From Diprion similis (taxonomy: Eukaryota > Arthropoda > Insecta > Hymenoptera > Diprionidae): a DNA stretch of 64,000 nucleotides. The notes under the pieces were generated by a model. It searched no databases, was not told the origin of the DNA, and worked only from the letters and a program-made list of their open reading frames with translations. The stretch lies in NCBI RefSeq assembly GCF_021155765.1, contig NC_060118.1:2666001-2730000 (forward strand), given 5' to 3'. The first letter of the stretch is position 1, and each line of letters begins with the position of its first letter. A program made the translations under genes and the position numbers. Of the stretch, positions 1 through 64,000 are shown piece by piece.

Positions 1-160
1 CATAAAAAAATTTAGTTAGGTGCCTATTATTGACGCGGGTACTAAATTTACCACGCTACGCTCCTGGTTTAGTAAAAGACAGGTTCTCAAGCTACTCATT
101 CCCTCTCTGTCGTCACACTTTTCGGCCAGAAGGCTCCCTCCATCTACTATATGCTCTAAG
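1..160. mobile_element. Right end of a CTTAGAG-family MITE (relic)
   Basis: Bases 131-160 are a diverged inverted copy of the terminal repeat CTTAGAGCATATACAGTATG that ends the intact element at 7396-8008. The preceding 'ccctctctgt' stretch also resembles the interior of that element close to its right end. The left part lies outside the window or has decayed. Confidence 0.5.
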
Positions 161-281
161 TTTCAATCACAACAGAGGAGGTATAACCACTGGAATATAA
201 ATCGTGAATATAATCAACGATAACGGTGTTCAACGATATAATATTTATTTATTATTCATTTAGATAAGAATACATTTAAAT

Positions 282-467
282 ATGGTCAAGACTTCTTGTG
301 TCTGTCATCGACGTGCTTCAGAAGTATATGGGAAGAACATATCTTTTTTCAACGTTCCGAAAGAAATTGATCTGTACAATAAATGGAAAGATGCAATTGC
401 TCGTATTGGTGTAGTTTTAAAAAAGGTGCAGTACGTTTGTGAAAAACATTTTAAAGCAGAGCCGTGA
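282..467 (+). pseudogene. THAP zinc-finger domain fragment
   Basis: The open stretch encodes about 61 residues with the layout of a THAP domain (C2CH DNA-binding finger of P-element transposases and their domesticated relatives). It has an early cysteine pair (CVC), an FFNVP block where the family has an F-x-P motif, a core tryptophan (NKWKDAI) and the closing C-x2-H in YVCEKHF. The first cysteine spacing (C-x-C) is shorter than the usual C-x2-4-C. The frame stops right after HFKAEP, before the usual AVPTF box, and the bases beyond contain more stops. No transposase body follows. I read it as a decayed THAP exon from a mobile element. Confidence 0.6.
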
Positions 468-1212
468 AAAGCGAAAATTATCTAGGTTGATGAGTACGTA
501 GTTTTTAACAGGTTGAAATTCGTAACGTCGCTGCAATAGGATATTCGAAAAGGCGCAATTTTGTGAATCAAATATTGTTATGATTGCAAAATAAGTGAGA
601 CATATAATGTTTAACTAAACTTTGAAAATTTCATACTGTAATTTCCTGTGTTTGAAAATTTCATACTTTTATCGATTATTCTGTTGCGTCAACATTACGA
701 ACTTCAACCTCATAAGTTTACTCGTATTTATTTTATGTTATTTTACATGTTTTATATATTTTATAATTTGATATCATTATTGTTATTTTATGTTGGCAAC
801 TGCAACTTTTGCTCAAATTTTAATATGTATATGACACCCTCATCTCCTCTTTTTCGAACACTGTGTGCGCCATAATTGTTTACAATTGACCCTTGCGACA
901 CGTATCCGTCTGGTGGCCGAGCACTGAATTATGCTCAAAGAATCACAGCCACCAAGCCGCAGCCGAACCACCTATTGTTCGAAAACATGACCTCAAATTT
1001 CTCAAACTTTGCAAATGACGTGGTCCAAATGTACGTAAAAATAATGAAAATCGCATAAATCGTACATCGTTATATATTTTTAAGAATATCGTGTGCCATT
1101 ATCACTTCGTCATCGCAAACCACTTATTGTTTGAGAAATTTGAGGTTATGTTTGCGAACATTACTTTACCATTAGTGCCAACTAGCGGTAGCGCTGAAAA
1201 ACAAAAACTGCA
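468..1212. other. Non-coding AT-rich stretch with an imperfect hairpin
   Basis: I see no gene. The one structure noticed is an inverted pair: 'catgacctcaaatttctcaa' at about 988-1007 and its near-complement at about 1129-1152, separated by ~120 bases. This is probably a remnant of a small TIR element. Confidence 0.35.
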
Positions 1213-1277
1213 GCGTAAGCGTACTTCCCCCACCACGCAAATTTCGACGAGTCCCCAGACCTGTATGTAAGACCGTG
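1213..1277. repeat. Terminal relic of the CACRGTCTTACATACAGG element family
   Basis: This is an inverted copy of the right end of the element at 1357-2456: the same run of cytosine-rich 'ccccaccacgcaaattt' followed by 'cagacctgtatgtaagac'. Its partner end is not visible. A further relic of the left-end type lies at 31738-31799. Confidence 0.6.
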
Positions 1278-1356
1278 TCCTATAATATCACTTTGCGCTC
1301 CGTCCATAAGTCCGTGGTTAGAAGGGAGTGGAGAACTTTGCGTCGTTCGCTTAGAG

Positions 1357-2456
1357 CACAGTCTTACATACAGGTCTGGAAACTTTAATGGTGGGGGTAG
1401 GTCACTTACGGGCGAAAAATGTTGTCAAGAATCACCACACGGCGCTGTGATCTCGTCCCCAGTTAGCATTACCTCAAAACTCGGATCAACCGTAATTTTA
1501 TAAACAAAAGTGAATTTTTGCCAACAATTGCCTCAATGATTCGTAATTAAATTGATAAAAGTTAAAAAATGCCGAGAATCTGTGTTGTACCGGGGTGCAA
1601 CTCTGGGAGCAGATTGGACGAATCAAAGATTGAAAAAAAGAATTTGTTGTAAAAAAAAAAATGGTCAAAGTTGACCAATACTTAAGAAAACAGGATCAAT
1701 AAAATTAATTCATCATCTGTCTAGTCATCGCAAAAATAAAGTGCTACCTGGTAAAATCGGTTTTGCATTGTTATTTACCTTTAGTTCTAAACCTGCAATG
1801 ACAACCAAAAAACGATTGAAAAATATCAAAAAATATGTTGAAAAATTTATTCGACTGTTTTTTGCATGATTGTCTATAATAGAAACTACTAGAAAATGTT
1901 CGAATACAAAAACACGCTTTCAATTGAATGATATTATTTTAGATCAATATTTGTGATTACTAGGAAGATCTCGAAAGAAACTGTTTGAAATTTTTAAAAG
2001 AAAATCTTGTTTAGGCCGATTGATTCACATATTTCGCTTCCTTTCTGATGTTCGGTTACCTGTAGAAATGGGTATTGAAGAAACTAAATCTCTTATAAAA
2101 TAGAAAAGAAATTCATTTTCACTTAAACTTTCCGGAGTATTTCTGAAATATGGGGCTGAATAAAAAAAAATATTTATTAATATGTTATTAATACAAAAAA
2201 TGTTGGAATTATACGATTATTGATTGAATAATCTATGCCATGATGGTATCATTAATTACCAATTATACAGATCATTGCCGGCAAAAAGTGACTTTTGTAT
2301 ACAAAATTACAGTTGATCCGAGTTTGGAGGTTCTGTTAACTGGGGACGAGATCACAGCGCCGCGTGGTGATTCGTGACAACATTTTTTGCCCGTAAGCGA
2401 CCTACCCCCACCACGCAAATTTTTATAGAATTTCCAGACCTGTATGTAAGACCGTG
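1357..2456. mobile_element. 1.1-kb P/hAT-type TIR element with THAP start, 8-bp TSD
   Basis: The ends are inverted repeats beginning CAC(A/G)GTCTTACATACAGG. Similarity of the two ends runs inward roughly 150-200 bp, through a GGTGGGGGTAGGT block. Flanking bases GCTTAGAG at 1349-1356 and at 2457-2464 are an exact 8-bp target site duplication, the size made by the P and hAT superfamilies. A THAP-type start lies inside (1569), supporting the P superfamily. The interior carries no transposase, so the copy is non-autonomous. It inserted exactly across the first bases of another element whose end continues at 2465. Confidence 0.8.
1569..1652 (+). pseudogene. THAP first-exon start (27 codons)
   Basis: ATG opens MPRICVVPGCNSGSR, a typical THAP N-terminus with C-x4-C at residues 5 and 10. 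The frame ends at residue 27 and no downstream THAP core is present. It is the 5' remnant of a transposase gene inside the 1357-2456 element. Confidence 0.6.
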
Positions 2457-2730
2457 GCTTAGAGCATATACAGTATGGAGGAAGCCTGGCGACGGAAAAA
2501 GTGTTCACGAGCTGGCGAAAGAGATTTCTCTCTTTCTACAGCAAGAGCGTACCTATCGTAATTGAGTGCCCCAAGCACTGCGGCGATATTGTAATACGAA
2601 GAACATGTCCTACACATACAAATGCACTAGGGGGTCAGGCTATGGAAACAAATCGGTAAACTGTCAAGAAATATATGATTGAGTGACACAAAATTGTTAA
2701 TACAAACCCTATCATAACCTAAAAAATTAG
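2457..2730. mobile_element. CTTAGAG-family MITE, left part, interrupted
   Basis: Bases 2458-2730 match 7396-7680 of the intact copy almost base for base. They start with the terminal repeat and include 'gagtgccccaagcactg' and 'gtgacacaaaattgtt'. The first bases of the terminal repeat also remain at 1350-1356 because another element duplicated them on insertion. Similarity stops near 2731, where a foldback element starts; the rest of the MITE is missing. Confidence 0.75.
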
Positions 2731-3560
2731 TAACGTTACACCTGTAATTCACAAACGAATTGAGTTCTACTTAGGCGGAATCATTTGCAGTTCATTTGTA
2801 GGTGATTGCAAGTGACTTTGCGTCGTTTGTAAGTCAATAGTTTGGTTGATATTGCTGAATAAAATTCGTCTAGGGAGTTCCAGTGACGTCGGGTGATTGT
2901 GAATTATTTCTCGACGTTTGTAAGTCCATGGACTAAACTATTAACTTATAAACGACGCATACTCACTTACAATCACCAACGAACGCCTAAAAACAATTAT
3001 GCACACTCAGAACTCAATTCGGTCACAAATTTTGTTAATACCAACTGAACCATGGACTTATTTCACAATCAGCTGACTTCACTGGAACTCCCTAAACGAA
3101 TTGTTGTCATGAATAACGACTGAACTATTGACTTAAAAACGACGGTGAATCACTTACAATCACTTACAATCACCTACAAATAACCTACAAACGGTTCCAG
3201 GCAAACGGAACTCAATTCGTTCTTTTCATTCTTGAATTACAGGCGTAACGGGCTGACGTCACTCGAACTCCGTAGACGAACTTCTTTTATTCAATAACGA
3301 GGAAACTATTGATTTACCAACGAAGCAAAGTCACTTACAGTTACCTACAAATGACCTACAAACGATTGTATACAAGTAAAACTGAAATCGTAAATTGCAA
3401 TCATGAGGGGCTAACATCACACGCATTCCCTTATCAAATTTGTTTTATCAATAACAATCGAACTATCAACTTCAAGACGACGGGAAACGACTTAAAAACG
3501 ATTAAAAAAGAATCAACTCATTCGGTTGTTAATGCGCGGCTAAGTATGTGGAGCTGAGTG
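2731..3560. mobile_element. Foldback element with repeated inverted subunits
   Basis: The left end (about 2731-2890) has 'acacctgtaattcacaaacg'. The inverted counterpart ends at about 3255 with 'gaattacaggcgtaac'. Blocks such as 'cacttacaatcacctacaaa' and 'aactattgacttaaaaacga' recur in the same orientation at about 2935-2990, 3120-3200, 3300-3370 and 3470-3510, and inverted at 2780-2850. This is the pattern of a foldback transposon whose arms contain subrepeats. No coding capacity. Confidence 0.6.
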
Positions 3561-3680
3561 GAGTCCTGAAGATCTACATAAAAGAAAGAACAATGATAGA
3601 TGTCATTCGAGGGTTTCATATCATTACGTTCCACAATATTCTGTAGTCACCTCCGCTAATGAAGTTTCACTCAACAAAAT

Positions 3681-4480
3681 TCAGACAACAAAATCAAAAC
3701 GATTGTAGTTAGGAATTTGTCCCAGATGTTTGTTCAGTCCTAGTACATCTAACTTACCACATCTCGTCATAAACTGTGACTTGTATTGAAATTTGATTTT
3801 CCATATCAGCAATGATTTGTTGGTCGTTTGTAGGTGTTTCATAATGCAACTCCGATGTTTGATAGCCGAGCGATTATTCGTGAAAAATAAAACAGTATAG
3901 TTATGTATCGGACTTAGGAATTTGTCCAGTTCTAACGCATCCACCGTACGGCAGTTAAACATTTAACTGTAGATTGCAATAAATTCAATTACCCGTTCTA
4001 GTAATTGTTTGTTGGTCTTTTTCAGATGTTGAATAGTGAGCTTCTGATGATTGATAGTCGAGCGTTTATTCATCAAAAATAAAATACTTGTAGTTAGGCG
4101 TTAGACCAGGGAATTTGTGTAGCTTTAACGCATCTACTTTACGGCATATCCTCATTAAAATAAATTGCCATGAAATTCAATTTCCCGTGCAATCGTTCCT
4201 TGGTCGTTTGCAAGTGTTTGATAATGCAACCCTAACATTTGATGGACAATCTTTCATTCGTAACGATTACAACAACTGTATAAGTGGCGTGAGTCCCCCA
4301 AGTTTGTTCAGACCTAGTGCATCTAGCAACTCTTTATTCAAACTGTAAATTGCATTGGAATTCGCTTTTCTGTACGATAAATCGTTTATTAAACGTTTAC
4401 GGGTGTTCGATGACGCAATCCTGTAAAACCCTTCGTAAACTACAGAACAAACGATCACTCGTACAGAAAGTTGTATTTTA
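3681..4480. repeat. Diverged ~190-bp tandem array, about four units
   Basis: A unit carrying 'gtagttaggaatttgt', then 'cta.tgcatcta', an 'aaattg' block, 'ttggtcgtttg' and a 'gataatgcaac' block recurs from about 3705, 3900, 4090 and 4275. Units differ by many substitutions and small indels, so the array is old. It adjoins the foldback element and may have arisen from its arms. Confidence 0.6.
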
Positions 4481-4524
4481 GTGCAAATGGTTAGTGTTGA
4501 ACATCCGTAAGTATGTGTCGTCTG

Positions 4525-4649
4525 AGCTGCGTTCTGAAATCTTACCCAAGTTAACTCAGGTATCATCGAATCTCTGTCAAACGCATAAGATCGGACAGAG
4601 AAGCAATAAAACTCGAGTAACTCGATTAAGGTTTCAGAACGCAGCTCTG
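4525..4649. mobile_element. 125-bp palindromic MITE
   Basis: The left end GAGCTGCGTTCTGAAAT and the right end TTTCAGAACGCAGCTC are inverted repeats. The inner arms also pair loosely (AAGTTAACTC / GAGTAACTCG). No clear target duplication. Confidence 0.6.
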
Positions 4650-5265
4650 GTGAATGCTGTCAGATAACGTTCCTAGACAAAAGTTGTCTTTTTGCGAACC
4701 AAACTGATTCAAATATGACTTTACAACACGACTCATAGTCGACATTTAGATATCAGCTTTTATACGTTTCTACATATAGAATATACATTACCTTTTAATA
4801 ATCTGTAAGCTGTATCAGTACCTAATACTTATTATTATTTGAGCATATTTGTCGTTTGAAAATAAAGATGAGTGGTTTCAGTCTACGTTCACAGCCTCGT
4901 GAGTATGTTTTTTATCTTGAGGTAGAAATTCATTGGAAAAGGTCATATTAAATAACTTACACCACAACCAGGGGGGTGACACTGGCACCTTTTCCTATAC
5001 GATAGATGCAAACGCGTTTTGTCTCGGAATCTGAAGTTCTTGAAAGCGCCACCAGCAGCGCTGGCTGTTACCTGAGCGGCCTGAGCGTCTTCGATATAAA
5101 TAAGCATATAAAGCGAGGCTGTCAGATCCGTCTGTAAACAGAAGACAGAAGGCCAGGAGACTGCCAGCGCCACGCTGCGACGGTTACAGATTGCGGACTA
5201 CTTTTCTCCGCCTGTGTCAGGGGGCTGACCACAACTATACATGGTGGCATTACCGAGCAGGGTAG
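4650..5265. other. No gene recognised
   Basis: AT-rich to about 4900, then a more GC-balanced stretch (4960-5265) ending where the LTR-like segment begins. A 76-codon frame on the minus strand (4943-5173) has no domain I recognise and is not supported. Confidence 0.3.
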
Positions 5266-7070
5266 TGTAACATCCGACCGGAACGTCCGTATGTTTTATT
5301 GTTTATGATTATTCCCTAACATTAGTTACCAACTAACCAAAACTCTAAATGTGAGAACTCTGTAAGAAAGTCATTCAAGGAAACTGCTTAACCATCTGAA
5401 AGCCCCTAGATGAGGCATAACAACCATTATCATTAATCAAGAGTCCAGAAACCATATTACAGGATCCTCACATTACAGGAGACTATGATATTATTATTTT
5501 ATTATCACAATTTACTAACACCATTATATCGAAATATTATACAATACCTAGTTGCAAACACGGAGTTTAGAGCCACATTATAGGCAACCTGCGCTACAGC
5601 CTACAGCCCACGAGATAGATAAGACTATAACATGAAGATATATAATCAATATAATATGAAATTAATAACATTAGAGAAATAACCTGTAAAGGCCAGGACT
5701 GCGATGCCTCTAAATACGTAAATACAAATTATTCAACATTCCCTTCCAAAACGCCGTATTGTAGGCAACGCGCCCAAACTTTGGAGGTAACGTAGACCTC
5801 TATTGCAGAACCGTACAGAACGCCACCTGGAGAGTGTATCAGTAACATAATAACAAAATCACCGAAGGTAAGCTAACTCACGGGATGATTCTGTAGGGCG
5901 AGGCAATCAAAAGGTAACTCAGGAAAATAATAATGAATAGACTATTATTAAATCATCAAAATCAAAACATCCACATTATTTTTGGAGACGAAGTATAATA
6001 GTGTTCCAGGATTAATTATCTTCTATAAAATATATCAAATATTATATTAGAGAACGCTCTTGTATCGCAGCTAAAACATTAAGCAAGCAAATTGATCAAT
6101 TATCTTCTATATAACCCTTCATTATATTCCCTAGCATACTAGAACATTCTAGAAATAAAAGTACGCTTGTAATATAACGCCCCGTACGCTCGAGAACGCC
6201 GACATTGTATAAAATCAAGACCAATATAATGATGTAGGTAAAGCTCACACGGATTCAACCCTAGGAAGCGGCGATCTCGAGCATACGCGCGTTACGCGCC
6301 CGAAGGCCACCTCATAAGGTTGTGTTAGACCCCCTACTCCTTCAGTACAACTACCAAGGGACCGCGCGCCTATCGACGAATACACTAGCGCGTTGCACCA
6401 ACACACATATACATGAAACTCATACCCATAACATACACTAATTCAAATCCTAAAAAACGAATACCACTCTAGTTCTCAATCTTAGAGAGGGGGTATGGAG
6501 CAAAGAGTTGGGGGCACAGTCCAAAGTCCAACTTTGCACCCGACACCAATAAATCCCATAGCATAGCATATCAGCCTAGTTTTAATTCTTAGAATAAGGG
6601 GAAGAAATGCGTTTTGTGAGGCAATGCTCGAGGAGAGGATTTCACACCCCTATCGTTACCGCTCTGAATAAATACGAGCACCCAGCGTTCATTCGCTCTC
6701 TTGGTTTTTATCTCCAGTAGCTACAATTACTCAGTAGATCCTCGCGGTAAAATCCTCTAGCATTTGCATTCCAACGACGAATCTCTGCCCGATTCATTAT
6801 CCAATTTTATATTATTAAAATTTGTTCATTCTTATTCTGTGTCTTTAATCAAAATATATTCTACTTTAAACCAATTCCAAATCTAAATTCTGTGTTCATT
6901 TAAAACAAGTTCCTTCATCACGCCTATACCACAGTTCCGGAAGAAGCCGTCTCATAAAAGGTAAGGTAAATGTTATTCTAGTAATTTATAACAATTTCCA
7001 ACTCTCCGTTAATATCCAATTACGCGAATTCGATCAAGTTGTCCATTTCACTTCAGTGATTAATCGATAT
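5266..7070 (+). mobile_element. LTR-like segment of a retrotransposon (plus orientation)
   Basis: It begins TGTAACATCCGACCG, the same end as the minus-strand segment at 56823-58667, and is of similar length (about 1.8 kb each). A TATA-like GAATAAATAC at 6666-6675 and a tRNA-complementary TGGCGACCCACAACT at 7071-7085 follow in the order expected for U3, R-U5 and primer-binding site. The family context suggests a Ty3/gypsy-type element with a tRNA-Arg-like primer site, but no gag-pol is present here. It ends in TAT rather than the canonical CA, so the exact 3' edge of the LTR is uncertain. Confidence 0.5.
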
Positions 7071-7085
7071 TGGCGACCCACAACT
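7071..7085 (+). promoter_or_regulatory. Putative retroelement primer-binding site
   Basis: TGGCGACCCACAACT starts with the TGG that pairs with a tRNA CCA end. The same 15 bases occur (inverted) at 56808-56822 at the same place in the second LTR copy. Confidence 0.5.
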
Positions 7086-7256
7086 ACTGATGTGAAGTCT
7101 AGCTAAACATCCGCGATAATCTCTAGTGGCAGTTTTGGGGATTTTTCGTGGAGTGCCGCTCCGACGTCACAGTAGCGTTCACCAGAAAAATGATTCCCTA
7201 ACAATATAGGGATTTCCTTGGACAGCTGGTACCACTGAACTCTATAGGATGCGTTC

Positions 7257-7378
7257 CGAAATTAACTGCCGGTGTTATCAGCAAACTCCTCATCTCTTGT
7301 GCGCTACGGAGTTTGTACCTAGCTTTGTCTCTGTCCTAGGGAGTTTTCAGTGCTGCCAGCTAGTTTCGGATTGCACCC
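7257..7378. mobile_element. GGATGCGTTCCGAAATTA MITE, 122 bp, TSD ATA
   Basis: Terminal inverted repeats GGATGCGTTCCGAAATTA and TTTCGGATTGCACCC are flanked by ATA on both sides. Related copies at 25172-25300 and 37765-37895 (TSD TTA) mark it as one family. A 3-bp TTA-like target is typical of PIF/Harbinger-derived MITEs. Confidence 0.65.
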
Positions 7379-7395
7379 ATAGTATAATATAGAGT

Positions 7396-8008
7396 CTTAG
7401 AGCATATACAGTATGGAGGAAGCGTGGCGACGGAAAACCCGCGAAAGAGAGGGACATAGTAAGACGAGTATTTCTCTCTTTCTACAGCAAGAGCGTACTT
7501 ATCGTAATTGAGTGCCCCAAGCACTGCAGCGATATTGTAGTACGAAGAACATGTCCTACACATGCAAATGCACTAGGGGGTCAGACGATTGAAACAAGTC
7601 GGTAAACTGTTGAGAAATATATGATTGAGTGGCACAAAATTGTTGATACAAACCCTATCATAACCTAAAAAATGAGTAACGTGAAACTTACCGATGAAAA
7701 CTAATAAAACCTTCTATAACATCTTGCTCAAGTTCGCACGTAGAAACATTTCCCTGTCATGATTTCATTCATCAAGTATTGAAGTCTGCTATAGGCAGTG
7801 TTTATAAGCTTCCAAGGTATGTTCAACAAACCTAGGGCGCCGGGGCCCTGTGCAACGAGCGTGAGTGTTCGGGGCGCTGCCTGCAGTCATCCAATCGCGA
7901 GCGTGCGAGACAGAGAAAGGTACTCGTCTTAATATTCCCCTCTCTGTGCCGTTTTCCACTTACACGAAAGGGTATACAAGGCTTCCTCCATACTGTATAT
8001 GCTCTAAG
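7396..8008. mobile_element. Intact CTTAGAG-family MITE, 613 bp, 8-bp TSD
   Basis: Inverted termini start CTTAGAGCATATACAGTATG at both ends. TATAGAGT at 7388-7395 and again at 8009-8016 is an exact 8-bp target site duplication, pointing to the hAT or P superfamily. No coding region. This copy forms the outermost part of the left palindrome arm. Confidence 0.85.
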
Positions 8009-8047
8009 TATAGAGTTCAGTGTACACATCTCACTCAAAGGCTTTAA

Positions 8048-8625
8048 CCAAAGAGTATAGGATAGAGCGGAAGGTACCCGTATCGCCCTATTACAGCGCC
8101 CCTAGCGGCTCAGAGGAAAAATATAACGTGTATGTGTAGCGTCAGTGAACATGCGATGTATGTAGTATTGTCGGTGTGATGACGGGGTCGCCATATTCTT
8201 TTAGTAAACATTGGGTAACAAACGAACTTTTTTCCAAAGATGCCAATTTCATGTGACGTCAAATTATGTTACAATATCAAGTATGTAAAAAATCAAAGCA
8301 TAAATAATGCCAAACAAGTGACGTTTTTCTCGTTACCATAAAAATCAGCAACTGTAAGTAAATATGAATATATAACCTCACTTTCGCGGGAATGTTGTGG
8401 GTCCTCACGTATCTTTATATATTGTGAAAACAAATGTGCACAATGATTTTCGTGTATGGTTGTTTTGGTAACAGTAATGTTCATCGATGCATGCACTGTG
8501 GCTAACTTTATTTTTTCAACTTTTGTTTCTTTTCTACTCGTATTTTATGTGCCTATGGCCGGTGAAACAGTGCACAGGAGAAATGGGAGAAACCACGACG
8601 ACAGCCTCTCGGCGCTGTCATCCAT
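8048..8625. mobile_element. THAP-bearing TIR element (palindrome left-arm copy)
   Basis: It starts CCAAAGAGTATAGGATAGAG, matches 55528 onward for about 440 bp, and holds a THAP first exon (8240). The segment 8475-8590 matches 58668-58785 in reverse orientation. The matching right terminus seen at 56523-56542 is missing here. Mirrored at 23594-24171. Confidence 0.6.
8240..8338 (+). pseudogene. Decayed THAP first exon
   Basis: It begins MPISCDVKLCYN with C-x4-C at residues 5 and 10 and reads to VTFFSLP before a stop (TTA CCA TAA). The copy at 55745-55857 reads on to a GTAAGT splice donor. The donor is still visible here at 8354. Mirrored on the minus strand at 23881-23979. Confidence 0.65.
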
Positions 8626-8816
8626 ATAACTTCTAAGATTGCGAGGGCACGAATAACCTCTTTCACAAAGTGCATAAGCCGTCAATTTAAGTATTAATAT
8701 TTAATTTTATCATATTTATATATTCGTCGAGTCTTAAATTAAGCCGTCAATTTAAGTATAAATATTTAATTTTATCATATTTATATATTCGTCGAGTCTT
8801 AAATTGACGGCATGTC
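8626..8816. repeat. MITE with duplicated 59-bp inner block
   Basis: The left end ATAACTTCTAAGATTGCG and the following 'gggcacgaataacctc' match the palindromic MITE at 56545-56717. Inside, a block from 'aagccgtcaatttaag' to 'tcgagtcttaaatt' occurs twice in tandem (about 8688-8745 and 8747-8805), then 'gacggc'. The second terminal repeat is lost. Mirrored at 23403-23593. Confidence 0.6.
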
Positions 8817-9083
8817 GTCGACAAAGGATGTACATACATCATGTTGATGGAAATATACTATATCTATCCAAATATAATCAATTGCTCTATTGCGTATATC
8901 CCTGTATCCCAACAGAATCAGAGCGGTCAGCCATCTTGATGAGCTAAATAGCTATACGTATACCCATATATGCGTATACCACGGACACACACAGATGTGT
9001 ACGCACGTGAAGTTGTTTGTTATCATTGTATAGGTTAAGTCAGAAGGTAGCCGACACGGACTGAGAATTCAGAATAATACAAC

Positions 9084-9182
9084 ATGCCTTATTGTGTAGC
9101 GCCTAACTGCAAAAACAGATCATTCTTAAAATCCAAAAAACAATGTGAGGTCGAAGTAGAGAATAATGGATTATTAATTTGA
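9084..9182 (+). pseudogene. THAP first-exon start (32 codons)
   Basis: ATG opens MPYCVAPNCKNRSFLKSKKQ, with C-x4-C at residues 4 and 9, typical of THAP N-termini and different from the other THAP starts in this window. The frame stops after 32 codons. No transposase body is seen downstream. Mirrored on the minus strand at 23037-23135. Confidence 0.6.
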
Positions 9183-12100
9183 AGTTGAATCTGCTTCCAA
9201 GGGCCGATTTTACCAACTTTGAATACCGTGATTCTTCCGAAAATTATATTCAACGAAGGAAATTGAATATTTTCCATTCCATCTAACGACAAATAGCAAC
9301 AATTCAGCACCTATTCAATTTATAATTAATAATATTTTCATCCAATAAATAAAATTCCTCCGAAAAAACGATAATATTTATGGTTGCTAAAACCGACACT
9401 TGTTCTATATACAATAATTTACGAATTATTCAACGCGATATTTTCTATCCATTCTGTCATTGTGTTATCATTTTTTTTTTTTTTTTCTCTGTACACATTT
9501 ATACTTATGGTATTATTCTGGTGCTTAGCACCTCTATAGAATGTACGCCGGAATTAAAATTGGATTTAAAGAAAATGTGCTTACCTGCACAGTTTCTTAT
9601 ACAAAAGAATTGAAGCTGTGTTCGTACATACCTATGCAGTTCGAGCGTTGACTGAGGATATGTAAAGACTTATAACCCTGGGTTATTTTTCGTAACAGTT
9701 CGGCGGGCCTGGGCGGGTTTGGGGGTATTAGCAGTTTCACGTATTATCGACCAAGTAACTGACCAGGCCGGTAAAAGAAGTTCTTCATAATCAACAACTA
9801 CTACGTGCAAAACGTTGGTAACATACCGTCCAACGTCGTCGCCATCGTGAATTTGATACGTTAAGAAAGTCCTGTACGAGAAATATGTACGCCGGAATTA
9901 TACAACGGAGAAATAAAAGTCAATCTTGCACTTAGATCTTGCATGAACGAGTGTCGTTTACATGTACCTGAATATAAAAAATATTTTATAGGCGACAGTG
10001 GCATCTCTAAGATGTTTAATTTACGTTTTCAAAGTTTTTTTAGGAAATCAACTTTGAGATACAAACATTTTGGAAAAATTTGACACTGCTTCATTTTCAA
10101 TTCTAATCGTTTCAAGAATGTCCCTACGAAGAATTCTTTGGCTCTGTTGCGCACTTCTAAAATTGTTAATTGAACAAATTCAATGTTCCAAGTTTTGAAA
10201 ACATCCGAAAAATTCTAAAAGAAAAGAAAAAAAAGATTTAGAAGCGCTCATTAGATTTTAGTTGAGAAAAATTACGCAAGTTCTTCAACAAATATGAAAA
10301 TGAATAATGAAAATGGATCTACCATGGGGTTCGTTGCAAATTAACTGAATTCTAGAACAAAAGTCTTGTGCATTTATTGAAAATTTTTATAAGATGTTAA
10401 CATTGTCTTTCAGTAATACAACTTTTTGGAAATGAGACGACAAATAGGTAGAAAAAATTATTTTACCTTCTGCATAGTATTGAACTACTTATCAAACCAT
10501 CTTTTTCTTCTCAATTGTTGAGAAACTAAATATTGATTATTATTAATTCATCAAGTACCAAATAGAGACGCAAAAAATCTTTTCCTCAGGGGGAAAATTT
10601 TGAAATGTTCAGAAATACATAAATAACATTACTGAAAAATCAACGGTTGTTTTTCATTAACTGATTTTCAAGTGGGGTAATCCGATGGCTCTCAAATCAT
10701 TAAATTCTATTTCCAACGCAACATTATCCGTATAGTCAATTTTCATCCCGTCGGCTGTACGTACTACCGTTACCAAAAGTTACTCATAGTCGAAACCTGC
10801 TATTCCACATCAAAGGAAGTTGAAAAAAGTATAGTTACACCTCGCACTGTTGCACATTTATTTGATTTCAAGAAGTGAAATTTAACTATATTGTTACCTG
10901 TTCGAAAGGTGCAGTTGAAAAAGTTGAAGAGACTGTTCAAAACAAAAGGAAATACCAGGTTTGTAGGCGCCTAGAATAAAAAGAGTACCGAAAACGTTAA
11001 TCGAAAGTAGTGTAGCAAGAGGATAACCCAAGAATTTGTTTGTACGTATTTATAATTGAACACAAAGATCACTTTGTCGCAGACCATAATCTTCCTTCTT
11101 ATATGAAAATGTTTTTTCTGGAATATTAAGAGTTACAAGTGCGCGTGATAAGTTTTTATTATCGTTAAGTGAAAAGCGTGTCAGCCTAAAAAGTACAGAT
11201 ACGTAGCTTTGGAATTTGATTTACGTGTCAAAAAAAGTCGATGATTGGTTGCAAAATCTTCCGAAAGCTTTGAGTCTTCTGCGTCCAATCCCTTGCTGAT
11301 CTTTGAAAAAAATTATCAACGCTAGCTATTACTATCGATATGTCGGAGACGTATTTTTGTTCACAGAGCTATCCGAAAAATCTGAGAAACATCAGAAACC
11401 TGCACCCTAGATATTACTCAAACCTCGACTCAAACTCATGCAATTTAAAATTTTGATAAATCTCGAAAGACTCAACTTTCAGGAGTTTAGATGTGCAAGT
11501 ACATGATTTTGAAAACGGGTGAAACAAGACAAAAACTCTATAGCGCAAAATTTGCAATGAAATTGAAACTACGTAATCAGACCCTGCACCCAGTAAAGTC
11601 GTGTCGGCGGGCGCATCAGCTGACACCGGGGTATCGTCACATACAATGTATGCATTTACGCAATAGGTATAAATCCCTGACGAAAGATATAGGTATATCT
11701 TCATCAACGTTCTCTACAAGTATGTAGATCTATTCCACCTGTCAAAAATATGCTTGTATTCCATACTCCGACAAGCCAATTTACAACTCCTTCTTCATCG
11801 AGTTCTACTACTTTTATTCTCTAAGTTCTAATTACTCTGGAAGTATCGATTCCAACATTTTAATATTTATCAATCTTCCGAATCAACTTTCTACGAATAA
11901 GAATTTGTCACTCAACAGTGCTTGATATCAATTTACAGTAGTTTTGTCCGTTGATACTACTTATCTTTTTGACCGCTCATTCCCTGCGTGGAGAATTAGA
12001 GAGTAGAGACGTGTAATTACGTGTAGGTGACGAGTTCATCTAGTTCAAAAGGTCTATATAGTTCAACCCATGAGTTCGACAGCCGCTCGTCGGAACTGGT

Positions 12101-13947
12101 TGACTACCCCTAAAACACATATCGAATTATGCATTTTTTATTTGTAAATTGTTAAATTTTACGCATTAAAAGTCATTTTTACATAGAAAGCACAGATTAG
12201 CCTTGATAGGTAAGCCAGTACCTACTTGAATATAGAATGTAGTAGCAAAGTCTCAATTTTGAGATGTTTTTTATTTCTTGATTCAAAAAATTTGACGTGA
12301 TTATTTTTTTGTACTCCAAGAAATTGAAGTAGGAAATTTTTATATTTTTCAGAATTATTTCTCACTCTTTATTTCGAAAAATTCTAATGGGAATTTATTT
12401 TCATTCTCTTTATCCGGAACATCAAATAATGAATCAGTTCTTCTCTTTATCTAAAATTTAATTCAGAAGTAAATCTCCTTCTTCAATGAGCGAATTCGCA
12501 TTATTACTCTCAATTTTTTTATTCAAAAACTCTAAGTAAGAATTTTTTTGAAAATTTTGGTTTGATTAGCGTAATTAAGAATGAACGGTGTTATCCGTAA
12601 TTTCTAGTTTGAAACTAAAGAATAACCCGACACTGTGACGTTTTATTATGTAGTAGTGTCAAAAACGTACAGGCAGTGGGTAACGAGTTGCAAGCCGATG
12701 CGTTTGCCGGCCCAAGCACAGTGAGTGGTTCGAGGCAGCGGCTGGGCGAAAATACCACACGGCGGCGGCCAGACTGACTGTGAGTGACGGGGTAAGCGGC
12801 ACAGCGATGGGTGTTACGCCTCTCTTCGCCGAGTGTGCACAAAGTAAGTTATTTGGTATATTATACCAGCCCGATTCAATTTCTTTTGAACGGAGCAAAA
12901 ATACCTTTTTTTTTTATCGATTTTCGCGATATTTGCACTCGAGTGCACTTCCGTTTTTCAATATGAACATATCTTCCGAAGGAGACAAGTATTTTACATA
13001 CGCAGTGTTTTTCAGTAAAATCGCTATGAACTAAATAGTATCAATTTTTATTCTATTCTTTCAAATATTCAGCTTCGTCTGATGGCTTCATTCGATCGTA
13101 AGACCGAACCTCTTTCGTTATTTCAACAACGAGTATTTTCTAGAGCAAGCCTGTGATTCTTATTTGGGTTTCCATGTATATACTCTAACGACTGACGATG
13201 AAACGAATTGTACTTACGGTAACGATCTGCAAAATAAAATCAAAAAATTGAAAACCACTTTTTCCAACCTATTGCTGGTGATATGCTAACGTCAAAATCT
13301 TATCTCAGACATGTTCGATGATTCGTTGGAAGTAGAAGACTCTTGAGGCTTCCGAAAGGTCTTACGACATTTCCTGTATTTGTTTTTGACAGAGATATGA
13401 TGCTTCATACCTTGACCTTTGACGCATTCATTCGAGCGATAAACTGTTTAGCATGAAACCATCCATATATAATCGGCGATAATTGATGAGAATTCGATTA
13501 TAAATAATCCGGAAAAACCATCTCTAGGTAATATCAGTCTTTAGTTTTTTATGTCCAATTTAAAATTTGAATTAATTTTTATGACGTTTCAAAAAAGTTT
13601 TATGAGTGAAAAGAGGGATTGACGAACATTGAATTACGGTCAATCGCTTTACTCTACTTCGGCAAAACCGTATATATTTGAATACTACTTATCATTGTCA
13701 TCTTTTGTCTGTGCATACTTGGATTGCGTGTTCCAGCAATTGGATTGATGCTGTAATTTCTTTCTTCCAGACTTTCAGCATGTAACTAGCAATTGTCTAC
13801 CGAATTGGTCAATGAATGATTTTCATTAACTTTTATTCATAATTATTTATCAATTTCACTTATTCGAAAAAATATTGACAAGTAGTATTTTTGTGTAGAA
13901 AGGTCTGCGTTTTCCGCTGCAAACATTATATTTTTTAAAAACCATGT
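9183..13947. other. Palindrome left arm, no gene recognised
   Basis: Long AT-rich DNA with scattered stops in all frames. Short open stretches at 11414-11707 and 12615-12898 show no domain and are mirrored exactly on the other arm. 'atgtacgccggaatta' occurs twice (about 9541 and 9888), hinting at further decayed repeats. A GC-richer island lies at about 12650-12840. Confidence 0.5.
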
Positions 13948-14531
13948 AAAATATGAAATACAGTAACAGAAATACAAATATTTTTGACCTAATCTATACA
14001 TTGAATGACGAACCAAGTAACTAACCAATCAGACTAAACTAAACTAAAGCGTAGTAAACATATTACATTGCAAAGAATAGGTAGCCTGAGGCGCTTGTAT
14101 AATTTGACGGATACTAAAGTGTAGCTATGATTATGTAATTAGATGGCTTGAATTCATACATATGGATTATATATAATCTATCATTACTTAATTGCATTAC
14201 TATTAACAGGTATCTTAGTTATTATTTTCTTTTCTTAGTTTTCAAGTACAAGTTGTGCACTCGTTTCTTCAGTTTCTTACTGTTGGGGATTTTGTCTTCG
14301 GGTTTGAAATGTGCCCCGCACATCGTATATACTTTGTAAATATGGTCATCGCTGATTTCGTTGAATCTCGGATGTTGTGCTCGTTGTTTCCAAATTTAAA
14401 ACACATTTTTTTAGTTTTCCGGAAATCTGTGCCGGATAGATGTTTTATCACAACAGTTTAGCACACAGCACTTTGCAACTCGAGACATTTTTGATTTAAC
14501 ACTCTTCGTCAACAAACATTTCAAATAATAC
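13948..14531 (-). mobile_element. Internally deleted P-superfamily element (left-arm copy)
   Basis: Bases 13948-14264 match the 3' part of the P element at about 59165-59480. Bases 14265-14531 match its 5' THAP exon region at about 62932-63203. The junction lies at 'gtacaagttgtgc' fused to 'actcgtttcttc', so about 3.45 kb of transposase body is missing. The THAP exon (ATG at 14493-14495, reading MSRVAKCCVLNCC) has a stop after 25 codons where the long copy reads NEKD. Mirrored at 17688-18271. Confidence 0.8.
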
Positions 14532-14756
14532 GGCAATGCGACAAGCAACAGGTGATTCCAAGGTGATTGTTGAAAGCAGAATGGTTGACAAAATGGCGGT
14601 GGCTGACGTTGAGGGCATCCAGGAAGTAAGAGGGAGGCGTCGCACTGGGAATTGGCCTGCGACTGCAGCGCCAAGGAGTGTGCCGTGGTTGTGTGCAGTA
14701 CTAAACACGGTATCGGTCGGCCTATCTTAGATTCCAGGCCCTGGTACAGGGCAGTA
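14532..14756. repeat. Unclassified repeat with THAP-like fragment
   Basis: On the plus strand bases 14680-14706 read PWLCAVLN, resembling a THAP start, and a near copy lies at 58791-58815. No complete element boundary was found. Mirrored at 17463-17687. Confidence 0.35.
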
Positions 14757-15147
14757 ATTATTTCCGATCTTAACGCTTTTTATGTCTATCTCGACTGGAC
14801 TATAGACTTATAAGATAGACTGAACGCTCTTATGAGTTGCTTGAACCAAGGATATAAAGGACAGAGATGTGTCGGGAGTATTTCCCTCTCTGTCTGGCGA
14901 TATTAGTGGCAGGGACTAAGTATAGGAGAACGAGGAGAAATACGCATATGACAGGCGTAAAGCTGTTCCACTTCCACTGCTCCGTTGTCTCCCACCATGA
15001 CGCCGCTTGAAAAGAGAGAGCAGTACTCCCGGATATCTCTGTCCTTCATATGTGAGCGTCAGTGCCTCTTATAGAAGCGGTCAGTCTATCTTATAAGTCT
15101 ATAGTCCAGTCGAGATAGACATAAAAAGCGTTAAGATCGGAAATAAT
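14757..15147. mobile_element. 391-bp MITE with ~85-bp terminal inverted repeats
   Basis: The left terminus ATTATTTCCGATCTTAACGC and the right terminus GCGTTAAGATCGGAAATAAT are inverted. Pairing continues through 'ctataagacttataagatag'-like sequence, apart from a few differences. The inner 'ttccctctctgtc' blocks recall the CTTAGAG family. No target duplication was recognised. Mirrored at 17072-17462. Confidence 0.7.
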
Positions 15148-17071
15148 GAGAGAGTGCGATTTTTTTTTAACCTTCAGGAGGGGTGGTCGGTAGTCTAAAT
15201 TTCGATTTTCGGGAAAATCCCCCCATTGCGTTTGTCGCCATCTTGATTTAAAGGGTGATTTTTTTGTTCTTTGAATAACTCGCTTAATTTTAACTTGAGA
15301 GTGAAAATCATAATAACCAAAGTTATGGAAAATGCAATTCCCCACATTTTTGGTGATTATAAATTTTACCCTAGGACCGATATTTGTAGAGTTAGAATGC
15401 AAATAAGGGTGAAAAACTGTTTTTTCGGTTATTTCGTTTATTATCAACTTTATCCCAAAAATGGTAAGACGCAATCTTGTCGGAAACTTTATTTTCTTCA
15501 ATTTAGGTGATTACCATTTTGACCCTAGGATCAATATTTTCCGACTTACACTTCATTCAGAGGTGGGAATTTTTTTTATTTACAATTATTTCGTTTATCA
15601 TCAACTTTATCGTAAAAATGGTAGGGTGTAATTTTGTAGAAAACTTTATTTGCTTGAATTTTGGTTGATACCATTTTTACCCTAGGATCAACATTTTCTG
15701 ACTTACACTTCATTCAGGGGTGGGGATTTTTTTTTTATTTACGATTATTTCGTTTATCATTAACTTTATCGTAAAAATGGTAGGAAGTAACCTTGTCGGA
15801 AACTTTATTTTCTTCAATTTAGGTTATTACCATTTTTACCCTAGGATCAATATTTTCCAACTTACACTTCATTCAGGGGTGGGGATTTTTTTTCTTTACA
15901 GTTATTTCGTTTATTATCAACTTTATCGTAAAAATGGTAAGAAGTAATCTTGTTGGAAACTGTATTTGCTTAAATTTTGGTTATCACCATTTTTACCCTA
16001 GGATCACTATTTTGAAAGACGTAATAAAAATAGCTGTGCAATTCTTTTTTCAGTTCGTTTATTTCAAAGTTTTGTATAAAAGTAGGCAATGAACACACCA
16101 GGTACGATATTTGAGTTCCTCCAGTTTGGTTGAGTCTTCGCACCGTTAAAAGGCTTTCCACCCTAAATAAAAAAAATTCTCACCCCTGAATGAAGTGTAA
16201 GTCAGAAAATATTGATCCTAGGGTAAAAATGGTAATAACCTAAATTGAAGAAAATAAAGTTTCCGACAAGGTTACTTCCTACCATTTTTACGATAAAGTT
16301 AATGATAAACGAAATAATCGTAAATAAAAAAAAAATCCCCACCCCTGAATGAAGTGTAAGTCAGAAAATGTTGATCCTAGGGTAAAAATGGTATCAACCA
16401 AAATTCAAGCAAATAAAGTTTTCTACAAAATTACACCCTACCATTTTTACGATAAAGTTGATGATAAACGAAATAATTGTAAATAAAAAAAATTCCCACC
16501 CCTGAATGAAGTGTAAGTCAGAAAATGTTGATCCTAGGGTAAAAATGGTATCAACCAAAATTCAAGCAAATAAAGTTTTCTACAAAATTACACCCTACCA
16601 TTTTTACGATAAAGTTGATGATAAACGAAATAATTGTAAATAAAAAAAATTCCCACCTCTGAATGAAGTGTAAGTCGGAAAATATTGATCCTAGGGTCAA
16701 AATGGTAATCACCTAAATTGAAGAAAATAAAGTTTCCGACAAGATTGCGTCTTACCATTTTTGGGATAAAGTTGATAATAAACGAAATAACCGAAAAAAC
16801 AGTTTTTCACCCTTATTTGCATTCTAACTCTACAAATATCGGTCCTAGGGTAAAATTTATAATCACCAAAAATGTGGGGAATTGCATTTTCCATAACTTT
16901 GGTTATTATGATTTTCACTCTCAAGTTAAAATTAAGCGAGTTATTCAAAGAACAAAAAAATCACCCTTTAAATCAAGATGGCGACAAACGCAATGGGGGG
17001 ATTTTCCCGAAAATCGAAATTTAGACTACCGACCACCCCTCCTGAAGGTTAAAAAAAAATCGCACTCTCTC
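15148..17071. mobile_element. Foldback element of ~158-bp subrepeats at palindrome centre
   Basis: Units carrying 'ccctaggatcaatatttt', 'cttacacttcattcag', 'tttcgtttat' and 'gtaaaaatggtag' recur every 157-159 bp on the left (for example at 15543, 15700 and 15859) and inverted on the right. The right side has one extra B-type unit (about 16340-16495). The left has an extra partial unit ending near 16010. A ~140-bp unique core (about 16011-16150) separates the two sets. The long open frames here (15091-15501 minus and its mirror 16718-17128 plus) translate the repeats and are not genes. Confidence 0.75.
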
Positions 17072-17462
17072 ATTATTTCCGATCTTAACGCTTTTTATGT
17101 CTATCTCGACTGGACTATAGACTTATAAGATAGACTGACCGCTTCTATAAGAGGCACTGACGCTCACATATGAAGGACAGAGATATCCGGGAGTACTGCT
17201 CTCTCTTTTCAAGCGGCGTCATGGTGGGAGACAACGGAGCAGTGGAAGTGGAACAGCTTTACGCCTGTCATATGCGTATTTCTCCTCGTTCTCCTATACT
17301 TAGTCCCTGCCACTAATATCGCCAGACAGAGAGGGAAATACTCCCGACACATCTCTGTCCTTTATATCCTTGGTTCAAGCAACTCATAAGAGCGTTCAGT
17401 CTATCTTATAAGTCTATAGTCCAGTCGAGATAGACATAAAAAGCGTTAAGATCGGAAATAAT
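17072..17462. mobile_element. Mirror copy of the 391-bp MITE
   Basis: Right-arm counterpart of 14757-15147, in inverted orientation. Confidence 0.7.
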
Positions 17463-17687
17463 TACTGCCCTGTACCAGGGCCTGGAATCTAAGATAGGCC
17501 GACCGATACCGTGTTTAGTACTGCACACAACCACGGCACACTCCTTGGCGCTGCAGTCGCAGGCCAATTCCCAGTGCGACGCCTCCCTCTTACTTCCTGG
17601 ATGCCCTCAACGTCAGCCACCGCCATTTTGTCAACCATTCTGCTTTCAACAATCACCTTGGAATCACCTGTTGCTTGTCGCATTGCC

Positions 17688-18271
17688 GTATTATTTGAAA
17701 TGTTTGTTGACGAAGAGTGTTAAATCAAAAATGTCTCGAGTTGCAAAGTGCTGTGTGCTAAACTGTTGTGATAAAACATCTATCCGGCACAGATTTCCGG
17801 AAAACTAAAAAAATGTGTTTTAAATTTGGAAACAACGAGCACAACATCCGAGATTCAACGAAATCAGCGATGACCATATTTACAAAGTATATACGATGTG
17901 CGGGGCACATTTCAAACCCGAAGACAAAATCCCCAACAGTAAGAAACTGAAGAAACGAGTGCACAACTTGTACTTGAAAACTAAGAAAAGAAAATAATAA
18001 CTAAGATACCTGTTAATAGTAATGCAATTAAGTAATGATAGATTATATATAATCCATATGTATGAATTCAAGCCATCTAATTACATAATCATAGCTACAC
18101 TTTAGTATCCGTCAAATTATACAAGCGCCTCAGGCTACCTATTCTTTGCAATGTAATATGTTTACTACGCTTTAGTTTAGTTTAGTCTGATTGGTTAGTT
18201 ACTTGGTTCGTCATTCAATGTATAGATTAGGTCAAAAATATTTGTATTTCTGTTACTGTATTTCATATTTT
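17688..18271 (+). mobile_element. Internally deleted P-superfamily element (right-arm copy)
   Basis: Exact inverted counterpart of 13948-14531, with the same deletion junction and the same premature stop in the THAP exon (17725-17802). Confidence 0.8.
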
Positions 18272-21200
18272 ACATGGTTTTTAAAAAATATAATGTTTGC
18301 AGCGGAAAACGCAGACCTTTCTACACAAAAATACTACTTGTCAATATTTTTTCGAATAAGTGAAATTGATAAATAATTATGAATAAAAGTTAATGAAAAT
18401 CATTCATTGACCAATTCGGTAGACAATTGCTAGTTACATGCTGAAAGTCTGGAAGAAAGAAATTACAGCATCAATCCAATTGCTGGAACACGCAATCCAA
18501 GTATGCACAGACAAAAGATGACAATGATAAGTAGTATTCAAATATATACGGTTTTGCCGAAGTAGAGTAAAGCGATTGACCGTAATTCAATGTTCGTCAA
18601 TCCCTCTTTTCACTCATAAAACTTTTTTGAAACGTCATAAAAATTAATTCAAATTTTAAATTGGACATAAAAAACTAAAGACTGATATTACCTAGAGATG
18701 GTTTTTCCGGATTATTTATAATCGAATTCTCATCAATTATCGCCGATTATATATGGATGGTTTCATGCTAAACAGTTTATCGCTCGAATGAATGCGTCAA
18801 AGGTCAAGGTATGAAGCATCATATCTCTGTCAAAAACAAATACAGGAAATGTCGTAAGACCTTTCGGAAGCCTCAAGAGTCTTCTACTTCCAACGAATCA
18901 TCGAACATGTCTGAGATAAGATTTTGACGTTAGCATATCACCAGCAATAGGTTGGAAAAAGTGGTTTTCAATTTTTTGATTTTATTTTGCAGATCGTTAC
19001 CGTAAGTACAATTCGTTTCATCGTCAGTCGTTAGAGTATATACATGGAAACCCAAATAAGAATCACAGGCTTGCTCTAGAAAATACTCGTTGTTGAAATA
19101 ACGAAAGAGGTTCGGTCTTACGATCGAATGAAGCCATCAGACGAAGCTGAATATTTGAAAGAATAGAATAAAAATTGATACTATTTAGTTCATAGCGATT
19201 TTACTGAAAAACACTGCGTATGTAAAATACTTGTCTCCTTCGGAAGATATGTTCATATTGAAAAACGGAAGTGCACTCGAGTGCAAATATCGCGAAAATC
19301 GATAAAAAAAAAAGGTATTTTTGCTCCGTTCAAAAGAAATTGAATCGGGCTGGTATAATATACCAAATAACTTACTTTGTGCACACTCGGCGAAGAGAGG
19401 CGTAACACCCATCGCTGTGCCGCTTACCCCGTCACTCACAGTCAGTCTGGCCGCCGCCGTGTGGTATTTTCGCCCAGCCGCTGCCTCGAACCACTCACTG
19501 TGCTTGGGCCGGCAAACGCATCGGCTTGCAACTCGTTACCCACTGCCTGTACGTTTTTGACACTACTACATAATAAAACGTCACAGTGTCGGGTTATTCT
19601 TTAGTTTCAAACTAGAAATTACGGATAACACCGTTCATTCTTAATTACGCTAATCAAACCAAAATTTTCAAAAAAATTCTTACTTAGAGTTTTTGAATAA
19701 AAAAATTGAGAGTAATAATGCGAATTCGCTCATTGAAGAAGGAGATTTACTTCTGAATTAAATTTTAGATAAAGAGAAGAACTGATTCATTATTTGATGT
19801 TCCGGATAAAGAGAATGAAAATAAATTCCCATTAGAATTTTTCGAAATAAAGAGTGAGAAATAATTCTGAAAAATATAAAAATTTCCTACTTCAATTTCT
19901 TGGAGTACAAAAAAATAATCACGTCAAATTTTTTGAATCAAGAAATAAAAAACATCTCAAAATTGAGACTTTGCTACTACATTCTATATTCAAGTAGGTA
20001 CTGGCTTACCTATCAAGGCTAATCTGTGCTTTCTATGTAAAAATGACTTTTAATGCGTAAAATTTAACAATTTACAAATAAAAAATGCATAATTCGATAT
20101 GTGTTTTAGGGGTAGTCAACCAGTTCCGACGAGCGGCTGTCGAACTCATGGGTTGAACTATATAGACCTTTTGAACTAGATGAACTCGTCACCTACACGT
20201 AATTACACGTCTCTACTCTCTAATTCTCCACGCAGGGAATGAGCGGTCAAAAAGATAAGTAGTATCAACGGACAAAACTACTGTAAATTGATATCAAGCA
20301 CTGTTGAGTGACAAATTCTTATTCGTAGAAAGTTGATTCGGAAGATTGATAAATATTAAAATGTTGGAATCGATACTTCCAGAGTAATTAGAACTTAGAG
20401 AATAAAAGTAGTAGAACTCGATGAAGAAGGAGTTGTAAATTGGCTTGTCGGAGTATGGAATACAAGCATATTTTTGACAGGTGGAATAGATCTACATACT
20501 TGTAGAGAACGTTGATGAAGATATACCTATATCTTTCGTCAGGGATTTATACCTATTGCGTAAATGCATACATTGTATGTGACGATACCCCGGTGTCAGC
20601 TGATGCGCCCGCCGACACGACTTTACTGGGTGCAGGGTCTGATTACGTAGTTTCAATTTCATTGCAAATTTTGCGCTATAGAGTTTTTGTCTTGTTTCAC
20701 CCGTTTTCAAAATCATGTACTTGCACATCTAAACTCCTGAAAGTTGAGTCTTTCGAGATTTATCAAAATTTTAAATTGCATGAGTTTGAGTCGAGGTTTG
20801 AGTAATATCTACGGTGCAGGTTTCTGATGTTTCTCAGATTTTTCGGATAGCTCTGTGAACAAAAATACGTCTCCGACATATCGATAGTAATAGCTAGCGT
20901 TGATAATTTTTTTCAAAGATCAGCAAGGGATTGGACGCAGAAGACTCAAAGCTTTCGGAAGATTTTGCAACCAATCATCGACTTTTTTTGACACGTAAAT
21001 CAAATTCCAAAGCTACGTATCTGTACTTTTTAGGCTGACACGCTTTTCACTTAACGATAATAAAAACTTATCACGCGCACTTGTAACTCTTAATATTCCA
21101 GAAAAAACATTTTCATATAAGAAGGAAGATTATGGTCTGCGACAAAGTGATCTTTGTGTTCAATTATAAATACGTACAAACAAATTCTTGGGTTATCCTC

Positions 21201-23036
21201 TTGCTACACTACTTTCGATTAACGTTTTCGGTACTCTTTTTATTCTAGGCGCCTACAAACCTGGTATTTCCTTTTGTTTTGAACAGTCTCTTCAACTTTT
21301 TCAACTGCACCTTTCGAACAGGTAACAATATAGTTAAATTTCACTTCTTGAAATCAAATAAATGTGCAACAGTGCGAGGTGTAACTATACTTTTTTCAAC
21401 TTCCTTTGATGTGGAATAGCAGGTTTCGACTATGAGTAACTTTTGGTAACGGTAGTACGTACAGCCGACGGGATGAAAATTGACTATACGGATAATGTTG
21501 CGTTGGAAATAGAATTTAATGATTTGAGAGCCATCGGATTACCCCACTTGAAAATCAGTTAATGAAAAACAACCGTTGATTTTTCAGTAATGTTATTTAT
21601 GTATTTCTGAACATTTCAAAATTTTCCCCCTGAGGAAAAGATTTTTTGCGTCTCTATTTGGTACTTGATGAATTAATAATAATCAATATTTAGTTTCTCA
21701 ACAATTGAGAAGAAAAAGATGGTTTGATAAGTAGTTCAATACTATGCAGAAGGTAAAATAATTTTTTCTACCTATTTGTCGTCTCATTTCCAAAAAGTTG
21801 TATTACTGAAAGACAATGTTAACATCTTATAAAAATTTTCAATAAATGCACAAGACTTTTGTTCTAGAATTCAGTTAATTTGCAACGAACCCCATGGTAG
21901 ATCCATTTTCATTATTCATTTTCATATTTGTTGAAGAACTTGCGTAATTTTTCTCAACTAAAATCTAATGAGCGCTTCTAAATCTTTTTTTTCTTTTCTT
22001 TTAGAATTTTTCGGATGTTTTCAAAACTTGGAACATTGAATTTGTTCAATTAACAATTTTAGAAGTGCGCAACAGAGCCAAAGAATTCTTCGTAGGGACA
22101 TTCTTGAAACGATTAGAATTGAAAATGAAGCAGTGTCAAATTTTTCCAAAATGTTTGTATCTCAAAGTTGATTTCCTAAAAAAACTTTGAAAACGTAAAT
22201 TAAACATCTTAGAGATGCCACTGTCGCCTATAAAATATTTTTTATATTCAGGTACATGTAAACGACACTCGTTCATGCAAGATCTAAGTGCAAGATTGAC
22301 TTTTATTTCTCCGTTGTATAATTCCGGCGTACATATTTCTCGTACAGGACTTTCTTAACGTATCAAATTCACGATGGCGACGACGTTGGACGGTATGTTA
22401 CCAACGTTTTGCACGTAGTAGTTGTTGATTATGAAGAACTTCTTTTACCGGCCTGGTCAGTTACTTGGTCGATAATACGTGAAACTGCTAATACCCCCAA
22501 ACCCGCCCAGGCCCGCCGAACTGTTACGAAAAATAACCCAGGGTTATAAGTCTTTACATATCCTCAGTCAACGCTCGAACTGCATAGGTATGTACGAACA
22601 CAGCTTCAATTCTTTTGTATAAGAAACTGTGCAGGTAAGCACATTTTCTTTAAATCCAATTTTAATTCCGGCGTACATTCTATAGAGGTGCTAAGCACCA
22701 GAATAATACCATAAGTATAAATGTGTACAGAGAAAAAAAAAAAAAAAATGATAACACAATGACAGAATGGATAGAAAATATCGCGTTGAATAATTCGTAA
22801 ATTATTGTATATAGAACAAGTGTCGGTTTTAGCAACCATAAATATTATCGTTTTTTCGGAGGAATTTTATTTATTGGATGAAAATATTATTAATTATAAA
22901 TTGAATAGGTGCTGAATTGTTGCTATTTGTCGTTAGATGGAATGGAAAATATTCAATTTCCTTCGTTGAATATAATTTTCGGAAGAATCACGGTATTCAA
23001 AGTTGGTAAAATCGGCCCTTGGAAGCAGATTCAACT
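18272..23036. other. Palindrome right arm, no gene recognised
   Basis: Inverted duplicate of 9183-13947. No domain-bearing frame. Confidence 0.5.
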
Positions 23037-23135
23037 TCAAATTAATAATCCATTATTCTCTACTTCGACCTCACATTGTTTTTTGGATTTTAAGAATGAT
23101 CTGTTTTTGCAGTTAGGCGCTACACAATAAGGCAT
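23037..23135 (-). pseudogene. THAP first-exon start, mirror copy
   Basis: Inverted counterpart of 9084-9182. Confidence 0.55.
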
Positions 23136-23402
23136 GTTGTATTATTCTGAATTCTCAGTCCGTGTCGGCTACCTTCTGACTTAACCTATACAATGATAAC
23201 AAACAACTTCACGTGCGTACACATCTGTGTGTGTCCGTGGTATACGCATATATGGGTATACGTATAGCTATTTAGCTCATCAAGATGGCTGACCGCTCTG
23301 ATTCTGTTGGGATACAGGGATATACGCAATAGAGCAATTGATTATATTTGGATAGATATAGTATATTTCCATCAACATGATGTATGTACATCCTTTGTCG
23401 AC

Positions 23403-24171
23403 GACATGCCGTCAATTTAAGACTCGACGAATATATAAATATGATAAAATTAAATATTTATACTTAAATTGACGGCTTAATTTAAGACTCGACGAATATA
23501 TAAATATGATAAAATTAAATATTAATACTTAAATTGACGGCTTATGCACTTTGTGAAAGAGGTTATTCGTGCCCTCGCAATCTTAGAAGTTATATGGATG
23601 ACAGCGCCGAGAGGCTGTCGTCGTGGTTTCTCCCATTTCTCCTGTGCACTGTTTCACCGGCCATAGGCACATAAAATACGAGTAGAAAAGAAACAAAAGT
23701 TGAAAAAATAAAGTTAGCCACAGTGCATGCATCGATGAACATTACTGTTACCAAAACAACCATACACGAAAATCATTGTGCACATTTGTTTTCACAATAT
23801 ATAAAGATACGTGAGGACCCACAACATTCCCGCGAAAGTGAGGTTATATATTCATATTTACTTACAGTTGCTGATTTTTATGGTAACGAGAAAAACGTCA
23901 CTTGTTTGGCATTATTTATGCTTTGATTTTTTACATACTTGATATTGTAACATAATTTGACGTCACATGAAATTGGCATCTTTGGAAAAAAGTTCGTTTG
24001 TTACCCAATGTTTACTAAAAGAATATGGCGACCCCGTCATCACACCGACAATACTACATACATCGCATGTTCACTGACGCTACACATACACGTTATATTT
24101 TTCCTCTGAGCCGCTAGGGGCGCTGTAATAGGGCGATACGGGTACCTTCCGCTCTATCCTATACTCTTTGG
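23403..24171. mobile_element. Mirror copies of the 59-bp-duplication MITE and the THAP TIR element
   Basis: Inverted counterpart of 8048-8816. It includes the decayed THAP exon on the minus strand (23881-23979) and the element end at about 24150-24171. Confidence 0.6.
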
Positions 24172-24210
24172 TTAAAGCCTTTGAGTGAGATGTGTACACT
24201 GAACTCTATA

Positions 24211-24823
24211 CTTAGAGCATATACAGTATGGAGGAAGCCTTGTATACCCTTTCGTGTAAGTGGAAAACGGCACAGAGAGGGGAATATTAAGACGAGTACC
24301 TTTCTCTGTCTCGCACGCTCGCGATTGGATGACTGCAGGCAGCGCCCCGAACACTCACGCTCGTTGCACAGGGCCCCGGCGCCCTAGGTTTGTTGAACAT
24401 ACCTTGGAAGCTTATAAACACTGCCTATAGCAGACTTCAATACTTGATGAATGAAATCATGACAGGGAAATGTTTCTACGTGCGAACTTGAGCAAGATGT
24501 TATAGAAGGTTTTATTAGTTTTCATCGGTAAGTTTCACGTTACTCATTTTTTAGGTTATGATAGGGTTTGTATCAACAATTTTGTGCCACTCAATCATAT
24601 ATTTCTCAACAGTTTACCGACTTGTTTCAATCGTCTGACCCCCTAGTGCATTTGCATGTGTAGGACATGTTCTTCGTACTACAATATCGCTGCAGTGCTT
24701 GGGGCACTCAATTACGATAAGTACGCTCTTGCTGTAGAAAGAGAGAAATACTCGTCTTACTATGTCCCTCTCTTTCGCGGGTTTTCCGTCGCCACGCTTC
24801 CCCCATACTGTATATGCTCTAAG
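24211..24823. mobile_element. Mirror copy of the CTTAGAG MITE, lacking an outer TSD
   Basis: Inverted counterpart of 7396-8008. The inner flank keeps the duplicated target (ACTCTATA, 24203-24210). The outer flank reads ATGTGAAC rather than a copy of it. This asymmetry matters for how the palindrome formed. Confidence 0.85.
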
Positions 24824-24824
24824 A

Positions 24825-25453
24825 TGTGAACCTAGTCTAACTACAAGAAATTTAATTTTTTAATTCCGTATTTTTTTTCATTCCTAGAGATAATACCTCT
24901 ATATTCATAAAGCTACATCCAGTGCAGCTGGCTGTCAGTTCTCTTTAGCAATATTCAGTCGACGATCGTAACTAGTAAGGCTAGATTTTCACAGGCAAAA
25001 TGACGCAGCAGCAGACAGCGCGACGCTACGACAGCAAAAAACTACCCGTGAAAATGCTTTTGCAGCAGCAGCAAAACGCTGCCCAACATAGGGCATTTTG
25101 CTGCACGTGAATAAAATTAAATGTCCTAGGGAGTATTTGGCACTGCCAGCTAATTCAGAACGCACACTGTAGGTGCGTTCCGAAATTAGCTAGCAACGCT
25201 ACAAACTCCCTAGGACAGAGGCAGAGCTACTCGCGAACTCAAAACTGCAACAGAGATAAAAGATTGTTGACAGCATTCGGAGCGAATATCGGAACGCACC
25301 CTATGCTTCCTATGGTCAGGAGTGTCAGGACGATAATTTAAGAAGGGTAATCCGTCGTTGATTTGGTTTAATTACTGCAGATTATCTGACCGTGTCCAGA
25401 TGAAGTTGTAAATAATCATAGTCAGGGCAAAACATAGTTTTCAGTGCTTGAGA
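24825..25453. other. Upstream region of mRpS15 with MITE insertions
   Basis: Single-copy flank beyond the palindrome. A CAG-rich patch with inverted 'gcattttgctgc' sequences lies at about 25005-25110. A half MITE and a full MITE follow (25121-25300). The last ~150 bases before the mRpS15 ATG should hold its promoter; I see no clear TATA box. Confidence 0.4.
25172..25300. mobile_element. GGTGCGTTCCGAAATTAGC MITE, 129 bp
   Basis: Inverted ends GGTGCGTTCCGAAATTAGC and CGGAACGCACC; same family as 7257-7378 and 37765-37895. An inverted second half-copy lies directly to its left (about 25121-25165), so the two together form a hairpin around 'tgta'. Confidence 0.6.
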
Positions 25454-26591
25454 ATGAACGTGTTGCGATCCGTGCCCAGCGTAATCTGTAACATCACCAG
25501 ATTTGATGGTTATGTAGCACGAAATTATGCCTTCAAGTCAGCTCTCAAAATAAAATGGGTTCGCCCCGAAAAAGTTCCATTTTACAAGCCAGAAAAAACC
25601 GGAGATCTTGGTTTGAATTTCAAAGTAACGCCGACAAATTTTGCTGGTAGATATAGCGAGTCTAAGGAATTGCAAGAGTAAGTCTTGTGTTTTTTGCCAG
25701 ACTTTGCATACACTTTGGCTTTCATTTGAAATCTTTGTCTAGTATTCAATTTCCTGCAAAGGTTTCATTTTTCATATTAACCATTTGCAGCGCCGACGAG
25801 GTAGTGAAGAAGCTGTTTACGCTGGAATTTCTTCCAGAACAACAAACAAGAAAAATGAAACGAAACGAAGCAGTCGCTCTTGTAAAGAGGCACGAATTGG
25901 ACTGGGGCTCAATGGAAGCAAAACGTACGTGATTCAACGTTATTTTGATATGAATTACTCAACCCTGTTTTAAAAATACAAATTATTCGTCTGTTACAGT
26001 TGCAAAAATGACTGCTATCATTCAAGACATGCAAAAAACAATGGATAAATTTCCGAGGAATGCAATCCTTAAAGTTGAACTGAATGAACTGATTCATAAG
26101 CGGAAAAAATTCCTTGGATATTTACGTCAATGGGACTATAAACGATTCGAATGGATTCTTGAGAAGCTCAACTTAGTTTATAAACCATATCCTCCGTAAG
26201 TCAAATTAGTTATTGTTGAATAATGTCAAGATCAAAGGTCAGACCACTTCAGATTCAGATGATTGAAGTAGAGAATTGATTTGTTTCGTGATGTCAACAA
26301 ATATAGTTGACTTCTGAAATAAATGGATATTGTTTTTTTTTTAGAAAACTTCTCCCAGTAACACGGAAAGACTCGCTCCGCAAGCTGACCCAAAAGCATT
26401 GTGATGAAATTGTACAAAAGAAATTGGATGCTTACAAAGCTGAGCTGACCTCAAAGCAAAAACAGTTCTTCAAAGAAAAAGCAGAAAAACTTGCCTTCAT
26501 CAGACAAGAAGAGTTGGCATGTGGGTTGGAACCTACTGTTACTGAAGAAGAAATACAACAAGCTAAAAATAAGTACGAATCGCTTCAATGA
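25454..26591 (+). CDS. mRpS15: Mitochondrial ribosomal protein S15 (uS15m)
   Basis: Structural protein of the mitochondrial small ribosomal subunit (Drosophila bonsai is the ortholog). Four exons join in frame: 25454-25677, 25791-25924, 26000-26195 and 26345-26591, giving 266 residues, about the animal family length. All introns are GT-AG (GTAAGT, GTACGT, GTAAGT donors). The N-terminus (MNVLRSVPSVICN...) is basic and hydroxylated like a mitochondrial presequence, followed by the insect-type KWVRPEKVPFYKPEKTGDL block. The S15 signature is in exon 3: HKRKKFLGYLRQWDYKRFEW followed by LVYKP. The C-terminal extension is Lys/Glu rich. I chose the ATG at 25454; no in-frame ATG lies closer upstream. 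It is convergent with MEAF6. Confidence 0.93.
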
Positions 26592-26636
26592 TTGTATTTC
26601 TTTACCCAAATAACTTAGACCCTGTATATACATATG

Positions 26637-26642
26637 AATAAA
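26637..26642 (+). terminator. Poly(A) signal of mRpS15
   Basis: AATAAA lies 46 bases after the stop codon and is the first such hexamer downstream of the coding region. Confidence 0.6.
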
Positions 26643-27089
26643 AATTATATACCAAATATTATCCAAATAGTAACTGATGATTGAAGTTAAATTAAAGATA
26701 GAGGAATATTTGAATGACTAAATATTAACTGGTATATATAATCCATGAATCCATTTTATTAAATTCATCACATTACAAGATGATGCTAGAAATATTTAGT
26801 CAGACATTGATACACCACTCCTTTTGAAATATTAATTATACTGAAAATACGCGTTTTTCGAATACATTATACGTACACATATGTTGAATCGAAGACAGGA
26901 AGAAAAAAATTCACTGCACAATGTTGAAATTAATTATACTAATATTAGTTGGTTATATACATATATGAGGGATGAAATTCTCCATGAAAAGCTCCGAAAC
27001 ATGTTTGTCATCTTTTTGTTCGTTTTTTATTTTGTTGTGTCATTATTTTGACCTGCAAAGTATGAACCGTCCTTCAAGTGCTATAGACT

Positions 27090-28158
27090 TCATCTGTGCC
27101 TGGACCGTTTATTATTACTTTTTTTTGCACTGCTTGAAGAGGATCTATTCTTGTGAGAATCTTTACTATTGGTATGGTTGTCCTTGATTGGAGTAGTTAC
27201 ATGATCTATACTGCCATTAGATATCGGCCCATTAGTAAACTGAACGTTACTGTTGTCTGCATTATTTAGAGTACCATTATTCTGAGAATAACTCGTTTGA
27301 AGCAACGTGTGATTTTTTCCACTTGTTTCTTTGTTATTGCCTGCCGTTAGAACTGAATTTGTAAAGCTGCAATTGTCCTCGCTTCCGCTGTTACCAACTT
27401 GAGATTCTGACTCGCTGTATCGCTCAACTGGAATCATTTTTCTCTCGTTAATAGTAAAAAAGAAATGATAAGCAAGTCTGTTTACACAGCTTAATTATAA
27501 AAGTCATTTTAGCTCAAATTTTTATACTTCACTTCAAGCAGAATGCTAATAAATTGTTTTCACTCAATTGTCTATTTTGCCGATTTAAGTTTTGGAAAAG
27601 ATTAAGATTATTGAACAAATTTCACATCCATAGCAATGTAACAGTAAGAAAGTGATGGATCGAAATCAAAGAGCTAACTAGAAGATAAATGAGCCAGCGA
27701 TAGACAAAAATAGAATAGTGGTGTGTGTTGCTATTCTATTTTTGTCTATCTCTGGCTTATTTATGTTTACTTGGAAGCTCTTGGTAAAAGTTGCGCTGTT
27801 ATAAACAAGCAATGATTACATATACATTAGCGTGTTTCAATAAAGACGAATTTTTTTTTTTCTTTTATGGTGTCCAAAAATTGATAGTATACCTGAAACC
27901 AAAAATTTTGGCGCCAATATGAGCTCTTAATATCAATAGTAAGGTTTGCCTCTATCCATTTCTTTATTTTCTATTTAAATAACACGGGAAATTTTTTTTT
28001 TTTTATTTTTGAATTTATATTACTTTGGAACAGTTCATTGTAACAACAATCTGAGAAAGAAATTTGTAAGAAATTTCACGTTCTACAAAATACGTCTGAA
28101 GATCAAAGTTCCTCAGATCACCATAAGAAAAAAAAAATTCGTCTTTTTTTGAAACACC

Positions 28159-28197
<39 letters not shown>

Positions 28198-29052
28198 ATG
28201 TAGTAGGTAATATACATGTATATGTATAATGTATACATACATTAGGATGTTTAAAAAAAAATCGATTTCCAACAGGCCACACCTGAAATAGTTAGTATTG
28301 GTAGAAACAAAATTTCTGGCAAAAGATGGGCATTGTCGATTGAGTGGAAGATCAAGAATTTTGCTTTTGATTTTTAATTTTGTTTATTGCTCTTCGTCGA
28401 ATTTATAGTGTGTAATTGTTGCTAAACATTTTTTTTTATGCTCACAGCGGCCAGTGGATCAGTTTGTGTCTTAAATAAGATGCTCCTGGAATTTCAACTC
28501 TTTAGTTGATATTTAATAGGGAGGTTTAACGAATTTTTTTGATTATCATTCAATTAAATCATAGAAAAACATTTAACAAAAAATTAAACAAATAACTCTT
28601 GTTTAATTAATAATTGAACATAATTAACTCTTAATGGCATTGTAATGGGAAATGTGTAAATATTGAATAAAGTATTGAAATCTGAATGAGAAACTGTTTT
28701 TTATGTGTTTTAATTGAATAATAATCATAAAATTCTTCACCGTCTTTACTGAATATCAACTAAGGAGTTAACATTCCGGAAGCATCTTATTTAAGACACG
28801 AACTAATCCGATGGCTGCTGTGAGCACAAAAAAAATGTTTACGAACAATTATCCATCATAAATTCGATAAGAAGGAAAAACAAATGAAAAATCAAATGCG
28901 TCCGATCTTCCACTAAACCGACAATGCCCATTTTTCATCAGAATTTTGGTTTCTACCAAAACTAACTATTTCAGGTATGGCCTGTTGTAAAGTCAAAATT
29001 TTTTTTTTAACACCCTTATATATACATATATATATATGTATTTTTTTACAAA

Positions 29053-29087
<35 letters not shown>

Positions 29088-30270
29088 GGTGATTTTTTTT
29101 GAACGACTATTTTTTTTTTCCAGTCCCCATCGAAAATTTTGTTCTATATGTCGAACAAAAAATGCCCTTAAAGTTATAGCCCTTAATATTAATATTAAGT
29201 ACTCGCCCAGGGCGTGAAAAGATTTCCCATATAAAATACACGTGAATCGAAGCGTTTTTTTTTTCAAATCTCTACAACTCAGCGGAATTTTATGATATCA
29301 CGTTGGTCTTGGTCGCAATTTACGCAGAATTGAACGATCTTCGAAAGTGTCTAAAACGTCGTGAGTCCAACTTACACTGGTGAGATGGTACAGGTCACTA
29401 TAGTTGATTTTTACCCAAAATTCTCCATTTTTCGCTGTTATCTCCGAGATGATTAACTTTACCAAAAAAATGTAGCGGATAACTTTGTTGGAAATTTGGT
29501 TTCCTACAAGAAAGGTCCTATAGACCAAAATGCTCAGATTGATATTTTTTGAGATATTGAACTTTAACTTCTTGCCGTATAAAATTTTTATGGTTTATCG
29601 AATCAAACGTTTTAAATTATTGATATTGTATTGGAATTTGATTTTTTTCGATTCGATTCGATCCATTCGATCTATTCCATGGGAATAACAGTAATTCAAA
29701 ACGTTTGATTCAATAAACCATAATGTTTATTGGCTATTTAGATTAAAACGTTCAATTCAATAGAACATAAAAATTTTATACGTTAAGTAAGTTGAATTCC
29801 GATATCTCAAAAAATATCAATCTGAGCATCTTGGTTTATAGGACCTTTTTTGTAGGAAACCAAATTTCCAACAAAGTTATCCTCTACATTTTTTCGGTAA
29901 AGTTAATCATTTCGGAGATAACAGCGAAAAATGGAGAATTTTGGGTAAAAATCAACTGTAGTGACCTGTACCATCTCACCAGTGTAAGTTGGACTCACGA
30001 CGTTTTAGACACTTTCGAAGATCGTTCAATTCTGCGTAAATTGCGACCAAGACCAATGTGATATCATAAAATTCCGCTGAGTTGTAGAGATTTGAAAAAA
30101 AAACGCTTCGATTCACGTGTATTTTATATGGGAAATCTTTTCACGCCCGGGGCGAGTACTTAATATTAATATTAAGGGCTATAACTTTAAGGGCATTTTT
30201 TGTTCGACATATAGAACAAAATTTTCGATGGGGACTGGAAAAAAAAAATAGTCGTTCAAAAAAAATCGCC

Positions 30271-30309
<39 letters not shown>

Positions 30310-31677
30310 CGCATCCGCTTCAAACCATTTAGTTCGTTAGCAATTTACTCTGTATATTGTTGCATAAACAAAGTCAGTAGCTACGAACAAGTAGTCTAAT
30401 ACGTATGTGCTAAAATTCTAGAACGAAAGCAGTTGTTCTGTCATGACGACCTACATTTTGGAGGTTATATAGATTACGGCAACCTGTCATCTGAACTTAT
30501 GGTCCACCTGATAAAACGATCGCTTTTGTTCTGGAATTTTAGCGAATGCACGTTAGACTATTCGACCATTAACTACTCACTCTGCGCTCGCATGCACACA
30601 CATACACACACACGCGTATACATGAGCTTTTAAAGGTATGTAACAAGATAATGATACGATGTAGCTTTAGATAAATACAACTATCAAGTACAAAGCTACG
30701 GTGTCTACAGTGAAATTATAAAGGATTGAGTAATTTTCTGGTAAAACAGTATCGGTAATGGAAATAGATTTATGAAACAACAAAGTCAGCAACAATAGTG
30801 ACAGATTAAGAGGATGAGGATTCAAAATTTAGTTATGGATATCCATTGTGGACCTTACTTTTGTCTTGCGTATTTTCCAGTATTCCATTTACAGCCTGTA
30901 ATGAAAGATATATCATTTTCAACGTATATCTGCAATTTGGCTTGGATTACTTTGCATTACTTTAATCAAATGTGCCTGTACAACAATTTAAAACATTAAA
31001 AATACTTGTTCAATGCAGGATCCAGCATACTTACAGCAACAGATGTGATTGACGATTTGGAGAAGAGCCGTTCCGCTTCTTTGAACTTTCTGTTCCGCTT
31101 ATCTGCCTTGCTATTTGTGTTCTTATTGCTTGCTAAGTAACGATCCCAGCCTCGTATAATATTTCCATACAGTTGCGTATCCTCAAGGTAGCTTCCCTCA
31201 AAAGCGTATATTTGTCGTTCTAAATTTGCTAGCGTGTCCTGAAATTGAAATTTCTCTTATTTGTCAGTCAGAATTTAGTGACTCTGTTTGAAATATCTTG
31301 AAAGCCAGCTGATTCGGCTTTCCTGACTGTGGTTCAGCGCCTAATAAGACGGGAACCGAGAGTAGGAATATACGATAATAACCTCAAAATTAAATCGAAC
31401 ATCAGTGACGAGACCGTGTATCGTGTGACATGAGGAATCGCTTTGGAATATATATTATAAACAAATGATATCCTAAGATGTAAAGTTTATCCAAATCCAT
31501 ACTTATCTTTAATAATTTGACGGTATTAGTAGTATCGTATTATGTGACAGATCGGACGGGCTTCATTAATACCAAAACCTTTTCACGTTAGTCTATTTGA
31601 CTCACCGCTATTTCAGCTTTACGCTTAACAAGCTCTGCTAATTCTGTCCGCAAATCCGCTGATGATTTAGTTGACAT
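27090..31677 (-). CDS. Meaf6: MEAF6/Eaf6, subunit of NuA4 and MOZ histone acetyltransferases
   Basis: Small coiled-coil scaffold subunit of the nuclear NuA4/TIP60 and MOZ/MORF/HBO1 acetyltransferase complexes. Exons on the minus strand are 31677-31606 (24 codons), 31238-31035 (68 codons) and 27443-27090, joined in phase 0 with GT-AG introns, giving 209 residues. Exon 1-2 reads [15 protein letters not shown] then [20 protein letters not shown] and [12 protein letters not shown], the strongly conserved Eaf6 domain (residues ~8-92), ending [16 protein letters not shown]. Exon 3 is Ser/Asn-rich and ends in a basic tail ([11 protein letters not shown]), as in animal MEAF6. Vertebrate MEAF6 has about 15 residues (AVSALAGVQDQ...) at this last junction, so a tiny exon may be hidden in the 3.6-kb intron. 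The exon-3 acceptor (27445-27444) is chosen by frame and is the least certain boundary. Confidence 0.88.
27828..28162. mobile_element. 335-bp TTAGGGTGTTTCA-type TIR element
   Basis: It lies in the last MEAF6 intron. The left end TTAGCGTGTTTCA and the right end TGAAACACCCTAA are inverted, each followed by AAAGACGAATTTTT-type sequence. It sits beside a TA-dinucleotide run (28161-28192). First of three adjacent elements with related termini. Confidence 0.65.
28241..29018. mobile_element. 778-bp foldback element in MEAF6 intron
   Basis: The left end TTAGGATGTTTAAAAAAAA pairs with the right end TTTTTTTTAACACCCTTA. Pairing continues through 'aacaggccacacctgaaata', the 'ttagtattggtag' block, and further inward ('tcttccactcaatcgacaat' against its inverse). 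Confidence 0.65.
29085..30274. mobile_element. 1.19-kb foldback element in MEAF6 intron
   Basis: Landmark x on the left is inverted at 59359-x on the right, with ends TTAGGGTGATTTTTTTTG and CAAAAAAAATCGCCCTAA. Arms of about 480 bp are nearly identical and contain a frame that reads the same on opposite strands (29298-29528 and 29792-30061). That frame is a repeat translation, not a gene. It is flanked by long TA runs on both sides, as expected for a TA target. Confidence 0.75.
30320..31034. other. MEAF6 intron, no element recognised
   Basis: AT-rich intron sequence. A short CA microsatellite lies at about 30592-30616. No small exon encoding the missing MEAF6 segment could be confirmed. Confidence 0.4.
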
Positions 31678-31737
31678 GTTTTTGACGACAAGTTTCTGTT
31701 GCAATTCTGTGTCTTATAAGTTGAGAATTTGCTTGAA

Positions 31738-31799
31738 ACCACGGTCTTCTATACAGGTCTGGCGACTCGGCCGGTTTTATGGTGGTGGGGGTGTCCCGC
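31738..31799. repeat. CACGGTCTT-family terminal relic, 5' of MEAF6
   Basis: CACGGTCTTCTATACAGG followed by a GGTGGTGGGGGTG block corresponds to the left end of the element at 1357-2456. It is cut by the TTAA element starting at 31804. It lies 61 bases upstream of the MEAF6 start codon. Confidence 0.6.
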
Positions 31800-31803
31800 T
31801 TAA

Positions 31804-32394
31804 GGCGCCGCTGACCTGACTTGAAAATATCAAATCGTGACGTCATAAATACGTGTAGCGCCTCTGAACGTTGAACGGTGAACTAAGGCCGCTGATTTCA
31901 TTGGCTTGTTCTGTTAGATCCAACCAATGATGTCAGTTATAGATCGAAACATACTTCTTGTGGACCATAAACGGGCTGCTGTCACATGAAAAACGCGTAT
32001 ACGAATCGAGCCATGTTTACAAAAAAATAACTGATAGTATAAGTTTTCCCGGATAACGTGTGTGCTTTTGTACGTGTGAATCTCCCTGGCGAGGGTGAAA
32101 GAGATTGTGGAACAGTGCAATCAGTGAATATTCAACATGCGGTAGCTCCGATCGGCCATGTTTGTTGTCGCGTGATTTTATTCACTTCATCATTCTTTAT
32201 TATAAACATTATCAGCGATTTGCCTGAGCAGTGACTGAGATTCACACGTACACTATTATTCAAGCTACGATTTAAAATATTTCCGAGTAAGATTCATACT
32301 GTCGTTATCGCAGGATTCGTATAGGCGTTTTCACCCGATTTCCCCGCTTCTGACATCACGAAATATATATATGACATGCCAGGTCAGCGGGGCC
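31804..32394. mobile_element. 591-bp TTAA-flanked MITE (piggyBac-like), copy 1
   Basis: Inverted ends GGCGCCGCTGACCTG and CAGGTCAGCGGGGCC are bounded by TTAA at 31800-31803 and 32395-32398, the target duplication of piggyBac-type elements. The same 591-bp element lies inverted at 35561-36151. The 68-codon frame inside is identical in the two copies but has no known domain. It sits in the upstream region of MEAF6. Confidence 0.75.
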
Positions 32395-32398
32395 TTAA

Positions 32399-32889
32399 AT
32401 AATTGTATGTACAGACACTCTGATTGATTGACACATTCAATATCCCTAGAAATTGTATCACATGTCGTGGGATGAGCACCGTTTGCACTGCTGGCCGCGC
32501 TCCTCATACACCTGTGACGTCCTATTAGACACTTGCGGAAATTACCGTAGTTAGACAATAGATCTTGTCGCGAAAATATCGGCAGACCCAAGATCAGTAA
32601 TTTCGGATCGACGAGTACCGATTTAACATTGAAATGCAGTAGACGAACCAATTCAACCGTATAATGCAGATAAACCGGGAATAAATGATCATAATGGGAT
32701 TGAATGTCAAAGTTTTCTTACCTTTCATAGGCGACTGGAAATACATCTTCAGGCAACGACTGCACTACGAATAAAACCACTGCAAGGACCAATCAACATA
32801 GACGCCTTGAAAATTCGCGTAGAATCCTCACATAAAGTTAACATTAAATATGCCTGATATAGATGAATTAACCACCGAGAAATTACAAA
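32399..32889. other. No gene recognised
   Basis: Spacer between the TTAA element and the 1.4-kb palindrome. A 106-codon minus-strand frame (32331-32651) starts inside the element and has no recognisable domain. Confidence 0.3.
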
Positions 32890-34311
32890 AATTTTCCGGG
32901 GAGTTTTTCTTACATTTACAAAGAAAATATGAAAATTATTCAACCGATAATGGACCATCAATAAGCGAAAAACGTATTTAGATCAAATTGCTTTGAAATA
33001 GTTCAACTATATTTTTATCGAGAAGCTAGGGGAAAAAATTCGCATAGGGAATTTTTTATAGTTAGCCCCTTGATGGAATTGTTTCCGATTAATTTTGATA
33101 TTAATCGATCTAAAATCGTTTGTTGGTAATTGATGGATCATTCTCACATAGCAAATGTGAACAATTTCTACAAAATCGTAGAAACAAAAATCTAATCCGG
33201 TTATCTATTGCTAATCGCTGCGTGGAAACCTACCATTATGGCGGCGAACAGAATCAATTTCTTAACGTCGCTCTACGGCCATGCTCTACGGTATCTCTAC
33301 GGTATTCAAAATGATTCATAAGTGTGAGCTCGGAAAAAAATGTGACTCAAAAATTGAGGTTAAATAACCAACTAGTGGATAATCAACGCTCCGGTGAGAT
33401 TACGACGGTAGGGTGGGTCAAATATAATGACTATTTTTTTTCCCCTTGATATAATGAAAAATTGATTGTATGGCATCTCAAAAAGGCTGCAACCGTCGAG
33501 GTTAGGAGAGTCTTTTTAGTACATTTCTGTAGAACTTTTTATGTTCTACAAAAAAGCTCTCTTGTATCTAATCGATAGAAGTAACCGTTCAAAAGATAAT
33601 CGCTGTTGCTTGAGTTTCTTAGAGTTTGAGTTTCATCTAGTGTTTAAACTAGTATTCATGGTAAAAATAATTGAAGAACTTTAAAGCGATTATTTTTTGA
33701 ACGGTTACTTCTATCGATGATGAGATGCCATACAATCAATTTTTCATTATATCAAGGGAAAAAAAAATAGTCATTTTATTTGACCCACCCTACCGTCGTA
33801 ATCTCACCGGAGCGTTGATTATCCACTAGTTGGTTATTTAACCTCAATTTTTGAGTCACACTTTTTTCCGAGCTCACACTTATGAATCATTTTGAATACC
33901 GTAGAGATACCGTAGAGCATGGCCGTAGAGCGACGTTAAGAAATTGATTCTGTTCGCCGCCATAATGGTAGGTTTCCACGCAGCGATTAGCAATAGATAA
34001 CCGGATTAGATTTTTGTTTCTACGATTTTGTAGAAATTGTTCACATTTGCTATGTGAGAATGATCCATCAATTACCAACAAACGATTTTAGATCGATTAA
34101 TATCAAAATTAATCGGAAACAATTCCATCAAGGGGCTAACTATAAAAAATTCCCTATGTGAATTTTTTCCCCTAGCTTCTCGATAAAAATATAGTTGAAC
34201 TATTTCAAAGCAATTTGATCTAAATACGTTTTTCGCTTATTGATGGTCCATTATCGGTTGAATAATTTTCATATTTTCTTTGTAAATGTAAGAAAAACTC
34301 CCCGGAAATTT
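32890..34311. repeat. 1.42-kb palindromic (foldback) element
   Basis: Position x pairs with 67201-x; arms run from 'attttccggggagttttt' at the left to its inverse at the right. An inner boundary at about 33407 and 33793 (GGTAGGGTGGGTCAAAT and inverse) suggests a second foldback at the centre of the first. The 64-codon frames at 33120-33314 and 33887-34081 are the same sequence on opposite strands and are not a gene. A diverged partial copy lies at 35050-35290. Confidence 0.8.
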
Positions 34312-34396
34312 TTTTCCAATAACATTCATTATCACTTCATAGAAACTCACCCAGTTAACACTTCAGATCCGTATGGTCTTTTGGCAGGTATGGATG

Positions 34397-34985
34397 CATG
34401 AAGAATAGAGTAAAGGAGCCCGAACGCTGTACTATGGATGGGGACCCTGAAAGCGACGAAAAAGATATATAGGCTGTGGTGGCGCTGCTGTCGTTAGTAT
34501 AGGATGAATAAAAAAATTAATTTATTGTAATTGTTGTAATAACATGTAACAGTACGGACGTTAACCTCACTTTACACAATCCCCGAATTACAATCACAAT
34601 ACGTTTAAATTATTATTAATCACACTGAAAATTGTACTATTAACAAAAATACCGTTTTTTCTTACCTGTTCGTTAGACAATCGGGAATAATCAGCTCACT
34701 AAACTTTTTCGCACGTAAAAAATAAAAGATTGAAATAATCGCGGCGTGTAAACACTAGACATACGTATTATTATTTCAGCAATGACCGGGCGTCGATAAC
34801 GAAACGAATACTCCTCACTTCATGGCATCACCAATGCCATACTTCATATCCGAAACTGACAACACAAGCGCGCTCGTGGCTGAATTTCAAACTACAACCA
34901 TCATATATCTTTTTCGTCGATTTCAGAGTTCAAATTTATCGTGATTCTCCTATGCCGTTCGGGCTCCTTTACTCTATTCTTCATG
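34397..34985. mobile_element. 589-bp P-like MITE, 8-bp TSD, CATGA termini
   Basis: Terminal inverted repeats of about 30 bp start CATGAAGAATAGAGTAAAGG at both ends. TATGGATG at 34389-34396 and 34986-34993 is an exact 8-bp target duplication. P elements of Drosophila also have ~31-bp TIRs beginning CATGA and make 8-bp duplications, so this is most likely a non-autonomous P-superfamily element. No coding sequence. Confidence 0.85.
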
Positions 34986-35049
34986 TATGGATGTGTGGTG
35001 GCTCACCGCCATATTGAAAATGTAATTTAATTGCTAGTCCATGAAATAA

Positions 35050-35290
35050 ACACATATGGTAGGTTTCCGCGCAGCGATTAGCAATAGACAACCCAGATTA
35101 GATTTTTGTTTCTACGATTTTACAGAAACTATCCAAATTGACTATGCGAGAATGATCCATCAATCACCGACAAACGATTCTAGATCGATTACCATCAAAA
35201 TTAATCGGAAACAGTTCCGTCAAGGGGCCAACTAGAGAAATTTTTTATGCTAATTTTGAAAAATTATTTTCTAATCGAGGAATAACCGAC
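35050..35290. repeat. Diverged partial copy of the 1.4-kb palindrome arm
   Basis: 'ggtaggtttccgcgcagcga' through 'ccgtcaaggggccaacta' aligns with 33966-34140 with scattered substitutions, in the same orientation. Confidence 0.6.
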
Positions 35291-35560
35291 AAACGTTCGG
35301 ATTAATCCATCATTGACCGACAAACGACCGACAAACGATTGCAAAAAGAATTAATCCAATCCACACACATGGGGGGCTAACTATATGGAGGTTACATACA
35401 TACCCATTAGAAGCTTGGAATGCGATGTTTGCGCTACCTGGCAGTCAGCCACAGTACTACGCTCACGGGCGTTGTTTACATACTTATAACCAAGAAACAT
35501 ACCGCGATCTAATAACAGAAAGAAAAATTCAGTGATAACGATACGCAGAAAAAGAATTAA

Positions 35561-36151
35561 GGCCCCGCTGACCTGGCGTGTCATATATATATTCCGTGAC
35601 GTCAGAAGCGGGGAAATTGGGTGAAAAAGCCTATACGAATCCTGCGATAACGAGAGTATGAATCTTACTCGGAAATATTTTAAATCGTAGCTTGAATAAT
35701 AGTGTACGTGTGAATCTCAGTCACAGCTCAGGCAAATCGCTGATAATGTTTATAATAAAGAATGATGAAGTGAATAAAATCACGCGACAACAAACATGGC
35801 CGATCGGAGCTACCGCATGTTGAATATTCACTGATTGCACTGTTCCACAATCTCTTTCACCCTCGCCAGGGAGATTCACACGTACAAAAGCACACACGTT
35901 ATCCGGGAAAACTTATACTATCAGTTATTTTTTTGTAAACATGGCTCGATTCGTATACGCGTTTTTCATGTGACAGCAGCCCGTTTATGGTCCACAAGAA
36001 GTATGTTTCGATCTATAACTGACATCATTGGTTGGATCTAACAGAACAAGCCAATGAAATCAGCGGCCTTAGTTCACCGTTCAACGTTCAGAGGCTCTGC
36101 ACGTATTTATGACGTCACGATTTGATATTTTCAAGTCAGGTCAGCGGCACC
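35561..36151. mobile_element. 591-bp TTAA-flanked MITE, copy 2 (inverted)
   Basis: Same length and nearly the same sequence as 31804-32394, in opposite orientation, flanked by TTAA at 35557-35560 and 36152-36155. Its right end is only 31 bases from the start codon of the THAP gene, so it occupies that gene's promoter region. Confidence 0.75.
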
Positions 36152-36182
36152 TTAAGAAGTGCTGCACCAATACTATCGGAAA

Positions 36183-37205
36183 ATGGGAAGATGCGTATCT
36201 TGCAAAAAATCAACGACAGAAAACGGATTAACATTTCACAGGTAAGTACTCTAAACTGAATTCTTTGGAGGCTAGGAACAAACAACAATTCTTTGAAATT
36301 TTATCAGATTCCCAGCTAATGAAATTGAAAGGCAGAAATGGATCGAAAAATTGGGGAAACCACTCTGGGTACCTGCCAAAACAGCGGTTCTTTGCTCTAA
36401 CCATTTCACGAGTAATTGTTTTGAGCGCTGGTGGAATATTACAAGGTTACGCAAAGGCAGCGTACCCACGATTTTTCCACAAGCTGCAATTAAGACACAC
36501 ATCAGTTTGGATGAAGGCCAGGTTTCGCATAAAAGTACGTATATTGCAAACTCGTTCATTAATAGTGATAAATCGCTATCGTTTTTTCGTTAAGTAATTT
36601 AAGAAAAAAATAACTAACCACTGCGCAGAATTAAAGGTTGACATGTCAACTACAACAAGTACAACACCTACGAGAAGTGTTCACCACCTGCTCCGACGAG
36701 AAGAATAAACTGTGTGGAGGAGTCTAGTTCTGAAGAAGCAATACTTCCCTCAATAAGTGAGTAGGCTTATTGAGTAATTGGTCTAATTCGTAAAAAGTTA
36801 CGTTTACATACTTCATTCTGAAAAAATGTACGCGTTTGTGAATTATTTTATTCGTACTTCGAAATTTCAGGTCCTGAAATTTCAATACCAACCTATACTG
36901 CTCCTACTCCCAAGGCTTTTACTTCTCGGGAAAAAGTAAAAACTATGCTCACACCAAAGACATCACGGCGACGAGACTTAGTCAAACACGATCACCATTG
37001 CGAAGATACTCCTCGGACAAGTAAAAAAAAACTAGATCTCATGTGGCAAAATTATGAATCATCCCAAAAAAAGGTTAAAGCTTTGAAGAGACGAGTCAGT
37101 CATCTAAAAACCACAGTATATTCCTTGAAAAAAGCAGCGCACCATATGAGGGTCACGCAAGAGACGAATGGCAGTAATACTGAGATGCTTCGGGGAAATC
37201 CCTGA
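36183..37205 (+). CDS. THAP-domain protein with C-terminal coiled coil (exon 3 apparently frameshifted)
   Basis: Four exons: 36183-36241, 36308-36534, 36629-36756 and 36871-37205, with GTAAGT, GTACGT and GTGAGT donors. Exons 1-2 encode a complete THAP finger. MGRCVSC supplies C-x2-C, QKWIEKL the core tryptophan, LCSNHF the C-x2-H, and GSVPTIF the AVPTF-type box. Exon 4 encodes a basic Lys/Arg-rich segment then a predicted coiled coil (QNYESSQKKVKALKRRVSHL), the THAP1-like architecture of sequence-specific nuclear DNA-binding proteins. Exon 3 fits its neighbours only if one base is missing: it is 128 nt where phase needs 129. Upstream frame reads TSTTPTR, downstream frame CSPPAPTRRINC. So it is a recent pseudogene, a sequence error, or uses another acceptor (AAG at 36660, weak). 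It could be a host gene or a domesticated transposon exon set. Confidence 0.6.
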
Positions 37206-37740
37206 ACTATGTTTATTCTTAGTTTGTTAGTGTATAGAAAATGATTTTGCACACAATCCTGTAAATAAGTAATCAATTTCAATTTCAGCAGCTGCTATTC
37301 ACTTTTGAAATGATAACAAACATTTTGAAAGTAATATTTTTATTACTGATTTTAATTTACGAACATCATGTTCAAGATTCTAAAAATACGATAATATGTA
37401 CATACATAAATGACACACATACGCATAAATTTAAAATATTTTGAGGTACACGTTGTAATAAAATGCCACCTTCAAGTTCCTATTCAAATTGCGTCCCGGT
37501 TTATTACTCATATTCTTTCCGAATCAAAATGATTCGTCGTTTTCTATTACTGTACTCACTGTTTGTAGTTTTGAACAGGCCGCACCCTACGTAGTACTGT
37601 GGCTGACTGCCAGGCAGCGCGTACATCGAATTCCAAGCTTCTAATGAGTACACCAATATGGCGGCGAGCTCGTATCCCATATCGTATCCAGTTAATATAT
37701 ATATCAGTGGCACTAAAGCTACACGCCGCGCGCCGCACTA
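37206..37740. other. 3' flank of THAP gene; small repeat shared with 35.4 kb
   Basis: AT-rich to 37500. Bases 37590-37660 repeat (inverted) a segment at 35395-35460 ('ggcagtcagccacagtacta'), so they belong to a dispersed repeat rather than a gene. Confidence 0.4.
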
Positions 37741-37749
37741 TCACTGCCT

Positions 37750-38292
37750 CTACCACTGCACTTAGGGTGTGTACCGAAACTGGCTGGCAGCGATGAAAAC
37801 TCCCTAGAACAGAGACAGAGCTACTCACAAACTCAGCAGTGCAAAAGAGATAAGAGATTGCTGATAGTACTGGAAACTAATTTCGGAACGCATCCTTAGT
37901 TGAGTGTAAATGATACTTTGGAATAAGGAGAAGAACGTGGTAGTATAGGGCAAAAGTTGGGGGAATCTTCCATAGTCTAACTTTGCACCCGGCACCCACA
38001 ATAGTCCCATGGCATAGTATGCTGACCTAAGTTTACCTAATTGCAATGCTTAAAATATGGAGAATATGTTTTCGAGGGGCAATGCTCGAGGAGGAGAATT
38101 CAAACCCTTCAGTGTCATTTACAATCGACTTAGTGCAGTGGTAGTGCAGTGCACGAGATTGAAAATACGAATACCATGCAAGCGTTCACAATCAGCGGCT
38201 TAGCATTACACTAATCGGATGTGAACGCTCACATGGTATTTGTATTTCCAAATTTTGGCACTGCACTAAGTCAACTGTGAATGATACTTTAC
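37750..38292. repeat. Two copies of a GACTTAGTGCAGTG MITE, one split by another MITE
   Basis: Copy A is cut: 'ccactgcactta' at about 37752-37764 and 'ttagttgagtgtaaatgata' at about 37896-37914 rejoin across the 131-bp insertion. Copy B (about 38108-38292) is complete, with ends GTGTCATTTACAATCGACTT and AAGTCAACTGTGAATGATAC. Copy B lies inside an LTR remnant. Confidence 0.65.
37765..37895. mobile_element. GGGTGTGTACCG MITE, 131 bp, TSD TTA
   Basis: Inverted ends GGGTGTGTACCGAAA and TTTCGGAACGCATCC, with TTA at 37762-37764 and 37896-37898. Because it interrupts a recognisable MITE, the TTA duplication is directly confirmed by comparison with the uninterrupted copy. TTA targets point to PIF/Harbinger. 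Confidence 0.75.
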
Positions 38293-38400
38293 TGCTACCG
38301 ATCTGAATAAATACCAGTGCCCAGCGTTAATTTGCCTGTTAGTTAATCATAGTGCTAAAATAATATTATGTTACCTCTCTGTAGTGCGGCGATTTCGCAA
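37915..38400. mobile_element. LTR remnant (partial copy of the 5.3-7.1 kb segment)
   Basis: 'aaagttgggggaatctt', 'tttgcacccggcaccca', 'caatgctcgagga' and the TATA-like 'ctgaataaatacc' (38300-38312) match 6500-6690 in order. It is interrupted by the MITE at 38108-38292. Confidence 0.6.
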
Positions 38401-38579
38401 TATGGTTTTAAACTCTGGTTAATGATTTCTACCGTTTTTTTCATCTAGGGATATTCAAATAGTTAGACGCTTGTTCAATACCTCCTGGTCACAAGATTCT
38501 CGTTAGAGTTGAGTTATTTGCGGCATGTAATGACAATAATCAATAAAACATACATAATGGGCGCTCTTCTTGTATGTCA

Positions 38580-38676
38580 ATTTTCTGTCAAAGTACGACA
38601 CTCAGTGATTTCATTGTCCTATTCCGTTAGATCAAAACAATGTAATCACTTAGTGTCGATTTGTGTCAGAAAACTA
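38580..38676. mobile_element. ~97-bp hairpin MITE
   Basis: The left 'cgacactcagtgatttcatt' and the right 'aatgtaatcacttagtgtcg' are inverted around a ~20-base loop, with outer TTTTCTG / CAGAAAA ends. Confidence 0.6.
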
Positions 38677-38699
38677 ATATAAAAGGAAAATGCCGACTA

Positions 38700-38940
38700 A
38701 TATAACTCCAAGTGCTTCCACCGCCAAGTTACCGATTAGAGTGAGAATGCCAGGCCAGCCATTGCTCTTTCTCTCTCTCTCTTTGTTCTGTCACGCATGA
38801 TCTCTACTTGTAGAGTAGAGATCAGTGTCCAGCTCGATACACAGCCGCGCAGCCGTGCAGTCTGAGCTATCTTTATAAGCCTATGGGTTGGACGAGCCAT
38901 TTGTCGTTCTCGTGCCGTGGTGTGAGAGACTCACCGCTTC
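38700..38940 (+). promoter_or_regulatory. Probable promoter and 5' UTR exon of SNRK
   Basis: A GC-richer block with a CT-repeat tract ends at CGCTTC|GTGAGTATT (donor at 38941). The first SNRK coding exon has an intron acceptor (TTCACAG, just before 42756) seven bases ahead of its ATG, so a non-coding first exon is required upstream. This is the best candidate seen. Transcript data would decide. Confidence 0.4.
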
Positions 38941-40961
38941 GTGAGTATTCGTGCATTTCCGTTTCCGAAAGGTCTAAAAGAGTAGAGGTGTTGGAAAATT
39001 TGTTCGTAACTGGAATTCGATGTGTTAACTAGAAGTGGACTCTAAGTAAATAACAATTATTGTGATTGGAACAGTGTGTTGATAATAAGCGGTGAAAGAT
39101 GTACGGAACAACAATAGTAAAATAAAGATACTGGGATAGCTGCAGATGACAGCGTGTAGAGGTCTAACTGAATGATACGTAAGGTATGTGTAGCTTATAA
39201 TAGAATTTAAAATGGCCTCTTCATCCGTCGTAACGAACCTCTGCGGAGTTACCGAGTACATTAATACTCACAGTAAACGCATACTAAACTGCTGATAAAT
39301 TACGGGAATCGAACAAATACACTGTGTATATTTTCACAAACCTCGGCTATTGCCTTTCCACCTACTGCAAAAATTTTACCTTATGAACGGCAACCAACGT
39401 CTGCGCTTCATTACCGCAAACCCCGCGAACTGATCATGATACTCCGAGTAACTTTTAGAATTAGAATAATTTTTACCATTGTTTGCCCTGAACTAATAAT
39501 CACTATCCATTTTCCCCCCTCACTTATTCGCATAGTCTGATTTTTTCATCACGCAGAATTGAAGTACGAATCATAGGAATTGTCAAATAGGAATAGCCGA
39601 TAAGGCTATTATTATTGCACGACTATCATCCTGACAGTCTGACACTACAATGGGCAAACAGAAAAGAAGTTACACCAGATTACTCCCCACTCTTCAGCTA
39701 CTTTAATTATTATATTTGACATTTCCATTTAAACCCCAAACATGTTACAATGTAACTGATGATTACGTTGACATAAGTAGGACATAATTGAATTTATTGT
39801 TGTTGCATCATCATATTTGCTCTGACTTTTTTCTGCACAGACTAGCATTAGCTCTCTATTTGTTTCTGGAAAATATTCTGGGACCGGTGGCAAGTAGTTT
39901 TGTCTCAATGTCGATCGTCGTGCAAATCACTGTTTATCGTTCTAGTTGCTTTTGACTTACAGACTGTATTAGCATTTGCCAAAGATTTTGTCATTTCTCT
40001 TATGACAAATATGTTTGAAAATCTTACATGCAGCATTTCACTTAAATTTAAAATAATGCAGAATAATGACTAATTATCCATTTCACTGTAAAGATTAAAT
40101 TGTTCTAATTTAATATGATGATCTTGTTTTCAAGTTTATATCTGTTCTATGCGGAATCATGCAATACGATTTGAATCTTCGTAGAGAATGTATGCAAAAA
40201 GTCATTAGGCATAAAAAACTACACAAGTTCTTGGCAAATAAAAATATTAGTAGATCCATTTGATACTTGTGCAGAATTTTGTAACAACTGCTTTCTCTTC
40301 AATTTGCTATATGAAAAGAAATTTAGTTTTCATTAAATTGTTATGACAAGTACGGAAGAGCGAGGATATAGAAGGTCACAAGCTAACGAAGTCCCTCAGT
40401 CACAAACAGAGAACTAAATAATGCAGTAAACAAGAACGAATGGCAGTATAGTTTCATTGCAATGGCTTCCTTCTAGGTGTGTAATTGAATTGAGACTAAT
40501 GATGTTCGTGTTGTTCTACGACACGTCGTAAATCCAGGCAGCCCAGAAGTCAATTTGAAATACCTAATCACAAGCAGTGAAGCAGACACTCTGTGTATGC
40601 ACAAAACAGTATCACAGAACTATTTGCCCAGGTGTTGTTTTGTCTTATTGAATTTAAAAGTATTTTATAAATTGGAACTTGATAGAGATCGGAAACAAAA
40701 TTTTTTCATATAAACACAATCAACTCTCACTTTTTCAAAGACTCAATAAATATGCTCACATGAATTAGTGTACAATAAGTCGAAGATAGTCTGCAATCGT
40801 AATTCTCAACCTTATGTTGAATTTTTATAAAGAATTTTTTTCTGCAATTCAGATTGAGTTTTGATTTTGTACAGTATTTAAAATTGACCAACACTAAAGA
40901 AGATTTGATCCAGCACGAATTTCAGCCATATAAATATGTACTCTCATGAAATTGAATAGTA

Positions 40962-41794
40962 CAGTCGACTCTCGTTAATTCGAAACTCGAGGGACTCTTA
41001 AAATATTACGAATTATCGAGTGTTCGAAATATCAAATGGTTCGGGATTTTTGAGAGAAAATAAATAAAACTTCGAATTATTGAGTGTTGATCAATTATTA
41101 TTTATAAACTGCTATTCTTAAACAATGGCAAAAGTTTAGCGGATACGTGTACATATTCATAATGGGAATTAATTAATATTTGGAAAGAACTTCGTTATAT
41201 TTGTTTGTTTCAAAGCATATTGCTGCTGCTCAGACTGCTCAATAACTTTTTTCAAGAAATAAAGTGCCTGAAATGCAGTTTGAGCAGCATGAATTTTCTC
41301 CTTGTGCTTTATTATGGTTGAGAGAGTACTCAGAGGAATCCTAAATTCTTTTGCAACATCACTTTTCTTCTCACCTCCCTCTACTTTTTCGATTACATTC
41401 TTCTTTTCAGCAATCGTCAAGCATTTATACTTTTTAGGACTCATAACTAACACAAACTTTTAATCTGTATACAAACAACGAAAGAATAACAGTAACTGAG
41501 ACTGAACTGAACAACCAATTCGTGCGGAAGTGTGTTTCGAACTAATCATAACAAAAACAATCTTTCTGTCTCTTTCTCTCTGCAACTTTGAATTATCAAG
41601 TGTTTGACGCCGATGAGTTCGAATTAACGCGTGGTTTTGTTACCTAACAATGATTTTTTCGTTCGAATTACCGAGTGCATCAAAATGTATTGATTTTGTT
41701 CGAAATATCAAGAGATTTTCTAGGGAACTCGTGATAACTTTGAATTATAGAGAGGTTCGAATTATCGCAGGTTTGAATTAACGAGAGTCGACTG
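40962..41794 (-). mobile_element. Deleted pogo/Tigger element, 833 bp, TSD TA
   Basis: Terminal inverted repeats CAGTCGACTCTCGTTAATTC, flanked by TA on both sides, are the ends of Tc1/mariner pogo-Tigger elements. Further 'cgaattatcgag'-type subterminal repeats recur at both sides. The interior keeps only the ends of the transposase gene. Confidence 0.85.
41169..41444 (-). pseudogene. Tigger transposase: N-terminal HTH fused to C-terminal tail
   Basis: Open frame of 91 residues. Residues 1-50 (MSPKKYKCLTIAEKKNVIEK ... VAKEFRIPLSTLSTIIKHK) are the first CENP-B/psq-type helix-turn-helix that binds the element ends. Directly after it comes a Tigger-like C-terminal tail (FQALYFLKKVIEQSEQQQ ... 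NITKFFP). The DDE catalytic core is absent. It is a product of internal deletion that left the frame open and is not able to transpose by itself. Confidence 0.75.
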
Positions 41795-42762
41795 TAGTAG
41801 GTAAAAGTTGCAATTATGAAGTGAATATATACTTTGCTTGACTTTACTCTGTAATTTATATTCTGGAATCAGAAGTTTTTTGCAAACAATCTCATTATGC
41901 AAAGTTGACTTTACAAGTTTCTACTTTGTATAGAATTGAGGTATGTAGCAAGAGCCTACAGGATTACAATTTATTGCTGTAATTGCTTTCAATACAAAGC
42001 TAATCAGATTTATTATTTTGAACTTTAGGAACACTTCTTTGAATATTTTATCATAATTAATTGAATTCTTCATATTCCATTGGTTCGAAAATAAAATTGG
42101 TTCAAACTCATTTTAAAGTTACAAATTAGTAATTTCTTATGGTGTGTCCTTATGTTAACAACAATAATTTCAGCTTTCTGAGTATGCTCAGAAGTAGTTT
42201 TTCTTGATCAGTCATTGGCAAGCTTTGATGTTCAATATTTTTTTCACAAATACATCATCGTAAAGAATTGATAAAATGCTATTGAAAATGCAGTAGAAAT
42301 TGAAGACGCACCTTTTCATTTTTGCAAACACAACTGGTTGATATTTTTTTCCAGACGTTATTGAAAAAATTGAATAATATGCTAGGAAGAGTCAGAATTT
42401 GAATTCATTCAGAATCCAGACCATATATATATGTACAGAGTCCGCAGATTTGTACGCCATCATTCTGAGCCCTACTCACAAGGCTTTCACATTTGAATTT
42501 CTATAATCTTATCGATATAAGTTTGGTAGTGTGGTCTCCCAATCTGGGGTAAAGTAATTTTCTTAAATATATTAGACGCATTTTTTATCTGCAACTTGAC
42601 TGCACTTAGGGAAAAAATGCAACAATTTCGAAAGGCCTGACCTTTGAAAAATGATCTTTTTTACCACATTTCATATTCGTTTATCTTGCGTACTCGATTT
42701 CTCTCTAATTTGCTATTTTTCCCAATTCTACTTGTTCCTTTTCCAAAGTTCACAGGGTTACA

Positions 42763-45700
42763 ATGCATCGGAGAGTAGGGCACAGTACTTACGATGGCAA
42801 GATTGCTGGCCTTTATGATATGGAGGAGACACTTGGACGGGGTCATTTTGCCGTTGTCAAACTTGCTCGTCATGTGTTTACTGGTGAAAAAGTTGCCGTC
42901 AAAGTTATCGATAAAACTAAACTAGACGAAATATCACGTGCCCATCTGTTTCAAGAAGTGAGACATTATTTTCATCCTACAATATATTTTAGTTGTACTC
43001 ATCCATTTCTGAAAGGAGAAAAAAGTATTTAAATGTTATATTTAATATTCTCCTTTCCAGGTGAGATGCATGAAATTGGTACAGCATCCAAATGTCGTTA
43101 GATTATATGAGGTAATAGACACGCAGACAAAGCTCTATCTTATACTCGAATTGGGTGATGGAGGCGATCTCTATGATTACATTATGCGGCATGACAGTGG
43201 ATTGAGCGAAGAGGTTTGTGCTGTATAGTATTTGTTAGGAATTTCAGAATATCAGTCCTTGCATTTGATTATGTTGGGACCTCTATTATATAATGATTGA
43301 AGAACTCCAACCCAATATTTCCGAGTAAAGGAATACAAGCACATTCTTGAGTTCTAACGAGTATGGATAATAATAATAATATAATAATTGCTGCCCCTAT
43401 CCACCATACCTGATAGGGTATGTCCCCAGAAGCCACTTTCTGGTTTGTATGGAGCAAGGAAGGAGATGGATCAGTGACCATCATTATGCGGCTGCAGCCG
43501 ACTTAAGTTGTTCAATAGAGATACCGGCATTTGCACTAGGGACTAGGAAATCTGCAGAAAACCTAGCCCGCTTATATCCAGACCGAGTTCAAACCCCAAC
43601 TCGCCGATTCGGCACCTGAATGGCCAGACCCGTCTTACCATTTTTGCTCAGGTCCTCCTCGACAAGCAAGGGATTTGAACTCAGGTCCTCCCGTTCTGCC
43701 ATCTCGCATGCTATGTGCTATACTACTACGGCCTGTAGATAGACAAGACAGGCTTATATAACAGCGTTTTATACAGGGTGTTTCATTTTAATTGCCCCAG
43801 GCTGGTGACACCAAAATTAACCTATATTTGAAAAAATGTTTTGTATAAAATATTCAAGGTTCGAAGGAGAAAGAATATGAAGACAACAGATTTTTCTTAA
43901 ATGGAGCCACCAAGGTCAGGTGAAGATCTAGTTGGTTTTTTAAATTGAATATCTTCCAAAAAGTGTATATTTTCCCTTGTATCTGAAAAGACATCAAATT
44001 TCGCATCAAAATGTACAATTCAAATGTACATCCGCATCGCCTAAACTCGACCAGTGATGACATACGTGCTATGCAGCAAGTTACCAGTAAGTTACCAGTA
44101 AGTTACCGAAAAACCTATAAGTACTTTTTAATGCCCTTTCAGATACCGATGGGTAAAAACCACCTTTCAGATACACCACTTTAAAAACAAAGTTGAACTC
44201 TACCTGACCTCAGTGATTCCACCTATAAAAAATTTGGTACCTTCATGTTCTTTCCCCGTTGAAACCTTAAATATTTTGTATGAAACATCCTTGCTTAGTT
44301 TGGGAATAAGCGACCTAGAGCGATTGAAATGAAACACTCTGTATAAGTTTGAGACAAGCTTTGAACAATCACAAACTCAGATAAGGAGGGCTCATATAAT
44401 TAAGGCTCTATCAACATTGAAAGTAATCTTAGTGCAATTATTAATCAGATGTCAATGTCACCAAAAGTTACTCTCTGATTAAAAAATTGATCATTAACCA
44501 CTTAATTATTCCTTTCACTGTATAACGCTACCGTTTTGTGATAATTCAGGTTGCAAGGACGTATTTCAGGCAAATAGTTAGGGCCATCTCTTACTGCCAC
44601 AGACTCCACGTTGTGCACAGAGATTTGAAGCCTGAGAATGTTGTGTTTTTTGAAAAACTCGGAATGGTGAAGCTTACGGATTTTGGGTTCAGTAATAGAT
44701 TTTGCCCGGGGCAAAAGCTGGAGACATCTTGCGGCTCTTTGGCTTATTCAGCACCAGAAATTCTCCTCGGAGATAGTTATGACGCTCCTGCTGTTGGTGA
44801 GTGTGACATAAGCTTTAAGATAATATCAAACTAACGTGAAAAATAATTGTCTTTCAAATGACATTTTAATTAAACATACCTATTTTCATAGATGTATGGT
44901 CTCTTGGTGTTATATTATACATGTTGGTTTGCGGTCAAGCTCCGTTTCAAGAAGCAAACGATAGTGAAACCCTCACCATGATTATGGATTGCAAATATTC
45001 AATTCCAACACACGTCTCTGATGGGTGTAAGCAACTGATAGCAAGAATGCTTGTCAGACAGCCAGAGCGGCGTGCTACCCTCGAGGAAATAGCATCCAAT
45101 CCCTGGCTTGTTTCAGGGTCAGATTCTGACCCTATAGAATCGTTGCCCCTTGTATCAAGGCAACAAGTTTCAGAGGAACACCATAATCTCATTATTACCA
45201 AAATGGTTAATGGAAACATTGCTACCAAAGAAGAAATACTTGAGTAAGTAAAGCACTATATGACAATATATCAAAGCATATCACCTTGTTCCTGACTGTA
45301 TCTTGATTTCTTTTTTCCGTCTTCCAAACCTGCTAATAAACTGGTAATCCTTTCACCGAAATCGTTGAAAAAAATATTTGGTCAACTTTCTTGGTAGAAA
45401 TTGTGAGGAATTTAATTTTCCATTTAGAAAATAACACTATGCCTATTTGCAGTTTACTTAAAAATAAGTTGCTAGCTAAGTAATGTCAATTTCTAAAAGA
45501 AAGGTTTAATACTTTGAAAAATATTGCAGTGCACTAGATAAGAATGAATACAATCATATCACTGCGACATATTTCCTGCTGGCGGAAAGGAAGCTTCGTG
45601 CCCACAGGCAAGAGCAAGTACAAAAAAATGGTTCCGAAGTACTTAACATCTCGTCCAGGTGAATATTGATATTGGTAATGCATGCGATAAGTTATTCATA

Positions 45701-48700
45701 TTTTTTTCTCTACCATGCTACTATAAATATTAAACTGAATTATATTTATCAACAAGGTTTAACTACTCTAACCTAATCCATTTGAACTCCTTTGCTTTAA
45801 TTTAATACCACAACTCAATTAGGTTAAGTATATTAATGCCCATAGCAATGTTGGACAACTAGTATTCCACTTTTACTATTTCCGTATATATCAAATAGTA
45901 ATACTATGTAAGATCATGTTATTTAATCTAAAACAAAATTCTCAGCCTCTCTTACTATCAAAAAACCTAGGATTACTTTCTGTATTTTTCTGTGCCGAAG
46001 TTATTGTTACAAAATTCTATCGTTCCTACCCTCGAATTTATTGTCTTCGTAAATTCGTGTAAGAAGTATATAACGCTTAGAGCTACATAAAATGCACCAA
46101 CTTTCGAAAATGGATATAGTTGAAACGAGTAATAATTGATTGTACTATTTAGATATACTTACCATAGAGTACAAAAGAAAGAAAGAAATCATTAAGGCCA
46201 ATGTGAGAATTCACAGAATCTTCATCAGTTTAATTTTTGATATATTTTTTTTTTCACATTTAGGGCACTCGCAAGTCAAGTTCTAGCCCTACGATATATA
46301 TATGCTACAAAGCCTCCGATTTTTTTTTTGTACATGGTTTTAGATAAGAAATGATGTCCCATTTCTGAAAATAATTCCGGCATAATCTTTGCTATTTTTG
46401 AAACTGATATTTATGAACGAAGAAGAATGTGGCATTGAAAGAGGAGATACATTTTTAAGTAAATAAAAAAGAAAAAAGTTTATCGTAATGGGGTTTGTAT
46501 ATTCATATAAATTTAAAAATTGTTTTATAATGTGGTTTGTATATTCATATAATATTAAAAGTTGTTTTATCATGGGGTTTGGATATTTATATGAATTTCA
46601 AATTTTTCTTTGACTTTCCCGTTTCACTCCTGCTACTTCCACTACTCATAGATCTATATCTCATGACAGTGGAAGTCGTGAAACATGAAATTGAGGGGCT
46701 TGCTAGTACGAAAAACGACTTTTTACTGATTTTTATGTACGTAAAAATGTATCTCTTCCGCTGACTCTTTTACATGTCCTGTTGACCATTTCGAACAACT
46801 TCACGCATTGATTTTGCGACGTTCTTCTTTGTTGAAAAATATCAATTTCGGAAATAGCAAAGGTTTTTCCAGAATTATTCTTAGACACGGAACATCATTT
46901 CATATCCAAAACTGTGTATAGGAAAAAAAAAATCAGAGGCTTTGTAGCATGTATGTATCGCAAGGCTAGAATCTCATTTGCGGGTCCCCTTAAACTCATA
47001 CAACTGTTATTATGCCTATGAATACAGTTCACAGTCTTTCAATCTGTAAGATAATTTACAAATTTTTGTCTGTGTCAATGATTAACTAGTAGATAAATTG
47101 TTGCACTTGGAATAAGTGTATTTAATAAAAATTGTACACGGGTTCCTGGAAATGCTCCTAAGCTTAGAATCTACAAAGTCGTCTCAAATAGATAAGAGCA
47201 TTACGTCTGACTCAATCCAGATTTTGCATTGTTCGAAATTATTGTTCAAGCTGCTTATGTTATCATTCTTACGTTCTTGCACGTTTTCGGATCAAAGAAA
47301 CATTCGCTATTTGTTAACGTGACGTGCTAACAAAGTATCAAAGTACTAAAACAGAACTTATTTCGTGCGCTTCGCTATTGTGTCCTAATAGGATATTATC
47401 ATAGGTGACAAATGGTTTACATGCCTTCTTCTTGAACGTAGAGAAATTGTACACACATTTATTAGAAATCATCAGCAGCTTATGGCTGTTTTGAAAATTT
47501 CAACCAGTGCATAAAAAACTCTAATAAGAAACGCGCGAATGAACGCTGATCTGTTTGTTTAAGAAAAATACGCGACTCTAACAAAAGTATAGAACGCGAT
47601 AAAAAAAAAAAATACTCGTAAATTGTGTTATTAACCAATGTCAGTGGTGGTAATGTAATTTCATCTAATGAATGGAATAGTGATAAAAAAATCTTACTTT
47701 TTATCTTCAATCTTCTAATCAAATGATTACAGTGTTTCTATCAAGGGTTTTATTTCACTGGAGTATATTGTTATTTCATCATTTGTTTCCTAGTCTTTTA
47801 TCTTTGGCTGTGTCATGAACTGAAACATCTTCAATAGTTTTTGTTTCAGTATGTATTCAGCATTTCTGCGTGGTGTGTGTTCGACGCACCTAATTTGACT
47901 GATTGTTTATTGTTTCAGCAAGCAAAATGTGCTCGCTCCAAGTAATGCAGAAGTCGATCAGAATGCATTGAGCAATTTAAATGAATCAGTCCGAAGTATT
48001 CCACGAACAGCTGGCGACGTACCACAGGTAATGATGATCACTAAGAAAACTTTTGAAACTATTGAACATATGGTAGCCATTCACTCGTCTTACCTTTATT
48101 GTTTCAATTGTATAATGTGTTTGAAAGCTTGCTTCCACTTTTGTACCGTGTAAATCGAATTTTTAATTTTTTTTTTTTATTGGTGACATTAATCAGACTT
48201 ATGTTGTATAATTCGAATGATGAAAACCGTTTTTCAACATAAGTCTCAAAATGTCAACAAATTTCTTATTCTTTTTTTGTGTTTCGCGATCCGTGAGTTG
48301 AATTGTGAAGAAAGCATTTTGCAAATAATTGGTCAGGCCTGTACAATGTATGAAACATGACTTAAATTTTTTTCAAAAGAATCGTTCAAATTGTAATCAA
48401 ATCCAGATACGGTGTGATTTATACTGTAAATTCAAGAAATTGTGTCTGTAAGTTTATGTGTGTTTAATGTATTGTGCGCTTACATTTTCGATTTATTGCA
48501 TAATATATCTGCAAACTAATCAGACATTAAGAATAATATATGGAATCCCATCACATGAAAATACTATAATTCTCTTCCGTTTATTATGAATAGGTATGTC
48601 TAGTTCTACAAGTCACCTTTTATTTGCTTTGATTTTCCGAAAATGTCACTCGTTTCACTATTCCAAGATGAGTTCCATGTCACGAGTCTTGCTATCACAA

Positions 48701-50663
48701 TAGAAGTCCACTTCTGCAATACATGGATTCTTCCTTTATTTATCGACAGATAGATAGGTAGAATACCACCAGTTATCTATAAATGATTTTGACATTTATC
48801 TATGCTTTTATTATACTTTTATCTGAGAGTTCTTAATCTCTGATCACTTCATGTCGTGGCTATTTAAATGAACTAAGTCCTGTTTCATGATGGTACAATT
48901 GTAAAGAACAAAAATTTCGCATACCGACTTTCCGGTGCTACTGTACTTTGGGAAAACTCATACATAAAATTAGGTCTTGTAACTTGAGATCGTTTCATCA
49001 TATAAATAAGGTAGATAAAAGATTCGATAGCTTGTAGGTATTTCGATACAAAATAATTTATTTTACGTGCCTTGCAGAGTTTTCGAACAAGAAAATGCAG
49101 TATTGTCCAAGAGGAGGATGACGAGGACGATATGTCTTCCTGCTCAGGTCGAGATGATCATGGTAGTAACTCGACGCAAAGTTCGGTTAGCAGAAGAGGA
49201 TCGAGGTCAGAGGGAAAATTGTCACACGTTATTCAGGAGAAACTTTCTCAAAATCTGGAGAAGCATTCCATCCACAACAGTCACATACATACTCACTCTC
49301 ACCACACGCACGATCCAATAACAATACCTGTGTGCAATAAAACAACAATAACCAGTTCGCGGGATGATTGTGATAAGTTCATTAAGGACAGCAATAAATC
49401 TGGGTATAAATCATCAGTCAAAATTGCTGCCAGCGGCGGAGATGTTGAAAATTTATCTGAAGCAATGAAGGCTAACCTGTTTGACGCCAACTTCAGAAAT
49501 AATCTCGACAATTCCGGACACGAAGTAGCCTCAGAGGACTGGATACAAAAACCTGCGAATATAGACAGGCGCCCTAAGTCTGTAACTGATTATTTAAAAT
49601 CAACCCCCTGTAACAAGTGGCGAATGGGAACCAAGCACCAAACCTCTTTGCAGTCTCCGGAGAGAATAAAACCCAGCGTAGATACTTCAGCTCCAGTAAC
49701 TGCTACAATTCTTACAGTATCATCAACTGTTCCAATTCCCTTAAAGACAGCCACAATTACAGGTAATAGTCAATTGTTGCCAAGCTTTAAATCCTTGCCA
49801 GCACCACACAGTGTAACACTTCCAGAATTGTCTTTCAACGAGATTCTCGAGGATCAGGATATGGCCTCTATAGACTGGGCAAGAGACCGTATCGTTAGAC
49901 GGACGAGCTACGAACAAAGGCGAAGTAAATTTCACAAAACTCGCACGGCGTCTTGTTCAAGTTCCGATGCCAGCGATGACGACAGCGAAGGGAGAAAAAA
50001 GAGAGCCCACAAACTGGGGACTTCAGGAAAACCGCTACCACCACGAAGGGATAGTCATGACGATTCAAGCGATTCTCAGGACCCAGGCGGCAGCGAAGGA
50101 GGAGGAGGTAGCGGAAACACAACTGGACATGGAAGCGCTTTATCCGACAACAGAGAGTGCCCTCAGAGTTCATCGAGCACGGAAGATAACAAGAATAATA
50201 GTGGGACCAACAATGGTACAGAGGGAAGTAAACGGTGTACTATAAACAGGGCGACTGTTTTTGAAAGACGGCACAGAACTGGTAGACGAAGGTCTGGTGA
50301 AACGCGATTAAGAGAGAGCCAATCTTTGAATCGCATTACTGAAGTTCAAGAAGCCGAGGGTCCTTGTCATATACATAATTCTAGCATTGTTGTCACTCAG
50401 CATACTTCAAGCTCTTTGTCGACTAATGTTAAACAGAAGGCGAAGGGGTTTGGTGGGAGATTACTTCACAGCTGGTCACTTACCACTAATAGTATGAACA
50501 GCAACAGCAGTAGCAGTAGTAGTAGTAGTGGTAGTGGTAGTGGTAGTGGTAGTGGTAGTGGTAGTGGTAGTGGTAGTAGTAGTAGTAATAATAATAGTGG
50601 TAGTAGTAGTAGTAGTAATAGTAGTAGTAGTAGAAGTAGTAGTAGTAATAGTAGTAGTAGTAA

Positions 50664-50716
<53 letters not shown>

Positions 50717-51519
50717 ATAGTAATAGTAATTGTAGTGGTAGTGGTAGTAGTAGTAGTACGACAACTAATAGTAGTATGACTAGTAATACTAATAGTAGTA
50801 GTAGTAATAGTTGTACTAGTAGTAGTACTAGTAGAAAATCTATAATCTTAGAAGTGAAGGAAAAGATGATGAAACCACAACAACAACATTCAAAAGATGA
50901 CAAAACCGTAAATCATTATCAGTCTGAGAAATCCCAATGTAAAAATTTAGTATTTGTTGAAGCTTTTAGTAATAGTAAACTTGATGAGTCAGTTGACATA
51001 AGTGACAAAGAAACAATTAATTCAGAAAGTCATCACCATTTGGTAAAATCATTGAAGTTACAAAGCAAGAGAGTATTTTCGTCTAATAATAAAACGCCAA
51101 ACAATAACGAAAATAATGATAATCATGCTACGGCTGCTATTACAAGGAGTAATTGCAAAAATAAAAAGCTCCATTTGCTTAGCCGTTACTTTGCCATTCA
51201 CAAAAAATTATGCATTCCGTTACCCTCGATATTCGGCAAAGGACGCTTATACAAGACTCAATCTTGTGGCAGCATTACGAGAGATAAAATATCTGCTGCG
51301 TCTCCTAAATCTGTACTACTTTACCGTCACGGTACATGTTGGAGGGAACAGCGACACTGGTGCGACAACAATCATCGGTATCGAGGCAGTGACGGTGACA
51401 TTAATCAGAACTTGGATATCACCCATCAATTGGTTAATACAATGGGTCAAGAGTGTTCGGCCCCTGCAACTTGTCACATTCACTTTGGTGATACATCTAA
51501 GTGCTGCAGTCTTTGTTGA
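42763..51519 (+). CDS. SNRK: SNF-related serine/threonine kinase SNRK
   Basis: AMPK-family kinase, activated in animals by LKB1. Seven exons: 42763-42957, 43061-43213, 44550-44796, 44892-45243, 45530-45658, 47919-48027 and 49078-51519. All phases agree and all introns are GT-AG. Product 1208 residues, longer than vertebrate SNRK (~765). The kinase domain (residues ~18-280) has the glycine loop [12 protein letters not shown] lysine 47, HRDLKPEN with D141, DFG D160, activation-loop T175 in [14 protein letters not shown] (the LKB1 site), and [16 protein letters not shown]-like segment follows ([16 protein letters not shown]). The acidic Ser block [17 protein letters not shown] and the Cys-rich C-terminus (SKCCSLC) have counterparts in vertebrate SNRK. 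The extra length is in exon 7, mostly a Ser/Gly/Asn tract. The start ATG lies seven bases after a splice acceptor. Confidence 0.95.
43380..43745 (-). mobile_element. tRNA-derived SINE-like repeat in SNRK intron 2
   Basis: On the minus strand the head reads GGCCGTAGTAGTATAGCACA then CATGCGAGATGG and a pol III B-box-like GAGTTCAAATCCC (about 43670-43683), the layout of tRNA-derived SINEs. The body extends to a run of 'ataataataat' near 43370-43385 as a possible tail. A second B-box-like gttcaaacc lies on the plus strand. Confidence 0.45.
43769..44346. mobile_element. 578-bp TTATACAGGGTGTTTCA TIR element
   Basis: Inverted ends TTATACAGGGTGTTTCATTT and AAATGAAACACTCTGTATAA. Inner segments also pair ('ttcaaggttcgaaggagaaa' against 'tttcaacggggaaagaac' loosely). 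No functional frame. It lies in SNRK intron 2. Confidence 0.65.
46259..46992. mobile_element. 734-bp foldback element in SNRK intron 5, with tandem core
   Basis: The left TTTAGGGCACTCGCAAG and the right CTTGCGGG-type inverse end (46977-46992) pair. The pairing continues through 'atgctacaaagcctc' and 'agaaatgatgt..c' for ~190 bp with substitutions. At the centre (about 46477-46605) a ~52-bp unit with 'gggtttgtatattcatataa' is repeated about three times. Confidence 0.65.
50506..50838 (+). repeat. AGT-repeat tract coding poly-Ser/Gly/Asn in SNRK
   Basis: About 110 consecutive codons (residues ~872-981) are almost only AGT, GGT and AAT, with rare ACT, TGT and AGA. Use of a single Ser codon shows a trinucleotide microsatellite expanded inside the coding exon, not selection for serine as such. 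The frame stays open across it. Length polymorphism is expected. Confidence 0.9.
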
Positions 51520-53250
51520 CTATTGAAACACTGTTAATATAAGCATATATACATCTCTATATGTACTCATGCGCGTGTGGACATGTGTGTGTACATATGT
51601 CTTTTAAAACACAAATTTACACCTAGTTCACTGAACTTTTGGATTATTATTCAAATATTAACAAGTATACTTACTTCGTTTGCTTTTCTCAATATATCAT
51701 AACGTATTACCTAATTTATCTTTTTTTATTTTCCTCAACATATCAGAGTATTATTTCATTCTTTTTTTTTCACACTTTGTTCATTAGATAATATGCTTTA
51801 TATAAATTCATTGCCTGCCCGTCTGGATAAAATTCTTTTTCGTGTAATATTTGACACTATAGGTGAAAATATATGGAAAATATTCCATAAAACGAATAAA
51901 GAAGCAGGCTCATAGGGGGAAGTTTTGAAGCAATAATTTGAAGATTTAAGCTGTTACACGCCTCTGTGCTGAAAAAATAACAATAGTAACTAGTATATAG
52001 TTAAAATAAGCTGAGTTGAAATAGTACGGTAATACATTTTCGTACTTATCATTTGATGAAATAACTGTCACAGTATTTCCTGTTTGATTTTAAATCGTTG
52101 TTTGAAGGGCGAAGATGTATAGAAGCAAATTTACTATTGATTGTCATAATATAGTATATAGGTAACTGAATAGTATTAACACATATATATTAAATTATTT
52201 ACAAATTATTATATGTTTGACAGAAAATAAATTGGTGTGTAACAAATGATAATAATAGTTATAAACGTCATTAAAGTCGTAATTCTCGATTAACAATGAG
52301 AATTAACTGCAATAATCTGAAAATGTGTAAAAATGTAATTATCCTTTGGTTGTTGCTGCTACTACATTACACATTACAAGTGGCATATCTAGTCTGTGAG
52401 AACAAACTTGTCTTAAGTACTGCAGAGAGTTTATTGTCGGCATATCTCGTTTAGTTGTATATTAAATGTAAATTAGGATGAAAAGGTATGCATAAATATG
52501 GATATGTATAAATATAATATCCTATATACATTTGATGAAAAACGTAATAGTAGATTTCTGTGTCCAGTTAAACGCTTCATTTTAAGTGAGGGTTTTTTTC
52601 AAAGTGTATGTATTTCTTTAAGCTAAACACAATGAAAAAAATAGGGTTTTAATCTCGACCGATTATATTTAAAAGATTCGAAATATATTCAAATTCATAC
52701 GGTTTTGAAATATTTTTCCTATTTTAGAGACTGGGAATTAAGTACGTGCAGAAGATTAAATTTTATACGACAAATAGAGGTACATATGTAATGTTTACTA
52801 TGAATCATCTTTTGGTCTAGTATTTCGAATGTTGGTTAAAAAAACTTTAGTTATAGTAATAATCGTAAATTTCCAAAACAATACTGTCTGGTTGCATTTC
52901 AATATTTTGGCTTGGATTGGATCGGAAAATTCAACTGAAATTGAATAAAGGATATTTTAACGTCGATGTATCAATGTAAAAACTAATCCATACCAAAAGG
53001 GAACAAGATGAGAGAAAAAAACATCTAGCTACAGTTTCTCAAAAAACAAAAACGAATATGTATGTTATATGAACTTACTATTTATAATGATATGTACACA
53101 TATGTATATTTAGTATGATAAAAATGTAGGTAAAATTTTATTTACATCAAGCCGTATCATGTACGCCACATCGTGTTAGGAGAGAAATAAAAAACAGAAA
53201 GAAAATAGTGATTATGAATCTTTATTAATATTTGTTTCAGAAATGAACAT
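51520..53250 (+). other. SNRK 3' UTR and downstream AT-rich region
   Basis: No coding frame. AATAAA hexamers at 51895-51900, 52226-52231 and 52944-52949 are candidate polyadenylation signals; which is used cannot be told from sequence. 53251-53689 shows nothing recognisable. Confidence 0.45.
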
Positions 53251-53689
53251 GTTATTATTTATATCACAATAAGATTACTATCATTACTGGCTCAATGATA
53301 CATATATGTAACAACACAACTGTCAGAGATTTTCAAAAAAATGTGTTAAATAAAAATTCAATGTACTATGTGAAATGCCGTCTTGTATTGTTAATTATTC
53401 AATCCATGTTATTATTTTATTTTTGCGCTTTGATCGCGAAAAATTCGACGACCTCGTGTAACTGCAATATTCATGCTACAATAAATCATTATGATGAATA
53501 TCGAGAGGAACGAAATATAAAAATGTATTAAGGGATCAGAAGACAATTTCTTCCTTAAAAAGGAGTAAAAAACAAAAAAATTCTGACATTGACATAGAGC
53601 ATCTGTATGGTGAAACAAGGGATCAAATTGAAGGCAACGGAATATAGCAAGTTATTTTAATAAATACCTTTGCGGGGTAGGGGTGAAGT

Positions 53690-54480
53690 TTAACAAGAAA
53701 ACTCTAAACTAGAAATAATAAAGGTAGTGTACGTAAAAGTAAATCCGTCAAAAACTCGCATTTTTCTTGAGCTTACTGATGCCCTTGAAATAATATGTAT
53801 CATTGGCAAATTGAAAAATAAAGCTGGAGGCGTGGATGATATTCGTGCCAATATTGTAAAGATATACGGCCAGAAGACTAATTTTATAAGGGCGTCAGTT
53901 TTCGTGTGTAATCTCAGTATTTCTACTGCGATATGTCCTGACCAATTCAAACTTCCTGAAATATTTCCTGTTTTTATGGCTGGTGATAAGCATTCTCTAT
54001 TAATTATAGACCCATTTATCTAACTCATTGTTATCTAACTATATTTATCACTTACATATAATTTTGCAAAAACTTTTGAAAAGCTGTTGTATGTTAGGAT
54101 CACAGGTTTCAGAGAGAAATATGAAATCCTTTCAAACTTGCAGTTTGGTTTCAGGAAGGGATTTGGAGCAAAATATTCAATAGCAAAGTAACTGAAATTA
54201 TTTACGAAAATTTAGGTCAAAGTAAACCCACTTTCGACAGGGTCAATCATGGAAAACTTATCGAAAAACTTGATTCGAATTATTTGGCATAAGAGGTTTA
54301 CCACTAAAACTAATTACAAGTTATTTTGAAAACAGAAGGCAATTAGTTAACTTCAATGGTATAAAAAGTAAATTTTTGAACATCTAAACAGGGGTACCAC
54401 AAAGGACTGTTTTGGGGGCACTATTATTTATATTAACGATAAATTATTTGTGGGAAGTGATGATCAATGTTTCATTTTTT
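53690..54480 (+). pseudogene. Dead non-LTR retrotransposon reverse transcriptase fragment
   Basis: Across frameshifts and stops the plus strand shows successive LINE RT blocks. These are a LKNK-AGG-DDI segment, the NLSISTAICPDQFK and GDKHSLL region (N-S-I-x-x-G-x-P-D...), FEKLLYVRI, then LQFGFRKGFGAKYSI (QFGFR-x-G-x-x-T family motif), FDRVNHGKL and GVPQGTVLG-like sequence. The YxDD box is not recognisable. Clade is uncertain (Jockey/CR1-like by motif wording). Confidence 0.7.
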
Positions 54481-54488
54481 CATACGCC

Positions 54489-55470
54489 TGTTACGTTCTG
54501 AGAGGAACGCCACGAGTCGATTATGATTCACTGCGTGATTTTGGTTAATCTCTTGACTTACGTAGTTGATGTTCGGAAATCTGCTGATCAGCTCCTCAGC
54601 TCTTCTCGTTCGGCTCAATTAATTCTGAGAGTTTGTAAGGTAATTAGGCTCGTGCCAACCATCACTATGCGTGATTGAAATAATTCTCTTTACACAACAC
54701 TTTAATTTAGAATAAAAATTTATTAATAATCAACAATCTTCTTCAACTTCTCAGTTGTCGAATTTACAATGGTTTATAAACTGGTGTTTTGCTTATCACA
54801 ACCACAACTGTTATTAAATCTTCGAGGTTCTGAGTTTGACTTTTCTTCACTGAGTCTAAACTCTTCTATGATTTCTGGATTAACTCTGTTCTAAAGTTGT
54901 TCTGCTTTCTGTGATGTCTAAAACTGTTCTCTATGATGTCTGGATTTATTCTGATCTAATTTGAATTAGGGTTGAGAAAAGAGGTGGAAAAAGTAGGAGG
55001 AGTTCGAAAGGGTTACAGTTTCTCGCGGGTCTAGGATGATTGGATGAGGATATTAATTAATATGAGGGTAAGGTTTCTGATTAGTGCGTAGGATCTTGGC
55101 GGGGAATTAGCGTGAGGTGATTGGTTTAAAAAGCAAGCGGCGATACGCTAATTGGCCGCGTGATCATTAAACAAGGGCGCTATTCCTAATTCTGAGAATA
55201 AGGCTTCTTTATTTGAGAGCTATTCATGATTTCTCTTCCCACGTTTCCTCTGTTTAGTCTACTCGACTATCTTTATTGAGTGATAATTGCAAGCGATTAT
55301 TGACTTGAATTATTGCAGGTGTTTATTACTTTGAGTTATTGCAAGTGTTTATTTCCCTGAATTATTGCAAGTGTTTATTACTTTGAAGCATTGCAGCTGC
55401 GATCGTAAATTAAGGGATTTATTTGAAAGCTAATGTTGAAAAATATAACGGTCAAATGTGAGAAAAATAT
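54489..55470. repeat. Probable LTR-like or other repeat with a ~30-bp tandem
   Basis: It starts TGTTACGTTCTGAGAGGAAC directly after the LINE fragment. AT-rich with no gene. Near its end (about 55290-55400) a unit with 'attattgcaagtgtttatt' recurs four times at about 30-bp spacing. I could not find paired ends, so the class is a guess. Confidence 0.35.
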
Positions 55471-55527
55471 ATGTGCCATATATGTATATAAGTTTAGCTG
55501 ATGAAATAACGGTTAATATAGCGTAGA

Positions 55528-56542
55528 GCAAAGAGTATAGGATAGAGTGGAAGGTACCCGTATCGCCCTATTACAGCACCCCTAGCAGCTCTGAGGAAAA
55601 GTATAACGTGTATGTGTAGCGTCAGTGAACATGCGATGTAGTATTGTTTGTTGGTGGGATGACGCGGTCGCCATATTCTCTGAGTAAGAATCACTGGTAA
55701 GAATACATGGTGAGAATTGAGTAACAAACGAACTTTTTTCAAAGATGCCAATTTCTTGTGACATCAAATTATGTGACAATAACAAATATGTAAAAAATCA
55801 AAGCATAAATAACGGCAAACAAGTGACGTTTTTCTCGTTACCAAATAAACAGCAACTGTAAGTAAATATGAATATATAACCTCACTTTCGCGGGAATGCT
55901 GTGGCTCCTCACGTATCTTCATATACTGTGAAAATAAATGTAATGATTTTCGTGTATGGTTGTTTTGGTAGAAACTAATAAAAAATACAAGAGGTTTTTG
56001 AGTTGATATAATATTTTATGTAACCATTCTTTATGATACAGTATTATGTACGGATATATACTTTTATTAAGATTTGACATTACTGTTTACGTTTTTTAAA
56101 TATAAGTACTTTTTTGATGTTATATATTGAAGATTACCTATTTAAATATATAATTTCGATACAATGTGTTTGATATTTGTTGCCATTTATTTCATTAATT
56201 TTGTCTTATACTAAATTCACATCACATTCATAGAAGAAATGTGTATGTGCGATACTTACGTTATGTTCTGTATCCATGCAAACATATTTATAGGCTGCCA
56301 GATATGGAGAAAAATATGAGATCGTTCTGTAACAACAGCGTTGACTGAAGAATTCATTGGAAAAAATTTATTATCAGAAGTTTTAAGAATTCTTCACTGT
56401 ATTCCCCGGTTTAAAGGGAGCGCCAAAATCGTAGTGGGGGTACTTTACTTTTCCTCAGAGCTACCAGAGCGTGCTGAAAATCGAGGTACGCTTTTATACA
56501 TTGGCTCTTATGGGACCTTCCACTCTATCCTATACTCTTTGC
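55528..56542 (+). mobile_element. THAP-bearing TIR element, 1.0 kb
   Basis: Inverted ends GCAAAGAGTATAGGATAGAG and CTCTATCCTATACTCTTTGC. The first ~440 bp match the copy at 8048. It carries a THAP exon that is still open (55745-55857); after about 55970 the sequence differs, so the transposase body is missing. No clear target duplication. Confidence 0.7.
55745..55857 (+). pseudogene. Open THAP first exon with splice donor
   Basis: It reads MPISCDIKLCDNNKYVKNQ ... VTFFSLPNKQQL and ends CAACT|GTAAGT. C-x4-C at residues 5 and 10 and the F-x-x-P motif mark the first third of a THAP finger. The exon with the tryptophan and C-x2-H is not found downstream, so no complete protein can be made from what is visible. 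Confidence 0.6.
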
Positions 56543-56544
56543 AT

Positions 56545-56717
56545 ATAACCTTTAAGATCGCAAGGGCACGAATAACCTCCTTCACAAAGTGCATAAGCCA
56601 TCAATTTAAGACTCGACGAATATATAAATAGGATAAAATTGAATATTTATACTCAAATTGACGGCTTATGCACTTTGTGAAAGAGGTTATTCGTGCCCTC
56701 ACGATCTTAGAGGTTAT
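56545..56717. mobile_element. 173-bp palindromic MITE
   Basis: Inverted ends ATAACCTTTAAGATCGCAAG and its near-complement. The arms (~85 bp) pair almost throughout, including 'gtgcataagcc' and 'tcaatttaagactcgacg'. Partial copies lie in both palindrome arms (8626-8816 and mirror). Confidence 0.75.
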
Positions 56718-56807
56718 GTGACGTCCTAACGGTCAATTCCGGACAAATTTAGAATTTGATTCAAAATTGAGTTGCGAAAATGAACTGGGACGTACATACA
56801 ATCAGGT

Positions 56808-56822
56808 AGTTGTGGGTCGCCA
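56808..56822 (-). promoter_or_regulatory. Putative primer-binding site of minus-strand LTR element
   Basis: Inverted TGGCGACCCACAACT, identical to 7071-7085. Confidence 0.5.
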
Positions 56823-58667
56823 ATACCGACTAATCATTAAAGTGAAATGGGTAACATCAATAAATTCGCGTAATGGGGGGGGGGGGGGCTTTGGATGATT
56901 TGAAAGGAATTTGAAATAATAGAATATTAAGTCAACTTACCCTTGTTGTTTGCGCTTGGTGGTACAGGACAACAGGTAGCTTCGTGGAGCGGCGAAGGAC
57001 CAGGTAGTTGGAGGTGTTTTAATTAAATTGAATGATTTTGATTTTTAATTGCACTTAAATGTTTATTAGTTTACGTTACGGTTACAAATACACAAGATAA
57101 GGCTCTCAGGTGGAGCAACAAAGTATCAATTACAAAGTTAAAATACTGCTCTGGGACAGAGTGACGAAGTAACAGTTCAAACTTGGAAAATAATGCTCTG
57201 AGGCAGAGTGACAAAGTAACAGTTCAAACTTATGAAAATTAATGCTCTCCGAGTTCAATCTGCACCCGTTTATATAGGGCAAAATCTTCTATGCTCCTGT
57301 ACAATTTTTGGGTGACAGATTTATTACATTGAGTCACCAGTGAATATTTGGGGGGTAGCTGGACTGTGATTGGTTCCGATCAAGGTGACCTAATTAACGT
57401 CTTGGTTGTTACCTTATATGGTTTGCTTTGCGTAGCCCGGCTAGCTTCTAGCTGGCTACCAAAGCCTTCTTTGTTCGGTTTTATAATACTTAATAATTTG
57501 AATTTTGGATGTTTTTCGCTGGTGGCTTCATGTAAGGACTCAGAAATGTCTTTTAATATTAGGTAAACAATAGCTGTGTGGTTTATTATTAAATTAGAAT
57601 AATTGCGTAAAAGGAACGCACAGGTGTGCAAGGTTGAACAGGTGTCTGGGGGTGTGTTGCGTTTAACGTTTGCGGGGTTGCTTCACCTCCAGGGTTTATT
57701 CATAATGTTTAATATTTAATATTGAAGGAAAGTAATATCGGCCGATAGGCTTTTTCATCTATGATTGAATATATCCCTCAAGGCTCTGCAATGTTGCCAG
57801 TGCAGCACACTAATTCTGAGAATTTGAGTTGCGTCACCTAGCTTTAGGTTGACGGTGGTGCGACATGGTATGAACTAGATTCGCCCGTAGTACAAGCTTG
57901 TAATATTATTTGGAATCGAAAGTGTTTTGTTAACTTAGATTTGGCTTGTAGTATTTCTTTGATACGGGAATAAGCGTAGTAATTCCCCAGATACTTAGGT
58001 TTGTAAGAATAGTGGATTAATAGTAACAATTCAAATGTAATTGTAATTTAGATTAATAGTAACAATTCAAATATAATAGTATTAGTAATAACGCAAGTAA
58101 TATAATAATTTGGTCATTTAAGAAGAATGTTTTAGTTTAGATATTTTGAGATATTGAGATATATATATATATATATTGATAAAATTGAATATTCTGATAA
58201 TATAAAAGAGGCAGGTATATATGCATGTATTTATACGTGTATGCAAGCATTAGGTATAAGTATAGATGCAAGCGCAGTATTGTCGGGGATATATGTTGGT
58301 TGTGTCTACGGTATCATTACCGACGGAACTACTCCGTGTAAGAAATGCCTGCCTATAATACGGCGTTTAGTCTTTGTTCTCCAGGTAGTTTTACTCTAGG
58401 GGTTTTTTGTGGGCTTGATTAATGCTAAATAACACTTTTAACGGTTTAAATGATAGCTGTAGTATTACTGAAGTTCTGTAAAAGGATCTCGCGACCTTTG
58501 AGGTGAGTATATCCCTTCAATTAATAAAAGGTAGTTAGATGAATGTAACTAGGTAATATCTAGTAACTTTTAGGTTTGTTGCAAGATTCTTGTACTGAAG
58601 TTAGGCGTAGTTGGTTAGTTTATGGAATAGAAAGGAAAAAATTGTGGTGGGGCGGTCGGATGTTACA
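56823..58667 (-). mobile_element. LTR-like segment (minus orientation), ~1.85 kb
   Basis: On the minus strand it starts TGTAACATCCGACCG (58667), has a TATATAAA box at 57276-57269 followed by the expected R region, and ends at a primer-site sequence. The same order and nearly the same length as 5266-7070, though the two have diverged strongly between the conserved ends. A poly-G run at about 56876-56888 and two ~55-bp tandem units (about 57150-57230, 'agagtgacaaagtaacagtt') are local oddities. It splits an older THAP-type element: 58668-58785 matches the 8.5-kb segment. Confidence 0.5.
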
Positions 58668-58860
58668 CATTTCTCCTGTGCATTGTTTCACCGGCCATAG
58701 GCACATAAAATACGTGTAGAAAAGAAACAAAAGTTGAAAAAATACAGTTAGCCACAGTGCATGCATCGATGGACATTACTCCATTTGCCTTGCCGTGGTT
58801 GTGTGCAGTATTAAAAAGATCAACCAGGATTCTATGGCGGGAGATTCGAATTCAGAATAA
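58668..58860. repeat. Fragment of THAP TIR element plus THAP-like start
   Basis: 58668-58785 is the inverse of 8475-8590. After it, 'gccgtggttgtgtgcagta' reads PWLCAVL, matching 14680-14700, a THAP-like start without continuation. Confidence 0.5.
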
Positions 58861-58900
58861 AGGTAATGGTTCAGTTATTTCCGACGGTTGGGTATAGGTA

Positions 58901-59155
58901 AAATATTAAAAACTTCAACAGGCTGATTAATTATCATTACGTAGTTATTTATATTCTTTATAATCAACAATACAATCACTGATTTCTCCATTATAAACTA
59001 CGTAACGTTGACTGATATATTCTTCAGTCAACGTACGTAATAAACGTCAAATATTAAAAACTTCAAGAGACTGATTAATCATCAATACAGTTATTTATAT
59101 TCTTTATAATCTACAATACAATTACTGATATCTACATTATGAACTACGTAATCAA
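58901..59155. repeat. Tandem duplication of ~130 bp with inverted core
   Basis: 'aatattaaaaacttcaa' to 'aactacgtaa' occurs twice (about 58904-59010 and 59050-59151) with few changes. Between them ACGTTGACTGA and TTCAGTCAACGT form a perfect short hairpin. This lies just outside the P-element homology. Confidence 0.6.
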
Positions 59156-59159
59156 CTAG

Positions 59160-62100
59160 ATGTTTGTAAAATATGAAATACAGTAACAAAAATACTAATA
59201 TTTTCGACCTAATCTATACATTGAATGACGAACCAAGTAACTAACTAATTAGACTGAACTAAACTAAAGCGAAGTAAACAGATTACATTGCAAGGAATAG
59301 GTAGCCTGAGGCGCTTGTATAATTTGACGGATACTAAGGTGTGGCTATGACTATGTAATTAGATGGCTTGAATTCATACATATGGATTGTAAATAATCTA
59401 TCATTACTTAATTGCATTACTATTAACAGGTATCTTAGTTATTATTTTCTTTTCTTAGTTTTCACGTACAAGTTGTGCGCTTTTGTTTAATTTCGTCGAT
59501 GTCGTTATGTTTCATACTAAATATCAAAAATTTGCTATTTTTTCCGCACAATATTTTATTTACTGACTTGCACTAATGGAAGACTAAAAGTTTTGTGATT
59601 ATTTTCAAAAATCTGTCGAAGATTTTGTGTTTTTTGCAATTTATCATTTTCAACGGCATATTTTTTTTGGATGAGTCGATAAAATCTTGATTACATCATT
59701 CCGATAGCATATTTTTGGTAAAAGATGGTTTGTTAATCCAATACACCGACCCACAATATAATTAAAATTATAATTGGACTTCGTTAACACGCAATTTTTA
59801 TACTGTTTATCTTGAATGAATTCAGTATCACAGTTGTTATTTACGTCTTCCAAATTTGCCATGCAGTCAGACCATTCTCCTACTGATTTTTTCATTTTTT
59901 TTACTATGTACCCACTTACATAAGCTTGAATACACTTTGAAACTTTGGTGGATTTCAATGGTATGCTAATTGGAACCTTTATATTATCTTTCATTTGTTC
60001 CGTGGCAATTTTTTCAGATTCGTTATTCAAAAGATTTTTTAAATTGGCCAAAACGCCATCATAAATTTCGTCTTCACAATTAAAATTTTTTGTGTGGTAG
60101 CTGGTGATTTTATTTATAGCTGTGCTTTTAAAAGAAGACGTAAACGCAGTTGCTGTGGGTTTGATTGCTCTGACGGCATGGCTTCTTATACACCCAAATG
60201 AATTCTCAAGTGCGTCTTGATTGAAAATTCTAGGCGTTATATAGGTGCACCCGTCATTAAACAAATTTTGATGGATAATAATTAAACGGCGGAGTGTATT
60301 ATTCCAGTTTTTAGCTGAGGGTGGCAAAACAAACTTTTTTCTCTTCGCGTCATAAAATTTCATTGTCTCAAAAACTTTTATAGCTGCGTACCAATGGGGA
60401 ATATGTAGACTAGATGGTGTGACAGCGGATCGTAATTCCTTGCCAGGTGGCTCATTAAGCTGATAACCGTTCACGACGTCGAATGTTCGGTCCACGAACT
60501 GGCAAACGTCTGCCGTTGCTGTTGTCATGGTAGTCGTAGGGTCCCATTGAATGAATCTTTTCATGACGGCTGAAACGGATTGGCTCAAACCTGTGCTGCA
60601 TAGGAAACCTGTGGCAATTGAAATAAAACGTCATGTCGAGTATATGAAAAATACATATATTGATAACAACATCTCAAAGTCATATTTACTGCAGTGGTTT
60701 GAATTTTTAATTTTTTTTTTTACGTGAATTCAGTCAGTATTTCAACACAAATATTTATAAATTGTAAAATCAAATATAACTTGTATAATGAAATACCTTC
60801 ATTTTTTTTATTTTGTCAGGCAAGACGTGCCAATCAGTCAGTTTAGTCAGAATTCTCATGTCGCCATCGCCTGTGTCCATCATATAGAGATCTATAATGT
60901 CTTGCCATTTGGCAACTCGCTTACCTCCATTGATTTCGAAATGTAATTCTTTGGAGTGGAGATTGTTGCGCATTCCCTTCAATAAATGCGGTGGATCATA
61001 GAGTGGGAAGATTTCGTCCTTGCCTACACAAAAGCTTAAATGCTGTCTTGGTTTAGTTCTCAACAAATAATTGATTGCCGCTTGATTGCACGTCCCCTGA
61101 TCACAGACAGTTCCTATAACTTGAAAGCCAGCGTTCTGAAGTGCTTCTATTACTTTTACAATAGATTTCCGAAATAATTCCGTTTGGTCCCCAGTTCCCG
61201 TGAACGTGTACGCTAATGGTTGTTTCCACTTTTTGCAAATACCCTTAGCCATAAAAACTAAAGCATGAGATGCAAATTTTGGACTCCGTGAACTATTACC
61301 ATAATCTTGAAAGCCAACGATTTTATCTGACTTCTGATTATAAAATAGATTTGGCTCTATGGCCATTTCATCCCAAACTAATATACAGTTTTTATCTTTT
61401 TTACGCAAGGAGCGACTGTTTTTTTTTAGTATTTCGAAAAAAGGTGCATTGATTCCAGGTTGTGAATTAACTTTTTGAAGTAAAGTTCGCAGAGATTTCT
61501 CACTTGGCAGAGCAAAGATTTTCCTGAGCAGCCTATAAGTTTTTCCGCTTTGTTTCATTAAGCTTAGAGCCAAAATCTTATCGTCTAATGTGTAACGTCT
61601 ACCCTTATGGTGTTTGTACTGGTTACGGAGCTGGCTTGTGAAAAAATTGAACGTCGTGCTGTTTAATTTGTCCGTCAAATACTGTAAAGATGCACTCTTA
61701 AATGCACTTTCCGCCATACTGAGTCTCTCTTTAAATGAGATGCATTTTTTGTGCAATGTTCTGGAAAATCTTTTGAATCGACTAGCCATTTCATGTAATT
61801 TTCTAGCCTTGGGAGTTAAATCATTGATTCTAGTAACCCCAACATCATGTAACGAAGACAATCGTTTTTGCCAGGCCCCAGATTTCAGTTTGTTCCGTAG
61901 TATTTGTTTGTCAGGTCTTTTTGGGGTTGAGTGGAGGTTATTTGTGTTGGGTTCAACCGTAACTGTAAATGATTGTAATTATAAATTTACGGTTTATTAT
62001 ATAATTTAGACCTTTAAAATTTTAAAGGAGCCAATTTGAATACATGAAATATGCTCATATACATTAATAACACAGGCTAATAAATTATTATTTGCAAAAG

Positions 62101-63203
62101 ATATTCTGATTTCAAGGACTGCCTAATTAATATTAATTGTTTCATCGCGAAAGGATTGTCACAACACAGACATGTAAATATCGTTACTTTTAAAACGTAA
62201 AAGAGAACAGGAACACGTTGCAAATGAAGAATTATTTTTAATCTTTCACACTGAAATCAATATGTCCGAAGAATTTCAAAAAACATTGTCAGTATGTTTT
62301 ATTTACAAATTAACTTAAGATAACTAATGTACAAATTCTTGAGAAAAAATTCATATGTACAATTTAATTTACATTTATCGACATTTGGCGTTTTGCCCTA
62401 TGTATCTATTATTACCTGATTCTTCATTAACGAAAATTCCTTGGTCAAAGTTGTCGATCGCAGAGGGAATTCTGGATTTTTTATGTGCCTCATTTTCCAG
62501 TAACTCTGGTTGTGAGACTTCTAATTTTCGTTTCACTAGAATTGTAGTATGAATTATTGTGATTCTATAAATCTAAGTACGCGATACAAAATGAATTATT
62601 CTTGATCAAATTACCTCTCCTTGTGTTTAACTCGACTTTTAGTAGAACTTGCTGATGACGTTGATGAGCTGTTGTTTCGTCTTCGAAAGATACATGTTGG
62701 ATCATTTTCGTTGCTTCATCCAGGCCTGCAATGGAAATTGGTGTTATTTTTATGTTTAGTTTTCATACAAAGATATTACATGCTTTTTAAATGCTATAAA
62801 ATTTTGTATGGCTTTGCCCTGACAGATCTTCACTATTATTGTATGGAATTACAGATAATATTCAAGAACAAAGTCTCCGGACTTTCCCTAAAAATTATAT
62901 TACTTGCCTGGTATATTAATTGTCGGTAACACTCGTTTCTTCAGTTTCTTACTGTTGGAGATTTTGTCTTCGGGTTTGAAATGTGCCCCGCACATCGTAT
63001 ATACTTTGTAAATATGGTCATCGCTGATTTCGTTGAATCTCGGATGTTGTGCTCGTTGTTTCCAAATTTGAAACACATCTTTTTCGTTTTTCGGAAATCT
63101 ATGCCGGATAGATGTTTTATCACAACAGTTGAGCACACAGCACTTTGCAACTCGAGACATTTTTGATTTAACACTCTTCGTCAGCAAACACTTCAAATAA
63201 TAG
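59160..63203 (-). mobile_element. P-superfamily transposon, nearly complete
   Basis: About 4.0 kb defined by the transposase gene and by homology of both ends with the deleted copies at 13948-14531 and 17688-18271. Homology stops near 59165 and 63203. I could not find CATGA-type termini or an 8-bp duplication there, so the true ends may lie further out. Confidence 0.75.
59650..63160 (-). pseudogene. P-element/THAP9-like transposase, five exons, one frameshift
   Basis: Exons (minus): 63160-62908, 62725-62615, 62535-62416, 61962-60797 and 60608-59650, roughly 870 residues. Exon 1 is a full THAP finger: CCVLNCC cysteines, FQIWKQR, TMCGAHF (C-x2-H), RVLPTI box. Its intron starts GCAAGT, a GC-AG intron, the only choice that keeps frame. 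Exon 4 has coiled-coil-like basic sequence, then VWDEMAIEP and VCDQGTCNQ, the likely first two catalytic aspartates, and the DPPHLLKGMRNN block. Exon 5 has FNQDALENSFGCIR, which in P/THAP9 proteins carries the catalytic glutamate. Exon 4 ends KKMK and exon 5 continues VSYAAQV as expected, but a stop follows at once. The frame resumes one base off as LSQSVSAVMKRF at about 60588, so one base is lost there and the copy is probably inactive. Confidence 0.88.
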
Positions 63204-64000
63204 GTTCATAAAGTCGGCACCCGAAGTCAAGATAATCGACTGAAAGTTGTTTAGATCGTTTGCGCGTAGCTTGAATATGAAGAATAACACTCGGTCTCGT
63301 TTGCGCGTTCACTCGTTTTTGAGAAAAATGCAAATAAAGTTAGGGTGCTGAATTTCAGCACCCGTGTTTTGAAAATGGTATCACGCGATAGACTCACAGA
63401 ATTTGAGATATACTGTCGAGCCAATCGTTTTCGCGTCGTTTGCGCAATCAGCACCGTGAAATAATTCCGCAGAAAGAAATAAAATCACCAGTAAAAAAAA
63501 TTATTTTTGATAATTTACAATTATTCAATTATTTGGCACCAGAATGAATTACTGCGCATGCGCCGGAAGTAGTTCAGTTGCGTGCGGTCCAGATTCCAAC
63601 CGGGCAGCCCATAACACGTAACAAATGTAGCAAATAGCTTTACAGCTAAAATAATGCGTTGCAATCATTTCAAATCGTTCACGTTGTTTGCGCATCGCCC
63701 AAAATTTAAAAATGTCACAATAAATCGTTTGCGCTTTCGCGCGGTGTTGAGAAAAAGTGGAATGTACACCGGATGCTGAGTTTCAGCACCCGTGCTCTTC
63801 AAATATCAATCACTGCGCTGGCTGTTGAGGCATGCGCAATTCTGACGAACAGATAATATGAACGGGTGTAGAATTTTTGGGCTCCTCTTGGGTAGCCTAA
63901 TTTCTCTTTGCTCTGCATTATAACACGAACGTTGTTATTTCCTGGATAATTGTTGCAGGTGCTGTTTGCGCAAACAGCGCGAAACGATCTAGCGACGAGA
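63204..64000. repeat. GTTTGCGC-rich region with short palindromes
   Basis: GTTTGCGC occurs six times (about 63259, 63300, 63438, 63690, 63728 and 63963), mostly as CGTTTGCGC. Two near-identical palindromes with GGGTGCTGAATTTCAGCACC type sequence lie at about 63344 and 63775. No gene. It resembles the subterminal repeats of a DNA transposon cut by the window edge. Confidence 0.45.

What the first reader, a model, noticed from the sequence alone, without database searches (positions are those of the whole stretch)
7395..24824. 17.4-kb near-perfect palindrome with 8.3-kb arms
Every landmark obeys x + y = 32219, and by eye only two mismatched pairs were found (7417/24802 and 11407/20812). Such a large, young inverted duplication without genes is rare on autosomes outside sex-chromosome palindromes and amplified regions. 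The arms contain decayed elements that carry the same mutations on both sides, so the duplication is later than those decays or has been homogenised by gene conversion. Any read-through transcript would fold into kilobases of double-stranded RNA, a possible hairpin-siRNA or piRNA source.
Basis: seen in the sequence. Interest (0 to 1): 0.9.

Follow-up and report, generated by a model that had tools for sequence, protein, structure and literature searches.

The report
Young palindrome bounded by mobile elements
A 17.4-kb stretch of this genome is a nearly perfect mirror image of itself, apparently made recently when the left half was copied backwards from inside a hairpin-shaped mobile element as far as the end of another mobile element; such repair-type duplications are known in kind, and this one keeps unusually clear marks of how it was made.

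Summary
Window 7395-24824 is a palindrome with only two substitutions (7417/24802, 11407/20812) over the ungapped arms. Once one extra 157-bp tandem unit in the right arm is allowed for, near-identity runs further: left arm 7395-15857, right arm 16205-24824, loop 347 bp.

The arms are nested repeat debris. The centre is a fold-back-like element E (15104-17115); the outer edges are termini of a 613-bp MITE. Two independent marks make the left arm the original and the right arm the copy. The left MITE keeps a perfect 8-bp target duplication (TATAGAGT), whereas the right one ends bare on DNA without another match in the genome search. And E, which has one 'left' and one 'right' terminus in 4 of 4 two-ended copies found outside the window, here has two left termini.

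Best reading: a break in E's right inverted array was repaired by copying from its left array, through 8.4 kb, to the MITE terminus. Why copying stopped there (transposase cut, or a second MITE) is open. A hairpin-RNA role is possible but untested. An assembly mis-join is unlikely but not excluded. No paper could be searched or read.

The parts
7395..15857 (+). Left arm of the palindrome (original copy)
   Evidence: Pairs with 24824-16205; 2 substitutions, plus one 157-bp unit extra in the right arm
16205..24824 (-). Right arm of the palindrome (derived copy)
   Evidence: Same; derived because its MITE lacks an outer target duplication and E's right terminus is of the left type
15858..16204 (.). 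Loop: rest of the left 157-bp array, E's ~150-bp internal spacer (about 16014-16163) and 41 bp read as the remainder of E's own right array (16164-16204)
   Evidence: spacer runs colinear with E at C12 (L034: 15586-16163 = 1501-2076, 92%)
7388..7395 (+). 8-bp target-site duplication TATAGAGT, outer copy (left side only)
   Evidence: Read; identical to 8009-8016
7396..8008 (+). 613-bp MITE with ~28-bp terminal inverted repeats CTTAGAGCATATACAGTATGGAGGAAGC; its outer terminus is the palindrome edge
   Evidence: Near-full-length other copies 91-97%, shorter pieces also present; ends and target duplications
24211..24823 (-). Mirror copy of the MITE: inner target duplication present (24203-24210 ACTCTATA), outer one absent (24824 onwards ATGTGAAC)
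8915..9645 (+). ~730-bp repeat that includes a short frame resembling the start of a THAP domain (9084-9182; resemblance by eye only)
   Evidence: Other copies 90-93%; the frame has no Pfam match
9646..13950 (+). Repeat D, ~4.3 kb, non-coding, many copies, mostly 83-95% in pieces
13945..14746 (+). ~800-bp element, probably an internally deleted P-like element; copies elsewhere 97-99%
   Evidence: 13945-14258 and 14258-14530 match window 59165-59478 (95%) and 62930-63202 (97%), either side of the P-like transposase frames; its last ~216 bp have no match there
15104..17115 (+). Fold-back-like element E with inverted 157-bp tandem arrays; in this copy both termini are of the left type
15429..16013 (+). 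Left 157-bp tandem array of E (3.7 units)
16164..16790 (-). Right 157-bp tandem array of E (4.0 units): from 16205 on a copy of the left array with one unit doubled
24825..25121 (+). Right flank: DNA without another match in the genome, meeting the bare MITE terminus
   Evidence: Only its own place matched (the tool warns that no match does not prove rarity); a ~130-bp repeat family begins at about 25122

Best explanation
A real, recent inverted duplication made by repair-type DNA synthesis and seeded by transposable elements. Inferred steps: (1) a break left a DNA end in the right inverted array of fold-back-like element E. (2) That end paired with E's left array, in the same molecule or the sister chromatid. 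(3) Synthesis ran leftwards through 8.4 kb of repeats, slipping once by a 157-bp unit. (4) It ended at the outer terminus of the MITE at 7396 and was joined there to the right flank. Shown by the sequence: the left arm is the template, the inner switch point lies inside E, and the outer junction lies at the MITE terminus to within 1 bp. Inferred: the break, the pairing and the reason for stopping. My first choice for the last is a transposase cut at the MITE end, i.e. a faulty ('alternative') transposition (about 0.4). A second MITE already at the right flank, offering homology, is nearly as likely (about 0.35; first rival below, which shares steps 1-3). I expect no selected function; transcription across it would give a long hairpin RNA.
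For: Target duplication TATAGAGT at 7388-7395 and 8009-8016, absent at the right edge. Of the 10 other MITE copies examined, 6 have 8-bp duplications directly at both ends (4 perfect, 2 with one mismatch); in the other 4 (L011, L013, L018, L019) an end is truncated or altered. E termini: 4 of 4 two-ended copies outside the window (C12, C13, C2:2.95 Mb, C2:60 kb) have one left-type and one right-type end; the window's E has left-type at both. At up to 3 mismatches the right-type end occurs 5 times in the genome, 0 times in the window. In those 4 E copies inverted identity stays inside E. The arm's order of elements was seen at none of the other loci fetched, though these reach only about 1.5 kb beyond a match. 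One doubled 157-bp unit in the copied array, otherwise 100% over 15562-15857.
Against: No reads, strains or related species were available, so neither the ancestral state nor the assembly could be checked. The outer junction shares 1 bp (A) with the template, so end joining that fell at the terminus by chance cannot be excluded; I estimate the chance of falling within 1 bp of one of roughly ten element termini in the arm at about 0.4% (my arithmetic, not a call). The nearest MITE relatives are about 3% away, so a MITE-moving transposase may not have been active recently. One of the two substitutions lies 22 bp inside the MITE terminus (chance 0.0055 for the outermost 23 bp), which the simple transposase version does not predict. 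More diverged relatives of E's arrays (for instance C10:5.55 Mb and C14:2.19 Mb, about 72-79%) were not examined for their ends.
Confidence: 0.6

Rival explanations
1. Same copying event (a variant of the best explanation, so the two confidences overlap), but the outer end was fixed by homology: a second, inverted MITE already lay at the right flank, and the new strand rejoined the chromosome through it. The outermost ~22 bp would then belong to that older MITE.
For: The substitution at 24802 (G on the MITE strand) is base 22 of the terminal repeat, where 20 of the 21 ends read have A; those 21 include 4 ends of the palindrome itself and one at window 2458. Chance that one of two random substitutions lies in the outermost 23 bp: 0.0055. 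Other MITE pieces lie nearby on the same contig (C14:2668458, 2743752-2744571, 2751693-2752293).
Against: The crossover would have to lie in the last few tens of the 613 bp; a copy several per cent diverged should otherwise leave more differences. None of the other ends read has this G.
Confidence: 0.3
2. Older palindrome kept identical by arm-to-arm gene conversion; the present identity then says nothing about age, and conversion fails near the edges.
For: The substitution near the outer edge and the sharp fall of identity in the loop fit weaker conversion at the ends.
Against: The element at 13945-14746, 97-99% identical to copies elsewhere, is in both arms, which a young duplication explains without conversion; no independent sign of conversion tracts.
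Confidence: 0.2
3. Assembly artefact: the assembly path turned round inside E's inverted arrays, retraced the arm and left through a MITE end.
For: Both breakpoints lie in repeats, as a graph mis-join would.
Against: The arms differ by two substitutions and a whole 157-bp unit; the window has no N and sits in a 14.3-Mb contig, which suggests long reads (inference), for which a ~28-bp terminal repeat gives no overlap; the two flanks differ.
Confidence: 0.1
4. One giant transposon with 8-kb terminal inverted repeats, moved as a unit.
For: It is bounded by transposon termini at both ends.
Against: No target duplication around the whole (7388-7395 TATAGAGT against 24824-24831 ATGTGAAC); the left duplication belongs to the 613-bp MITE alone; the component elements occur separately elsewhere.
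Confidence: 0.03

Closest known systems
Inverted duplications from alternative transposition (maize Ac/Ds sister-chromatid and reversed-ends transposition; Drosophila P hybrid-element insertion) - recalled, no paper could be read
   Same: Duplication edge at the end of a DNA transposon, without the target duplication expected there; MITE with 8-bp target duplications
   Different: The inner edge lies inside another element's inverted arrays, not at a transposon end; no second participating element end was seen; the transposase that moves this MITE is unknown
Palindrome formation from a short inverted repeat by fold-back or break-induced copying (yeast, Tetrahymena rDNA, amplicons) - recalled
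   Same: Pre-existing inverted repeat with a short loop in the centre; long near-perfect arms outside it
   Different: Interstitial, joined to distinct DNA on both sides, not terminal or extrachromosomal
Fold-back / Galileo-like transposons - recalled
   Same: Element E: long inverted ends built of tandem units around a small core
   Different: E's own inverted ends are a few hundred bp; the 8.4-kb arms are not its own; no transposase or clear target duplication assigned to E
Sex-chromosome palindromes of mammals - recalled
   Same: Arms over 99.9% identical, small loop
   Different: Two orders of magnitude smaller than the largest, no genes found, chromosome type unknown

Membership tests
Interstitial inverted segmental duplication (palindrome) | Two long inverted arms of very high identity around a short loop | tested here: met
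   2 substitutions and one 157-bp unit between arms of 8463/8620 bp, loop 347 bp
Interstitial inverted segmental duplication (palindrome) | Different sequence on the two outer sides | tested here: met
   Left: ~130-bp repeat and a 1.9-kb repeat; right: DNA with no other match for ~300 bp
Interstitial inverted segmental duplication (palindrome) | Present in DNA, not only in the assembly | not testable with these tools
   No reads available
Alternative-transposition product | Breakpoint at the terminus of a DNA transposon, target duplication missing on that side | tested here: met
   24823/24824; one further base matches, as chance would give one time in four
Alternative-transposition product | Matching transposase active at the time | tested here: inconclusive
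   A P-like transposase lies at 59650-61978, but its link to this MITE is not shown; the autonomous partner of the MITE was not sought beyond a list of matching ends
Giant transposon with 8-kb terminal inverted repeats | Target-site duplication around the whole unit and further copies | tested here: not met
   No duplication; no second copy of the unit in the capped lists
Fold-back-like element (E) | Long terminal inverted repeats built of tandem units | tested here: met
   157-bp arrays in inverted order; 3 of 3 of the closest other copies have inverted ends at 90-94%
Fold-back-like element (E) | Target-site duplication | tested here: inconclusive
   Flanks of the four two-ended copies show no clear shared duplication by eye
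Hairpin-siRNA or piRNA locus | Transcription and small RNAs from the locus | not testable with these tools
   Only foldability shown

The most novel reading that the evidence does not exclude
One aberrant transposition at a MITE terminus, completed by copying through a fold-back-like element, turned a nested-transposon region into a 17-kb interstitial palindrome. If this pairing of element types does so repeatedly, it would be a general way for genomes to gain long hairpin RNA loci directed against several transposon families at once.
Probability: 0.12. Interest if true: 0.65.

Novelty: new member of a known kind. Interest (0 to 1): 0.4.

Why it matters
How long interstitial palindromes arise is, as far as I recall, mostly inferred from older cases. 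Here the copy direction, the inner switch point and the outer junction can be read to within a few bases to tens of bases, so models of palindrome formation can be tested on one locus by looking at an unduplicated relative. If transcribed, the locus would make dsRNA carrying at least four repeat families.

Tried and rejected
Giant-transposon reading: rejected, no target duplication around the unit and no further copy in the capped lists. Inner edge at 15724: corrected, it is a one-unit register shift, not the end of identity. E's original right end elsewhere in the window: no match of the C12 copy of E to either flank. C13:9.085-9.094 Mb carries two D copies in inverted order, but they are mostly 90-92% alike, about as much as each resembles the window's D (89-94% in the longer pieces), so not a second young palindrome. 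tRNA scan (bacterial code) and Rfam: nothing; with a lax threshold one sub-threshold hit outside the palindrome (25119-25220). Pfam on arm frames: nothing. Species not identified: I meant to test insect origin with an odorant-receptor family search, which did not complete, so 'insect' is not claimed.

Full report
Observation. The window is position 2666001-2730000 of contig C14 of a 269-Mb assembly in 60 contigs; the contig is 14.3 Mb long. Pairing x with 32219-x gives 99-100 matches per 100 bases from 7400 to 15699 and 22-34 outside the left edge. Exactly two pairs fail between 7395 and 15724: 7417/24802 and 11407/20812. The arms are therefore 8463 and 8620 bp and the loop 347 bp.

What the arms are made of. 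From outside in: a 613-bp MITE (7396-8008; near-full-length other copies 91-97%); stretches within 8049-8811 that recur between 55.5 and 58.8 kb in the same window; a ~730-bp repeat (8915-9645); repeat D, 9646-13950, with many copies, mostly 83-95% in pieces; an ~800-bp element, 13945-14746, with copies at 97-99%. Of the last, 13945-14258 and 14258-14530 match window 59165-59478 and 62930-63202 at 95% and 97%, and the remaining ~216 bp do not match there; it is probably an internally deleted P-like element. The frames between those two places match Pfam TNP-like domains, and one matches P transposase 6p5a by sequence (E 2.3e-14; that this is the Drosophila protein is recalled). The centre is element E. 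All 4 left-arm frames of 99 codons or more were scanned without a Pfam match.

The central element. E has inverted arrays of 157-bp units (3.7 and 4.0 units) around a ~150-bp spacer. Three close relatives, at C12:0.83 Mb, C2:2.95 Mb and C13:11.74 Mb, have a similar build with inverted ends 90-94% alike. Their termini are not equal: one end is of the left type and the other of the right type. A fourth, more diverged two-ended copy at C2:60 kb shows the same, so 4 of 4 found at up to 3 mismatches. A fifth right-type end, at C11:13.94 Mb, has no left partner among the matches. More diverged array relatives listed were not examined. In the window E has left-type termini at both 15104 and 17115, and the right type is absent from the window. 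E's right half was thus overwritten by a copy of its left half. In the 4 two-ended copies the inverted identity does not extend beyond E, so the 8.4-kb arms are not E's own structure. Two further left-type fragments, at 14757-14800 and its mirror, lie just outside E in both arms; with the neighbouring segment F they remain unexplained.

The outer edges. The left MITE is flanked by a perfect 8-bp duplication TATAGAGT (7388-7395, 8009-8016). Of 10 other MITE copies examined, 4 have perfect 8-bp duplications, 2 have one mismatch, and in 4 an end is truncated or altered. The mirror MITE at 24211-24823 has the inner duplication but continues outward into ATGTGAACC, DNA with no other match in the genome search for about 300 bp, after which a ~130-bp repeat family begins. 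The palindrome thus ends at the MITE terminus; the one further matching base (7395/24824) is expected by chance one time in four. This independently shows that the left side is the original context and the right edge a new junction.

Is the unit found elsewhere? Among the loci fetched, 10 window-derived ones set aside, none repeats the arm's order of elements. Partial neighbours occur: L031 has D plus copies of 8473-8811 in another arrangement, and L037 has a piece of 9376-9627 (85%) near E. The loci mostly reach only about 1.5 kb beyond a match and the match lists are capped, so this is not a full census.

How it was most likely made. Both marks give the same direction: left template, right copy. 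I place the switch between 16164, where E's right array begins, and 16205, from where the copy is perfect. The doubled 157-bp unit in the copy is what slippage during synthesis through a tandem array would leave (inference). I infer repair synthesis that started from an end in E's right array, paired with E's left array and ran to the MITE terminus. The stop at a transposon end suggests either a transposase cut there or a second MITE at the right flank that offered homology. For the second: the substitution at 24802 is base 22 of the terminal repeat, where 20 of 21 ends read have another base, and one of two random substitutions falls in the outermost 23 bp with probability 0.0055. Against it: the crossover would have to be confined to the last few tens of bases. 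Weak conversion near the edge would explain the same fact. I leave the choice open.

Age. Two substitutions in about 8.4 kb is 2.4 in 10,000. With a recalled insect-like rate of about 3 in 10^9 per site and generation this would be some tens of thousands of generations, but the organism is not identified and gene conversion would void the estimate.

Could it be an artefact? Both breakpoints lie in repeats, which is a reason for care. Against it: the arms differ (two substitutions, one unit), the flanks differ, the loop keeps the order seen in the C12 copy of E, and the window has no N. I put it at about 0.1.

Function. The central 939 nt fold into one long hairpin (-583.6 kcal/mol; 20 shuffles, mean -183.8). 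That is a property of any palindrome. No transcription or small-RNA evidence was available, and I do not claim a function.

Literature. Every paper search and both papers asked for by DOI failed. All comparisons with maize Ac/Ds, P hybrid insertion, fold-back/Galileo elements, fold-back palindromes and sex-chromosome palindromes are from recall. I cannot say whether this locus is in print.

Wording and coordinates were mended against the calls (right flank now 24825-25121; the P-like match limited to 13945-14530; limits of the loci and lists stated).

Noticed in passing
14746-15104 (and mirror 17115-17473): A ~300-bp segment F with partly inverted ends lies between E's left end and a 44-bp inverted fragment of the same E left end (14757-14800). 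At C11:13.9425 Mb (L050) the same F (94%) abuts an E right-type end. E and F may belong to a larger element, or a small earlier fold-back copying occurred here.
   Followed up: partly
31799-36156 and 32887-34314: Two nested units with ~600-bp inverted ends at 98.3% and 99.2%: probably young DNA elements with long terminal inverted repeats, one inside the other. The outer starts CTTAAGG and ends CCTTAAG.
   Followed up: no
29056-30302: Inverted repeat of 560 bp at 95.9% whose outer ends are TA dinucleotide runs.
   Followed up: no
about 5264-7172: The left flank is mostly a 1.9-kb repeat with many copies at 95-98% and others at 85-93%, several of them next to the ~130-bp repeat seen at 7246-7378. 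At C14:2751692 a copy abuts a MITE copy that lacks its first 12 bp.
   Followed up: partly
59165-63202: P-like element with two long transposase frames (402 and 326 codons), matched to TNP-like Pfam domains and P transposase.
   Followed up: partly
49057-51519: Open frame of 820 codons with a long serine-rich run from a 6-bp tandem array (50509-50834); perhaps an exon of a host gene; no Pfam match.
   Followed up: no
C13:9085066-9093869 (L023, L024): Two D copies in inverted order, mostly 90-92% alike: an older or chance inverted pair.
   Followed up: partly
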